A DNA stretch of 64,000 nucleotides from positions 335,001 to 399,000 of the forward strand of contig OY743173.1 of NCBI GenBank assembly GCA_963555705.1, in the 5' to 3' direction. The DNA is from Ligustrum vulgare (Eukaryota > Streptophyta > Magnoliopsida > Lamiales > Oleaceae). The notes below the pieces were generated by a model. It saw only the letters and a program-made list of their open reading frames with translations, was not told where the DNA came from and did not search any database. This document shows, piece by piece, positions 1 to 64,000 of the stretch; positions within the stretch are counted from its first letter, which is position 1, and each line of letters starts with the position of its first letter. The position numbers were made by a program, and so were the translations under genes.

Positions 1-1043
1 TCAGGAGGCGACCTTCATAATGATGCAATTCAACGCCCAAGATCCATAGCTTGAGAACTGATCCAAGATCGATGTGAAAATGGCCATAAGATGCTAGGAG
101 AGGTATGAGTACAAGGTGAGAGGTAGGAGTGGGCGCGGTCCGGTCCGGTCCGGTTCGATTCCGAAAGGAAACCAAACCGAGTACCAATGGAAATCTTAGT
201 GATGGAATCATTGGTTCCATCTTTGACAATAGAACCTAACTGGAACCGAACCAATTGGTTCTGTTTCGGTCCGGTTCGGTTCTTAACATTTAAAATGTTA
301 AAATAAAATGTTCATTATTACTAAAGATTAAAAATTTCTTTGACACTAATTTGAGAAAAATATAGAAGAATTGCACATACTTTGCAAAGATTAAAAGAAA
401 AATAAAAAACCCTGCATACAAGTAAAAAAATCAACGGGTCTAAGGTTTGATATACCTTAGGTTCTTGAATTACGAGGCTCGGGTCTTCATGTTACTGTCC
501 ATCCTCAACTTGAATTTGGAACTTTCTAGACGTTCAATCAATTATTCCGCGAGCATCTCGAACGGGATCACATCAGTTTTTATTTTAGCTACTGGATTAG
601 TAGCACTCAAAGAATCAAAAGTCTGGGTTGTCATAGTTGGTATCAGAACCCAAATATTTCTAGGCTTTAAAATTTATATTTTTTCAGGCATTTTGGGGGG
701 GGGGGAGTATCTTACACTGTTCACGATGGGTTTTCTTTTAAAAAAAACGGGCCTCAAGTTCAGTTGGAAATAAAATTTTAGTTAAGGAGTTAGTTAATTG
801 ATATGATCATTTAAATAGCTCAATAACACTATTAAAGTTTTTCCAAGAAGATAAAAAGGACATAAAAAAATTTAATATTTTAAATGGTTCATTATTTTTA
901 ATTAAGAATTTATGTCTTCAATTGCTAAGCGTATTCTTTATGTCTTGATTTTCTCGGATAAGGTATATTATATTATGTCATGATTTGCATGAAATTCATT
1001 TTTTTTTTATGCGAAGTGGTAGAAGTGTTGGGAAACATCTATA
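1..1043. repeat. Left flank: decayed repeat sequence with LTR-end and PBS-like site
   Basis: No convincing gene is visible. At 124-290 there is a run of GGTCCGGTCCGGT-type words with an inverted counterpart near 260-290, which is typical of hAT-derived non-autonomous elements. At 505-530 the text resembles the end of the LTR-like fragment near 4820-4860 (CAACTTGAATTTGGAACTTT versus CAACCTGGATTCGGAACTTT). At 635-647 TTGGTATCAGAAC looks like a tRNA-iMet primer-binding site. This suggests the tail of a 5' LTR followed by a primer site, with the rest lost. An in-frame reading at 447-773 has no recognised domain and I do not regard it as a gene. A G10 homopolymer lies near 695-705. Confidence 0.4.
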
Positions 1044-2346
1044 TCTATACTATATATTAAAATAGAATAGCCGTCATCAAAAGCCGCACATAGTTTCCCG
1101 CCAAAATAACATTCTAAATTTGGAAATTTTTGCAAAAGAGAATATATATATATATATATATATATATTGTATTAAATATTTTAGTAAATATTATGGTACA
1201 TGTATCATTAATAGCATTAGCATAGACATCCTTATTGTGCTATTAATGATATCAATATATTTTTTTTAATGTATAAACTATTTTTTTATAATAATTTTTT
1301 TTAATTATTCTATTATTTTGAAGTCGAAAAAATATGTAATATGGATGTCAAATCGAATATCTCAATGAGAAGTTTAATACAAGTTAACAAATGAAAGCAA
1401 ACTGTAAACATATTGTCCGTAAAAATTGTTTCAACGATCAAATGTAAAAGTTTTATTTTATATTTTTTCACTTTTCCTCAATATCTTATTCATTACAAAT
1501 TATATCATTTAAGTCCTATAATACTATAAATACTTTCTTAATTAAAGTCAATTTAGTCATATATGATTAATTTTAGTTCAAGTTTTTTCTTATCAAATTA
1601 AAACAAATAATAAATATAAAAGTTTTCTAAGTAAATTCAATTAAATTGTACTAATTTGTACAACTTAAGATTTCGATAAATTCATTCATCATTTTCACAT
1701 TATTTTATTTATTTACTGATTATGTCCACTGTATATTTTTAGTATAAACTTAAATAACTATCATATGCAGAATATATATAACAGATTTTAACAATTAGTT
1801 CATATAATTTTTATTAAAATAAAGTAATAATGTAATATTATGAATAAAGGAATTGACAATATGAAGAAACAAAAAAATTAATGTAACAATATATAAAAAA
1901 ACGTCGATCATAAGAAGAATATGTAAGTTAAGTCTTCCACATATATTGTATGAGTCTAATTTTGTAGTTCAAAATTTTTTAGAAAATATTTTTTTAATTG
2001 AACGTTAAATCCACAAATCAAGTTATTATGTTTGTGGTACAATCGCTATAGCCCCTTTTTGGCCCCTTTAAATTTTTAACACATTTTTTTCTTTCTTCTT
2101 TTCAACCACACATTAATCAATAAAATAATATTACACATAACTCAAAAAATATTTACAACTTTTTAACCACACATTCTCCTAAAAATCACTATTCCTTTCA
2201 AATAAACTATTTTTAAAAATATCAAATAGGGGCATAGACAAAAAAGAATTAATTATGCGAAGGAAATGGTCTCTTGGGTTGAATTTTACTTTCGCGCATC
2301 CCAAATTTTGAGTTGGTTTTCATGTTTGTGCATTGTCAATATTGCT
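1044..2346 (+). mobile_element. Helitron 5' terminal segment
   Basis: The segment begins TCTATACTATATATTAAAA directly after an A, the usual form of plant Helitron 5' ends, which start with TC and insert between A and T. What follows is about 1.3 kb of AT-rich non-coding DNA with an (AT)n tract at 1144-1168 and no ORF, as in non-autonomous Helitrons. It stops where the Tat-type LTR begins at 2347. A matching Helitron-type 3' end lies at 61791-61816, so the two may be halves of one element split by later insertions. That pairing is an inference. Confidence 0.6.
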
Positions 2347-3151
2347 TGTTGACCACAAAATCTAGTAGGACATTGGATCAACATGTCTCAGCTCCTCTCT
2401 CTTGGACACGTGGATCTCCTGCGCATTAGAACAAACAGTCAGCTTGCAAAGGGGGCCGAGGTGGCTCCCGTTTGCACTCCGAGGCCTAAGTCAATACTCA
2501 TTTCGAGTAAATATAATTTGGGTGCTGGAAATATAAGTGTGTAAAAGAGAGAAAAGTGAGTGAGATTTCGTATATCAAGTTCAAGTGTTCAATTTCTAAC
2601 CTTTTTCTTGGAGGCAAGTGTGTTCTATTTATTGATAAAGATATTGTCTTAGATGGTGACCCGTGTCATGCTTTACACGTGTTAGACCCTTAACCGTTAG
2701 AGAGGTAAACCAATTGTTTGGGTATAATCATTACCACCTACTATAGGGGAGTGGCTCCCACCACTTCTCTTATAAGGGAACTGTCACATCAAGTCACAGT
2801 TAACAAGGAAGGTCACGTCGATTTGACGCACTAACTAGTCATTCACCGGACAGGATTACCACTTCGGATTGCATCGGTTCGGCATAACCAGTCCGGATAT
2901 AAAGGCCTCGGAGAATGCTTAACCCCGGCATTCAATAGCCTATGAGGCTATAAGTTCTAGGAACCATTGGTAGCTATTGGGTCTCGTATGGGCCCTTACT
3001 GATTACGTGTCATGTTCATTTAAGCATGGTCGTAATATTAGTCCCTCAAATATGGCTGGTTCATTCATGTGCGAACCATAATTGCTGAATACAGATAAAT
3101 AGACTCACCTTGATGGGTCAGTGTTTGAACATTCACTCCGGAGATTGCGTA
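2347..3151 (-). repeat. Tat-type element, 3' LTR (left copy)
   Basis: This copy matches 57811-58263 over its first roughly 450 bases, for example ATCAACATGTCTCAGCTCCT and GGAACTGTCACATCAAGTCA, and continues beyond the point where the right copy is broken. The right boundary is placed just before a C6 run at 3152, which on the minus strand reads as a polypurine tract (CTTGGGGGGTA). The terminal dinucleotide there is TA rather than CA, so the exact end is uncertain by some tens of bases. Confidence 0.6.
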
Positions 3152-3780
3152 CCCCCCAAGTTCCGGAGCTAACTGAACCGGAGCAGATTTGGTAGGGTGG
3201 TGTAACTGGAGCCTCAAAATAACTGTGATATGTGGGTCCCTACGCAAATAATCAATTATTTACAAGTTTTGGGGGGTTACCCCTTGAGTTTCCCATAATT
3301 ATGGCGCGTGTTGTAAACAAGAAGACAGACGGTTTACTTTCTTTCAAATTCTTACCGTTTGGCATTTTATATAGCCTATCAATACAAGTTTCTGCCAAAG
3401 TTTGCACGTGGAGGGCTAAGATTAACTCAGATTTCATCATCTATCGGGCTAGATCTGCAGCACAATCTTATAAAACACTTATCTTCCTTAGTTTTTTCCT
3501 TTTTCACCTTTTCTAAACACTCTTAGAAATTCTCTTCGTAACTTTCTTTGCTTCTTCATTGCAAGCCCTTTTATCTTCAGCCAAAAATTACTTCTCACTG
3601 CCGCTCCTCCTACCGCGTCGCCCATCCAAAGAATTCTCGCCTCTTGTCCAATAGGTAACTCCTCATTTCTGTTTGTGTATTCTATCGCTTTTTCCTTTTA
3701 TTCTCTTTTCCTTTAGGGAGTGCGTTGGGTGCATTTCTGTTTGTGTGTTGCACCTGTGAGTAAGTTTGGTTTTGGGGAAC
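3152..3780. other. Tat element non-coding spacer with TATA-like box
   Basis: Non-coding stretch between the 3' LTR and the antisense ORF. It holds a TATA-like TTTATATAG at 3365-3373 in plus orientation, followed by pyrimidine-rich leader-like sequence, which would suit a promoter for the plus-strand ORF that begins at 3781. Short readings at 3232-3516 show no recognised domain. Confidence 0.35.
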
Positions 3781-4195
3781 ATGGAAGGATTTGGGAGAGT
3801 GGATTCGAAGGAGTTGGCGGTGGTGGCTGACCCCATAAGGGGTTTTATCCTTTGTCCTGCTTAGTATTTAGTTCCCGCCTTTTTAGGGAACGTAGGAAGA
3901 AAAGAGAACAGAGGTTCTGTAGCATAATATCTTTGAGTGATTCTGACAGCGAAGAAGATATCAACTGAAGAAGAGGCATCATTACGGGAGATCCGGAGTA
4001 AGCGGGAAAGAGATTTGAGGGGGAAAGAGGCAGCGAGCACTTCATCTGGGGCACAGGAATCCGGTTTAGGGGTACGGGCCCCTATTAGGGCTCATAGGGA
4101 GGAACTGCATAACCGAAGAGGAGATTTCCCAGGTAGAGGTGATGTGTTCCGGACCCTCGACAATCGGAGTCATAGCAGGCTTGACGGAAAAAGTT
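3781..4195 (+). pseudogene. Tat antisense ORF, first fragment
   Basis: ATG at 3781 opens a short frame that hits a stop after 27 codons. A shifted frame from 3937 continues with a highly charged segment (KKISTEEEASLREIRSKRER). Content and position match the amino part of the accessory antisense ORF carried by Tat elements, whose function is not established. The fragment is broken by at least one frameshift and then by an LTR-like insertion at about 4196. The same ORF resumes at about 4870. Confidence 0.4.
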
Positions 4196-4865
4196 AAATA
4201 TTCAAGCCAAATAAAAATGCAATCCAGTCAACCATGTCGAAATTAGATGCATAATACGTGTTTTTGGAGTAGAAATTGGTCACTAAGCAAAACTCATGGG
4301 CAAAAGCCCTTGAGCCGACTAATTTTATGGCCAAATTCCATCATTTGGGGCTTCAAAACAGTAAGTCAATTATGCAGACGGAAATTAGGGTTTTTGCATA
4401 TTTTTAGGTTAAATTTTGTTTTTAATTATTTGTTTGCCTATTTTAAAATTTTAGTCTAATTAGAATTCTATTTTAAGTAAATTAGCGACTAGGGTTTTAT
4501 TTTGCTTATTTATACGTTTTTCCCCATTCTTTGTAATTAAGACTTGAGACTTGATTTTGATATAAACAGTTTTTATTGAGAATTCAATAAAAGATATAGG
4601 TGGATTCCTATGTTTTCGAACTTATCAAGAATATTTCTTGTGGCGTTCAAATACCGAACTTATCAAATATTTCTTGAGAATATTTGTGGCGTTCAAAATC
4701 AGAAACTTAACAGGGATATTGGACAAATCCTTGTGGCGTTTCGAAAGTCGTGGTTCTTTATTCCGCATCGTCGAGCCATCGCGTCGTGAATATCGGGTCA
4801 TGATTCATCCGTCCAACCACAACCTGGATTCGGAACTTTCCAGCGTTTCTTCTGCGCTTCGAATC
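4196..4865 (+). mobile_element. LTR-like fragment in the Tat antisense ORF
   Basis: About 670 bases that match, in inverted orientation, the LTR at 59804-60437. Shared words include GATATAGGTGGATTCCTAT against ATAGGAATCCACCTATAA, and GGAACTTTCC against GGAAAGTTC. The translated shadows share AFK.RNL and VAFRKS-like strings on opposite strands. It interrupts the antisense ORF, so it is an insertion, probably a solo LTR. I did not find a clean target-site duplication, so the limits are approximate. Confidence 0.5.
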
Positions 4866-5460
4866 TCATCAAGAGGATTAGGTGGATTATGTTAATAAGG
4901 CTTCGGGTTACCATGTAGACTCTCCGTCTCAGCCGGAGCAATGGGAGTCAAATGAAGTTAAGACAGAGGCTAGGGGGAACGGCATTGCCAAAATATCATT
5001 GGTATATAGGATGCCTCGGGAGATACCGGTCATACACCCGAGCCCATCATGCCAGCCTTGTTTCCCCCCAGATGATCAAGTGGTGGTACTTCTTGACGCC
5101 TTCTTATACGGGATGCGCTGGCCTCTCCATCCATGAAGAAAGAGCAAGTAAGGCTCCAGTAGGCTCTTTCTGAAGAGGCGGGTGACGATGAGGATGAAGT
5201 GATGGAGGTGATGGCCAAAGAAAAGCAACATTTGAAGAGATTAAAGAGGGGTACTAAGGAGTCCGTCTCATGAAGCGGAGGTTTCTTTGGGCAATCCTTC
5301 TACTAACCTGCCCAAATCTGCCAAAGGTGCAGAGACATCAAACGTGCCCTCTCCAGGCTATGTAAAGAGGACCGATTAGGAGATTTCTTTGGAAGTGACA
5401 TGAATTAAGGATAGCCTGGTTCCTAAACCATCCATTTTTTATTCCAATGGTCTGGCGTCC
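4866..5460 (+). pseudogene. Tat antisense ORF, middle fragment
   Basis: Frames at 4882-5136 and 4952-5173 include DDQVVVLLDAFLYGMRWPLH. The pattern of a hydrophobic helix followed by G-x-R-x-P-L-H-P is characteristic of the accessory antisense ORF of plant Tat elements, often annotated as a putative plant transposon protein. Frameshifts and stops break the reading. The fragment ends exactly at the TSD of element A (CGTCC, 5456-5460) and resumes after the second TSD copy at 21211, so the host ORF can be followed across a 15.7-kb insertion. Confidence 0.55.
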
Positions 5461-6220
5461 TGATGCAAACCACGTAGCAATTGTAGCTACGCAACCAACA
5501 AATATTGAAATCGACCCAAGAACGCCAAGAAACCACGATTTATGGATCCAATTAAAATTAATTGAACCAAGCAACCAATACAATCACAAGGATATATTGA
5601 CCTCTTGATCACAAGCAATATTAATTCTCACCGAGATTTGAACAAACAAGAATAACTTGCAAGTTCGGATTTTATTCAATGAAGAATAAGGTTGTTGAAA
5701 GCAAAATAGCATCTCAATAATAATATCAAAGTTGTGTGTATAATAATGGAAATTACATCCCTATAAACAGGGTCAAAACCTGACTAAAGAGTTTTAATTA
5801 TACTAGGTAAGAAATTCCTAAAAATAAGGAAAGAATTAAAATCCTAAAATTACACGTATTGATAATTACGGCCGTGACCAATTTCTTTACGGCCAGAAGA
5901 AGCTCTCTGTTTAACAGTTATGGTCATGAAACATATTTTTACGGCCGTAAGTCATATTTTCTGAAAATCATAATTTAACCCGAGGCTGCATTACGGCCGT
6001 AATATTTGTAAGTTACGGCCGTAAACCCAATTCTTCAAAATTTCAGTTTTTCCGCAGTAGACTTGTTACGGCCGCAAGAATTATAGGTTACGGCCGTAAT
6101 TCTTGAAATTTCACAATGTTCTTCGACGGCTTGAATGAGGTTGATCCACTCATCGTTTTGGCTCAGTCCCAACATGGAACTTGCTTCTTTTGATGACACG
6201 AACATTGTTTTGGCCATTGT

Positions 6221-9159
6221 TGTAGCGCCCCGAGTTCCGTATACCCGATTCACTACGTCATTTTCTGTCTAAATTTTTCGAATAATATTTTTGCGGAAGA
6301 AATAATTGAAATTCATTTTTGGCAACATTAAATAAACTGTAATGGCCGCTAAAATTGAAAACATTTATGAAACCATTTGAAATAGTAAATCGAACCATTA
6401 ATATTGTAAAGAAATTGCCAATATCATAATTTCTCAAATAAATGAACTTCTCTAAATTATTCGATTATTTGGAAAATACGGAAATCATTAACGTCAAACT
6501 TTCAACCGTTCAACGATTATTGCCACCATCATTCATCGCTCGCCACCGTCTCCGAAATCTGCAAAACTGTTAAAAAGTAGGGTGAGTATTTCATGGGGGA
6601 AATACTCAGTAGACTCATCGCAAATTAATTTAATTTATAAGATGATTAAACACATAAATCCCGGCTCTTTATAAAACGGGCATTGATAGAGCTTCTTTAT
6701 AAAACTGCTCTTGATAAAACTCATATTGTGCATTACAGCACGGGACATATTTTGCAAATCATAGGCTCTTTGAAAACAGCTCTTTGAAAACCATATACTT
6801 ATAAAAATATTTTAATTATGCCAAGCATAATTTCTTTTGAAAGCATAACATAAGATATGATTGAAATCCTCATAAACATAAATAGACACAAGAACTTTAC
6901 CGAACTTAGGTGGCAAGAATTCTTATGCAGTAAAATCATAATAACAGTAAGTTTTCATCATAACATAGGATAAGATCGAAATCCTCATAAATATAAGAAT
7001 TTTACCGAACTTAGGTGGCAAGAATTCTTATGTAGTAAGTCATAATAACAGTAAGATCATAATAACAGTAAGATCATAATAACAATAAGTATACCAAAAC
7101 ATAATTCATGAAATTCATAGGGATCATTTCCATCATAACATAAGATAGGATCGAAATCCTCATAAACATACGCGACAGGAATTTTACCGAACTTAGGTGG
7201 TAAATCCTCATAAACATATGGAAAGACAGGAATTTTACCGAACTTAGGTGGTAAATCCTCATAAACTTATGGAGACACAGAATTCTACCGAACTTAGGTG
7301 GTAAGAATTCTTATGTGCATAGCAATGATCCAAAACATATAAAACATTATCGTAAAAACATAGGGTATACTTACTTTTCATAAAAACATAAAGTATATTT
7401 ACTTTTCATAAAAACATACTTGTTTTTCTTAAAAATTGACTTTCACAAGTCACATGACATTTATATGAAATCATAATTTAAATCAATTAATAAGTGCGAG
7501 TCTACCTCAAATCCGACGAGTGCAAAGTTGAGCGGGAATGACTTCAATTTCTTTAAATTCTCCGTACGCTTCGTCTTAGCCAATAAGTCACTTTAGTATA
7601 TCGAATATATAGTTCAAAATGATAAATTATAATTTGAGGACTAAAATTGATGTTTTGAAAGTTGAGGGACTAAAATGAATACTTTTGAAAGTTCAGGGAC
7701 TAAAATAGATATTTTGAAAGTTAAGGGACTAAAATGAATACTTTTAAAACTTGGGCTTAAAAGTAAATCAGCAGGTACTGAAATAAAAGAGTTTAAAGTT
7801 AAAGGGCTGAAGTAAATCATTTTAAAGCTTTGAGGCTGAAATGGATGAGTTTAAAACAGTAGGGACTGAATTAAAACAATTTAAAACATCAGGGACTGAT
7901 TTGCAAATTCTGGAAATAAATAATATATCATTCAGATCTTTTCTCTCTCTCTCATAACTCACTCACTCTCTCACGATCTCTCGCTCGATTCACTCTCTCT
8001 CTCAACCTCTCTTCTCATCCGATCCGACTGGAGAAGGGCTCTTCCAGCCGGCGATATGATCGGCGAAACGCCGGCGCAAGGTAGAGGCGTGCAGCGGACA
8101 GGTATTGGTTCAGATTTTTGAGGGATTTGTTGCGATTTTGAGTGCGAGACCGAGGCTAAAACAGTGGCTAAAATCACGATTTCCGGTGGTAGAAAATCGG
8201 TCAGCGCAGTCGGGGTCGAAGTAAGTAACTGGGTAATTGATTTTCTTGGGTTTTTGGGTTTGATTTGGGTTTGGGCAGCGAAGGGTACGAAGATGGTGAA
8301 CGGTGAGGGCTCTGCAGGTTTGTGTGGTTGGGGTCAGCCGGTAGTACAAACTGGCCGTGGTGGTGACTGTCAATTACTTTGGTGATTTGAAGGTGGCGGT
8401 TTGAGTGGCTCAGATGCTTGGTTGAGCAGGGGTTGTAGGTGGAGGCTTGGGTTTGGTTGGCTGCGGATGGTTGCTACTTGATTCGGTGATGATGATTCCT
8501 GGTGAAGATTCTGCAGACTTGATTTTGGCTGGTCGTGGAAGAGTCATGGTGGTGGCTGCTGTTGGACTGAAAGCAGCGTTTTCAAAATTTGGTTCTTGGG
8601 TGATTGGTGGTGACTGGATTGAAGGATTGTGCTGTGATGGTGGATTGGTGATGATAAGGATCAGAATGTGGTGGTGTTGGACTGTGGCCTGGAAACAGGG
8701 GTTGCAGTGGTGGTGTTTGATTCTGATGATTGGTGGTTGGTTCATTTGTGTTGTGGTTGTGGCTTGATTTGGAGTGGCAAGGTTAATGGCAGTCGTGAGG
8801 TTGGTGGAGATTGCAGTGAAGTGGTTCGGTTGTGAGGGATGGTTTCTGCAGGCTTGATGGTTTCTGATCGAGGAGGTGATGGCAGAGTGATGGACTGTGG
8901 TTGCACTCGTCTGGGATGGAGATGGAGCTTGGTGCAGGTGATGAAGATGTATGCTTATATATATTGTATTGTGGAATCTAAGTACATGGAAGTGTGAGTT
9001 GTGCCATGAGTATTGAAATGAAGATGGGGTAGATGATGATAATGATGAAGATGCTTTGCTTTGGTGTTTGTATAATGAGATGGAATATGAAATAGTAGCG
9101 ACACGATTTTCTAAATATTAAAATAATTATTTATTGCATAAAAATTCTGGATCGCTATA
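6221..9159 (-). repeat. LOG element 1 left LTR (3' LTR)
   Basis: 2939 bases, begins TGTAGCGCCCCGAG and ends GGATCGCTATA. Contents include repeated ACCGAACTTAGGTGG words at 6895-7310, a run of degenerate GGGACTAAAAT repeats at 7630-7900, a CT-rich tract at 7930-8020 and a GT-rich stretch at 8200-8950. The predicted frames inside it (for example 8447-8767) are compositional and repeat exactly in the other LTR, so I do not call them genes. Confidence 0.95.
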
Positions 9160-9740
9160 ATCTTACCTCCTTAAAATAATTTCGTCCTCGAAATTAAACT
9201 TACTTAATCTTATAATTTCTGAATACTTAATCAGAATCTCTTCTTCTTATCATCGAATATTCTCAAAATAATCAAAACAATTCCTGAATATTTTCTCTAC
9301 GTAAAATACCCAAACATATCAACATAATATCATCAACTTATCTTTTCAATATTTGTAACCCAAAATTCAGTAAACAAATATCTCCCAAAACTAAGATTCT
9401 ATACTTAAATGTCACCACATTTCCTGCAAAGTATTTCTTTCACTTGTATATACGTATGAATTCTGATTCAATACGGTACTCATTTTACTTTTGTATCATC
9501 ACACTATACCAAGATTATCATTATTAAAACAAAATATCAGTACCCATAATCCAAGAAAATATTCCAAATCTTCAATCAAATCTCCTTTATCGATAAAATT
9601 TAACAGCGCATTACTTCTTGTCTCCTCTTATCATTAAAATAATCCTGCGCTTTCTTGCTGGTCATAACATCACGCGGATTCACTCAGATCCTTTGCGCTT
9701 TTAAATAGTTCATGCTGGGAAGAGGTTGAATCATCAAACA
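9160..9740. promoter_or_regulatory. LOG element 1 polypurine tract and upstream region of the first gene
   Basis: Bases 9160-9174 read as the element's polypurine tract on the minus strand (AAGGAGGTAAGAT). The remaining 550 bases are AT-rich and non-coding. A TATA-like TTTTAAATAG lies at 9699-9708, about 33 bases upstream of the ATG at 9741, and is kept in LOG element 2 at the same place. The same TTTAAATAG core precedes the LOG gene, so the two genes seem to have separate, similar promoters. The very short distance to the ATG would leave a leader of only about 10 bases. Confidence 0.45.
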
Positions 9741-10292
9741 ATGGATATCATCCTTTCTAACATTCGCAAGTATTATTCCAGTCTTCCTATGAATGATCTG
9801 AGAAAGATCTATAGAATAAGGCTCGAAAGATTGAGGTTGCTAATGGCTCATGATATTCCAGAAGATGTTCGCTGGTTGATAGAAGCAAAGGTTCGACTAT
9901 CTGGTGAATTACCATCAACATTTCCAAAACATATGCCTGGTTTAGGAAAAAGCACGTTCGCAAAGAAACGAAGAGCAAAAAGACTGGGTGGTTGCTACAA
10001 ATGTGCTCGTTGGAACTGTAATACACGTTGCAAATCAGTAGGATATTCTTCTACTAATCGGGATGATAAAATCGAATTCATAAAGGGTGGACTGAGTAAG
10101 GAGTCTTTGGATGATATTCGACTGACTCTTGAGACGCACCCAAGTGGTTATGTACAACGTGAACTTCTCTCCTTATACGCTCAGTTTAACGAGGACAAAA
10201 ATCGTTATAGTCTCCAAAATATAATATCGAAAGATCCTGTTTGCCAGTCTGTTTTACAAAATGAGGCTTCTGGCAGTTCAGCAATGATATAA
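9741..10292 (+). CDS. Basic four-cysteine protein resembling plant-virus nucleic-acid-binding proteins
   Basis: 183 residues from the ATG at 9741. An upstream TTG-initiated reading from 9726 adds only five residues and lacks an ATG, so I start at 9741. The N-terminal half is helical and basic (LRKIYRIRLERLRLLMAH). The centre has a very basic stretch, KSTFAKKRRAKRL at residues 70-82, followed at once by C85-x2-C88-x4-C93-x3-C97. A polar tail ends the protein. A basic run directly before a compact Cys cluster is the pattern of the small nucleic-acid-binding or silencing-suppressor proteins of carla-, viti- and related plant viruses (family recollection, not searched). If correct, this protein could bind RNA or counter silencing, but this is inferred. 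It lies 299 bases upstream of LOG and is antisense to the element. The copy in LOG element 2 has the same cysteines and basic run but a nonsense codon. Confidence 0.75.
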   Translation: MDIILSNIRKYYSSLPMNDLRKIYRIRLERLRLLMAHDIPEDVRWLIEAKVRLSGELPSTFPKHMPGLGKSTFAKKRRAKRLGGCYKCARWNCNTRCKSVGYSSTNRDDKIEFIKGGLSKESLDDIRLTLETHPSGYVQRELLSLYAQFNEDKNRYSLQNIISKDPVCQSVLQNEASGSSAMI

Positions 10293-10591
10293 GGTAAATC
10301 TTTTTAAAATATTTTGCTGCTTTCTTTCACGCGTTTTGGAAATAAAATATATTTTCCTTTCTCGAGGTTTGATAAAGCTGGAAATAAATATTTAATCGCC
10401 GAAAGATGACAGCCTCGATACGATAAAAATATTCAAAAGTGGGCTGATTTTGTCAAAAGTAAATCTTTACTTTTTCAGAATCAATCAAAAACAGTAAATT
10501 TTTCCGGCTTTAAATAGTCAAACATATTTCATAGTTCAGGCATCCCAAAATCACATCTTCTTCGTAAGTTTTCTCTTCTATACTATCAAAG
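10293..10591 (+). promoter_or_regulatory. LOG gene promoter region in element 1
   Basis: Spacer between the two genes. A TATA-like CTTTAAATAGTC at 10508-10519 lies about 80 bases before the LOG ATG, giving room for a leader of roughly 45-50 bases. The last 70 bases (TTCATAGTTCAGGCATCCC… to the ATG) are almost unchanged in LOG element 2, whereas the middle of the spacer carries substitutions and indels. The conserved box and leader suggest a working start region. Confidence 0.5.
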
Positions 10592-11245
10592 ATGGAAGCA
10601 CCAAAACTTCGACAAATCAAAACTATTTGTGTATTTTGTGGATCAAAAGTAGGGAAAGGCTTCGGTTATCTAGAAGCGGCTGTAGATCTTGGAAAGAAAC
10701 TGGGGGAAAAAGGTATCACTCTTGTGTATGGGGGTGGTAGCAGTGGTCTAATGGGTTGTGTTTCCCAATCTGCTCTTGCAGAGAAATCAAAAGTAATCGG
10801 TGTTATACCTGTCCCTTTGGTAGATGTTGCAGGCAAAACACGAGGGCATGAAGTTCAAACTTTATCCATCCATGAACGCATAACTTGTATGTTATATGGT
10901 TCTGATGCCTTTATAGCCCTGCCCGGAGGTTTTGGTACCTTAGAAGAAATTTTTAACATTACCTCGTGGGCTCAACTAGATCTCCATACTAAGCCTATTG
11001 GGCTTCTGAATGTTAACAATTTCTTTGATGGTTTGTTAACCTTTCTTGATTATGCTGTGGAACAGGGATTCATCTCTCCATTTTCCAGAAGGCTTCTTAT
11101 TTCTGCTCCTACTATTGATGAACTACTGGATAAGCTGCAGTCATATATCTCAATACAAGATCCAGCAGGAGTTAAGATAGATTGGTCGCAAGGAAGGGGA
11201 ATCAAGCGAAAATGGAGTCCGGTTAATGTAAACTTAACTCTTTGA
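10592..11245 (+). CDS. LOG: LOG-type cytokinin riboside 5'-monophosphate phosphoribohydrolase, retroelement-borne
   Basis: 217 residues with no introns, about the usual length of plant LOG enzymes, which release free-base cytokinin from cytokinin nucleotides in the cytosol. Seen in order: Rossmann start ICVFCGSKVG (12-21), nucleotide loop VYGGGSSGLMG (45-55), HER at 94-96 with the conserved Arg96, and LPGGFGTLEE (110-119) with the catalytic-type Glu119. WAQLDLHTKPIGLLNV follows. The usual HERKAEMA segment reads HERITCML, so the Lys is lost, and one residue is missing after EEIF relative to typical plant LOGs. Host LOG genes have several introns, so an intronless copy points to capture from an mRNA. 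It lies antisense in a young LTR element, downstream of the basic Cys protein. Activity is likely but unproven. Confidence 0.93.
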   Translation: MEAPKLRQIKTICVFCGSKVGKGFGYLEAAVDLGKKLGEKGITLVYGGGSSGLMGCVSQSALAEKSKVIGVIPVPLVDVAGKTRGHEVQTLSIHERITCMLYGSDAFIALPGGFGTLEEIFNITSWAQLDLHTKPIGLLNVNNFFDGLLTFLDYAVEQGFISPFSRRLLISAPTIDELLDKLQSYISIQDPAGVKIDWSQGRGIKRKWSPVNVNLTL

Positions 11246-11255
11246 ATCTTAGAAT

Positions 11256-11467
11256 AGGTGGGGGTAGAGTACGGAGTATTCTCACTCTCGAGACACCCCT
11301 CCATTTACTAGGATTTCCTTCATGTTTAAATCTTGTGTGTACTTCAAAGATTCCAGGTGGTAGATTACGGAGTATTCTTACTCTCGAAACACACCTCTTT
11401 GAAGGTTTCTTTATTTCCTCAAAAGATCAGAGGTGGTAGGATACGGCTACTCCGGAAACACATCTCT
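11256..11467 (+). ncRNA. Three tandem stem-loop units after the LOG stop codon
   Basis: Units at 11256-11301, 11355-11398 and 11429-11467 share the plan: G-rich arm, TACGG, a small inner hairpin, CGAGAC or GAAACAC, then the complementary arm. Examples are AGGTG…CACCT in unit 2 and AGAGGTG…CACATCTCT in unit 3, with G·T tolerance. The inner hairpin is AGTATTCTTACT in unit 2 but CGGCTACTCCG in unit 3, which keeps pairing with a different sequence. All three recur in LOG element 2 (35993-36206). This looks like a structured 3' UTR. The function is unknown. Confidence 0.55.
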
Positions 11468-11565
11468 CATTCTGAGGATCTTTCCATGTTTTATCTCTTA
11501 TGCTTTCGTGTGTTTCATGTATTCCTTTCCAGTGTGACTCTTGTGTGTTCTCCTTATGAGAAAAT

Positions 11566-11571
11566 AATAAA
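11566..11571 (+). terminator. AATAAA poly(A)-signal-like site after LOG
   Basis: AATAAA lies about 320 bases after the LOG stop and just after the stem-loop units. It is kept in LOG element 2 at about 36303-36308. It is a reasonable 3' end for a plus-strand LOG transcript. Confidence 0.4.
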
Positions 11572-12432
11572 ATCTCTGCTATCATCTACTAAATCTCGTT
11601 TGTGATGTAAATAATCTTGCATGTCTAACCTTAATTCCTTTAGTGGATGCTTATCATATTATGCTCTTAATTCCAAATGATAAAATTCTGGATAGAGTCT
11701 CCCTTGTAATTTGGACTTATTCCAAACCATAAGCATACTTCATAACTCACAATAATAAATAACTCCACATTTGATCACAACGATCTAAAAATATTGAAAA
11801 TAATTCTAACACTTCAATATCATCAAAATATCCCATAATTCAATTCATAATTCCTCAACATAGAAATTTCAAATCATATTTTTTTTTTCAATATCACAAT
11901 ATTACTTCCTTCCATACCTTAATTGGCTCAAAAGTTACTCATACTTATAAATATATGCCATAAATCATATTCTCAAAATTTATTCACAAAGCCAAACTTC
12001 ATAATAAATTTCTCTTCAACATAGAGGCATAATAAATTAACTCAACATAATATCCATTACTTAATTCTTAATAAAATCATATTATTCCCATTATGCTCAA
12101 CACTCGTTTTCTTTAAAAAAAAAATTTCTCATAATCATACATTAGAGCATATAAGTTATGACAAAGCATAACAACATCATTATTTTCGAAGAAATACATT
12201 CTTATTTCTCATAAATCATAAGTATCCGAAATACTCTTCATTCTTTCTCATAAATTAGTAAAATGAGTATTCGAAATACTGAAATAACTTTAAACATCAT
12301 AAACTTCTTTACCTCGGAGTTGGTGGAACGAAATGATGGCAGTGGCAATCTTCATAAATAAAAATCTTATAATGGAAAATATTTCTTAAAATTCTTTTTG
12401 AAAATTTTACCAGTCTACAGAAACGCAGACTA
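11572..12432. other. LOG element 1 AT-rich non-coding interior
   Basis: About 860 bases of AT-rich sequence full of TCATAA-type words, with no ORF. On the element's own strand this is the leader directly after the primer site. There is no trace of gag. Parts (GATCACAACGATCTAAAAAT, AATTCATAATTCCTCAACAT) are shared with LOG element 2. Confidence 0.5.
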
Positions 12433-12444
12433 GCTCTGATACCA
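12433..12444 (-). other. LOG element 1 primer-binding site (tRNA-iMet type)
   Basis: GCTCTGATACCA on the plus strand, three bases from the right LTR. It is a perfect 12-base match in sense to TGGTATCAGAGC. Confidence 0.92.
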
Positions 12445-12447
12445 ACT

Positions 12448-15386
12448 TGTAGCGCCCCGAGTTCCGTATACCCGATTCACTACGTCATTTTCTGTCTAAA
12501 TTTTTCGAATAATATTTTTGCGGAAGAAATAATTGAAATTCATTTTTGGCAACATTAAATAAACTGTAATGGCCGCTAAAATTGAAAACATTTATGAAAC
12601 CATTTGAAATAGTAAATCGAACCATTAATATTGTAAAGAAATTGCCAATATCATAATTTCTCAAATAAATGAACTTCTCTAAATTATTCGATTATTTGGA
12701 AAATACGGAAATCATTAACGTCAAACTTTCAACCGTTCAACGATTATTGCCACCATCATTCATCGCTCGCCACCGTCTCCGAAATCTGCAAAACTGTTAA
12801 AAAGTAGGGTGAGTATTTCATGGGGGAAATACTCAGTAGACTCATCGCAAATTAATTTAATTTATAAGATGATTAAACACATAAATCCCGGCTCTTTATA
12901 AAACGGGCATTGATAGAGCTTCTTTATAAAACTGCTCTTGATAAAACTCATATTGTGCATTACAGCACGGGACATATTTTGCAAATCATAGGCTCTTTGA
13001 AAACAGCTCTTTGAAAACCATATACTTATAAAAATATTTTAATTATGCCAAGCATAATTTCTTTTGAAAGCATAACATAAGATATGATTGAAATCCTCAT
13101 AAACATAAATAGACACAAGAACTTTACCGAACTTAGGTGGCAAGAATTCTTATGCAGTAAAATCATAATAACAGTAAGTTTTCATCATAACATAGGATAA
13201 GATCGAAATCCTCATAAATATAAGAATTTTACCGAACTTAGGTGGCAAGAATTCTTATGTAGTAAGTCATAATAACAGTAAGATCATAATAACAGTAAGA
13301 TCATAATAACAATAAGTATACCAAAACATAATTCATGAAATTCATAGGGATCATTTCCATCATAACATAAGATAGGATCGAAATCCTCATAAACATACGC
13401 GACATGAATTTTACCGAACTTAGGTGGTAAATCCTCATAAACATATGGAAAGACAGGAATTTTACCGAACTTAGGTGGTAAATCCTCATAAACTTATGGA
13501 GACACAGAATTCTACCGAACTTAGGTGGTAAGAATTCTTATGTGCATAGCAATGATCCAAAACATATAAAACATTATCGTAAAAACATAGGGTATACTTA
13601 CTTTTCATAAAAACATAAAGTATATTTACTTTTCATAAAAACATACTTGTTTTTCTTAAAACTTGACTTTCACAAGTCACATGACATTTATATGAAATCA
13701 TAATTTAAATCAATTAATAAGTGCGAGTCTACCTCAAATCCGACGAGTGCAAAGTTGAGCGGGAATGACTTCAATTTCTTTAAATTCTCCGTACGCTTCG
13801 TCTTAGCCAATAAGTCACTTTAGTATATCGAATATATAGTTCAAAATGATAAATTATAATTTGAGGACTAAAATTGATGTTTTGAAAGTTGAGGGACTAA
13901 AATGAATACTTTTGAAAGTTCAGGGACTAAAATAGATATTTTGAAAGTTAAGGGACTAAAATGAATACTTTTAAAACTTGGGCTTAAAAGTAAATCAGCA
14001 GGTACTGAAATAAAAGAGTTTAAAGTTAAAGGGCTGAAGTAAATCATTTTAAAGCTTTGAGGCTGAAATGGATGAGTTTAAAACAGTAGGGACTGAATTA
14101 AAACAATTTAAAACATCAGGGACTGATTTGCAAATTCTGGAAATAAATAATATATCATTCAGATCTTTTCTCTCTCTCTCATAACTCACTCACTCTCTCA
14201 CGATCTCTCGCTCGATTCACTCTCTCTCTCAACCTCTCTTCTCATCCGATCCGACTGGAGAAGGGCTCTTCCAGCCGGCGATATGATCGGCGAAACGCCG
14301 GCGCAAGGTAGAGGCGTGCAGCGGACAGGTATTGGTTCAGATTTTTGAGGGATTTGTTGCGATTTTGAGTGCGAGACCGAGGCTAAAACAGTGGCTAAAA
14401 TCACGATTTCCGGTGGTAGAAAATCGGTCAGCGCAGTCGGGGTCGAAGTAAGTAACTGGGTAATTGATTTTCTTGGGTTTTTGGGTTTGATTTGGGTTTG
14501 GGCAGCGAAGGGTACGAAGATGGTGAACGGTGAGGGCTCTGCAGGTTTGTGTGGTTGGGGTCAGCCGGTAGTACAAACTGGCCGTGGTGGTGACTGTCAA
14601 TTACTTTGGTGATTTGAAGGTGGCGGTTTGAGTGGCTCAGATGCTTGGTTGAGCAGGGGTTGTAGGTGGAGGCTTGGGTTTGGTTGGCTGCGGATGGTTG
14701 CTACTTGATTCGGTGATGATGATTCCTGGTGAAGATTCTGCAGACTTGATTTTGGCTGGTCGTGGAAGAGTCATGGTGGTGGCTGCTGTTGGACTGAAAG
14801 CAGCGTTTTCAAAATTTGGTTCTTGGGTGATTGGTGGTGACTGGATTGAAGGATTGTGCTGTGATGGTGGATTGGTGATGATAAGGATCAGAATGTGGTG
14901 GTGTTGGACTGTGGCCTGGAAACAGGGGTTGCAGTGGTGGTGTTTGATTCTGATGATTGGTGGTTGGTTCATTTGTGTTGTGGTTGTGGCTTGATTTGGA
15001 GTGGCAAGGTTAATGGCAGTCGTGAGGTTGGTGGAGATTGCAGTGAAGTGGTTCGGTTGTGAGGGATGGATTCTGCAGGCTTGATGGTTTCTGATCGAGG
15101 AGGTGATGGCAGAGTGATGGACTGTGGTTGCACTCGTCTGGGATGGAGATGGAGCTTGGTGCAGGTGATGAAGATGTATGCTTATATATATTGTATTGTG
15201 GAATCTAAGTACATGGAAGTGTGAGTTGTGCCATGAGTATTGAAATGAAGATGGGGTAGATGATGATAATGATGAAGATGCTTTGCTTTGGTGTTTGTAT
15301 AATGAGATGGAATATGAAATAGTAGCGACACGATTTTCTAAATATTAAAATAATTATTTATTGCATAAAAATTCTGGATCGCTATA
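12448..15386 (-). repeat. LOG element 1 right LTR (5' LTR)
   Basis: 2939 bases, the same length as the left copy and nearly identical to it, with three base differences seen by eye. The minus-strand start reads TATAGCGATCC, related to the TGTAGCGACC start of LOG element 2 and the TGTAGCAACC start of the solo LTR at 24126. Confidence 0.95.
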
Positions 15387-15512
15387 ATTGTTTCTTGTAC
15401 TACCTTGTCCATTGCTTCGTTGGTCCTCTTTGTTTGCAATCGAGTCATCGGTCCTCCCTTGATCATCAACGGATCTTTGTGCGGGCTTGTATTCATGGTC
15501 TGGATCACATCA

Positions 15513-16817
15513 TCCCCTCCCTCTTCGAAAGGATTCGACCTCGAATCTGTACCTGCATCAAACGGAGATAGATCAGAAAAAATAAAAGTAGCCGAAACAT
15601 TATACTCACCAGGAAGATCTAGTTTATAGGCATTGTTGTTGATCCTTTCAATCACTTGGAATGGGCCATCTCCTCGCGGTTGTAACTTTAATTTGCGTTG
15701 TTTTGGAAACCGCTCATTCTTCAAATGTACCCAAACCCAATCACCAGGTTCAAATATGACGTCTTTTCTTCCTTTGTTAGCCTGCAATGCATAATGTTCA
15801 TTTTTTTTTTCAATCGCCATCCTCACCTTGTCGTGGAGTGATTTAACCATCTCAGCCTTTTTCTTTCCATCTAAACTACTACGTTCATTCACAGGTAAAG
15901 GAATTAAATCCAATGGAATTAGCGGATTAAAACCATAAACAATCTCAAATGGCGAACAAGAAGTAGTAGAATGTATAGCCCTATTATATGCAAATTCAAT
16001 AAATGGTAAACACTCTTCCCAATTTTTCAGATTTTTATTGATTATGGTGTGCAACAATTGAATCATTGTCTTATTTACTACCTCGGTCTGTCCATCGGTT
16101 TGTGTGTGACAAGTTGTAGAGAAAAGTAGTTTTGTTCCCAGTTTGTTCCACAAGACTCTCCAAAAATGACTAAGGAACTTAACATCCCTATTCGAGACTA
16201 TACCATTAGGAACCCCATGTAAGCGCACGACTTCCCTAAAGAAAATATCAGTTATGTTGGTAGCATCGTCAGTTTTGTGGCATGGTATGAAATGTGCAAT
16301 TTTGATAAAGCGATCTACTACCACAAAATTCGAATCTCTTCCCTTCTTAGTCCTAGGTAATCCAAAAACAAAATCCATAGAGATATCGACCCAAGGTTCA
16401 CTAGGGACAGGTAAAGGCATAAATAATCCATGGGGTTTAATCCTAGATTTAGCCTTCTTGCAAGTAATGCATCTACTACAAACCCGAACCACATCAATCT
16501 TCATCTTAGGCCAATAGAATTTCACTTAAGATTTCGATGGTCTTCTTAACCCCAAAATGACCCATTAAACCTCCACTATAGGCCTCTCTCACAAGTAACT
16601 CTCTCATTGAACACCTAGGGACACACAATTTATTTTCTCGGAATAAATAATCATCATGTTTAAAGAATCTATCCACAGCCCCCTTACCACATGAATCATA
16701 AATACTAGAAAAGTCCGGATCATTAGCATACATGTCCTTAATATATTCAAATCCAAGCAATTTAGCATTCAAAGAAGTTAAAAGAACATACCTTCGAGAC
16801 AATGCATCTGCCGCCAC
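15513..16817 (-). pseudogene. Element A integrase
   Basis: The first frame (16817-16506) ends the RNase H connection (AADALSRR) and carries the [17 protein letters not shown] zinc-binding helix. The second (from 16525) gives [19 protein letters not shown] of the HHCC domain. The DDE core follows, with [52 protein letters not shown] and [14 protein letters not shown], then a C-terminal SH3-like segment ([11 protein letters not shown]). There is no chromodomain that I can see. The frame continues through the polypurine tract into the LTR and, because of LOG element 1, terminates inside foreign sequence at 15338. Confidence 0.88.
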
Positions 16818-16829
16818 ATTTTCCTTACC

Positions 16830-17500
16830 TTATTTGTACAGGATGACATAGGGAAATGTTTCGATGAACACTACCCACCTCGCATGTCTCTTACTCAGCT
16901 TAGCTTTACCCCTCAAATGCTTCAAGGATTCATGATCAGTGTGTATCACGATCCTGTGGCCACAAGTAATGTTGCCATGTTTCCAAAGCGCGCACAAGTG
17001 AGTACAACTCCTTGTCATATGTGGGATAATTAAGAGCAGCCCCTTTTAGGTTTTCACTAAAATAAGCTACTGGCCTTCGATCCTGCATTAAAACAGCTCC
17101 AATACCTAGCCCTGAGGCATCACATTCAATCTAAAAAGTCTTGTCAAAGTTAGGGAGTGATAAAACCAGTGCTTTACATAACATATTTTTGATAGTCTCA
17201 AATGCATGCTCCTATTCTACACCCCATTTAAACCCTACACTTTTTTTGACAATTTCTGTGAGTGGTGTGGCAATTGTGCTAAAATCTTTAACAAAGCGCC
17301 TATAAAAACTAGCCAAGCCATGAAAACTTCTAACCTCAGTTATGCTTTTAGGTGTTGGTCATTCTTTAATAGCTTTAACTTTTTCTTCATCTACTTCTAT
17401 CCCTTTAGCACCAACCACATAGCCAAGAAACACAACTTTCTCCATGCAAAAATTACACTTTTTAAAATTAGCAAAAAGTTGTTCTTGCCTCAAAACCACA
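16830..17500 (-). pseudogene. Element A RNase H region
   Basis: Translated on the minus strand this region gives [22 protein letters not shown] and, in the segment 17018-16830, [17 protein letters not shown] and [18 protein letters not shown]. These are the usual RNase H blocks of Ty3 elements that degrade the RNA of the RNA-DNA hybrid. Several stops break the frame. Confidence 0.75.
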
Positions 17501-17517
17501 AACACACACCTAACATG

Positions 17518-18261
17518 TTATACATGCTCATTCAAAGTTTTACTATATATCAAGATATCATCGATGTAAACTGCAATGAATTTACCTATAAATGCACATA
17601 AAACATGATTCATTAAACGCATAAAAGTGCTAGGTGCATTAGAAAGTCCAAACGGTATAACTAACCATTCATACAAGCCATATTTATTTTGAAAAGCAGT
17701 TTTCCACTCATCTCCTTCCTTAATTCGAATTTGATGATAACCACTCTTAAGATCAATTTTACTAAATATGCTAGAGCCTTGCAATTCATCGAACATATCA
17801 TCTAACCTAGGAATAGGATGACGATACTTTACCGTTATGTTGTTGATGGCTCTACAATCAACACACATTCTCCAAGTCCCGTCCTTTTTGGGTACAAGTA
17901 ACACAGGTACGGCACATGGACTCATGTTCTCCCTTATGTACACCTTGCTCATCAATTCCTCCACTTGCTTTTGAAGCTCCTTCGTCTCCTCAGGATTACT
18001 CCTATAAGCGGGACGGTTTGGAATGACTGCTCCAGGTAAAAAATCAATCTGATGCTCAATACCTCGAATGGGTGGCAACCCACTAGGTATATCCTCCAGA
18101 AATACATCGTCAAATTCCAACAAGAGAGAAATAGCCAAACTAGGGAGGGGTATGTTAGCTTCATCAAGGGTAAGGAATGATTCCTTGTACAATAAAAGGA
18201 CCATTGGTCGATTTTCCATAAAAGCCTTCTTGATTTCACTACTTTTGGCATAGAAGCTCAC
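17518..18261 (-). pseudogene. Element A reverse transcriptase
   Basis: A 247-residue open segment contains the ordered RT blocks: [20 protein letters not shown], then [62 protein letters not shown], and the catalytic YIDDILIYS near the end. Catalytic aspartates are all present. The neighbouring frames are broken, so the element is probably not autonomous now. Confidence 0.9.
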
Positions 18262-18384
18262 TCTTGGTTGTTCTTTTCTGGCACTCTTCGCTCCCTCTCC
18301 TTTTTCTGAGGTATGTACCCCAATACTCTTTTTTTCTCTCGCCTATCCTTTTTCTGGAGTCGTGGCTCCAGCCCTCTTTTCCTC

Positions 18385-18747
18385 TCATTTTTCTAAGGTC
18401 GTGGCATCAACTCTCTTTTTCTCAATATTCCTCATCTTTTGTTCTTCATCATTTTTCAATTTAACTTGATTTGCATAAACTTGTGATGGTGTCAACGGCG
18501 TAAGTATAATTTTCCGCCCATCCTTGGTAAAACTATATCTGTTTTTATACCCGTCATGTGTCACCTTCCTATCATACTGCCAAGGCCTACCCAACAAAAT
18601 GTGCCCGGCTTGCATAGGAACCACATCACACATCACTTCATCCATATAGCTACCAATCGAAAAGTTCACTAACACCCTCCTATTTACCTTAATTTCACCA
18701 CTATCATTTAACCACTGAAGTCTATAAGGTGATGGATGCTTTAACAA
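18385..18747 (-). pseudogene. Element A protease C-terminal part
   Basis: This frame contains CDVVPMQAGHILLGRPWQYD, the conserved C-terminal flap and LLGRPW segment of plant Ty3 aspartic proteases, followed by a charged linker (KNDEEQKMRNIEKKR). It is separated from the active-site part by a stop near 18763 and from the RT by a break near 18270. Confidence 0.8.
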
Positions 18748-18762
18748 TGGTAACCCTAATTT

Positions 18763-19750
18763 CTAAATTAGTGTGGTGCTAGCAACATTTGTACAACTAC
18801 CACCATCAATAATCATACTACATACCTTGTCTTGGATGCGACACCGTGTATGAAATATGTTCTCCCTCTGTTGCTCCACATCATCCATGTTGACTTTAGC
18901 ACTAAGGGTTCGCCTCGCTACTAATAACGGTCCATGCTCCCCGGATAACAATTCCTCACTATCACTAGCTTCCTCCAAAGCGGGCATGTCACTATAGTCC
19001 TCTTCATCGCTGCCACTTTCCCAAGCTCCTTCCGCTCGCAAGGTAATGACACGCCCATTAGGGCATTGAGAAACCACATGTCCTCTTCCCAAGCATTTGA
19101 AGCGTTGGATATCTCTACTCCTAGATGGTTGAGACTCCCCTTTGGGTGGAAACCTTGGTAGTGACTTTGCAGTTTTTGATGAAGTTCCCTATGGTAATGA
19201 CTAGGGATAAATCGCTTCCTCATGACTGCCTTTAATTCACCCATGTACTAATAGGTCTCTCACTATTTCATCTCCTAGAAGTTGCTAATTGATCCCACCA
19301 AGTAAGTGCATAATCAGTGAATTCAAGGACTGCAACCTTAACCTTTTTCTCCTCCGTAGAGCTGTAGCAATCGAATATCAACTCAATCCTTTTTTCCTAC
19401 TATAAATATTGTTCTGGATCACTCCGAACCTTAAAGGAAGGAATAGTTGTTTTGATATTACTCATGCCACGATCCTGTTGATCCCCAACAACCTCTCTAC
19501 CTCGTCGTTCATGCCTAACCTCTCTATCCATAAGTGCCCCATCATCAGACCCATCAAATTCATCTTCTTCCTCCGTCTCTATCCTATGACCACGCCCCAA
19601 TCGTCTCCGCACATTGGGCGTTTCCCTAGGCCGCTCTAATCTTTCAATCCTGCCTGACATATACCCAAGCATTTTATCAAAGCGTTGTGCCAACTCTTCC
19701 ACCATGTTGACTTGATCGCCGTTCTTTGCTGTAGTAGAATTCCCCGACAT
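18763..19750 (-). pseudogene. Element A gag and protease N-terminus
   Basis: Minus-strand frames start at MSGNSTTAKNGDQ (19750). They continue with a coiled region and a retrotransposon gag core, then one zinc knuckle (KCLGRGHVVSQCPNG near 19070) and a protease active-site segment SMIIDGGSCTNVAS near 18800, where D-G-G-S replaces the more usual D-S/T-G-A. Gag packages element RNA and the protease cleaves the polyprotein. At least two frame breaks lie between 19400 and 19092, and a stop falls at 18763. Confidence 0.8.
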
Positions 19751-20315
19751 CCTAAACTAAGTAATATATGCCTCACGTATATTTCGCTCGTGTATCACTC
19801 AATTTTTGGCTTTTACCCTCTATTGATCTCACCTCTCTAGTCTTTTTCCACTCAATGGCTTTCACCACAATTGCTTCAAAGAACGAATCCGAACTCAAAC
19901 AAGTTTAAGCCCGAATGATTCAAATCGAGTATGAGTGAGAATTTATGAACTTGTTGGAAAACTCGAAGAAGACCTTGAGAGAATGGAATTCGACTCTATG
20001 AAGGACTTGATACTTTTATGGGAACTAAGATTGATTCAAGAAGATAATTCTTGAAATCAAATAACAACTCTTTTTCTTGGACTTGATGAATTTTTTCGTT
20101 TTTTTTTTTTTTTATCTTCTCAAAAATTCAACTACGAGAATAAGGAAACAAACGAAATTTTATTTGAATACCAAACGAAGGAAATAACGAATTTTGAATT
20201 TTTTTGTGACACTTTTTTGGATTAAAGACTCAAGAACTGGAAGAACACGAAGAACAAGATTTAAGAAAACTCAAGAAAACAAAACAAAGATATAACATTG
20301 ATTTTTGGAGCCTAA
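19751..20315. other. Element A 5' leader
   Basis: About 565 bases between the primer site and the gag start. The region is rich in A and T, has a T-run at 20100-20112, and shows no ORF with recognisable content. It is a plausible untranslated leader and packaging region of the element. Confidence 0.4.
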
Positions 20316-20327
20316 GCTCTGATACCA
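20316..20327 (-). other. Element A primer-binding site (tRNA-iMet type)
   Basis: The plus strand reads GCTCTGATACCA, the reverse complement of TGGTATCAGAGC. It lies two bases inside the right LTR, which fixes the element's orientation. Confidence 0.9.
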
Positions 20328-20329
20328 AA

Positions 20330-21210
20330 TGATGCAAACCACGTAGAAATTGTAGCTACGCAACCCACAAATATTAAAATCGACCCAAGAACGCCAAGAA
20401 ATCACGATTTATGGATCCAATTAAAATTAATTGAACCAAGCAAACAATACAGTCCCAAGGATATATTGACCTCTTGATCACAAGCAATATTAATTCTCAC
20501 CAAGATTTGAACAAACAAGAATAACTCGCAAGTTCGGATTTTATTCAATGAAGAATAAGGTTGTTGAAAGCAAAATATCATCTCAATAATAATATCAAAG
20601 TTGTGTGTATAATAATGAAAATTACATCCCTATAAATAGGGTCAAAACCTGACTAAAGAGTTTTAATTATTCTAGGTAAGAAATTCCTAAAAATAAGGAA
20701 AGAATTAAAATCCTAAAATTACATGTATTGATAATTACGGCCGTGACCAATTTCTTTACGGCCAGAAGAAGCTCTCTGTTTAACAGTTACGGTCGTGAAA
20801 CATATTTTTACGGCCGTAAGTCATATTTTCTGAAATTCATAATTTAACTCGAGGCTGCATTACGGTCGTAATATTTGTGAGTTACGGCCGTAAACCCAAT
20901 TCTTCAAAATTTCAGTTTTTCCGCAGTAGACTTGTTACGGCCGCAAGAATTATAGGTTACGACCGTAATTCTTGAAATTTCACAATGTTCTTCAACGGCT
21001 TGAATGAGGTTGATCCACTCGTCGTTTTGGCTCGGTCCCAACATGGAACTTGCTTCTTTTGATGACACGAACATTGTTTTGTCCATTGTTTCTTGTACCA
21101 GCATGTCCATTGCTTCGTTGGCCCTCTTTGTTTGCAATCGAATCATCGGTCCTCCCTTGATCATCAATGGATCTTTGTGCGGGCTTGTATTCATGGTCTG
21201 GATCACATCA
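20330..21210 (-). repeat. Element A 5' LTR (right)
   Basis: 881 bases, uninterrupted, begins TGATGCAAACC and ends ATCACATCA followed by the TSD CGTCC. It contains the same cluster of ACGGCCGTAA-type palindromes (about 20738-20970) as the left copy. On the minus strand it contains the terminal part of the pol-derived frame, including [18 protein letters not shown]. Confidence 0.92.
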
Positions 21211-22058
21211 CGTCCCTTCCAGAATATGCTGTTAAGGCTGGCATTGGGATGGATAGCTACTGGACGAAAGGGTGGGAATCCTTTGCTTACAAGTGCTCCT
21301 ACAGTCAGAAGTTGCTTTCCATTAGGATGCTAAGTGCTAGGACTCTGGCTTGAGTAGAAGAGGTGGAAGGGCCAGTTAGGGAACTTGAGCACCGGGAGGC
21401 GAGCACCAAAATAGCTTTGCACAATGCGGATGGCATGGTGCAGGAGATTAAAGAGCTGAAGGAAGCCCTCTCCGCCGCCCGGAGGTCTCTTCATGAAGAG
21501 AAAAACTCCTCATGAGCTCTTAAGGAATACAATGAGCGGCTGAAGAAGGACCGTATTTCTTCAGAGGCAGACGTGGCCAATCTTTGCAAAAAGTATGACA
21601 ACGTATGCCAAGCCCAAGCAGTAACTGTCGAAGCCCTTGCAGAATCTAATGCTACAAAGGGCAAACTTTTTTATGAAGTTGTCTATTTGAAGAAGGATTT
21701 GGAGGAGGCACAGGAGGTCCAGCGAAAGGATGCATAATCTTTGGCCTCGGCAGAGGAAAAGCTCAAGCTTTTGGAACAGAGTGTGGAAGTCAAAGTGGCC
21801 AAAAGTATTCATAATTTTAAGGATACCTTCGAGAATACTGAAGAATATGAACTTATGCAGAGGATCTTTGGCAACATTGGCGCCAGAATGGCTTTGGGGG
21901 ATGTAAAAGAAGAGTTCTCATATTTGGATCTCTCCAAGGTTGAGGTGTTGTACCCAGAGCCACAAGACACAGAAGAAGGTGATCTCGCGGATGATCCTGC
22001 CGATCCTTGTCCAGTTGTCCCTGATGGTAACTCTACGGAGGATGCCCCTCCTCCTTGA
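21211..22058 (+). pseudogene. Tat antisense ORF, C-terminal fragment
   Basis: It resumes directly after the element A TSD. Plus-strand frames encode a long charged, helical region with coiled-coil character: EHREASTKIALHNADGMVQE around 21390-21440 and KLLEQSVEVKVAKSIHNFKD around 21760-21830. It ends in an acidic, proline-rich tail (DPADPCPVVPDGNSTEDAPP) and a stop at 22058. The coiled-coil plus acidic tail fits the C-terminal half of the Tat antisense ORF. Stops at about 21352 and 21510 make it a pseudogene. The last 105-residue frame (21741-22058) is open. Confidence 0.55.
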
Positions 22059-22707
22059 TTCTTCTTTTATATTTGAGTTTTGACTGGACTAGGCATAACC
22101 CTTCATTTTTTGTAATGATTTATCTTTGAACAATGTAGTTTATCTTGTTAATTTAATGTTTTGAATATTGTGAAATTAAACATTTGCATGACAGTGTTTG
22201 TATGATTTGTATGATGCGTTAGTATGATATTTGTGTGATAGTCCCTCTGACCTAGGCAAATTAAGACATTCATGTTCACTGGTTAGGTATGATTGATAAG
22301 TGTTTGAAATCAGCTACAAAACAGTCTCTAGTGTGTATCACTTTATCATCATGGTTCTTTTGACTGCAAGAACCATTATGTGAAGGATTCGTTCTTACCT
22401 TCTTTCACGTTAATTTTAATTAGAGACTGATTGCAGCACTTCCTTAATTAAAGAAGAGACTTATCATTTTCCTTTTAAGAAAAATAAGGTGCTACTGATG
22501 TTGGTGGTTTGTCACCTTCGGCCGAGGCGCACTAAGTGCTTCGCAGGTTCCCAAGAGTCCCTTGCGTGGAGATTCTAAACAGAATAATCCAATAATTTCG
22601 CTATTATTTGCTTGGCATAAGAAAAGATATACTTTAGATAAGGCAAAGGCATTGGTCTCTTCATCGAGGCACCTCGGCGCTTTGTTTTGGTTTAACTCGG
22701 TAATGCC
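22059..22707. other. Tat element spacer between convergent ORFs
   Basis: Non-coding sequence between the end of the plus-strand antisense ORF and the hAT insertion. Beyond the hAT it continues at 50451 and leads into the C-terminal end of the minus-strand integrase, so the two Tat coding units converge here. No gene seen. Confidence 0.45.
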
Positions 22708-23316
22708 TAGGGATGGCAATGGGGTGGGTTCGGGGCGGGGATGCCTTTCCCCGTCCCCACCCAGTCAAAATATTTTCATCCCCGTCCCTGCTTAAGTATT
22801 GTTGTAACTTGTAACATGGGAAAATCATGGAAAACACGACTAGATAAGAACATAATGAGTCAAAAACCTTTACTATACTAAATATATAATAGAACTTAAT
22901 CTAATTAAACAAAAGCGTTCCCAAGTAGTTAATCAAGACTTGTGGGGATGTTAAAGTATATCATCAATGTACCTCAAACTATATTAACAACTCAAATCAA
23001 ATTAGTCTAAGTTAATTCTTTTTCAAACATCTAATTTGCAAAAGAACCACCAAAACCAAATTGCAACATATGAAAATTTTCAATTAACCGCTTGGAACCT
23101 CAAAGCAAGATGGCTCCTACACAACAAAAAAAGAAAGTTATATTATATTTAAGAATTGAGTTTATATTATTTCTATGATTGAGAAATTTAGATTAATTTA
23201 AAAAATAATTTACCGCTTCTTCCATTTCCTCGTCTGTGTATTGTTAACAAATTCCAGTATACAAAGAAGTTGAAGAGTTTTTTCTAAAAAAATCAAATAA
23301 GTCAACAATAAAGGAA

Positions 23317-24120
23317 CTACTTAAATAACGTAAAAATCAAATCAGGTACTATATTTAACATACCATGAATCTCTACCCAAAGCCAATCCTGTACACACAT
23401 CAATACCTCCAAAGTGTTCGGGTGAAGCCTACTTCTATGAGGACTTATGAACATTATACTGAATGCAGACTCATAGGCTACTGTGGAAACTGGAATAGCC
23501 AAAATATCTCTTGAACTACATGCAAAATAGGATATTTGGTTGAATTTTCCTTCCACCATCCCAATAAGTCAAAATCCATAGATCTAGGCTGTATAGGCTC
23601 CTCCAAAAACATATCTAGCTCTTCTTTTGTATTTTCAGTACTAGAGTTATTGCAAATAAATTCATCAAAACCAGCCAAAAGATCAACTTCTTCAAGATTA
23701 GATGGTAGTTCAGAATCGTAAGAAGGATTTGAATAAGAAAATTGTGTAGTACGACTTGAAGTTTTTCTTCCATCATATTCTTTAACTAACTTCTTACAAT
23801 GTCCAACAATCTTTTAAGTTTCAATACGTGCACCCTCTGGTCCATAAATCCTAGGGAAATAAAACTCAGTCAACTTCAACTAAGGATCAAGTACAGTCGC
23901 TACAACCAATATACCGTGTATGACAGACCAATACTTGTCAAATTTTTCAATCATACCAGATGCCATTGCTCTAATTTCAGCACAATCCGATGTACTCCAA
24001 TTATGAAGTGACAATTTTATTTCACAAATATTCGTAAAATAAAGATTAGTTGTTGGATACTTGGTCCCAGAAAACACTTGGGTTGCACAATAAAACAACT
24101 CCAACCTCTTACAAATCTCT
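23317..24120 (-). pseudogene. hAT transposase, C-terminal part
   Basis: Minus-strand frames contain KYPTTNLYFTNICEIKLSL, then MIEKFDKYWSVIHGILVVAT near 23900, and the hAT dimerisation region ILAIPVSTVAYESAFS with NTLEVLMCVQDWL near 23380-23500. The family cuts and pastes DNA using a DDE nuclease, and the C-terminal block mediates dimer formation. Stops and frame breaks separate the pieces. The upstream end is the TSD of the solo LTR at 24121, and the frame picks up again at 26670. Confidence 0.82.
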
Positions 24121-24125
24121 CTTGC

Positions 24126-26664
24126 TGTAGCAACCGAGAAATTTTCGTGATTTTATTCAAATAAATATTCTTAAAAGTGTGTCGCTTCGACTTTACCCAT
24201 CATTTAGTTATTTATTTTTAAACGCGTGCTCGTCTAGCCAGTTAAGTGAAAAATTTAATTTATTCAAAATCTTCGTCAAATTTCAATCTTTATCAAAAAT
24301 ATTTCAATATCACAGTTTATTTTCAAAAGTCCAAGTATTAATTATATTAAGTCTCAATTTTAAATATTTTAATCCAATCCAACTTATCGAGCCCAAATGT
24401 TTTTACCAATCATTCAAGCCCATTTAAAAACCCAATAAGTCATCTCTTGGCCCAACAAATTCAACAGCTTCTTCATCCCCAAGTTTTTCCTTAAACAACC
24501 GATACTCATTTCCAAAATTCTTACAAGTTTTCCATAAACCAAGATTTTAACCTAAGCTACGATGTTTAACACCTAAATCAACTATTAATTAAACCTCCCA
24601 ACCTCATTATCGAAACCCACGCAACCGCCTCCAGTAAAGGTATAATTTCTCTCAATTTCTACCATAGCCAAAGTTTGTTATCTGCAAATCCACCACCGTC
24701 ACACTACACCCGTCACCACCCACAGCCAAGTTGAACCACCACGGCCAAGCCAGAAACTGACACAGACATACACGGAAATCACCAAACCATAATCGACGCC
24801 AACATCAACCTCCATCACGCTGTCAAACTCACCGCCGGAAAACCAAAACCAATTTCAAACCCGAAACAACACCGTTTGCACCATTGAACAACTACAAACA
24901 AACCAAGCCAATTTCACGACCACGACCCCAATGACATCACAGACACAATCAACAAACTGATGCCAAAGGATCACACCCAAAAAGCCACAATCGAAAACCA
25001 CTCCAAAACTGCACTGTTCACTTCGGTTTGATCCCCAATCAAATACAAAACAAGCCCAAAACCAATAAATAAACTCACCCATAGACTTACCTCGGCCCTT
25101 CTTCGCTTCAACCGGAGTTATAGCCGGGAGTTGCAGCCCCAAAATTCAGAACCCCAAAGCTTCATTTTTTGGCACCTATTTCGCCACCCTATCCACCACA
25201 TTCGCCGCCAAGTGATGGCGGCACTACCACAGGCATCGCGCCGGTGCAAGAGCACCGGCAGCCCTGATTGGAGATGGGCAGACCGCCCATCTCTCTTCTC
25301 TCTGGTTTGGATCGAAATAGGAGAGACAAAAGGGATTGTTTTGTTTTATAATTTGATTTTTAAGTTTTGCCTTTTAGTCCCCTGCTTTAAAAATATTTTT
25401 AGTTCGCCCCTTAATCCCCATCTTTTAAACTCTTTTAATTTGGTCCTTATTGAGTTAAAATGTTTAGTTTTGCCCTATACTTTTAAAATAAATTAGTCAG
25501 TCCCTCAAGTCTTAAAATCATTTAATTCAGTCCTTATAATGTTTAAAATGTCTTATTTCAGTCCCTATTCTTAAATTAAGTTTTTTCAATCTTTTAGTTT
25601 TAAAATATTTATCTTTAGTCACAAGTTTTTCAATTGAGTCTAATTTTACCCAAGGTTTCTGCTGAAATCTAATTTGGCCAGAAACTTTATGAGTTGGTCA
25701 ATTTATCCCCTAATTTCAATTATTTGCACAAAGTCCCAAATCTTTACACTTTATCATTTTAGTCCGAGTTTTACACTTTTAAAATTCTTTCAATTCAACC
25801 CTCAAGTTTACTTTCATTCACAAAACTTTAACTTAAAGTTTCTAATAGAAAATTATTTATTTTAGGGCTAGACGAGGCGCGGGATTTTCAAGAAAGCTAG
25901 AATCATATTTTTAAGCAAATTCAGAAATATCTTAAGGTAGGTTCATTACTTCAAAAATCTTTTATCTTAAATGCACAATATTAAGTAAACCCGTATTGTA
26001 AATTTATGCATGTGATTACGTAATTTATGAGAATTAATTGCCTTCGGGGCCAGATCCACATGTCTTCGGGCATGGACCAATTGCCTTCGAGCCTAGATCC
26101 ACATGTCTTCGGGCATGGACCAGTTGCCTTCGGGCCCAGATCCACATGTCTTCGGGCATGAAATTTTATGATGTATGAGATCCACTTGCTTATTGCATGA
26201 GAATGAGAATTTATGAATTAAGTTGCATGATTATATGAATTATTTACTGTACAGTTTATTTAATTTGCGCTGAACCTACTGAGTATTTCTATGAAATGCT
26301 CACTCCTATTTTTAAACTTACAAATTGCAGATTTCGGAGATGGTGGCGAATGAAAGGGCAGTGGTGGCAAATAATAATGAAGCTATACTTTTAAAGCCAC
26401 GATTTATGAATATTGTCAATTTATTTACATGTCGTTATTTTAAATATGATATTTAAAGTCATGAACATCGTCAATTTAATTATTTGTCGTTATTTTCTTT
26501 GAAAGTTAAGATTTCAACGTTTTTATGCATTTATCAAATTTAATTTATTTACCGTTGAAATTTTTCATATAAATATGATGTTTAGATATCAATTATTTTC
26601 CGCAATAAAAATTGATTTAAAGGAGAAGTGACTTCCCGAGCTTCACGGAATTTGGGGCGTTACA
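24126..26664 (+). mobile_element. Solo LTR of the LOG-element superfamily, TSD CTTGC
   Basis: 2539 bases, begins TGTAGCAACCGAG and ends GGGGCGTTACA, flanked by CTTGC at 24121-24125 and 26665-26669. Its start resembles the minus-strand start of the LOG-element LTRs (TGTAGCGACC…GTGTCGCT), and its end CGGAATTTGGGGCGTTACA resembles the other end of LTR 1 (CGGAACTCGGGGCGCTACA). It has the same GGGACTAAA-type run (25370-25760, as complements) and CGCCGG-rich patch (25200-25260). About three 60-base repeats with ATGTCTTCGGGCATGGACC lie at 26040-26160. It splits the hAT transposase frame between EDWGLA and REICKRLELF. There is no internal region, so it arose by LTR-LTR recombination. Confidence 0.92.
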
Positions 26665-26669
26665 CTTGC

Positions 26670-26866
26670 TAACCCCCAATCTTCATAACTAGGAAAACAC
26701 TTATATTGGGCATCCCTTTTTATTCAAATGTGGAAAAATGGCCTCATATTCTAATGCAACACGAAGCATCAAATATGTAGAGCTTCATCTAGTTTTACAG
26801 TCAAGAACCAACTTTTTAGTACAATGAATTTGTAATTTCCTAGCAGCTGACTCGAACTTTTCCACA
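26670..26866 (-). pseudogene. hAT transposase, middle part
   Basis: Read on the minus strand this gives VEKFESAARKLQIHC, then KKLVLDCKTR, a stop in place of the usual Trp, SSTYLMLRVALEYEAIFPHL and finally YEDWGLA. It then joins the frame at 24120 across the solo LTR. These are canonical hAT blocks. The reading ends at about 26866, where unrelated GC-rich sequence begins. Confidence 0.75.
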
Positions 26867-27331
26867 ACGACCCTCCCCGAAAAGTACCCACCCCATCGGG
26901 TTAGCGGGGCGGGTTTTCTGCCCCGCAGAGCATTTGGGGCAGGTTCGAGGCGGACCTGCCCCACCCCGTGACCTGGGAATTTTTTTTTTATATTGGAATG
27001 AGAAACTAAAAATAAATTTAATGAAGTCTAGAAGAATTGAATCTTGGTGGGATTTAAGGGTATGAGAATACACAACCACTATTCCATTATGTTGTATATT
27101 GATTTTTCCCTTCAAATATATACCTATTATCTTTAAAGTTCAAACCTAAAAATTCTAACTAATTCGATGCCTAACTTTTTTACCTAAAATTTCATTACCA
27201 ATTTTGAAGGGGAAAAAAGAATTTATTTCGTGTCATTGGCGGGGCGGGTGGTCACCCCGACCTGCCCCACGAACACAGCAGTTTCGGGTTGGGGGCGGGG
27301 CAGCCCCAAACCGGACCCATTGCCATCCCTA
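26867..27331. mobile_element. Fragment of a second hAT-type non-autonomous element
   Basis: GC-rich patches (CCCCACCCCGTGACC, GGGGCGGGTGGTCACCCCGA) surround an AT-rich core. The right end, CCCATTGCCATCCCTA at 27316-27331, is the reverse complement of a TAGGGATGGCAATGGG terminus. No matching left end is present, so it is truncated where it meets the transposase at 26866. The right end abuts the truncated LTR of the Athila-like element. Confidence 0.5.
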
Positions 27332-27737
27332 ATTACTCGAAAGAGGTAAATTAGATACAAGTGAATTCGATCAAATACAATTTTAGAAAACAACTTGAGA
27401 TTAGAAATTAAGGTAGAACATTATTTCGAAATCGTTAGTTCCAATATTCATTTAATTGTTAGAAAACCCACTAATTTATTTCTTGTTTCATTAATTGTTT
27501 TAAATTTTAATTTTATTTTAATTTAATTGTTTGTTTCATTGATTTTCAATTATTTGTCGTTTTTAGATTTCTTGCGATTTTATTTTATTAGTTAGTTTTT
27601 GCTTCATTCTAGGAATTATTTAGAATCAAAGCAAATCGATAGCAAATAAATAGTCATGTGGGATCAACAACCCAGACTCAAAAGTCTACTTTTACTATTT
27701 GTTAACGATATCATGCACTTGCGATTTCTCACGAATA
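27332..27737 (+). repeat. Athila-like 5' LTR, truncated at its left end
   Basis: Only the final 406 bases remain. They align with 47890-48287 and, more loosely, with 59450-59780. The left limit coincides with the hAT fragment terminus at 27331. Confidence 0.7.
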
Positions 27738-27897
27738 AGTGTTTTCCGCCGTTGCCAGGGACTATTTTAATATGTTATTTATTTATTTTGATTCTTTTTA
27801 GAATTTTTAGCTTTTAGATTTAGTTTTCCTTTAGTTTTTAGTATTTTGATTCATAATAAACAAAAACAACAACAAAAAATTCTATTCTTGTCATTTT

Positions 27898-28059
27898 ATG
27901 TTTCGTTCGCAAAAGGAAAATCTTTTACAATCCGAACTTGAAATTGAACAATTCTTTAGAGGAAGACTTAGGGAACAACAAAATCTGAACCAGATGGCTA
28001 ATCCTATTCATCCAAATGAAAACTTTGATCTTGAGTTAAATGCCGCTGCAAGAGCTCTT
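27898..28059 (+). pseudogene. Athila-like gag, N-terminal piece
   Basis: ATG at 27898 gives MFRSQKENLLQSELEIEQFF, then an Arg-rich piece and NPIHPNENFDLELNAAARAL. The frame is cut exactly at the element X insertion. Removing X and one TCTT copy joins …ARAL to APNAAL at 41415 in the same frame, which supports both the element limits and the identity of the gag. Confidence 0.75.
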
Positions 28060-29843
28060 TGTCTCGGCCCGATTTTTCCCTACTCATGTGGCACGGCAAG
28101 GATCATACATGTAATACTTGGTCATTCCAAAATATTCTTTGTCAAAGATGTCAAACTTATATAAAACAAAAAAAAATTAACAAAGAGAGAGAGAGAGACG
28201 TCGTCGACAAAGTGATTTATACTATTAAACTTTTGTTAGTTGATTTTGAAAGGTAAGTGATATTTATTTATTTCAAAGTTTTGTCAAATTTAGGGTTGGT
28301 AGATTATTAGTTTAAATTCAATTTTATCAAAAGGAAATTTGCCTAAAAATGAAAATATTATATTTTATTATTGCCTTTATCAATTATTGAGGTAGTCGAT
28401 ATGGTTAGTTGTTGATTTGGATATCATGTCATTTTCAGGAGGTAACGAATCGGTTGGGACAGCTTACCAGCCGAATTAGTTTGCACATACATAGACTGTG
28501 AGTGGAAAAACTTAATTATTTTCAATTATTGATAATTGCTTATATAATTACATTAATCGTGATTATGTGATTTAATTGTCCAATTACGTGATTATTGTGA
28601 AATATTATGAGAATATTAGATTATGAAATGATTAATTGTGAAAAGTAATGTGATATTGAAATCCATCAAAAAGTACCCACGATTATATATTTTTTCTAGT
28701 TCACTGAGGGGCTTTGACCATATTCTATACTGCATTGAAGGGTCTTGACCGGGTATGAGATTACCCTGAGGCGGTCTGACCGTGTATGATATAGTTCACT
28801 GAGTGGTCTTAGCCGTGTTCTAGAATTGATTATCAAATGTTTTGAGACTAGCCCGAGCAGTCTGCTTGCATATAACCAGATTACAGATTATATTCAGTGG
28901 GTACATTTTGGTGAGATTTGTTAGGGTATGGCTATACCTAGAGATTACAGACTATGATGATAGTATTTTATTGATATGATGATTTCTATGCCATTGTTTT
29001 GACTAGAGATTGATATTTATCAGCATTAAGAGAATGTCCTACATTTCGATTTTGATACTATGTTATTAGGTGAATCATTAAATGCTAAAAAGCTAATTTT
29101 CGATAAAAATGCATAAATGAGAAAGTATAATTATTTTCGAAATTCTCCACTCACTGAGTTATCAACTCATATATTTTCCCACGATTTTCTTATCAGGTAG
29201 CAGTTGAGTTTCTGGCCAACTTTTGGAGTGAGCCTTTGATTTTGGAGTCAGAGCCACACGACAGTGGTAGCTAGTATGACTCATTTCATAGAGCATGTAG
29301 TCATTGTTTTGGGACGCATGTTCATTTTTGGATTGCACGTGTGCATTACATGTAAATAGTTACGGGGCTCACTATGCATTTTGCGTCCATATATACAGTT
29401 TATATGGTTTCATAATGAAAGTTTGAGAAATTGGCTTATCTCTATTGTGATGGAAATTATAGTGAGTTGTTGGGATTTTGTGTATTGATTATAGGTTGGT
29501 TAATCCATATTATAGAGGAGATAATGCCAAAAATTTTCTTACATATATGATAACTAAAGTTGCAGTTTTTAGAAGCTTTGATGGTCCTACTGTTAGTTGG
29601 TATCCATCATCGGCGCAAGTCACGTTTCGGGTCCACTAGTGTTACTCGGGGCGGGGCGTATCAATACATCGTCGGATTATTCAGGATGTGCACTCATATG
29701 GCCTATGCAATTGCAGGTAATATCAATAAGCCCCTTCCTAGAGTTTTGTTGTACATGCATCGTAGCTTGCTGGCCCGTGTGTTGGGGAAGGCTGACCCAT
29801 ATGCTTACGACCATCTGGGGTGCCAAATGGCAGGTCCATTACA
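28060..29843 (+). repeat. Element X 5' LTR (full length)
   Basis: 1784 bases. Its first 50 and last 175 bases match the short right copy; the middle 1560 bases are absent from the right copy. Non-coding. Repeated GCGGTCTGACCGTGTATGA-type phrases lie at 28700-28870. Confidence 0.75.
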
Positions 29844-29886
29844 AGTTGGTATCAGAGGCTAGGTTTGGCTTGTGTATATCTTGATG

Positions 29887-31550
29887 TGATGTCGAGTGAG
29901 GAATTTTCTGACTCTACTTCGATGGAGCGTGGGCGAGAGGTTGAAGCGATGGTGGAAAGCAAGAAGTCTACGATACGCACCCGCAATAAAAGCCGACCAC
30001 GAGCTTCAGCAACGGAGTCTCTTGAAGACGTCTTCCTTAATATGGGAGAGCATCAAGATGGTGTAGGAGTCACGCTCTACCTTGGAGACTCACACCTTAG
30101 AGAAAATTGATTCTCTAAAGGAAGGACAAGATGCTCTAAGGAATGAGATTGTCATAGTGGAGGCAAGGGTGATTGATGTCGTTACGTCCATCCATGCCCA
30201 AGTAAACAAGCTGCTTCAAATCCCAAGCCTGGCGGAAGAAGAATTGCTCTTCCACTTCACACACCTTAGAGCAAATTGATTCTCTAAAGGAAGGACAAGA
30301 TGCTCTAAGGAATGAGATTGCCATAGTGGAGGCAAGGGTGATTGATGTCGTCACGTCCATCCATGCCCAAGTAAACAAGCTACTTCAAATCCCAAGCATG
30401 GCGGAAGAAGACTTGCTCTTCCACTTCAAGGATGGGCTCCAACATTGGGCACGAATGGAGTTTCTAAGGCGAGGAGTTAGCAACGTGGATGAGGCAATTA
30501 CGGTTGCGGAGTCCCGACGGACTATTCAAGAGACGATGCCTATAAATACAAGGAGCCACTAGATAACCATGAAAAGGTGGGAGAGATGAAGAGAAGACGT
30601 CATCCCATTCGAAAAGTGGTCATTTCCCTCCAAGGGATAATCACTTATTTAGTGACAAGTTTACGAGGTCACAAGGTCGAAGGGACTATGAAGAGAATGA
30701 AACATCAAGGCCACAATCAAGTGGATGTTTCAACTGTGGAGGGCCTCATATGATGTGGGAATGCCCCAAATTTAAGAACTTAGCGACTATTGTAGAAGAA
30801 CCGAGTGAAGAACGAGACACAGGCAAAGAGCCACAGCAACTGGGGGCAATTCAAGTATTGAACACCTTGGAAGCGGGATCCAAGGGATCATCCAACGGGA
30901 TGCCTGAAGGTTGGAACCTATTTTTCATGGAAGGAAATGTTAATGGGAAAAATGTTCGGGCATTGGTAGACACAAGTGCTACCTATAATTTTATCACTAC
31001 AGATGAGGTTGAACGGCTTGGCATCCAAGTCTCAAGGGAAGATGGATGGATGAAGACCTTGAATGATAATGCCAAACCAATTTCGGGTCTAGCACAAGGA
31101 GTAATGCTACACATTGGAACATGGGAGGCTCGTGTTGATTTTATAGTGGCACCTATGGATCAACAAAAGATTGTGTTGGGATTAGACTTTTTAGAGAGGA
31201 ACAACGCAGCATTGGTTCCAAGCACAAAAGCACTATGTGTATTTAGAGGAAAGACGCCTATCAGGATCCCAATAGTGCAAGGGTCATGTGAGATGAGACT
31301 CTCAGGGATGCCGCACATCAAGGAGACAGGTACGTGCAATGTATACTACTTGGGGACAATTGAGCCTATCAAGGGACGAGGGATGTATACAGAGTCTCGT
31401 ACTCTATTTCGACGAGGGCTTCGACATAGTAGGCGGGGGAGATTCTCACGCCCCGCATGTGATCCATCCAAGAAACATGATAATTTTCTAAAACGTGCGC
31501 GCGGGGATGCACGAAAAGGACGTGCTGCCCATTTTACGAAGGATGCATAA
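29887..31550 (+). pseudogene. Element X gag-protease
   Basis: The plus-strand frame from 29887 (MSSEEFSDSTSMERGREVEA) is followed by a coiled segment (SLKEGQDALRNEIVIVEARV) that is present twice. The gag core FKDGLQHWARMEFLRRG lies near 30440. A CCHC knuckle C-FN-C-GGPH-MMWE-C lies at about 30723-30765. The retropepsin segment ALVDTSATYNFIT at about 30960-31000 carries Asp-Thr-Ser where Asp-Thr/Ser-Gly is usual, so the active-site glycine is lost; QQKIVLGLDFLERNNA follows near 31170. Several stops occur before 30560. The segment from 30750 is open but its tail runs into non-pol sequence. There is no RT downstream. Confidence 0.78.
30092..30427 (+). repeat. 168-base tandem duplication in element X gag
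   Basis: The units at 30092-30259 and 30260-30427 both begin ACACCTTAGAG and end CTTCCACTTC, with few differences. The period is 168, a multiple of three, so it preserves frame and doubles a predicted coiled-coil segment. Confidence 0.85.
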
Positions 31551-32219
31551 TTGATGTTTCTAGAAGGTTCCAGAAGATTGCGGAATATGGTGTGACGACC
31601 CGAATTCTCGACCATTCGAGTGCCACTAAAAATGACTCATATCATATTATCGAGACTTAAATAGTAATGTAAAATTATTCAAAAGAATAATTAGAATCCC
31701 ATAATTTTATTTGTGAATAAAAATAGAACATAATTTTCTTACATAAAGTTCAACATAATTATCTCATCAATCTTAACCACTTTTGCCACTTCCATGTTGA
31801 CCGCCTCGAACCTTCAATTATCTGAAAATGGTAAATATCGTGGAGTGAGATTTATAAAATCCCAGTAAGTATACCAAGCATAAATTTTCTTTTGAAAGCA
31901 TATGGATCATTTTCATCATAACATAGGATAGGATCGAAATACTCATAAACATATGGAGATACAAGAATTTTACCGAACTTAAATGGCAAGAATTCTTATG
32001 TGTAGCGCTACTAAACTCCGGTCCCCTTAGCATAATCATAAACATATCATATGGAACCCATAACAATCTTGTGAGATTGATTTCATAGCAATGATCCAAA
32101 CATTTTCATAAAAACATAAGATATACTTACTTGTCATAAAAACATACTTACTTTTCATAAAAACATAAGGTGTATTTACCTTTCATAAAAACATACTTAC
32201 TTTTCATAAAAACATAAGA

Positions 32220-32620
32220 TATACTTACATTTCATAACAACATACTTAATTTTCATAAAAACATAAGATATACTTACATTTCATAACAACATACTTAATT
32301 TTCATAAAAACATAAGATATACTTACATTTCATAACAACATACTTAATTTTCATAAAAACATAAGATATACTTACATTTCATAACAACATACTTAATTTT
32401 CATAAAAACATAAGATATACTTACATTTCATAACAACATACTTAATTTTCATAAAAACATAAGATATACTTACATTTCATAACAACATACTTAATTTTCA
32501 TAAAAACATAAGATATACTTACATTTCATAACAACATACTTAATTTTCATAAAAACATAAGATATACTTACATTTCATAACAACATACTTAATTTTCATA
32601 AAAACATAAGATATACTTAC
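32220..32620. repeat. 49-base minisatellite, eight copies
   Basis: The unit contains ACTTACATTTCATAACAACA and TACTTAATTTTCATAAAAAC. Copies recur at 49-base spacing from about 32228 to 32571. The equivalent array in the other LTR runs from about 38787 to 39081 with seven copies. Confidence 0.95.
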
Positions 32621-32847
32621 CTTTTAAAAGATTAAAATGAAGTGTAGTAGTAAATGGACCAAAACTTTCTTGACCACCTTGAATTTCTCTTACTTGTGGA
32701 TTTTGTCAAGAGGTTGGAAATAAGTGTATATGTGTAGAGTTGTGTGTAAAAGAGATGGGTTTAAATAGATGTATAAAGTTGGCATATTGTAAACATAATC
32801 ATTCAATTCTATTAATTTTAACACATCCTTTTCTTAAAGTAAAGCAC

Positions 32848-33225
32848 CATTCATATACTTTTCCATATTTATACAAATATTATGCTCTTCATGATTATAT
32901 ATAATGGAGTCTTATCAATCATTCATATACTTTTCCATATTTATACAAATATTATGCTCTTCATGATTACATATAATGGAGTCTTATCAACCATTCATAT
33001 ACTTTTCCATATTTATACAAATATTATGCTCTTCATGATTACATATAATGGAATCTTATCAACCATTCATATACTTTTCCATATTTATACAAATATTATG
33101 CTCTTCATGATTATATATAATGGAGTATATAAATCATTCATATACTTTTCCATTTTTTATACAAATATTATGCTCTTCATGATTACATATAATGGAGTAT
33201 ATAATTCATTCATATACTTTTCCAT
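32848..33225. repeat. 72-base tandem repeat in LOG element 2 LTR
   Basis: Copies start near 32848, 32920, 32992, 33064 and 33136, each with CATTCATATACTTTTCCATA and TATTATGCTCTTCATGATTA. The same array is present in the right LTR from about 39357. Confidence 0.9.
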
Positions 33226-33561
33226 ATTTATTAAATTAAGATTCTCATAATTATTATATATAATGGAACCTCTCATGCTTGCATATATTTTCTTAATTTC
33301 AATAATAAAAATAATTTTTGTATAAATAAATATTGGGATAACATTGAATTAAGTACTTGGACTTAATATACTTTAAATCAAGAGAATGGAAATATTTTTA
33401 GAATTTCGGAATTTAATTTAAAATCGAACGATCTCGATTATTTCTTGACTTGGCTATACGAATACGTCGCGGCGTTAACTTAATAAAAATGGGTGAAATA
33501 GTAGCGACACGATTTTCTATTAAAATAATTATTAATCGCGTAAAAATTCTTGGTCGCTACA

Positions 33562-34480
33562 AACTTACCCCCTTAAAATAATTTCGTCCTCGAAATTAAA
33601 CTTACTTGATCTTATGATTTCTGAACACTTAATCAGAATCTCTTCTCTTCTTCTCTTAGGTAGTATCATTGCTACTATATTTAACCCACTGGACTTTGAC
33701 TAAATGCATATCTTTGTTTTTCTTAAAAACATGGACTTTTCTATCAATAATAGACATATGTGTCTACTCATAAATTCTGACTCAAAAGGAAAATTCCCAA
33801 TCGTATGTGATATTTCATCATGTCTTGTAGTACTCATGTAACCTGTCACTTATCATCGTATCATGTGACCTCAAATATTCGTATTAATATCTCTAAAATT
33901 TCAATAAATCTTTACTAACATATCATACCATAATAATTAGTCATTTCTTCTTATCACCAAATATCCCAAAGTAAATAAAATGGTTACCTGAATATCCCCT
34001 ATGTAACATATCCAAACATATTATTCACATATCAACATAATCATCAGTTTATCTTTCCAATATTTGTAACCCAAAATTTCTGCAAAATTCAATAAACAAA
34101 TATCTCCCAAATAATTAAAATTCTTAACTCAAATATCATAACATTTCCCGTAAGGTATTCCTTTCACTTGCACAAACTTATTAATCCTGATTCAATACAG
34201 TCCTTATTTCACTTTCACGTATCCCCGTATTATTTCTATACCTTGATTATTATATCAAAATATCAGTACCCAAAATCCAAGAAAATATTCCATATCTCAA
34301 ATCCCGTCATCATCAAATCTTCCTTTTATCAAGAAAGTAAACGGCGTATAAACTCTTGTTCCCTCTTTTCCATTATTCTATTCCGCGCTTTCTTGCTGGA
34401 ATCAATATCACGCGGATTCCCTCCGATCCTTAATGCTTTTAAATAGTTCATGCTGGGAAGAGGTTAGATCCATCAAAAAC
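33562..34480. promoter_or_regulatory. LOG element 2 polypurine tract and upstream region of the Cys gene
   Basis: Bases 33562-33576 read AAGGGGGTAAGTT on the minus strand, a polypurine tract. The remainder is AT-rich and partly alignable with 9175-9740 but about 340 bases longer. TTTTAAATAG lies at 34437-34446, 35 bases before the ATG, at the same relative place as in LOG element 1. Confidence 0.45.
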
Positions 34481-35032
34481 ATGGATATCATTCTTACAAA
34501 CATTCACAAGTATTATTCCAGTCTTCCAATGAATGATCTGAGGAAAATTTATCGAATAAGACTCGAAAGATTGAGGTTGCTGATGGCTCATGGTGTTTCA
34601 GAAGATGTTCGCTAGTTGATCGAAGCAAAGGTTCGACTATCTGGTGAATTACCTATGACATTTCCAAAGCACATGCCTGGTTTAGGCAAAAGCACCTTCG
34701 CAAAGAAACGAAGAGCAAAAAGGCTGAATGGTTGCTACAAATGTGCTCGTTGGAACTGTGATACTCGTTGCAAAACAGTAGGATATTCTTCTACTAATCG
34801 GGATGATAAAATCAAATTCATAAAGGGTGGACTGAGTAAGGAGTCTTTGGATGATATTCGACTGACTCTTGAGACGCACCCAAGTGGTTATGTGCAACGT
34901 GAACTTCTCTCCTTATACGCTCAGTTTAACGAGGACAAAAATCGTTATAGTCTCCAAAATATAATAGCAAAAGATCCTGTTTGCCAGTCTGTTTTACAAA
35001 ATGAGGCTTCTGGCAGTTCAACAATGATATAA
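34481..35032 (+). pseudogene. Basic four-cysteine protein gene, nonsense-disrupted copy
   Basis: 183 codons aligned end to end with 9741-10292. Codon 45, Trp (TGG) in LOG element 1, is TAG here at 34613-34615. Otherwise the frame stays open. Twelve other residues differ, mostly outside the central region, and the basic run and the four cysteines (C-x2-C-x4-C-x3-C) are unchanged. One of the changes, S59M, creates an ATG at 34655, 40 bases after the stop, from which the whole basic and cysteine region could still be read. The nonsense change is a transition that fits deamination on the opposite strand. Confidence 0.85.
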
Positions 35033-35328
35033 GGTAAATCTCTTGATACACATTTAAAATATTTTGCTGTTTTCTTTCACGCGTTTTGGAAATAAAATAT
35101 ATTTTCCTTTCTCGAGTTTTGATAAAGCTGGAAATAAATCACCGAAAGGTGATATCTTTGGTAAAACAGTCAAAAGTTGGCCGATTTTGACAAAAGTAAA
35201 TCTTTACTTTTTCATAATCAATCAAAAACAGTAAATTTTTTCGGCTTTAAATAGCCAAACATATTTCATAGTTCAGGCATCCCAAAATCACATCTTCTTC
35301 GTAAGTTTTCTCTTCTATACTATCAAAG
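35033..35328 (+). promoter_or_regulatory. LOG gene promoter region in element 2
   Basis: Spacer before the second LOG copy. The box GGCTTTAAATAGCC lies at about 35243-35256 and the following leader is nearly identical to that of element 1. The upstream part has indels relative to element 1. Confidence 0.5.
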
Positions 35329-35982
35329 ATGGAAGCACCAAAACTTCGACAGATCAAAACTATTTGTGTATTTTGTGGATCAAAAGTGGGGAAAGGCTTC
35401 AGTTATCTAGAAGCGGCCGTAGATCTTGGAAAGAAACTGGGGGAAAAAGGTATCACTCTTGTGTATGGGGGTGGTAGCAGTGGTCTAATGGGTTGTGTTT
35501 CCCAATCTGCTCTTGCAGAGAAATCAAAAGTAATCGGTGTCATACCTGTCCCTTTGGTAGATGTTGCAGGAAAAACACGAGGGCATGAAGTTCAAACCTT
35601 ATCCATCCATGAACGCATAACTTGTATGCTATATGGTTCTGATGCCTTTATAGCCCTGCCCGGAGGTTTTGGTACCTTAGAAGAAATCTTTAACATTACC
35701 TCGTGGGCTCAACTAGATCTCCATACTAAGCCTATTGGGCTTCTGAATGTTAACAATTTCTTTGATGGCTTGTTAACCTTTCTTGATTATGCTGTGGAAC
35801 AGGGATTCATCTCTCCATTTTCCAGAAGGCTCCTTATTTCTGCTCCTACTATTGATGAACTACTGGATAAGCTGCAGTCATATATCTCAATACAAGATCC
35901 AGCAGGGGTTAAGATAGATTGGTCGCAAGGAAGGGGAATCAAGCGAAAATGGAGTCCGGTTAATGTAAACTTAACTTTATGA
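35329..35982 (+). CDS. LOG: LOG-type cytokinin phosphoribohydrolase, second retroelement copy
   Basis: 217 residues, intact, no introns. It differs from the element 1 protein only at residue 25 (Ser for Gly). At the DNA level I count about 13 changed codons, 12 of them silent, including the last sense codon (TTA for CTT). All the family motifs listed for the first copy are present: GGGSSGLMG, HER at 94-96 and PGGFGTLEE. It lies 296 bases downstream of the disrupted Cys gene and antisense to LOG element 2. Retention of an open, nearly unchanged protein while its neighbour has decayed suggests LOG is the part under the stronger constraint. Confidence 0.93.
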   Translation: MEAPKLRQIKTICVFCGSKVGKGFSYLEAAVDLGKKLGEKGITLVYGGGSSGLMGCVSQSALAEKSKVIGVIPVPLVDVAGKTRGHEVQTLSIHERITCMLYGSDAFIALPGGFGTLEEIFNITSWAQLDLHTKPIGLLNVNNFFDGLLTFLDYAVEQGFISPFSRRLLISAPTIDELLDKLQSYISIQDPAGVKIDWSQGRGIKRKWSPVNVNLTL

Positions 35983-35992
35983 ATCTTAGAAT

Positions 35993-36206
35993 AGGTGGGG
36001 GTAGAGTACGGAGTATTCTTACTCTCGAGACACCCCTCTAATTTCCTAGGATTTCCTTAATGTTTAAATCTTGTGTGTACCTCAAAGGTTCCAGGTGGTA
36101 GATTACGGAGTATTCTTATTCTCGAAACACACCTCTTTGAAGGTTTCTTTATTTCCTCAAAAGGTCAGAGGTGGTAGGATACGGCTACTCCGGAAACACA
36201 TCTCTC
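35993..36206 (+). ncRNA. Three tandem stem-loop units after LOG, element 2 copy
   Basis: Units at 35993-36038, 36093-36136 and 36167-36206 correspond one to one with those of LOG element 1. In unit 2 the inner hairpin reads AGTATTCTTATT, which weakens one pair. The linkers between units vary more than the units themselves. An AATAAA follows at about 36303. Confidence 0.55.
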
Positions 36207-36308
36207 AATTTGAGGAATTTCCCATGTTGCTTTCTTTTGATTTTGCGTGTTTCATGTATTTCTTTCCAATGTGACTCTTGTGTGTTCTCCTTACGAGAAA
36301 ATAATAAA

Positions 36309-38135
36309 TATCTCTGTTATCATCTACTAAATCTCGTTTGTGATGTAAATGAATTTGCATGTCTAACCTCAATTCTCTTAGTGATTGCATACCATACTAT
36401 GCTCTTAATTCCAAACGATAAAATTCTAAGCAGAGTTTCCTTTGAAATTTGGACTTATTCAAACCGTAAGCATACTTCATAACTCACAATAATAAATAAT
36501 TCCACATTTGATCACAACGATCTAAAAATTGACCACAATTTCATCAAACTTCAATATCATAAAAAAATATTCCAGAAAATCAATTCATAATTCCTCAACA
36601 TAGAAATTTCAAATCATAGTCGTCAATATCACAATATCACTTCCTTCAATACCTTAATTGGCTCAAAAGATTACTCATACTTATATTTATAAGTCATAAA
36701 TCATATTCCCAAAATTTAATCACAAGGCCAAAATTCATAATAAATTTCTCTTCAATATAGAGGCATAATTCACTTACTCAACATAATAGCCATTACTTAA
36801 TTCCCAATAACCAAATCTTTAAATCTCTAACTTCATAATGCTTCTCATAAAAGTCTCATTAAAATCATATCACTTATAATCTTAACATCTCATAAAACTT
36901 CATAAAATTGGCTCGCTATTTCTCATTAAATCTAAATGATAGATAATCTGAACATATTTCTAATCATTTCTGTTGACTTCTCATACTTAATGCCGTTTCT
37001 AAAATCAATTATGCAAAGTCCATTTAAGGTTTATCATTTCTAAACTCGAGGACAACAATTATTTTGAAAATCATTCTTAAGTCATATTATTCCCATTATG
37101 CTCAACACCCGTTCTCTTTCTTTCTTTCCGAATTTTTTTCAGAATTGAAACTTGAAGAGTGGTACCAATAATCATCCACAGTTTTTCCTTGCTTTTAAGC
37201 AAAGGTAGTGATAAAGGGATAAATTATTGAACCGAAAATTGAAACTTGAAGAGGAAGTACTAATAACCATCCACAGTTTTTCCCTTGTTTTTACACAAAG
37301 GTAGTGATAAAGGGATAAATTATTGTACAAATTCATTATTAATTTTGTTTGTTTAATATATTATTCCATATATTTTGGGCCAAAGTTACAACCCAACTTA
37401 ATTTCTAATTGAGTCAATCTTACTAAGCTTAATATGAACCAAAATTCATATCAATATCCTCTATGTCTCATGATTCTACATTAAAATGAATAAATTAAAA
37501 TTTAGGCTTCTATCAATTCATATCATACTCAACATGTATATTTCACTTAAAGATTCATAACATATGAATATTTCATACTTAACATGTCTTAATAAAATCG
37601 TAAATGACTTGCAAAGCATATAACATACCTGGTTCGAGGAGTCAATACGTGGAGAGTGACATAGTAGAGTGATGAGTTAAAATATTTTAAAAAAAAAATT
37701 ATTATTAATCATTTCGCATCTTTACATAAGATTGGGCCTAATTAACCCAAATAAAAATTTATCGTCAAATCTTATTTTCCTTTAGTCCCCGAACTTCTAG
37801 AAATTTATCAAAGACATCAATATAAACATCATATCACTAACTAATTATATTCCATAAAATTTTCAGGACATTACAAACTCCCTTGCTTAAAATGAATTTT
37901 GTCCTTGAAATTCGCATATCAAATTTCATCATGCTTTTCAAAATCATAACCATACTTGACATGTGAAAATTCAACTTTTTTTTTTTAATAATGAATAGTG
38001 ATTTCGTTCACTGTTCATCATGAATAGCACGTCGTTTTACTGTTCACGTGAATAGTGATTTTTTTTTTTTTTTTTAATTTTTTTTTTAAAGAAATAAAAT
38101 TTCAAAAATCTACAGAATCGTTTTTAAAACTCTTT
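36309..38135. other. LOG element 2 AT-rich non-coding interior
   Basis: About 1.8 kb without ORFs, longer than the corresponding part of element 1. A pair of related segments (37145-37225 and 37230-37325) both contain ATCCACAGTTTTTCC and AGTGATAAAGGGATAAATTA, a roughly 90-base tandem duplication. Another block (37970-38070) repeats GTGAATAGTGATTT-type words. On the element's own strand this is the leader after the primer site, and no gag is left. Confidence 0.5.
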
Positions 38136-38147
38136 GCTCTGATACCA
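38136..38147 (-). other. LOG element 2 primer-binding site (tRNA-iMet type)
   Basis: GCTCTGATACCA on the plus strand, two bases from the right LTR, in the same arrangement as in LOG element 1. Confidence 0.92.
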
Positions 38148-38149
38148 AC

Positions 38150-40071
38150 TGTGACGACCCGAATTCTCGACCATTCGAGTGCCACTAAAAATGACTCATA
38201 TCATATTATCGAGACTTAAATAGTAATGTAAAATTATTCAAAAGAATAATTAGAATCCCATAATTTTATTTGTGAATAAAAATAGAACATAATTTTCTTA
38301 CATAAAGTTCAACATAATTATCTCATCAATCTTAACCACTTTTGCCACTTCCATGTTGACCGCCTCGAACCTTCAATTATCTGAAAATGGTAAATATCGT
38401 GGAGTGAGATTTATAAAATCCCAGTAAGTATACCAAGCATAAATTTTCTTTTGAAAGCATATGGATCATTTTCATCATAACATAGGATAGGATCGAAATA
38501 CTCATAAACATATGGAGATACAAGAATTTTACCGAACTTAAATGGCAAGAATTCTTATGTGTAGCGCTACTAAACTCCGGTCCCCTTAGCATAATCATAA
38601 ACATATCATATGGAACCCATAACAATCTTGTGAGATTGATTTCATAGCAATGATCCAAACATTTTCATAAAAACATAAGATATACTTACTTGTCATAAAA
38701 ACATACTTACTTTTCATAAAAACATAAGGTGTATTTACCTTTCATAAAAACATACTTACTTTTCATAAAAACATAAGATATACTTACATTTCATAACAAC
38801 ATACTTAATTTTCATAAAAACATAAGATATACTTACATTTCATAACAACATACTTAATTTTCATAAAAACATAAGATATACTTACATTTCATAACAACAT
38901 ACTTAATTTTCATAAAAACATAAGATATACTTACATTTCATAACAACATACTTAATTTTCATAAAAACATAAGATATACTTACATTTCATAACAACATAC
39001 TTAATTTTCATAAAAACATAAGATATACTTACATTTCATAACAACATACTTAATTTTCATAAAAACATAAGATATACTTACATTTCATAACAACATACTT
39101 AATTTTCATAAAAACATAAGATATACTTACCTTTTAAAAGATTAAAATGAAGTGTAGTAGTAAATGGACCAAAACTTTCTTGACCACCTTGAATTTCTCT
39201 TACTTGTGGATTTTGTCAAGAGGTTGGAAATAAGTGTATATGTGTAGAGTTGTGTGTAAAAGAGATGGGTTTAAATAGATGTATAAAGTTGGCATATTGT
39301 AAACATAATCATTCAATTCTATTAATTTTAACACATCCTTTTCTTAAAGTAAAGCACCATTCATATACTTTTCCATATTTATACAAATATTATGCTCTTC
39401 ATGATTATATATAATGGAGTCTTATCAATCATTCATATACTTTTCCATATTTATACAAATATTATGCTCTTCATGATTACATATAATGGAGTCTTATCAA
39501 CCATTCATATACTTTTCCATATTTATACAAATATTATGCTCTTCATGATTACATATAATGGAATCTTATCAACCATTCATATACTTTTCCATATTTATAC
39601 AAATATTATGCTCTTCATGATTATATATAATGGAGTATATAAATCATTCATATACTTTTCCATTTTTTATACAAATATTATGCTCTTCATGATTACATAT
39701 AATGGAGTATATAATTCATTCATATACTTTTCCATATTTATTAAATTAAGATTCTCATAATTATTATATATAATGGAACCTCTCATGCTTGCATATATTT
39801 TCTTAATTTCAATAATAAAAATAATTTTTGTATAAATAAATATTGGGATAACATTGAATTAAGTACTTGGACTTAATATACTTTAAATCAAGAGAATGGA
39901 AATATTTTTAGAATTTCGGAATTTAATTTAAAATCGAACGATCTCGATTATTTCTTGACTTGGCTATACGAATACGTCGCGGCGTTAACTTAATAAAAAT
40001 GGGTGAAATAGTAGCGACACGATTTTCTATTAAAATAATTATTAATCGCGTAAAAATTCTTGGTCGCTACA
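38150..40071 (-). repeat. LOG element 2 right LTR (5' LTR)
   Basis: 1922 bases. Matches the left LTR throughout except that the 49-base minisatellite has seven copies instead of eight. Confidence 0.95.
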
Positions 40072-40645
40072 TATGGTGGAATTAGATAGATCTAGAAGAC
40101 TTCATGAAAGAGACTTGAAGGAACTTCTAGAAGATTGAAGAGAATTCTTAAAGAAAAGGGGAGTCTAGAATATTCTACAAGTGTGTAGATGTAGGAATTC
40201 TCTAGATATTTCATGATAAATCTTTGTATAGATATTTATATAGATATTTTTAGAATTCTCTAGATGATAAGATATTATTGTAGAATTGTGTAGAAGATAG
40301 ATTGGTGGTAGTATAAATAGGGTTTAGTGGTTCTCATTTTTAACCATCTAAGGATTTGGAGTGGCTAGCTTATAGAGAGCTTGAGAACTTGTATAAATCA
40401 CTTGTAGAAGAGAGTCCCAAGTGTTGGTCGAGTATTGTAATATTGGAGAGTTTTAATACAAAGAGTGTATTTCTATCTAATATATCGTTTGCTAGCTTTC
40501 CTTTACTTTTTATTTGTAAGCACTTGGGGAGTGCTTGGTCAAGAAGCGAGGCTGACTTAATTAATATCCAACGAGAGGAGTGAAGATCTAAGTGCCACAC
40601 GGAGCTTGAAATCTCCAAGTCCGTGACAGTTGGTATCAGAGCGAG

Positions 40646-41185
40646 ACCGTTTGAACGTTACGTTGTTGGAGTGAAAGACCAATGGCATACGTTCTGCGGT
40701 AAAGATTTTGGGCCATCAAAGGCGTGACTTTGCCAAAGAGCAAAATGGAAAAACTGCGTCAATAAGCTAATCAATCGAGGGAGGAAGAATTTGGGATGGT
40801 GAAGGTAAAGGCATGGTTAGTGCAGTCGTGCTGCACGTTTGTTTAGTTGAGCATGAAAGTATATTGAGGGGAATCCACCAAAAGAGGGCAATGCATTAAG
40901 TATGCTTCGACATGCCGTAGGAGCTGTGGCCATGAGGAGATCCTTCCAACTGAGGGACTAGTGCAGAGGGAAGAGGGTGAAGGTTGGTGTCGAAGGCAGT
41001 AAATGCAGGGGCACTATGAGACGAGGTGCAGGGGGCACTGTGGACTCTCATCCACTAAGGGGCAGTACCGTAAATGTGGAGAATTTGGAAAGTCCTTTGA
41101 GGTGGAAGATCATTTGAAGAGGAAAGCCACGTGGACACGAGGCAAGCGCACCGCTGCGGACGCTAGTGGATTGGGTGGAAGAGCA
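40646..41185. other. Element X/Y internal remnant
   Basis: Purine-rich, mostly closed reading after a second tRNA-iMet-type primer site. A frame at 41003-41185 has cysteine-containing but unrecognised content. The last bases, GGATTGGGTGGAAGAGCA, could serve as a polypurine tract for the element X 3' LTR at 41186. No gene called. Confidence 0.35.
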
Positions 41186-41410
41186 TGTCACGGCCCGATT
41201 TTTCTCCTACTCATGTGGCACGGCAAGGATCATACATCGTCGGATTATTCAGGATGTGCATTGACATGGCCTATGCAATTGCAGGTAATATCATTAATCC
41301 CCTTCTCAGAGTTCTATTGTACATGCATCGTAGCTTGCTGGCCCGTGTGTTGGGGAAGGCTAACATGTATGCTTGTGAGCATCCGGGTGCTGAATGGCAG
41401 GTCCGTTACA
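41186..41410 (+). repeat. Element X 3' LTR (225-base deletion form)
   Basis: Begins TGTCACGGCCCG and ends CCGTTACA. After CATACAT it jumps to CGTCGGATTATTCAGG, which in the left LTR lies about 1.56 kb further on. Both breakpoints in the full copy carry ATACAT, so the deletion looks microhomology-mediated. Confidence 0.75.
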
Positions 41411-41414
41411 TCTT

Positions 41415-43267
41415 GCTCCAAATGCAGCACTATAAAACAATCAAGTCCATGAACCGAATGCTAAAGATGATAATATAGGAGACCTTCCTATGGGTCAATT
41501 CTTGACCCATGTTGCAACTGTAAACCGTTCTAGTATATTATATCCGCTTTTTGGAATGAATGACTTCCAATTAAAAGCAGATTTAATAAAAAGAATTTAG
41601 TAATAATCTCCAATTTTCTGGAAAGGTACACGAGGACCCCAACGCACATGTTACAAGATTTGGGAGAATGTGCCAAAATTTCCAATTTCAAGGCATAAAT
41701 GATGATGCCATTCGTTTAAGACTATTTACTTACACTTTAAGAGATAGTGCATTGGAGTGGCTTGATTCTGAACCTAAATTTAGCATAACCACATGGGATG
41801 ATCTAGCGCGAAATTTTTGTAACAAATATTTCTCACCTGCTAAGGTTGCTAAACTAAGATTGGAGATATCTACTTTTCAACAACTGGGCGGTGAGAGTTT
41901 TCATGAATCTTGGGGTTTAAGGATCTTTTTAGAAAATGCCCTTATCATGGATATAGTAAAGGCCTTCAAATTCAGTACTTCTACTAGAGGTTGTCACCAC
42001 AATACAAATCCATAGTGGACTCATCAGCTAGTGGGTCCATTACTAATAAAAGTGTCAACCAAGCATGTGACCTGGCCAAACTCATTACAAAAACACACAT
42101 CATGTTCCCATCTAAAAGAGTTGTGTAAAAGAGAGTTGCTAGAGTGCATGACGTAGATGCACTGACCAGCACAAATGCCAAACTTGCTGTGCTAACAAAA
42201 AAAGTTGATATGTTGTTTTCATCACAACATCAACAAAAAAAGTTGATATGTTGTTTTCATCACAACATCAAGGAGTTCACTCTATTCAATCACATGTAGT
42301 ATGTGAGAATTTTAGTGCAAACCATTCAACCGAAAATTGCATGTTGTTGGCTTCAACAGAGGAGCAGGCTAATTTTGTGCAAAACATTCATCAACGACAA
42401 AATAACCCATATGCTCCTACTTACAATCCTAGTTGGAGACAACACCCAAACTTCAAATGGTCTAACAATCAAAATGAGTTTAACCAATCAATGCAGGAGA
42501 GAAGACCAAGTTTAGCGGAAATGCTTCAACAACACATGCAGAAGACTGATAAAATGTTTGAATTGCATCAAGCAACCATACAAAATCATTTTGCTGCACT
42601 TAAAGGGCTTGAAAATCAAATAAGCCAAATCTCTCAACAACTGTCTGAGCGAGCACCTGGAACACTCCCAAGTAACATTGTTAAAAATTCAAGGAAGCAA
42701 GTCCACATGATCTCTGCAGTAGAGATGGGAAAAATCTACACTCCAGCTTCTGAGGTAGCTGTTGAGGATGAATCATACATTCCCGCATAGGAATATTTTC
42801 CACAAAATGGATATGTACCTCCAATCCCTTTCCCACATAAACTCCTAAGAAATAGGGTACAGAAGGATGTTTAGGCTATCACTACCAAAAGGGGTGTGCA
42901 ATTACCTAAAATACATGAGAAGATGCATAAACAGAGGAAAAAGCAGACGAAAAATGAAAACAAAGATATGGAGACGAATGAGATATCAAATTCAAATTGT
43001 CAAAATGATGATGAAAAATCAAAGGAAGAATCTCAATCGCTTGTCAAGACCTATGACCCACCAATCCTATTCCCCCAACGTCTGCAAAATTACAAAATGA
43101 ATAAGCAGTTTAGTAAGTTTCTAGAAGTATTTAAGAAACTACATATCAACATACCATTTACAAATGCTTTGGCCCAGATGCCAACTTACCCCAAGTTTAT
43201 GAAAGAAATGATTTCTAAAAAAAGGAAGTTTAGGGAATTTGAGACTGTGTTCTTAACTAAGGAGTGA
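41415..43267 (+). pseudogene. Athila-like gag, main part
   Basis: After the element X site the frame continues APNAAL…HEPNAKDDNIGDLPMGQFLT. The gag core follows, with RMCQNFQFQGINDDAIRLRL, TYTLRDSALEWLDSEP and RNFCNKYFSPAKVAKLRLEI at 41660-41880. Next comes a degenerate knuckle C-ENFSANHSTEN-C near 42315, a Gln-rich stretch with PYAPTYNPSWRQHPNFKWSN, and a second half at 42896-43267 with QFSKFLEVFKKLHINIPFTN. A 40-base stretch is duplicated at about 42190-42265. Frame breaks at about 42010, 42790 and 43267. Confidence 0.8.
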
Positions 43268-43735
43268 AGTGCAATTATACAAAATAAATTGCCTCCAAAA
43301 ATCAAAGATTCAAGGAGTTTCTCTATCCCTTGTGATATTGGAAATGTCAAGTTTGATAGAGTTTTGTGTGATTTGGGGGCAAGTATCAATTTGATGCCTC
43401 TCTCAGTTTACAAGAAACTTGGATTGGGGAACCCAAACCCACCAAAATCACATTAAAACTGGCTGATAAATCTGTGAAGCATCCATATGGTGTCATTGAG
43501 GACATTTTAGTTAAAGTGGATAAATTCATCTTTCCAGTAAATTTTGTGATTTTAGATTTGAAGAGGACAATCGAATACCACTTATCTTTGGTAGACCATT
43601 CTTGGCCACATGACGAGCTTTGATAGATGTTGAAAAGGGGGAGGTGATCTTAAGGGTTCATGATGAGCAAATGACTTTCAACGTCACTCAACATCCTAAT
43701 AAATACTATCAACAAGAAGTTCCTTCAAAGTAGAG
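43268..43735 (+). pseudogene. Athila-like protease remnant
   Basis: The translated text gives LPPKIKDSRSFSIPCDIG, then the active-site region VLCDLGASINLMPLSVYKKL and ITLKLADKSVKHPYGVIEDI with VKVDKFIFPVNFVILDL. This is the usual protease arrangement of Athila elements. Two single-base shifts (near 43420 and 43600) break it. Confidence 0.75.
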
Positions 43736-43960
43736 AAAGTGGTACATGACAATGGACATAATTTGAAGCAAGAAGAAAAACCAAGTGACACTCAGATCAG
43801 CAATCAAGAATTCAAGAAAGTGCGCAAAAAGGTTGAGAGATGCAAGGCAGGGAATTGTAAAGAATGCAGGGCATCACGAGCATCCTTTAAGCCACCATAA
43901 GAAAGTTTGCAAAAAATCGGGCTTTAGACTATAAACGAAGCGCTTATTGGAAGGCGGCCC
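43736..43960 (+). pseudogene. Junction from Athila protease to the C-terminal end of pol
   Basis: After a charged linker the frame reads AGNCKECRASRASF and then INEALIGRRPNFLF. The latter matches the short conserved tail that closes Athila pol. The whole RT, RNase H and integrase block is therefore deleted, leaving a gag-protease derivative. Confidence 0.5.
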
Positions 43961-46779
43961 AATTTTCTATTCATTTTATTTATTTTGCTTTATTTATATC
44001 TTTACATTTAAATTTTTAGGTAGTACTTGCATTTTTTTTCTTTCTTGGAGTTTTTGAAGTAAGCATCCCTAGCACCAACCTCTTTAATTTGATCTTCAAG
44101 TGTTTTTTTGGTTCTAATTCATACATCATCCATGAGCTAAAAAAACTTCATCGCATTGTTTTAAATTCATTGCTCTTATCACATCAAAAGCAAATAAAAT
44201 GTATGATTTTACACACTTTGGGGAATTATGCATGATAATTGTAATGTTCATGATGATCGACCATGTTTGAAAATTCAAAATTTTGCTATGTTTTAGTTGG
44301 GATTGTTGGTGTTGATCTATTTCAATTTATTAATGGTGTGTATAATTATAATGTTGTTTATCTTTTACTTGCGAGGAACACACTACTTGTAACACATCGC
44401 ACCTCTAAACCTTGGAAGTACATAACTCTTCTTTTATGTATTATTATTAATTGATATGTCTTTTCTTTTACATTGAGGACAATGTCACTTTCTAGTTTGA
44501 GGGTAGTATCTCATTTCTTCATTTTGTTCATTCGATACTTTGTTTTTGGGATTCACAAAAATAAATTAAAATAAAATTGAAAAACATGAAAAATCCGGTT
44601 GATTTATTTATCGCCAATGATGTAGTTCGAATTGATTTAGTGCTTTGAATTAGATTATTGGACATCGTTTGGACTTGAGTTTACTTATACATGTTAGACT
44701 TGACTAAATTGAGCACATTGCCAAATTGAATTAATACTTGTGTGGGAATATGCTTGATATATATGTGGGGCAATATCATATGATTTGAACTAGGAATGAC
44801 TATTTATCCCTAAACTTTAGATCATTAGACATCCTATGCCTAAAATATAACCAAACACAGCTCAAATGGCAAGTTTGGGGGTAGAATGGTTATAATATGC
44901 ATGTATTGATAGAATGGAGGTCTGTGGTTCTTAATTTTTCATTTTAGTTAAAACGATTTGGTCAACGGTTATAAACCATAGCCAGCTTAAAAACAGAAAA
45001 ATGTTAAGCTGGCGTTCTGTTTGTATTTTTTTTTCAGAAATGTTTTATGTTTCCTGTTTTTATTTTTATTTTCAAATTTGCTGAAAACACGTTTGGTTTT
45101 TCATTTCTGAAAACTGTTTTTGAAAATAAAAAGCTGGAAAACACGTTCTATTTGAAATTTTGTAGAATACTACATAAACTATTTTTAATTAATTTGCTTG
45201 CAGAATACTACTGTCTCAAACTCAAATTTTCTTTCACAATACACTGAAAACATGGTTACCTGCAACACACTAATTTGAGCACTAAGAGTTTATATTAACA
45301 CAACTTGGTCAGATTCGGGATTTGAGAAAGCTCTGATTCTATTAAAATCTAGGAAATGCAAGTTCTTTCAAAACCACCAGAGTCCATTTATCAAGTCATT
45401 TTTTTAAAACATAACAACAAGAATTTCCACTTAATTTTTTTTATATTGTTGATATTGAATTCAATGAAACTTTATTTTAGACTTAGTTCCAAATTAGGAT
45501 AATTCTCCCAAAAAAAGATATTTAGGCTTAGATCCAAGTTAGGATAATTCTCCAAAAGTAATTAAAAAAAAAAGATATTTTAAACTTAGTTCCAAGTTAG
45601 GATAATTTTTTTTTAAAAAAAAAAAAAAATTCCAAAACGCGTTTTCTGCGTTTTAAACCTTTTTTGTTAAAATACACTTAAAACGCCCAAAACGAGGTTT
45701 TGGGCATTTTGCATTTTGTGTACAATTATTTATTTTTATTTTTTATTTTCCAAAATGTGTTTTTGAAAATGGTAAAGAGAACACGTTTTTAGTGTTTTAG
45801 AAAATAAAAAAGAAAATGACCTCAAAATAGTAAAGAGAACAGGGCGTAAAGGTCTTATTCTACTCTTCAAAAGCCTTTTTGACTCGAACAATTAAGTTTG
45901 AGGGGTCTTTCAAACCTGGTGCCCTAAAGTCGTCTGGCATAGGAGTCACCGACATAAAGCTCGCTACAAGGGGTCAATTAGAAAGCAAGTACAGATAGTA
46001 GACTTACACATAAGACAAACAAACATCTTTATCTTTTTTATGTCGACTGTGTGACTCGAGCAATTAAGTTTGAGGGGTCATTCAAACCTGATGTCCTAAA
46101 TTCGTCTGGCTTGAGAGTCACCAACTCAAAACTCGCTACAGGGGTCACATAGAAAGGAAATGAGAAAAGTATTGCACAAATATGGTAAAAGATAAGGACA
46201 TGAAAGAAAAAGAACAGAAAAAGTTGTCCATAAAAAGAAAAAAATTGTTTGGTATAAACTTTGTTGACTATAATTGTGGAGACGAAGGGTGTAGAATTGT
46301 GGACTGCTTACTTTTGACATGATGTGAGTGCATACTTCTAATTCTGACTATCTTGTGTGGGAAAAGCAATGAAAATATTTAGAAACCACATTGATAAAGG
46401 GAACCTCTGGATATGAGAGAAGAGTATAAAGTTTTGATCATCCATGACAGTTGAAAGGAAATCAAAAGAAATCATTGTTTGACCACATGGGATTTTTGGT
46501 TTGCTTGTGCATGATGAGTTACATTATGTTAGGCATATTTTTGTACAAGTATGCATTTGATTTTGACTATTCACACACACACGAAAGTCGAGCATGAGAT
46601 AAATATAAATAATTTCTATGTTGTTCAGTTCTCATTTCTAAAGTGCATTTTGATTCGAACTTGAGGCAATATGGTAAATGAATTAATAGTTAAAAAAAAA
46701 TTATTCAGTTATTTTGGCAAATTTTTATTTTTAGTTTTAGTTTGTTCGAGGATGAACAAATATTCTAGTTTGGAGTGTT
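43961..46779. other. Athila-like 3' untranslated region
   Basis: About 2.8 kb, AT-rich, no recognisable ORF or envelope-like gene. It contains two copies of a roughly 190-base unit (about 45870-45980 and 46030-46140) with CAATTAAGTTTGAGGGGTC and TCAAACCTGATGTCCTAAA-type text. Poly(A) runs occur at 45605-45630. Shortly before the LTR, TAGTTTGGAGTG is a poor polypurine tract. Confidence 0.5.
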
Positions 46780-48287
46780 TGGTAAGTGTATTTTATACAC
46801 TTGTTTATCTGTCAAAATTAGGATATTATTTTTTTCATGAATAAATTTTACTTAATTGTTGTTATTTATCATTATTTCAGGTTTTATCACAAAATCAAGA
46901 AAAATAAGAAATTGGAGCAAATACACAATAATTGGATGTAATTGGAGACAAAAGTTGAAGGACTGAGCGTGCAATTAACTCGAGACCAACTTTAATTATT
47001 TGGAACAATTGAGGCTCAAGAATAAAATTTATCCAAATTTAATCGGGCTTTCAAAATCAATTCAAATTGGACTCTTGGGAATTTTAATTGATGTTGAATT
47101 TGGAGTTTTAATTGGGGAATAAAAGGTTGCACTTGAGGATAAGAATAGTGTGCCAACTGGGAAGGAGAAAAGAAGTTGGCTGGGAGATTAAAAGCAACAC
47201 AACTGAACTAGGGAATTTGAGTGGAGAGACATGAAAATTGGTTGGTTTGTGGTGGAATTAACATTGAAGCTGGAGGTGTCGGCTGAATGAGTAGGAGGGC
47301 AATACTATTATTGAAATAAAAGAAGTGATCGGTTGTGAATTAAACAACAAACAGAGGCAGATTATATTATAAGAAGAAAAGAGGCGCAGTTGGGCAAATA
47401 AAAGGCAGAGTCTGCGGCTGGAATTAAGGGAGTTGCGACTGGAATCAATCAATAAAGGTCACAACTAGGGTTATTTGGTTGTGCAAGATGATGTTAATTC
47501 CTCAATTCTTCAAACTCCGGTTTTTATTTTCATTATTTATTGATTTTTCTCCCGAAAATATGAGTAGTTAAATTTTAAATCAGGATTGACGATATAGATT
47601 TAATGTTTTTAGTTTAATTTTAATTCTCAAATTGGTGTTTTGATGTTCATGTATTGATTTTATTATTGATCTTAATGCCTGAGTTGCTTGATCATCAATT
47701 CATGATTTAATGATTGTTTTCATAATCCGATATGTGAGTTACAATTTAGATCACGTAATAAAATCCGGCAATTTCAACAAAAAGATAAAGATATGAATTT
47801 GTGATTGCTTGCAGTCACTTATGAATTTCTAAGAAATTTAATGCATTTAACAAAGGAGAACTCTGACACGCTGTAGAGATTCATGATTGACTTAGTTAAA
47901 TATGTCAAATTTGATCAAATACAATTTTAGAAAACAAATTGAGATTAGAAACTAAGCTAGAACATTATTTCGAAATCGTTAGTCCCGATATTCATTTAAT
48001 TGTTAGAAAACCCACCACTTTATTTCTTGTTTCGTTAATTGTTTTTAATTTTAATTTTAATTTTTATTTAATTGAATTGTTTATTTCTTGATTTTCAATT
48101 ATTTGTCATTTTTGGATTTCTTGCAATTTTATTTTATTAGTTAGTTTTTGCTTTATTCTAGGAATTATTTAGAATCAAAGTAAATCGATAGAAAATAAAT
48201 AGTCCTCGTGGGATCGACAATCAGGACTCAAAAATCTACTTTTACTACTTGTTAACGATATCGTGCACTTGTGATTTCTCATGAACA
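46780..48287 (+). repeat. Athila-like 3' LTR
   Basis: About 1508 bases, starts TGGTAAGTGTATTTTATACAC and ends TCATGAACA. The start matches the LTR at 58294 (TGATAAGTGTATTTTATACAC) and the end matches the truncated left LTR at 27332-27737. It abuts the hAT transposase half at 48288. Confidence 0.75.
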
Positions 48288-49230
48288 TTAATCATAGCAT
48301 CGTTTGTAGAACAGTTATCAACAGTTAAAGTACATAACTTATGATCTATATTCCAATCTAACAAGCATTCCATCAATATAGTTTCAAGTGCATCTTATGT
48401 ATGTGGAGAAGGCACATATATAAGCCTGTACAAAAACATAATAAAAATATTATAATGAAACCCGACTTTGAAAAATAAAATAAAATAAAATATGAAAATA
48501 AATTGCATTAACTTGTTTAATTTTACCTCAGAACCCGACTTTGTAATCTCCAAGCATCATCTATAAAGTGTGCTGTCACAACCATGAGGTTAGATGTCCA
48601 CATATCGGTAGTGATGGAAACTCTACTCTTATTCTTCTCCAATACCCTCATAATTTTTTATTTCTCGTAATCAAATATTTTCATGATATCATTCTTTATA
48701 TTATAATATTACGAGAAACAACCTTGAACAACGGTTGAACAATATTCATAAAGTCTAAATCCAATGTGTTCAACCGTCGAAAGTGGGTATTCATGCCAAA
48801 TTATCATATTGGCGAGATCTCTTCTAGCTTTTTCTTCATCGAAAATGTAAGTACCAATTGCAACTTTTCCATCCTCTTTCTTTATACGATTCAACATCGC
48901 TTGTTTTATATCCTTTTGTTTTGGCCGATGACATGGGTATGATTTCAAGTGATCATGCAAGTGTCGTGTTCCATGATTGCTTGAACCCCCTAATGGTTTA
49001 CGACAATAGTTGCAAATGGCCTAATCCAACCCATTAATTGTTTGCAACTTAAAGTGCAACCAAACAATTGAACTCCTCTTTCTTTTCTTAGTTAGTTCAA
49101 TCTCGGTCACCTCCTCTACATTTTCATCACTGGACAAATCTATTGGATCTTCAACACCAGTACTACTTGGTCGTCGCACTTGTATATTAATTTCTGATTG
49201 TGAAATATGTGGTACTTGTTTTGTATTCAC
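48288..49230 (-). pseudogene. hAT transposase, BED finger and N-terminal half
   Basis: The minus-strand start at 49230 (MNTKQVPHISQSEINIQV) leads through an acidic stretch to KKRKRSSIVWLHFKLQTING. A stop follows at 49020, then the BED zinc finger (AICNYCRKPLGGSSNHG…HLHDHLKSYPC). Next come FDEEKARRDLANMIIWHEYP and LSTVEHIGFR. Downstream pieces end with IDHKLCTLTVDNCSTNDAMI at about 48300-48360, just before the Athila junction. The BED finger contacts transposon ends. Several stops make it inactive. It continues conceptually in 26866-23317. Confidence 0.8.
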
Positions 49231-50450
49231 GACTGAAGGAGCAACAATTGATTGCTCAGGTTGAGATATTATAAACCTGAAACAAAAAATTAATATTTCT
49301 CTGGTAATTCATTTGATTCTCAGTTCTAAATTTCAGTAGCTCATCACGTAAACTCGTAAAGTAATAATATATAAACTAAACAGATGCAATTACATTATGG
49401 ATTATTATAAATTTATAACCAAAAATTACTTAACTAAGGTCACCTCCCATTAAGTTTTAGTTAAAAGCTTGGACTTCATTCATAATTTTGTGTAGTATTA
49501 AAAAAGATTTAAATAGGTAAGAGATAGTCTGCACTCACCAACGTCCAACAATGAGTAAATGACAAAATTATAATTCTTTATTTAAATAATGCGCCACCTT
49601 TGTAATTCTGGGAACATATGGTATTAGTGCATGTAGACTTTCATTGAGTTTCTTTCTTCTATCTATTTAAATCAAAACTCTTTTTGGTGACCATTAATGA
49701 CTGTGTTCCATGATCAGAGCTCGGATTATTGAATGCAGATAATGCTTCATTCAAATAACTGCAAATATTAAATCTATCAATTATGAATATTCTTAAGCAC
49801 GAGAACGAACACAATGACCTCTTTGATGCAGATGCATTTAATTCTATATATTTAACTCTCAATGGCACACATGTAATATCAATAAGCACATTCGGGGGGT
49901 GGGGATGATCAGGGAGAGCTAACTGTTTGGTTGTTTTGTTTCCATAAAATAAGATAGAGAAGCATTGCATTTACTTGTCTCTACTGATGCATCAAAAGAA
50001 ACTCCTTCAATAGCAGGTGGTGATCAATGGAGGACGGGCGGTCCAGCGATGATCGATGGCGAATTGGTGCATAGTGTTTGAGACTACCGTATAGCCGCTA
50101 GTGGATTAAAAGAGGAGAAGACTGATGACGGAATGGTGAATTAATTTCAACTGAGGAATGTGGCCTGTAGGGTTTGAAACTTCAAGTGAAATATTTGGGT
50201 TGGCATGGGATGGGCCTAATATTTTATCTTTGCTTTATGATTATTATTTTATTATTTTAATATATTTGGGTTTTTTTCAATTGAACTCATTAATCGGGGG
50301 CGGCTCTGGGGTTAGAACTGCTATCCCTGTCCTCGGTTCAGGGATACTATTTCATCCCCATCCCCGTCCTTTTCAGTGATTCCCCGCCCCGTTCGGATCG
50401 GGTTCTCGTCAGGTTCGGGTATTCCTTCCCCGTTGCCAACCTAACGCTAG
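49231..50450 (-). other. hAT 5' non-coding region and terminal inverted repeat
   Basis: No coding match upstream of the BED exon, so this is probably a leader with or without an intron. The last 160 bases become GC-rich (GGGGGCGGCTCTGGGG at 50296, then CCCCATCCCCGTCC and CCCGCCCCGTTCGGATCGGG) and finish in the inverted repeat CCCGTTGCCAACC near 50441-50450. Confidence 0.5.
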
Positions 50451-50698
50451 TAAGTTTGCTTGGTGCGAACTTTTGTAAGGCAACCCTTTATTATATAATT
50501 TCCATGTAGTCAGATGAGGATATTACAAACTAAGGGAAACTCCTTTTACTAAAAATAGCGATGAAGATGATCTATGTCCCAAGGAGTAGGCAAGGATACT
50601 CTGGATAGGTCTTCTATCCTATTAGTCCCTAGTATTACCTTAGCGATGACTTTATAAGGTCCCTCCCAATTAGGACCTAGAGTCCCTACTCCTAATTC

Positions 50699-51700
50699 CT
50701 AGGTTGAAGGGAAAAACTTTTTGAGGACCAGATTCCCAATTTTGAAGAACCATTTCTTTACCTTCTTGTTGTAGTAGCGTGTCATCTTTTCTTGGTAGTG
50801 GGCCAACACAACCTGTGATTCAATTCTTCTTTCTAAGAGGAAGTCTAGATTCGCCCTCTGAGCTTCTTCATTTGTTGCTTCGTCATAGTGAATTTGGCGA
50901 GGAGAGGGCACTCCAATTTCTACTGGGCATACTGCCTCGGATCCATAAGCCACTGAGAAGGGGATTTCTCCTGTTATAGTGTGAGAGGTAGTCCAAAGTG
51001 CCCATAAGACTTGGGGAAGTTCATCTACCCAGCACCCTTCTTTGATTCTAGTTTCCTTTTCAAGGTGTTTTTTTATGGTTTTATTAATGGCTTCGACCTA
51101 CCCATGTACTTGTGGATGGTGTGGAGATGAGAGTAATTTACGAATTCCGAGATCATCGCACAACTAATCATCCTTTATATTTTTGAACTGCTTTGCATTG
51201 TCAGTCACCAACAAGTGTGGAACTCCAAACCTGCAAATAATGTTCATGTGTTCACCTCGGTGATCTTCATTAGGGGCTATGCCTCGACCCATTTGGTAAA
51301 GTAATCTATCGCAACAATCGCGAAGCAGTTATTCCCACTGCCTCTGGGCATAGGGCCAATGATGTCGATTCTCCATTTTGGGAAGGGCTATGGGCTAGTT
51401 ACCACCCTCAACTCGTGATGCGGCTAGTGCAGTATGGTGGCATGTCGTTGACATTTATCACATCTTCGAACAAAGTCGTGTGCATCCTTCAGCATAGTAG
51501 GCCAAAAATACCCTGTTTTAGGGCCTTACGAGCCAAAGATAAAGCCCGAGCATGATTACCGCAAATGCCCTCATGAATTTGCATCATTATTTACTTGCCG
51601 TACGCTGGACCGACATATCGCAACAGAGGAGCGTCGTAACTTCGCTTATAGAGCAAACCATCAAGAAGGACAAAGTTGGCTGCATACCTATGTAACCTCT
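50699..51700 (-). pseudogene. Tat-type integrase, C-terminal and core parts
   Basis: Minus-strand text gives MQIHEGICGNHARALSLARK near 51560 (zinc domain), PMPRGSGNNCFAIVAIDYFT near 51310-51350 (catalytic core), and at 50953-50699 MAYGSEAVCPVEIGVPSPRQ and ERRIESQVVLAHYQEKMTRY up to the C-terminal domain. The pieces are broken by several stops. Integrase joins element DNA to the target. The gene ends close to the convergent plus-strand ORF once the hAT is removed. Confidence 0.75.
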
Positions 51701-51703
51701 TAG

Positions 51704-52032
51704 CAGTGTACTAAACGCGCGCACAGTACGCGCCTAGGCCGACGCGCACCTCTCGCTCGTCGCTTTGGCGAAAAGCGCGAAAAAATCATTTTTCAAAATT
51801 TTGTTCTAAAAAGCGCGCACAATGCGCGAGTAAGCGCGTCCGAAGCACGCTGAAGTTTTTTTTTTCCCTTTTTTTTTCCTTTTTTCCTTTTTACTTGTTT
51901 AAATATGGGTAAAGTTTAAATAAAATATGTAGGAATTGAAAATTGTTTTTTAACGTCTACTCCCGCTTAAGCTTCAAAAGCTTGACTCTCTGGCTCCACG
52001 CTTCGTCATGCTTCAAGCTTTTTAGAACACTG
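51704..52032. mobile_element. hAT-type MITE in Tat pol
   Basis: 329 bases with inverted ends CAGTGTACTAAA and TTTTTAGAACACTG. It is flanked by CCTCTTAG and CCTCCAAG, which match at 6 of 8. The core is rich in GCGCGC words and a T-run. It is homologous to 56357-56703. Confidence 0.8.
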
Positions 52033-52422
52033 CCTCCAAGCTTCATCTGACTCGTCTGGTCGAGTTTGATATTTCAAGTAAGCTATAATAGGAGTCATCC
52101 AAGAGTTTTCTTCCTCTATTTAACATACCTTTGTTCCTGGTTCAATTGAGGAGACCGGTAGATGTTCAATAGGTACCATATTGAGGAGCTCAGCTCCTTG
52201 CTACTTGCTAGTTTGGATAAGGCACTACATTGGAATTTTCAATCCTGGGAATGTGAAGCAATTCGAATTTTTCAAAATGAGTCTTCAGAATCTTTGCTTT
52301 CTTCAAATATGCTATCATTGTTGGTTCCATGGCGGAGAACTACCCGTTGATTTGACTCACGAGGAATTGAGAGTCATTGTTTGCTACCAAGGATTTGATT
52401 TTCAAATCTATTGCAAGCCTTA

Positions 52423-52989
52423 GTCTAGACATGAGTTCTCGTATTCTGCTACATTTTTTGAAGCATTAAAGTCGAAGCGAACCGCGTTATGCAGCTTATG
52501 TCCGTCAAGTAAAAGTTCCCAATCATGAGTGTTCCCCACATTCTCGATCATCTGTACATCGGGTGGGTGTGTAAACTCGGCTACGAAATATGCTAACGCT
52601 TGGCCCTTTACCGCTGTCTGAGGCACATATTGCAGGTAGTACTGGCTGATCTCTACTGCCCACTTCATTAACCTTCTAGACACGTCTGGTTTCTGCAAGA
52701 CTTTCCTCATAGGGAAATTTGTAAGTGCTCGGATTGAGTGTGACTGAAAATAGGGGCTGAGTTTATGGGTCGCTGTGATCAAAGCGAGAGCAAGCTTCTC
52801 CATGTCAGGGCAGCAAGTTTCAACGTCCAGCGTGGATTTACTCACGTAATACACTGGAAGTTGACTCCCGTTCTCCTCTCTAACCAACATGGAGCTAATA
52901 GCTTCCTTGGAGACAACTAAGTAAAGAAGGTGCAGTTCACCAACCTTCGGTTTAGACAACAGAGGGGCCTGTCCTAAGAACACTTTCAA
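52423..52989 (-). pseudogene. Tat-type RNase H region
   Basis: A 189-residue open segment contains LLYLVVSKEAISSMLVREEN, PVYYVSKSTLDVETCCPDME and KLALALITATHKLSPYFQSH, then ALTNFPMRKVLQKPDVSRRL and MKWAVEISQYYLQYVPQTAV. It ends in DWELLLDG, the beginning of the second, plant-type RNase H domain found in Tat elements. The frame is closed at 52420, so the second domain is incomplete. Confidence 0.8.
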
Positions 52990-53117
52990 CCCGGTAAAAG
53001 CTTGTTCACATTCTTGTGTCCATTAGAACCTTCTCCCTCCTTTTAAGACCTTGAAGAAAGGTAAGCATATTTCGGTGGATTTGGAGACGAATCAACTCAG
53101 GGCAGTGACTCTTCTAG

Positions 53118-53906
53118 TTAAGCTTTGCACTTCTTTGGGGCTTTGAGGCGAGCGCATGTCGAGCAAAGCCTTGATTTTATTCGGATTGGCTTCGATTCCC
53201 TACTATTCACCATTAAACCAAGAAATTTTCCAGATGCTACTCCGAAGGTACACTTTACAGGGTTGAGTTTCATCTGGTACTTTCTTAGTATATCAAAGGT
53301 TTCTGATAAATGGTGGACATGTTTCGAAGCAATCATGCTTTTTACCAGCATGTCATCTACATATACTTCCATAGTGTTTCCAAGCTACTTTGAAAACATA
53401 TGATTCACTAACCTTTGGTAGGGGGCCTCTGCATTTTTCAGTCCGAAGGGCATGTCCCTATAACAATAGAGTCCCATGTCCGTGATAAAGGAGGTGTGAT
53501 CCTCATCGGATTCGTGTATGGGGATCTAGTTGTATCCAAAGTATGCGCCTACAAAGCTTAACATTTCATGCCCCATCGTGGAGTCAACTAGTCGATCAAT
53601 CCGGGGCAAGGGAAAGCTATCCTTTGGACACACTTGATTTAGGTTCGAGAAATCAATGCATATCCGCAGCTTTTCGCTGTATTTGGGGACCAACACAGGG
53701 TTTGACACCCACATTGGATAACAAGATTCCCTAATGAAGTCATTTTTCAATAGCTTTGACACTTCCTCTTTCAAGGCCTCATATTTTTCCAGACTCATAG
53801 ATCTCCTCTTCTGCCTATGTCCAGGGTGTCTTGGATCAAGTTGGAGCCTGTGGCAGGCTACCTTAGGGTATATTCCTACCATATCTTCGTGCTTCCAGGC
53901 GAACAC
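53118..53906 (-). pseudogene. Tat-type reverse transcriptase
   Basis: The first segment (53906-53526) carries KEEVSKLLKNDFIRESCYPM, VSNPVLVPKYSEKLRICIDF and CPKDSFPLPRIDRLVDSTMG. The second (53372-53118) carries MEVYVDDMLVKS with the catalytic YVDD and LRKYQMKLNPVKCTFGVASG. A frameshift and stop lie between them near 53526. Confidence 0.88.
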
Positions 53907-53999
53907 GTCAAGGTTTTGGAGAAGAAAGCTTTTCAGCTACCCTTTGAATTCAACCGGTGAATCATGTCCGATTTGTAACTCCTTTGTTGGGTTGGAATC

Positions 54000-54722
54000 A
54001 TGTCCCTCGCAGCACTCCAACTTTTTCGCAGGGGTAGTGCAATAGTTAGTTCATGTCATCCTTGGGTCTAAATCGTTCAAATTTTCTTCTTGCATTATTG
54101 TGACGTCTCCATCTATAGCAAGTTCTGTACCCAATTTTTCTGGGTTTGAGACAGCATCGTCCATTGCTACATCGCTAATCATATTGATGGTTCGGTCTTG
54201 GAATTTTCAGATATCGTTTGTGTAACAGGACAGGGATTCAGTCTGACTACCTCTAACAGTAGCTCTCCTATTTTCAGTTGGGAACTTCATGCAGATGTAC
54301 TTTGTGTGAGTGACATCCCCTAGGTCAATAAGGTCTGGCCTTCCAATTGAGTCATGATATGAAGATGCCTTATCCATGATCAGGAACTCCATCGGCATCC
54401 TAGAAAGGGTTGGTGTCTGCCCCACCTCAGTCATAAGGATTATGGATCCTTTGGGGTGATGCTATCCCTGGTGAATCCATATATGGGATCTGGGACCGGG
54501 ATGAGCAGGTATTAATTCCCATCTTGCCATAAGTTACCCCATAAATCACGTTTGTTGAGGTACCGTCATCCACAAACATTCAGGACAGCCCATTCCTGGC
54601 CACCACCATTCAGACTACCAGAGCATCGTTGTGTGGGAAATGCACCCCTATTGCATCATCCAAGGTAAATGTGATTGGCTCTGTCCTTAGAGTCCCAGCA
54701 AGGTGTGAGTTTATGTGATAAT
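54000..54722 (-). pseudogene. Tat-type protease
   Basis: Near 54590 the minus strand reads a stop and then MFVDDGTSTNVIYGVTYG, the retropepsin active-site region. Near 54370 it reads MEFLIMDKASSYHDSIGRPD, the conserved C-terminal block (Y-x-x-x-x-G-R-P). At least two stops lie between them. Confidence 0.65.
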
Positions 54723-55337
54723 TCACTTTAGCGGGCTCTTTAGCCTCTCTGATGTATCGCTTTTAGGATTGTTTGTAATCCCACCCGAATGGGGCCCTCT
54801 AAATAATGTGTCAATCTCTTGGATCATTTGGAAGATGAGGCAATTCCTTGACATTCTTATCATGTGCCAAGGGTTTGTTCTGGTCCCGGCTTCGCTCTCT
54901 CTGACGATTGTCATTCCTCCCTCTCGGAAGATTCTTTCTGAGCTACCTTCGATCAGTTCATTTGAACTTTTGATCGTTCGGCCTGTTTGGTCTACCTCAG
55001 TTCGAGGAAAAGTTCCTCCCTTTCTTTCGTGGGCCTTCTGATCATGCAAAATCTGAATCTCTCTACACTCCTTCGTTGCATGTCCGTAGTATCTATGATA
55101 AGCGGAGTATGAGCCAGTCTTTGGCTGCTTGCCACTTCGGCTTCCACCTTCTTCTCCTGGACCGGTGACAGGGGGTAGTACGGGCAAAGCAAAATGCAAG
55201 TTTGGAATAGCCTCTGTAATATCATCTGCATAGATAGATTCAGACCCTGGAAATGGGAGTGGAGCACCTTCGCGCCTGTTTCCGGACTTTTTTTTAATAC
55301 CTCCGGTACCTGGATACGCCCCGGACTGAGGTCCGGT

Positions 55338-55990
55338 TAGAGATGGCAATGGATCGGATTTTCCAAACCCATACCCTATCCACTATAGATTTACAACATC
55401 TATACCATACATACTCATTTAAGAATGGTGGGTCTGGACGGGTCGGAGGCGGGTATGCTTCTATATCCATTTGAAACCCATTACTATTTATTTATTTATT
55501 TATTTATTCTTATTATTTTTCTTAGGGCTATATATATGTTATAGGTCAGAGGTGCTCCGGATTAACTTGAATCACTTAAATGTTGGGCTTCACTTGAATT
55601 TGGCTTGAAAAAAACTTGTTCTATGATGAAACTAAACAAGCGAATTTGAACAATTTTTTTAGACATTAACAAAGTCAATAGTTTAAACATATTAAGGTTT
55701 TAATATTAACAATGTCAATAGATATTTGAGTTCTATTTTTTATTTATTATTATTATTATTTTTTTACACAATCACTTTTGTTTTAAATTCTATAATTTTT
55801 TAAAGAAATTAATGGGTATGCGGGTCGGGCATAGGTATTATAGTAAAACCCACACCCGACCCATACCCATGTTGAGTTTTAAATTTTACCTCCATACCCT
55901 ATCCACGAACCCATTTAGTCGGGTAATCCCCGCCCATTTATGTCGGGTTTCTAATAGGTATCGGGTCCGTGGGTATTATTGTCATCCCTA
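55338..55990. mobile_element. hAT-type MITE in Tat gag, TSD GGTCC(G/A)GT
   Basis: 653 bases with inverted ends TAGAGATGGCAATGGATCGG and CCGTGGGTATTATTGTCATC…CTA. It is flanked by GGTCCGGT (55330-55337) and GGTCCAGT (55991-55998), a 7-of-8 match. The interior is AT-rich with GGGTATGCGGGTCGGGCAT-type subterminal repeats. Non-coding. Confidence 0.88.
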
Positions 55991-56356
55991 GGTCCAGTGT
56001 TGTATCTTTCCTGGGGTGGTTATCTCTGGCTCTTGCCATTTTTTCATAGATAATCTCCTCCTTCATAGATAATCTCCTTCTCGCAGTTGTGCACCTCTTC
56101 TGTGAATCGGGCCAAATGCCCTTTCCAAGATTCATTCCTTCCCTGCCTCAGATCTTGAATTCGTTGGAGCAGGAGTTGGTCTAGCCTGGAAAAGACAAAA
56201 CCATTCTTAAAGGCCGTTTTCAAATCTTTTCAATTGTGGATGCTGCCAAGAGGGAGGTATTTTTACCATCATATGGCACTCCCTTATAGCGTTAAGGAAA
56301 AATCCTTATATTTCAACGTAGGAGTAGCTCTGGCTATTTCCATACTGGCGCAATAG

Positions 56357-56703
56357 CATTGTTCTAAAACGCACGCACTGTGCGCGCCTACACGCGATGC
56401 GCGCCTCTCTCGCGTCGCTTTGGCGAAAAGCGAGAAAAACGCGTTTCTGAAAATTTTTATCTAAAAAGCACGCACAATGCGTGCCGAAGCGAGCTTAAGC
56501 CGCATTGTGCGCGCCCGATGCGCGCAGCTGCCTTTTTTTTATTTTTTTTTCCTTTTTTTTTTTACTTGTTCAAGTATGGGTAAAATTTAAATCAAATATT
56601 TAGGAATTGAAAAACGATTTTTAATGCTTACTCCCGCTTAAGCTTCAAAAGCTTGACTCTTGAGCTCCACGCTTCGTCACGCTTCACGCTTTTTAGAAAA
56701 CTG
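56357..56703. mobile_element. hAT-type MITE in Tat gag, TSD CGCAATAG
   Basis: 347 bases, ends CATTGTTCTAAAA and TTTTTAGAAAACTG, flanked by a perfect 8-base CGCAATAG at 56349-56356 and 56704-56711. It has the same GCGCGC-rich core and CGCTTTGGCGAAAAGCG hairpin as 51704-52032, so the two are sister copies. Confidence 0.9.
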
Positions 56704-57790
56704 CGCAATAGTTTAAAAACATGTGATCATCAAGGTCACCTCTTCTGGAGTACTTGGTTATTTCCAACATTTCAAAGTCGGTAGGCACTGGGTACCTCCG
56801 GATTCCCATAGTGAAGGGGCTTATCTCCTCATCAACGTCTATTTCATATGATGAAAGCTCATCGTCGTTTTCATCATGGTCAGATTTCACTGTACCATGA
56901 TATTGGTCATAGGGTGGCTGTGGCTGTAGCTGTGGCTAGTTCCAGCCCCGAGGTGATACAAAGTCTGTCCATAATTAGGCCTTTGGTAGTTAGGTGGATC
57001 CCCTCGTGTTTAGGAGTGAGCTTCTGCAGCTCTTCGCTCCCGCCTATTTCTAGGCTCACAAACCGATGGGTTCATTCCTTCGACTCCTGCATCATACCTA
57101 TTTCTAGGCATGTGACTCCGTGATTGGGCCTCTTCGGCCCTTCGCTCATGCCTATTCCTAGGCATGTGTGTTTGTTGTCGAGCTTCAGTAGCCCTACTCC
57201 CCCGCCTACCTTAGAACAATCCCCCAATTCGGCTAAAGACACTGTCAGACCTTGAGGGGGAGGCTTCTTCATGATATTCAGGAGGTTGGCTATGTTCTTC
57301 CGTCCCTGCATACACCGGGTCCTCAATTTTTTTTTTTTTTTTTTTGCATTTCCTGCATCTGAGCTGCCATGAGCGTCATATCTCGCAGCATGGGCCAGAT
57401 TCGGTGTCGGTGAGGAGGACTAGGCCGAGGAACTTCCTCGTTGGCATTTTCATGCAAACTAGCCGGATGCATCTCGTTGCCGTGTTGTCCTCTCCTACTT
57501 CTCCAGGGATTGGCATCATTATCACTTTCACTCATGACTGTAGTGATTTTGTGATGTCCTTTCTTCAAGGTGGATAAACTTATATTTCAAAGTTTTAAAG
57601 CCTTCTTCGAAGCTAATAAACTTATATTTCAAAGTTTTAAACCTTTTTCAAGGTTAATAAACTTCTATTTCAAAGTTTTAAGCCTTTTTCATGATTCTTT
57701 ATGGTCTCCTTCTCTCCTTCCAAAATTATTTTCCTTTTTCAAGGTTTGTGTAGCTTTTTACCATGTGATTTCGTGGTTAGAAGTGTGGTT

Positions 57791-57808
57791 CCCACAGACG
57801 GTGCCAAA
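57791..57808 (-). other. Tat-type primer-binding site
   Basis: CCCACAGACGGTGCCAAA on the plus strand, just inside the right LTR. The reverse complement TTTGGCACCGTCTGTGGG is a common start of Tat internal regions in plants. Confidence 0.75.
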
Positions 57809-57810
57809 AA

Positions 57811-58263
57811 TGTTGACCACAAAATATGACAGGACCTTGGATCAACATGTCTCAGCTCCTTCCTCTTGAATACGTGGATCTCCTGAGCACTAGGACAAAC
57901 AGTTAGCTTGTAAAGGGGGCCGAGGTGGCTCTCGTTTGCACTCCGATGCCTAAGTCAATACTCATTTTAAGTAAATATAGTTTGGGTACATGAAATATAA
58001 ATGTGTAGAAGAGAGAAAATGGAGTGAGATTTCGTATATCAAGTTTAAGTGTTCAATTTCTAACATTTTTCTTGAAGGCAAGTGTGTTCTATTTATTGAT
58101 GAAGATATTATCTTAGATGGTGACACATGTAATGCTCTACATGTGTTAGACCTTTAACCGTTGGAGAGGTAAACCAATTGTTTGGGTATAATCATTACTA
58201 CCTACTATAGGGAAGTGGCGCCCATCACTTCTCTTATAAAGGAACTGTCACATCAAGTCACAA
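57811..58263 (-). repeat. Tat-type 5' LTR, truncated
   Basis: Matches 2347-2800 and breaks at GTCACA about 58263, just before a different LTR. The remaining roughly 350 bases of the LTR are not found to the right, so this edge is a rearrangement, not a simple insertion. Confidence 0.75.
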
Positions 58264-58293
58264 TGATAAGATTCGAAGATGCGCGGAATTAAA

Positions 58294-59801
58294 TGATAAG
58301 TGTATTTTATACACTTATTTGTATGTCTAAATTAGGATTAATTATTGTCGTTTGAGAATATTTTCTATTTAACTTATGTTTATTTGTTTACTTTTCAGAA
58401 AATGTCCCAATTGAAGAAGAATGAAGCAATTAATGGAAAAATGACACGATTGGATGTTAATTGGAGCTAAATCGGACAAGTGAGGAGTTTGTGACGTCAA
58501 CCGGAAACATGCTTGGTGCCAAAGTGACTAAATCAGAGGTTGGAGGACCTAATTGAATGAATTAAGAGCTTGAATGGTCAAACCGAGAAGAAGATAAAGT
58601 TTGGGGACTAAATTGCAACAATTGAAAGTTTAGGACTGAAGGTGCAATTAAAAGTCAGGGACTAACTTGCACAGCCGGAAGAATGATGAAGTCGCGATCG
58701 CTGGTCACATACCAAGCGATCGCGAGAAGACGCAAAATTGTAACCCGAGAGTTTTAATGAAGTCCACGCGATCGCTATGGTTGATACCACGCGATCGCGT
58801 GCGTATCCGGCTGAGCCAACTGTGGGCTTTTTCTCGCGATTTTCATCAGACTTCTCTCTTCTTGACCTAGGTTTTTCTCCAAAAGATATATAAACAACAT
58901 AAGAGGCACGAAAAGGGGACCTTTGCCTCTCCATAGAACGAGCCACAATAGAGAATTCAACATCAAATTCTTGGAGAATCAAGCATTGCAAAGGCGCGTG
59001 AATTGAAGATAATTGAAGAATCAAAACTTGGTGCAAGATTTCCATTCTTTATATTATCTTTAGTGAACGTTAATTTATATTGTTTTTGTTATTTATTGAT
59101 GATGTGTAACTAAATTCTATGTTGGGATGAACAATGTAGCCTAGTCATATTATTTTAATTCCAAATTCAGTTGTTTTAATGTTTTGTTGCATGTATTGAT
59201 TTATTATTGGTCTTAATGCTTGAATTGCTTGATCACCAATTCATGATTTATTGAGTTATTTCCATAATCCGAGAGGTGAGTTAATAATTTAGAACGTGGT
59301 AATAAATCCGGTAATTGAACGAGAGATAGAGATATACTCTTGTAATTATTGCGGTCGTGTGTGAATTCTTGCGTGTTATGCATCTAGATAAGGAATATTC
59401 GGACCCTCTGTAGAGATACATGGTTGACTTATTTAGGTAGAATTGATTTAAACTCGAAAGAGGAATTTCAATTTAAATTAGTGAATTCGACCGAATGCAT
59501 AATTAGGAAATAAAACTTGAATTGGAGTTAATATAATTGGCTAGGTGAAATCGGGATTCCCAACTACTTTACAATCGTATTTAAACACAAAAGTAATTTC
59601 GCAATTTTATTTCTTTAGTTTAATTCTTTAGTTGTAGTTAACAATTTCAAACAAATTCGTCCGTTCAAATAGAGTTAGGAACTAACATATTTCGGTACTT
59701 AATAGCAGTCCTCGTGGGACGATAATCCGGACTCTTAGGTCCACTTTATTACTTCTCACGACCCGTGCACTTGCGGGGATATCTCGCATCGCGAGATATC
59801 A
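58294..59801 (+). mobile_element. Athila-like solo LTR
   Basis: About 1508 bases, starts TGATAAGTGTATTTTATACAC and ends in the palindromic ATCTCGCATCGCGAGATATCA. It has the same architecture as the LTR at 46780-48287, including CTCGTGGGA…CGGACTC.TAGGTCCACTTT and CGTGCACTTG near the end. No internal region adjoins it and no clear target duplication was found. Four GCGATCGC palindromes lie at 58690-58800. Confidence 0.65.
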
Positions 59802-59803
59802 GG

Positions 59804-60437
59804 TGAACATTAAACGTTGGAAAGTTCTGAACCCAGGTTGTGGATAGACGGTGAAATCTTGACCTGACAATCACGACGCGAGATTGACGATGCAGATTGA
59901 AGAACCAAGACTTTCGGAACGCTACAAGGACTGGTCTAGTTTTCCTTGATAAGTTTCTGGTTTTGAAAGCTACAAATATTCTCGCGAATATTTGATAAGT
60001 TCGGGATGAACGCCACAAGATGATAATCTTGATAAGTTCGAAGAAATATAGGAATCCACCTATAATTTTATTGAATCACTCAATAAACTGTTTATTAAAC
60101 CAAAACTTGATTGCTACAATGAATGAAAAGCATATAAATAATGAAAAATGACCTAACAACTAGGGTATCCGCTAATGGGCTCAAAATGGAGTTCTAATTT
60201 ACCTAAAACTGAAATTAATAAATAAAAAAACACCCGATCGCTCCCTGGGGTGAATTTTGCAGTCGCGTGATCGCGTGGTTCAACTTCAGCTAGTTCTACG
60301 CCCCCTTTGAAACAACTTGATCCAGATTGATTCTCGACTGGGGCCCAACATGAAACTTGCTCAATTTTCCGTGTAGATTGTTGTTGCATCACCTGTGTCT
60401 TGATTTCTCCTTTGAGCTCCTATCCCGGATCACATCA
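59804..60437 (-). repeat. LTR of a truncated Ty3 element related to element A
   Basis: It ends GGATCACATCA followed by TCCCCCCTCTCTTGAAAATG, the same LTR end and polypurine tract as in element A (…GGATCACATCA, TCCCCTCCCTCTTCGAAAGG), while the start (TGAACATTAAACG) differs. The element reads on the minus strand. Only this LTR and a piece of interior are present. The fragment at 4196-4865 is an inverted relative. Confidence 0.6.
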
Positions 60438-61361
60438 TCCCCCCTCTCTTGAAAATGATTCGACCTCGAATCAACTTCTGGCCTGCTTTTCAAATGCGTT
60501 CTGCTTTTAGGGGTTTGTTGTAAAATTCTCCCACCTGGATCAAATGAAAAATTATCTCTTCCCTGTAATAGGATCAACCAGCAGTGCTTTGAAACTTGGG
60601 CTATACGGATGGATGGAATCATAAACTCCACTAGGCATAAGTTGTGTTGCTCAAATTCCCAAGTGCGATTAACCTGCAAGGAAGGATTAAGTAAAATAGG
60701 GAGGGTAATGTTAGTTTTATGAGGTACAAGGTATGGATCCTTGTATTCATGATGAAGCATCACTAATTCCTCTTTTTTGAACCACGGGACTCTTCTCTTC
60801 GCCTCTTGCCTCCCTTTCAACTTCTCGTTCAATTGTTTTAACTTCTTGTTCAATTTTTTTACTTTCAAACCCAACCACAACTTCTATCTCCATATTTTTA
60901 TCACAATTTTCATGCACTACCTCATCACTACCCAAATGTGGATCTTCAACTTCGAAGTTCAGAATTTGCACTTCTAGCCCAACCTCCAATTCATGCCTCT
61001 CATCAACAATATTATTCTCAATCGCTTCCTCGCTGCCTAACTCATCATTTTCCTTATCAAATTTTGGAGTTACCTCAACTACTTCCAATTTTTCATCTTC
61101 CACAAAATTCGGAGTCTCTTCAACCACTTCTAACATCTATTCTAACTCACCCTCCTCCTTCTCAACATTCTTAACCCAAGACTCTTTTTGCAATTCAACT
61201 ACAACTTTCTTTTCACTCTCCTTCTTTCTCAACTTTGCTAATTTTTTTCTCTCATTTTGTGCAATCGTATTTTTCTCTATTTGTTCCCATAACCTTCTTA
61301 TCTCCTTGAACATAGGTTTAAAAAAAATTTGGATTTTTTTTTTATTTGCTCTATGCAACAT
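60438..61361 (-). pseudogene. Truncated retroelement protein of unknown role
   Basis: Minus-strand frames at 61361-61137, 61136-60747 and 60880-60389 form an almost continuous reading. It has a Lys/Glu-rich N-terminus (MFKEIRRLWEQIEKN), a long acidic repeat-like centre (ETPNFVEDEKLEVVEVTPKF), and a C-terminal part with LVMLHHEYKDPYLVPHKTN and RPEVDSRSNHFQERGDDVI. The final SRSNHFQERGDDVI resembles the end of element A pol ([14 protein letters not shown]), next to the polypurine tract, so the protein lies where pol should end. No RT or integrase motif is visible. It may be the product of a non-autonomous derivative. Confidence 0.45.
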
Positions 61362-61620
61362 AGGTTTAAAAAAAATGCATTATTTAATTTAAGTTTGAGC
61401 AATTGTTTAAAATATATTTTGTCTATAACAATTTCACTGCATCACACAGATGTGGACAACCATAAACTACAGTAAAAAATATTTGGACAAAATTTTTATT
61501 TATTCTATGCAACATAGGTTTGGAAAATTGCATTATTTAATTTAAGTCTGAACAATTGTTTAAATATGTTTTGTCTATAACAACTTCACTGCATCAAGCA
61601 GGTGTTGACAACCGCAAACT
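61345..61620. repeat. Two-copy tandem repeat of about 155 bases
   Basis: Copies at about 61345-61498 and 61499-61620 share TCTATGCAACATAGGTTT, GCATTATTTAATTTAAGT and TTTTGTCTATAACAA. It lies just inside the Helitron 3' end. Confidence 0.8.
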
Positions 61621-61816
61621 ATACAAACAATTTAGTATTTAAAAAGGTTTTCCAAAATTTATGAGAATTCTAATTCATTTTTATTTGGAGCATTTGTTGA
61701 GAATTTTTATCATTAATCAAAGGAAATTGTATGTTTAATTTTTTTATTTTGAAATTATATTTACAGTAAAATCATTTCATATTGTTCTCTCGTGCAACGC
61801 ACGGGTGTGATACTGG
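61366..61816 (+). mobile_element. Helitron 3' terminal segment
   Basis: Bases 61791-61803 form the hairpin CGTGC-AAC-GCACG. The sequence GGTGTGATA and the terminal CTGG (61813-61816) follow, then T. A short GC-rich hairpin about ten bases before CTRR-T is the defining 3' end of Helitrons. The upstream AT-rich DNA is non-coding. It pairs plausibly with the 5' terminus at 1044. Confidence 0.7.
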
Positions 61817-62361
61817 TTTTAAGATATGAAGGCCACTATGGGATTTATGTATATATGCTAATTATGAGTAATTATTATATGATAGAATTACATGTTATAC
61901 GAATTTTGCATTTGTGTCGGCCTAACATTAATATCCCCTAATATTCATGGATATTAGACTATTATACAATAAATTATCCTTTTATCACACAACATGACGC
62001 GACCTACCCCGAGTGACACTAACATACTCGAAACGTAACATGCTCCGATGACAGATATCAACTAAAAGCAGGACTAACAATCAAGGCTACTTGAAGCTAT
62101 TATATATTTTCTATGTGTTGTAATGGTCATTAATTTTGACAATAATTTCATATTCTTCAGCCAATAATTTTCCTAATTATTATATTTTATTTTGACTTCA
62201 TTTTTCTGGTAATTTTATTGTTTCAAAAGTAATTTATTCAATTATTTTCTCCTAATTTAATTCCAATTTTTTCTTTGGAATAAATTAATGTATATTATTT
62301 CGTTACAATTATTTTAGGAAAGGCACGAATTATTCCTTAATCATAGTAGAGTGTAAGGCAG
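61817..62361. other. AT-rich spacer, no feature recognised
   Basis: About 545 bases of AT-rich DNA without ORF, repeat structure or motif that I can interpret. Confidence 0.4.
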
Positions 62362-62404
62362 GTTTGGGTATAGCAGGACTTGAACCTGCGACCATTAGGT
62401 TAAA
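62362..62404 (-). pseudogene. tRNA-Lys (UUU) 3' half, plant-mitochondrial type
   Basis: The minus strand reads TTTTTAACCTAATGG, then GTCGCAGGTTCAAGTCCTGC and TATACCC. That gives an anticodon loop with TTT, a perfect five-pair T-arm with TTCAAGT loop, and the 3' acceptor strand. The 5' half is replaced by other sequence, and one anticodon-stem pair is lost (GGA for GGG). I recall the plant mitochondrial trnK as the closest type. This is probably a fragment of organelle DNA in the nucleus. Confidence 0.6.
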
Positions 62405-63360
62405 AATCCAATGATTGAGTCAGAAGGATCCAAAGGTACCTTTCGAATAGCAACTCACCCACTCGAGTCTTACTCAACAAGCCACTTTCCTTTATTAGGT
62501 TGGGTGCTTGTTTCCACTCACTGAAGATTCTGTCAACAACAGAAGGTCAACGGAGGATTCAAAAAAAAAAAAATTATGAATTGTTATAGAAATACACTAA
62601 AATATTGTAAAGGAATAAATGAAAGCATAATCCAATACAAACCAAAATGAGAGACAAATCGCAAAATAACTGCTATTTCTTCTTCCACAGAATTATCATA
62701 AGACTCATCAACCAAGATTGAAAATAAAGAATCAAAACATATTCCACAATGCAAAAACTTAAAATTAACATTTATGCATAATTTTCAAATAACACTTCAA
62801 TCATAATAAATCAATGGTCTGCCTCAGTACCTGAGAATTCAAATGAAAAACTGAGAATCGATAAATAGATAATAAATAAAATAAAAAATTGGACCTTGGC
62901 ACGGCTGCATCACTTCTGTGTCTGCACATTTGCTGGTCCAAAAAATTGAGAAATTAAGATTCAAATTAATACTATTGATTAGAACTTATAAATTAAAAAA
63001 CCAAAAAAATTAGAATTTACAACTTAGTCTTATTGTTGCTGGCTGGAGAACGGAGAAGTTGAAAGGCAGACGCCGAATACAGGAAGAAAGGAGACGAATG
63101 GGTCACTTGAGGCTGGAGCTGGAGACTGCAAAGCTACGCGAGGTGTTGTCAAATGGTGCAAGATGGCTGCGCTGCGGGAGGGAGGGAAGTTGTCGATTGT
63201 CAAGGGTTGAGGTTTGAAATTAGGTTTGGGACCTAGGTATATTAAAAATGGGTTAGGGACGGGTATTTGGGCTTGGGACCTGGGGGTTACTGGGGGATTT
63301 TCTTTGGGTTAAGTACACAATAACACTCATTTAAATATGAAATTTTTTGAAATCAGGTGA
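62405..63360. other. Non-coding region, possible hAT-derived remnant
   Basis: No ORF with recognisable content. The part 63040-63300 is purine-rich with GGCTGGAG and GGGACCTGGGGG words like those near other hAT ends in the window, but no paired inverted repeat was found. Confidence 0.3.
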
Positions 63361-63429
63361 TTTGTAACTAATTACAGAAGTATCAAAATAATTTTTAAAA
63401 TCAGGTTTTTTTTATAATCAGAAATCAGG

Positions 63430-64000
63430 GTTTGTAATTAATTACAGTTGTAACTTTATTTCAATTTTGTAATTAATTACAATTGTAACTTATGGATTAG
63501 TAAAATCTTAGTGTAATTCGTAATTCATAATTAATTACATTAGTATAATTTTTAATCAGCCACCGCCACAACCGTCGTCGTCGGACCACTGTCAAAAATA
63601 CAATAGTAACTTATTTCAGTTTTGTAATTAATTGCAATTGTAACTTTATTTCAATTTGTAATTAATTACCACCACCACCACCTAAGTTGTAACTAGTCGC
63701 CTCCACCACCACCTTATTTCAGTTTTGTAATTAATTACAATTGTAACTTTGTTTCAATTTGTAATTAGTTACAATTATAATTTTAATTAAAATTATAATT
63801 AATTACCACCACCACCACCATTGATCACCACCTAATTTGTAACCAGCCACCACCACTACATTATTTCAATTTTGTAATTAATTACAATTGTAACTTTATT
63901 TCAATTTGTAATTAGTTACAATTGTAATTTTAATTAAAATTGTAATTAATCACCACCACCACCACCATCGATCGCCACCTAATTTGAAACCAATCACCAC
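63430..64000. repeat. AT/CCA-rich minisatellite, continues past the window
   Basis: Units of about 140-150 bases combine TTTTGTAATTAATTACAATTG, TAACTTTATTTCAATTTGTA and a CACCACCACCACC tract followed by CACCTAATTTGTAACC. At least three imperfect copies are visible (from about 63460, 63720 and 63860). The self-complementary AATTAATTACAATTGTAA words could pair. Confidence 0.85.

Follow-up and report, generated by a model that had tools for sequence, protein, structure and literature searches.

The locus examined here raises the question of why an LTR retrotransposon should carry a LOG-family gene and a gene for a viral-type protein instead of gag-pol, and what the two proteins might do. The element, E1, occupies positions 6221-15386 of the window (the whole 64,000-nucleotide stretch of Ligustrum vulgare contig OY743173.1 that was analysed) and lies on the minus strand, with the following structural features:

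6216-6220 (left) and 15387-15391 (right), no strand: TSD ATTGT, read directly
6221-9159, minus strand: 3' LTR of E1, 2,939 bp, oriented from the PBS and PPT
9160-9172, minus strand: polypurine tract (PPT), purine-rich, AAGGAGGTAAGAT on the minus strand, adjoining the 3' LTR and assigned by position and composition only
12433-12444, minus strand: primer site (PBS) for initiator tRNA-Met (iMet), reading TGGTATCAGAGC in this orientation and separated from the LTR by 3 nt
12448-15386, minus strand: 5' LTR of E1, 2,939 bp, oriented from the PBS and PPT

The LTRs differ at three of 2,939 bp (7178, 7435 and 8843), and this near-identical pair, with the TSD, PBS and PPT, identifies E1 as an LTR retrotransposon; further copies were examined in the same way. 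Apart from the orientation, all of these features, including the perfect five-base TSD and the equal LTR lengths, had been described in the initial annotation and were seen again, the PPT on the two grounds listed. No gag-pol ORF is present in the ORF listing of the E1 interior, which places it outside the autonomous Gypsy and Copia elements, and tblastn with neighbouring Gypsy-type pol pieces gave no match inside E1 or a second element, E2; both results agree with the earlier description of an interior holding two intact ORFs and no retroviral genes. Reverse transcriptase, the enzyme by which Gypsy lineages are assigned, is absent from E1. The two ORFs, by far the longest of the interior (183 and 217 amino acids), both lie on the plus strand and are antisense to the genomic RNA, since the PBS and PPT read on the minus strand; opposite to the genomic RNA and conserved across copies, they are antisense ORFs of the aORF type. 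The initial annotation has neither this orientation nor the TATA-like boxes and cassette-less sister copies described below. The two ORFs form part of a module:

9636-11579, plus strand: antisense gene cassette, approximate limits, a conserved block that is replaced in two sister copies
9700-9708, plus strand: TATA-like box TTTAAATAG, with the first ATG (ORF1) 41 nt downstream
9741-10292, plus strand: ORF1, 183 amino acids, viral-type nucleic-acid-binding protein (ORF list, Pfam)
10341-10346, plus strand: AATAAA downstream of ORF1, with another at 10383
10509-10517, plus strand: second TATA-like box TTTAAATAG, before the LOG ATG
10592-11245, plus strand: ORF2, 217 amino acids, LOG-family protein (Pfam, PDB) in a single open frame, tail KRKWSPVNVNLTL
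11246-11590, plus strand: 3' untranslated stretch, containing AATAAA at 11566 and a set of three imperfect repeats (copy comparison)

The first TATA-like box stands 41 nt from the ORF1 ATG in 21 copies and 43 nt in E2, and the second stands 82-84 nt from the LOG ATG in 22 of 22 copies. Both boxes are conserved, as is AATAAA. We infer a separate core promoter for each ORF, with transcription running opposite to the genomic RNA that the LTR drives. The 3' stretch is conserved to a degree close to that of coding sequence; RNA structure of its repeats was considered as evidence and rejected (z -0.86).

The same cassette is present in the second element of the window:

31591-40071, minus strand: E2, TSD TATGG
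34481-35032, plus strand: ORF1 copy of E2, with one in-frame stop by comparison with E1
35329-35982, plus strand: LOG ORF copy of E2, intact, one amino acid different from E1

The E2 LTRs (31591-33561 and 38150-40071) are unlike those of E1 and differ from each other by no mismatches and one 49-bp indel. E2 also has a purine-rich stretch similar to the E1 PPT.

Genome-wide, the E1 PBS/LTR junction has 2,346 matches (two mismatches or fewer) and the reversed control pattern has none. Twenty junctions were sampled, all exact matches on one contig and read for LOG rather than ORF1, and LOG was present at 16 and missing from four. The idea that the ORFs are host genes lying by chance between LTRs was rejected on these junction counts. 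In two of the four loci lacking LOG that were read further, approximately 0.86 kb of other sequence replaces the cassette block, which is thus gone as one unit in these sister copies. Sister copies lacking the cassette have multiplied as well. No pol match was found in 20 of 20 family interiors tested by tblastn with the neighbouring pol pieces, and 17 of 21 LTR pairs, several compared in part only, differ at 0-3 sites. Among the best-scoring matches listed, all 150 scored LOG DNA matches encode an identical protein and 113 of 150 scored ORF1 matches are at 100%. The E1 family is a large, young, high-copy group of LTR retrotransposons with gag-pol absent in the copies read, in line with the youth and missing gag-pol first attributed to E1. 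LTR context was examined within this genome, and relatives from other species are called element-type by sequence only.

Captured gene pieces might simply be copied along without function, and PMC7264820 describes plant transposable elements, LTR elements among them, that capture genes. Comparison of E1 with E2 gives an omega of 0.05 for LOG and 0.185 for ORF1. ORF1 has a pN/pS of 0.178 over 20 copies fetched through the best LOG matches, a set without L019 (matching L018 in its ORF differences but not in its flanks) and L020 (gapped ORF1); the LOG ratio of 0.008 in copies so fetched is biased because they were picked for LOG identity. Loci chosen through ORF1 or through the junction are fairer samples for LOG. 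The 18 ORF1-chosen loci provide 15 full copies (the piece ends inside LOG in L031, L032 and L046, and L031 also has a 1-nt gap), with 17 distinct synonymous changes against 0 nonsynonymous. The 20 junction-chosen loci, 16 of them LOG-bearing, provide 11 full copies (L056, L063 and L066 are cut by the piece edge, L058 has a frameshift gap and L049 is truncated), with 27 synonymous changes against 6 nonsynonymous (neutrality test, p ~4e-12). These ratios show purifying selection on both proteins, strong on LOG, and bear out the earlier proposal that the element has kept its cassette. The E1/E2 omega values, the ORF1 pN/pS and the LOG synonymous excess in both fairer samples led to rejection of neutral passage, which is also contradicted by relatives of the cassette proteins in several eudicots and is exceedingly improbable.

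Selection also bears on the idea that the antisense transcript matters rather than the proteins, forming dsRNA with the genomic RNA and tuning copy number via small RNAs. The antisense orientation and the conserved 3' stretch are consistent with such a role, which is discussed for aORFs in PMC7264820. However, changes concentrate at third codon positions (13, 12 and 31 at the three positions of ORF1; 4, 0 and 26 for LOG, counted where LOG identity had guided the choice of copies). In copies chosen on other grounds, the LOG protein stays identical although synonymous changes occur. This explanation appears quite unlikely.

ORF1 contains a basic stretch, KKRRAKR, followed by a C-x2-C-x4-C-x3-C cluster, and passes the Pfam gathering thresholds for Viral_NABP (30.7 bits; threshold 23) and Carla_C4 (27 bits; threshold 20.9), so that the domain search proposed in the initial annotation upheld its virus-like basic Cys protein. 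PF01623 is present in 120 ORF1 relatives among the matches listed. The predicted ORF1 model is of low confidence (pLDDT 65); with this query, a BFVD fold search gave no match at E <= 0.001 (a carlavirus protein ranked fourth, E 4.9) and the best PDB match had an E of 0.24. An IMG/VR scan for ORF1 relatives returned 43 pattern matches, none of which was confirmed. Because the low-confidence model has no significant viral match and no IMG/VR relative was found, the suggested viral kinship of ORF1 rests on profiles. ORF1 resembles carlavirus- and vitivirus-type nucleic-acid-binding proteins (PF01623, PF05515) in profile match and in the basic stretch before the Cys cluster, but differs in its 183-residue length, its location in an LTR element and the lack of a relative found in IMG/VR. 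Carlavirus relatives are described as silencing suppressors and transcription factors (PMC12172455). An endogenous betaflexivirus replicase-like sequence, a gene type other than ORF1, is reported from cucumber (PMC3136472).

Pfam, PDB and TIGR00730 all assign ORF2 to the LOG family, and it has the PGGxGTxxE motif; PF03641/PF18306 here and PF05515/PF01623 in ORF1 are the only Pfam domains in the two ORFs. The catalytic residues R96 and E119 are kept, as they are in 112 (Arg) and 118 (Glu) of 120 LOG relatives. In CgLOG numbering the pocket residues are Met96, His97, Lys100, Glu125 and Trp129, with Lys100 and Glu125 lining the adenine/prenyl pocket (PMC4979012), and at these sites ORF2 has I93, H94, I97, N122 and W126, keeping two of five (His97 and Trp129). 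Met96 and Trp129 are kept in most of the 120 relatives, whereas Lys100 is kept in 8 and Glu125 in 7; among host LOGs, 120 of 120 keep both. The relatives include many paralogues from few species, and the host controls come from one query and are mostly of LOG1/LOG3 type. In 92 of these relatives and none of the 120 host LOGs, the protein ends in a basic plus LxLxL-type tail, its motif falling among the ten C-terminal residues. The window copy reads VxLxL, and its tail is disordered in the predicted model. Element-type LOGs form a branch separate from plant LOGs (support 100/100).

A working cytokinin-activating LOG through which the element would increase cytokinin and favour cell division, as the initial annotation proposed, would fit the family assignment, the catalytic Arg and Glu, the conserved His97 and Trp129 and the strong purifying selection. 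Against this stand the scarcity of Lys100 and Glu125, the new tail, and an NCBIfam cytokinin-LOG score of 109 bits for a cut-off of 300, a model built for bacterial and archaeal annotation. ORF2 thus shares with plant LOGs (cytokinin riboside 5'-monophosphate phosphoribohydrolases) the fold family, PGGxGTxxE and the catalytic pair, but differs in two pocket residues, in its single open frame, C-terminal tail and separate branch. The LOG family assignment stands, while the cytokinin-activating label is doubtful because two pocket residues are lost and a basic, LxLxL-type tail is gained; cytokinin activation is an unlikely main role. Less likely again is that ORF1 is a nucleocapsid-like chaperone binding element RNA and that LOG acts enzymatically on some new nucleotide, with no host reprogramming: the nucleic-acid-binding type of the basic Cys motif and a changed pocket with intact catalytic residues agree with this, but the tail is left unexplained, as is the multiplication of cassette-less sisters.

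An altered nuclear LOG working with the viral-type protein appears likelier than cytokinin activation. Our favoured reading, at a probability of roughly 45%, is of a young gag-pol-less family whose main cargo, the antisense two-gene cassette, probably encodes a pair of nuclear proteins that act on the host. The family would presumably be moved by a helper element; the viral-type protein would be a nucleic-acid binder that could suppress silencing or serve as a transcription factor, as carlavirus relatives do. Based on the kept catalytic dyad, the changed pocket and the basic, EAR-like tail, the LOG-like protein would have a nuclear role and probably engage the co-repressor TOPLESS; release of cytokinin is a secondary possibility. 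Together, the proteins may make the cell permissive for copying by helper enzymes in trans, and cassette-less copies would be free riders. A precedent for such a tail is the downy-mildew effector HaRxL21, whose C-terminal LMLTL binds TOPLESS; the LxLxL motif alone is insufficient, and changing its leucines abolished binding (PMC7446885). It is likewise a foreign protein with an LxLxL-type C-terminus acting in plant cells, but LOG and its source organism are unrelated to it, and TOPLESS binding by the LOG tail is a prediction. A bolder version, more tentative, is an effector operon on the antisense strand. It would make a nuclear regulator of virus type and a nuclear LOG converted from hormone enzyme to TOPLESS recruiter (or to a new substrate), the two reprogramming host silencing or cell state for helper copying, like a pathogen effector pair, while cassette-less sisters would parasitise the public good. 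Against the favoured reading, action in trans leaves retention of the cassette in individual copies unaccounted for, and four of 20 junctions are without LOG. The VxLxL tail of the window copy, the retention of Met96 and Trp129 in most relatives and the profile-based viral kinship of ORF1 also count against it. If this reading is correct, effector proteins of viral and hormone-enzyme type, directed at the host, serve a mobile element, and annotated plant LOG-like genes may in some cases belong to transposons.

The initial annotation knew of no described element with this pair. The LOG domain itself is already in print: Gypsy elements with a YgdH/LOG domain occur in Citrus sinensis, C. clementina and Populus trichocarpa (PMC9289625, citing Steinbauerova et al. 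2011). These share with E1 a LOG-family domain inside a plant retrotransposon, but their consensuses were found via reverse transcriptase and, in the parts of that source available, neither a viral-type partner nor the orientation, a tail or an altered pocket is reported, while E1 is without gag-pol and pairs LOG with ORF1. Among the papers listed, some lists giving the best part only (15 of 126, 12 of 147 and 10 of 43), none deals by title or start of abstract with the ORF1-LOG pair or the LOG tail, with most subscription journals outside the scope. In orchids, Ty3/Gypsy elements likewise gained an extra enzyme domain, that of a 2-oxoglutarate dioxygenase (m6A demethylase; PMC9289625), but the enzyme is another one, the consensuses bear reverse transcriptase and no second gene is described in the text available. 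Conserved antisense ORFs are shared with Retand, Grande and RIRE2 (PMC7264820; PMC11963269), most elements of this type keeping gag-pol, unlike E1. Retand carries mainly TRP28 proteins, and TRP28 is absent from the E1 ORFs by Pfam; the main text of PMC11963269 does not mention LOG, cytokinin, nucleic acid binding or carlavirus. Transcription of Grande gene23 is said to come from its own promoter. PMC7264820 treats as open the question of what plant retrotransposons gain from antisense ORFs, and it becomes directly testable in the E1 family because the proteins belong to recognisable families under strong selection, near-identical copies are many and cassette-less sisters occur naturally.

The two elements of the window, with the genes and signals of the first, are located as follows.

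6221-15386, minus strand: E1, an LTR element with the TSD ATTGT at both ends and paired LTRs
9741-10292, plus strand: ORF1, a 183-aa viral-type nucleic-acid-binding protein
10341 and 10383, plus strand: AATAAA, 3' of ORF1
10592-11245, plus strand: LOG, a 217-aa LOG-like protein
11566, plus strand: AATAAA, 3' of LOG
31591-40071, ORF pair oriented as in E1: E2, a second element with the TSD TATGG and LTRs differing by 0 mismatches and one 49-bp indel

The initial annotation described E1 as a retrotransposon with equal, near-identical LTRs, and its limits are exact: ATTGT flanks both sides, and the LTRs, of 2,939 bp each, differ at 3 mismatches. At 1.3e-8 substitutions per site per year, these mismatches correspond to an age of roughly 40,000 years. 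The initiator tRNA-Met primer site (PBS) it named lies next to the right LTR (TGGTATCAGAGC, minus strand), and its polypurine tract is a minus-strand purine-rich stretch at 9160-9172 adjoining the left LTR. As both signals are on the minus strand in these positions, E1 runs on that strand, and the plus-strand ORF1 and LOG are therefore both antisense to the E1 genomic RNA. These are by a wide margin the longest reading frames of the interior (183 and 217 aa), and queries with neighbouring pol pieces gave no match within E1, in agreement with the reported lack of retroviral genes. A 761-bp repeat pair (96.7%) is present at 5461-6221 and 20330-21090. Between the two repeats lie RT/integrase ORFs (15338-16525 and 17518-18342), and a PBS of the iMet type is located at 20316; from this arrangement, E1 looks to have inserted into a Ty3-like element, near the 3' LTR of that element.

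The cassette formed by ORF1 and LOG is not restricted to this locus but is carried by E2 and many copies in the genome. In the window's assembly (G000; 1.385 Gb, 51 contigs), a 33-base pattern covering the PBS/LTR junction has 2,346 matches (1,119 + 1,227) with up to 2 mismatches, and the reversed pattern, used as a control, has 0. In a LOG protein search, 150 of 9,447 candidates were scored, and all of these are open and encode the identical protein; this number is a lower bound since the matches, taken best first, are all on contigs 1-4 and do not include the window's own copy. For ORF1, the 150 scored from 8,795 candidates, again taken best first, comprise 113 identical matches and 37 at 99%, spread over many contigs.

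Twenty copies of 10 kb each were fetched from the best LOG protein matches. The iMet PBS precedes the right LTR in 19/20, the exception (L020) having an altered PBS and E2-like LTRs. Counting E1 and E2, both ORFs are open in 20/22 copies, no pol match was obtained in the 20 interiors with limits that could be found (0/20), and both LTRs were located in 21/22. Seventeen of these 21 LTR pairs have 0-3 differing sites, several being compared in part as the fetched piece ends inside an LTR; the difference sums of the other four (E2, L020, L022 and L024) contain second matches of LTR-internal repeats, and full alignment of the E2 LTRs gives no mismatch. Over the first 1.5-1.8 kb, read on the plus strand, the window LTR matches 19/20 copies (~67-95% by piece), and the remaining part, on the U3 side, has matches >150 bp in L021 only (241 bp, 100%). 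Thus the U3-side LTR halves of E1 and the fetched copies (L009-L028) are mostly unmatched despite a common other half and interior, suggesting promoter exchange among these copies. Because the LTR pairs are near-identical and the U3 sides mostly unmatched, several lineages with exchanged U3 seem to have been recently active. LOG and ORF1 copies are often paired or tripled at a spacing of ~6.2-7.1 kb (G000 C2:76948967, 76955498 and 76962030; C3:28954816 and 28961568; and others), and this spacing, about one LTR plus one interior, suggests tandem arrays with common LTRs.

Within the interior, the cassette behaves as a unit. Pairwise identity among the 20 copies is ≥94% in most 50-bp windows of 9691-11590, with dips at the inter-ORF spacer (down to 74%) and at 11491, and is 60-92% upstream and 80-94% downstream. 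The interior has two occurrences of the motif TTTAAATAG, one preceding the ORF1 ATG by 41 nt (43 in E2) and the other preceding the LOG ATG by 82-84 nt; these spacings are kept in 22/22 copies although the inter-ORF distance ranges from 848 to 922. Transcription of the cassette is inferred from these sequence features. The stretch 3' of LOG (11246-11480) contains three imperfect repeats with a motif like AGGTGGTAGATTACGGAGTATTCTTACTCTCGAAACACACCTC, kept in the copies, and its overall fold energy is not significant.

Comparison of the two window elements indicates constraint on both proteins. The E1 and E2 interiors are 89% identical across 2,893 bp and their LTRs are mostly unlike; E2 ORF1 has one stop, and E2 LOG is intact with 1 residue unlike E1. 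By the Nei-Gojobori method, LOG differs by 12 synonymous and 2 nonsynonymous changes (omega 0.05), and ORF1 by 19.7 and 14.3 (omega 0.185). A fairer sample was drawn by taking every fifth of 100 listed junctions, all exact and all on contig 1, and reading ~1 kb spanning the LOG place at each of the 20 loci. LOG is present at 16/20, which as a rough extrapolation from exact junctions on one contig would give ~1,900 LOG-bearing copies genome-wide. None of the 11 fully read copies has a stop (five encode the identical protein, five are one residue off and one is two off), and their 27 distinct synonymous versus 6 nonsynonymous changes depart from neutral expectation (p ~4e-12). The other five loci comprise one frameshift, one truncated copy and three cut by the piece edge. 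At L049 (G000 C1:19456166-19457166) the LOG 5' side is truncated by unrelated sequence, which has a coiled-coil-like reading frame on the minus strand and may be a nested insertion. In a second sample, of loci chosen by ORF1, full LOG is found at 15/18, with an identical protein in 15/15; the 17 distinct changes among these copies are all synonymous.

The four LOG-free junctions (4/20) are mutually 94-98% alike over the pieces read. Two were read further, over 4 kb each (L067, G000 C1:47040801-47044800; L068, 61042581-61046580), and match the E1 interior up to 9635 and again from 11580 in one and 11624 in the other. In the cassette's place is a filler of 0.85-0.89 kb with no frame >60 codons, no ORF1 or LOG match (one 18-residue match, E 0.06) and no pol match. 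The cassette is absent as a whole in both loci, and since these are amplified sister copies, it is therefore not needed in cis for amplification.

Of the initial annotation of a cytokinin-activating LOG enzyme, the family assignment holds and the cytokinin activation is doubtful. LOG family membership is clear (Pfam 1.3e-33; Arabidopsis At2g37210 in the PDB, 1.6e-57; TIGR00730, 163 bits against a cut-off of 96) and the catalytic Arg and Glu are kept, but the score of the protein for the NCBI cytokinin-LOG equivalog, 109, falls short of the cut-off of 300, and Lys100 and Glu125 are changed. In CgLOG, the numbering of which is used here, the catalytic residues are Arg99 and Glu122 (PMC4979012). 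In the best 120 of 7,230 LOG relatives, the catalytic Arg is found in 112/120 and the Glu in 118/120, whereas Lys100 is kept in 8/120 and Glu125 in 7/120, both being present in 120/120 host LOG controls (best 120 of 7,997, with Arabidopsis LOG as query). The relatives carry His97 (73/120), Met96 (103/120) and Trp129 (119/120). An LxLxL motif within the last ten residues occurs in 92/120 relatives versus 0/120 hosts, and a preceding basic cluster in 89/120 versus 0/120. The window protein ends in KRKWSPVNVNLTL, a VxLxL variant, and residues 202-217 of its model are nearly all at pLDDT <50, as expected of a disordered terminus. A tree built from 32 element-type and 18 host LOG proteins has a single branch that splits the groups with 100/100 support, in a bootstrap not fully settled.

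For ORF1, the viral-family domain search proposed initially, run against Pfam, matched Viral_NABP at 30.7 bits (cut-off 23, E 3.9e-7) and Carla_C4 at 27 bits (cut-off 20.9, E 4.6e-6). ORF1 has 346 relatives; PF01623 is assigned to the 120 that were listed, among which are proteins from Orobanche, Striga, Populus, Xanthoceras and Acer, and C-x2-C-x4-C-x3-C is present in 106/120. An IMG/VR scan gave no ORF1 relative, and a fold search with the structure model, itself weak at pLDDT 65, gave no significant match; the putative kinship with viruses is therefore profile-based. According to one article, a chrysanthemum carlavirus protein causes hyperplasia as a transcription factor and weakly suppresses silencing, and a sweet potato chlorotic fleck virus protein is also a silencing suppressor (PMC12172455).

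The ORF1-LOG pair would most likely act in the nucleus, on the host, and in trans. The proposed steps are transcription of the cassette, nuclear localisation, TOPLESS binding by LOG, nucleic-acid binding, an effect on silencing, and a helper element. The weak point of this model is how selection ties a trans-acting product to the encoding copy; one possibility is that the antisense mRNA would pair with genomic RNA, and a suppressor from the same RNA would shield the producing locus. Antisense aORFs of plant LTR elements are already known, with function unknown according to the available portions of the reports (PMC7264820, PMC11963269). The initial view that no such element had been described must be narrowed, as Citrus and poplar are reported to have Gypsy elements with a LOG (YgdH) domain (PMC9289625); the literature search, covering sources available in part, found no viral-type partner of LOG in an LTR element, no gag-pol-less element with a pair of antisense genes, no changed LOG pocket, no such LOG tail and no cassette presence/absence among copies.

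Relatives of the pair occur in other plants. Three Orobanche gene models (P0015, P0018 and P0020) join ORF1 and then LOG pieces, in the E1 order; PGGxGTxEE is altered, the basic and LxLxL tail is kept in 2/3, and the models may be pseudogenes. Three ORF1/LOG relative pairs are on contigs of equal listed size (8,723, 4,511 and 2,128), which suggests linkage, equal sizes being no proof. Across six presumed pairs (window, these three, Populus and Xanthoceras), ORF1 and LOG distances correlate (r 0.91), a value reached by 1/720 relabellings, the observed one, with n small. Reevesia pubescens has many tailed LOG relatives (between P0154 and P0233) with the annotation hypothetical protein, and Diospyros lotus has one (P0125) that is annotated as a host LOG (LOGL10); judged by sequence, these are possibly transposon genes.
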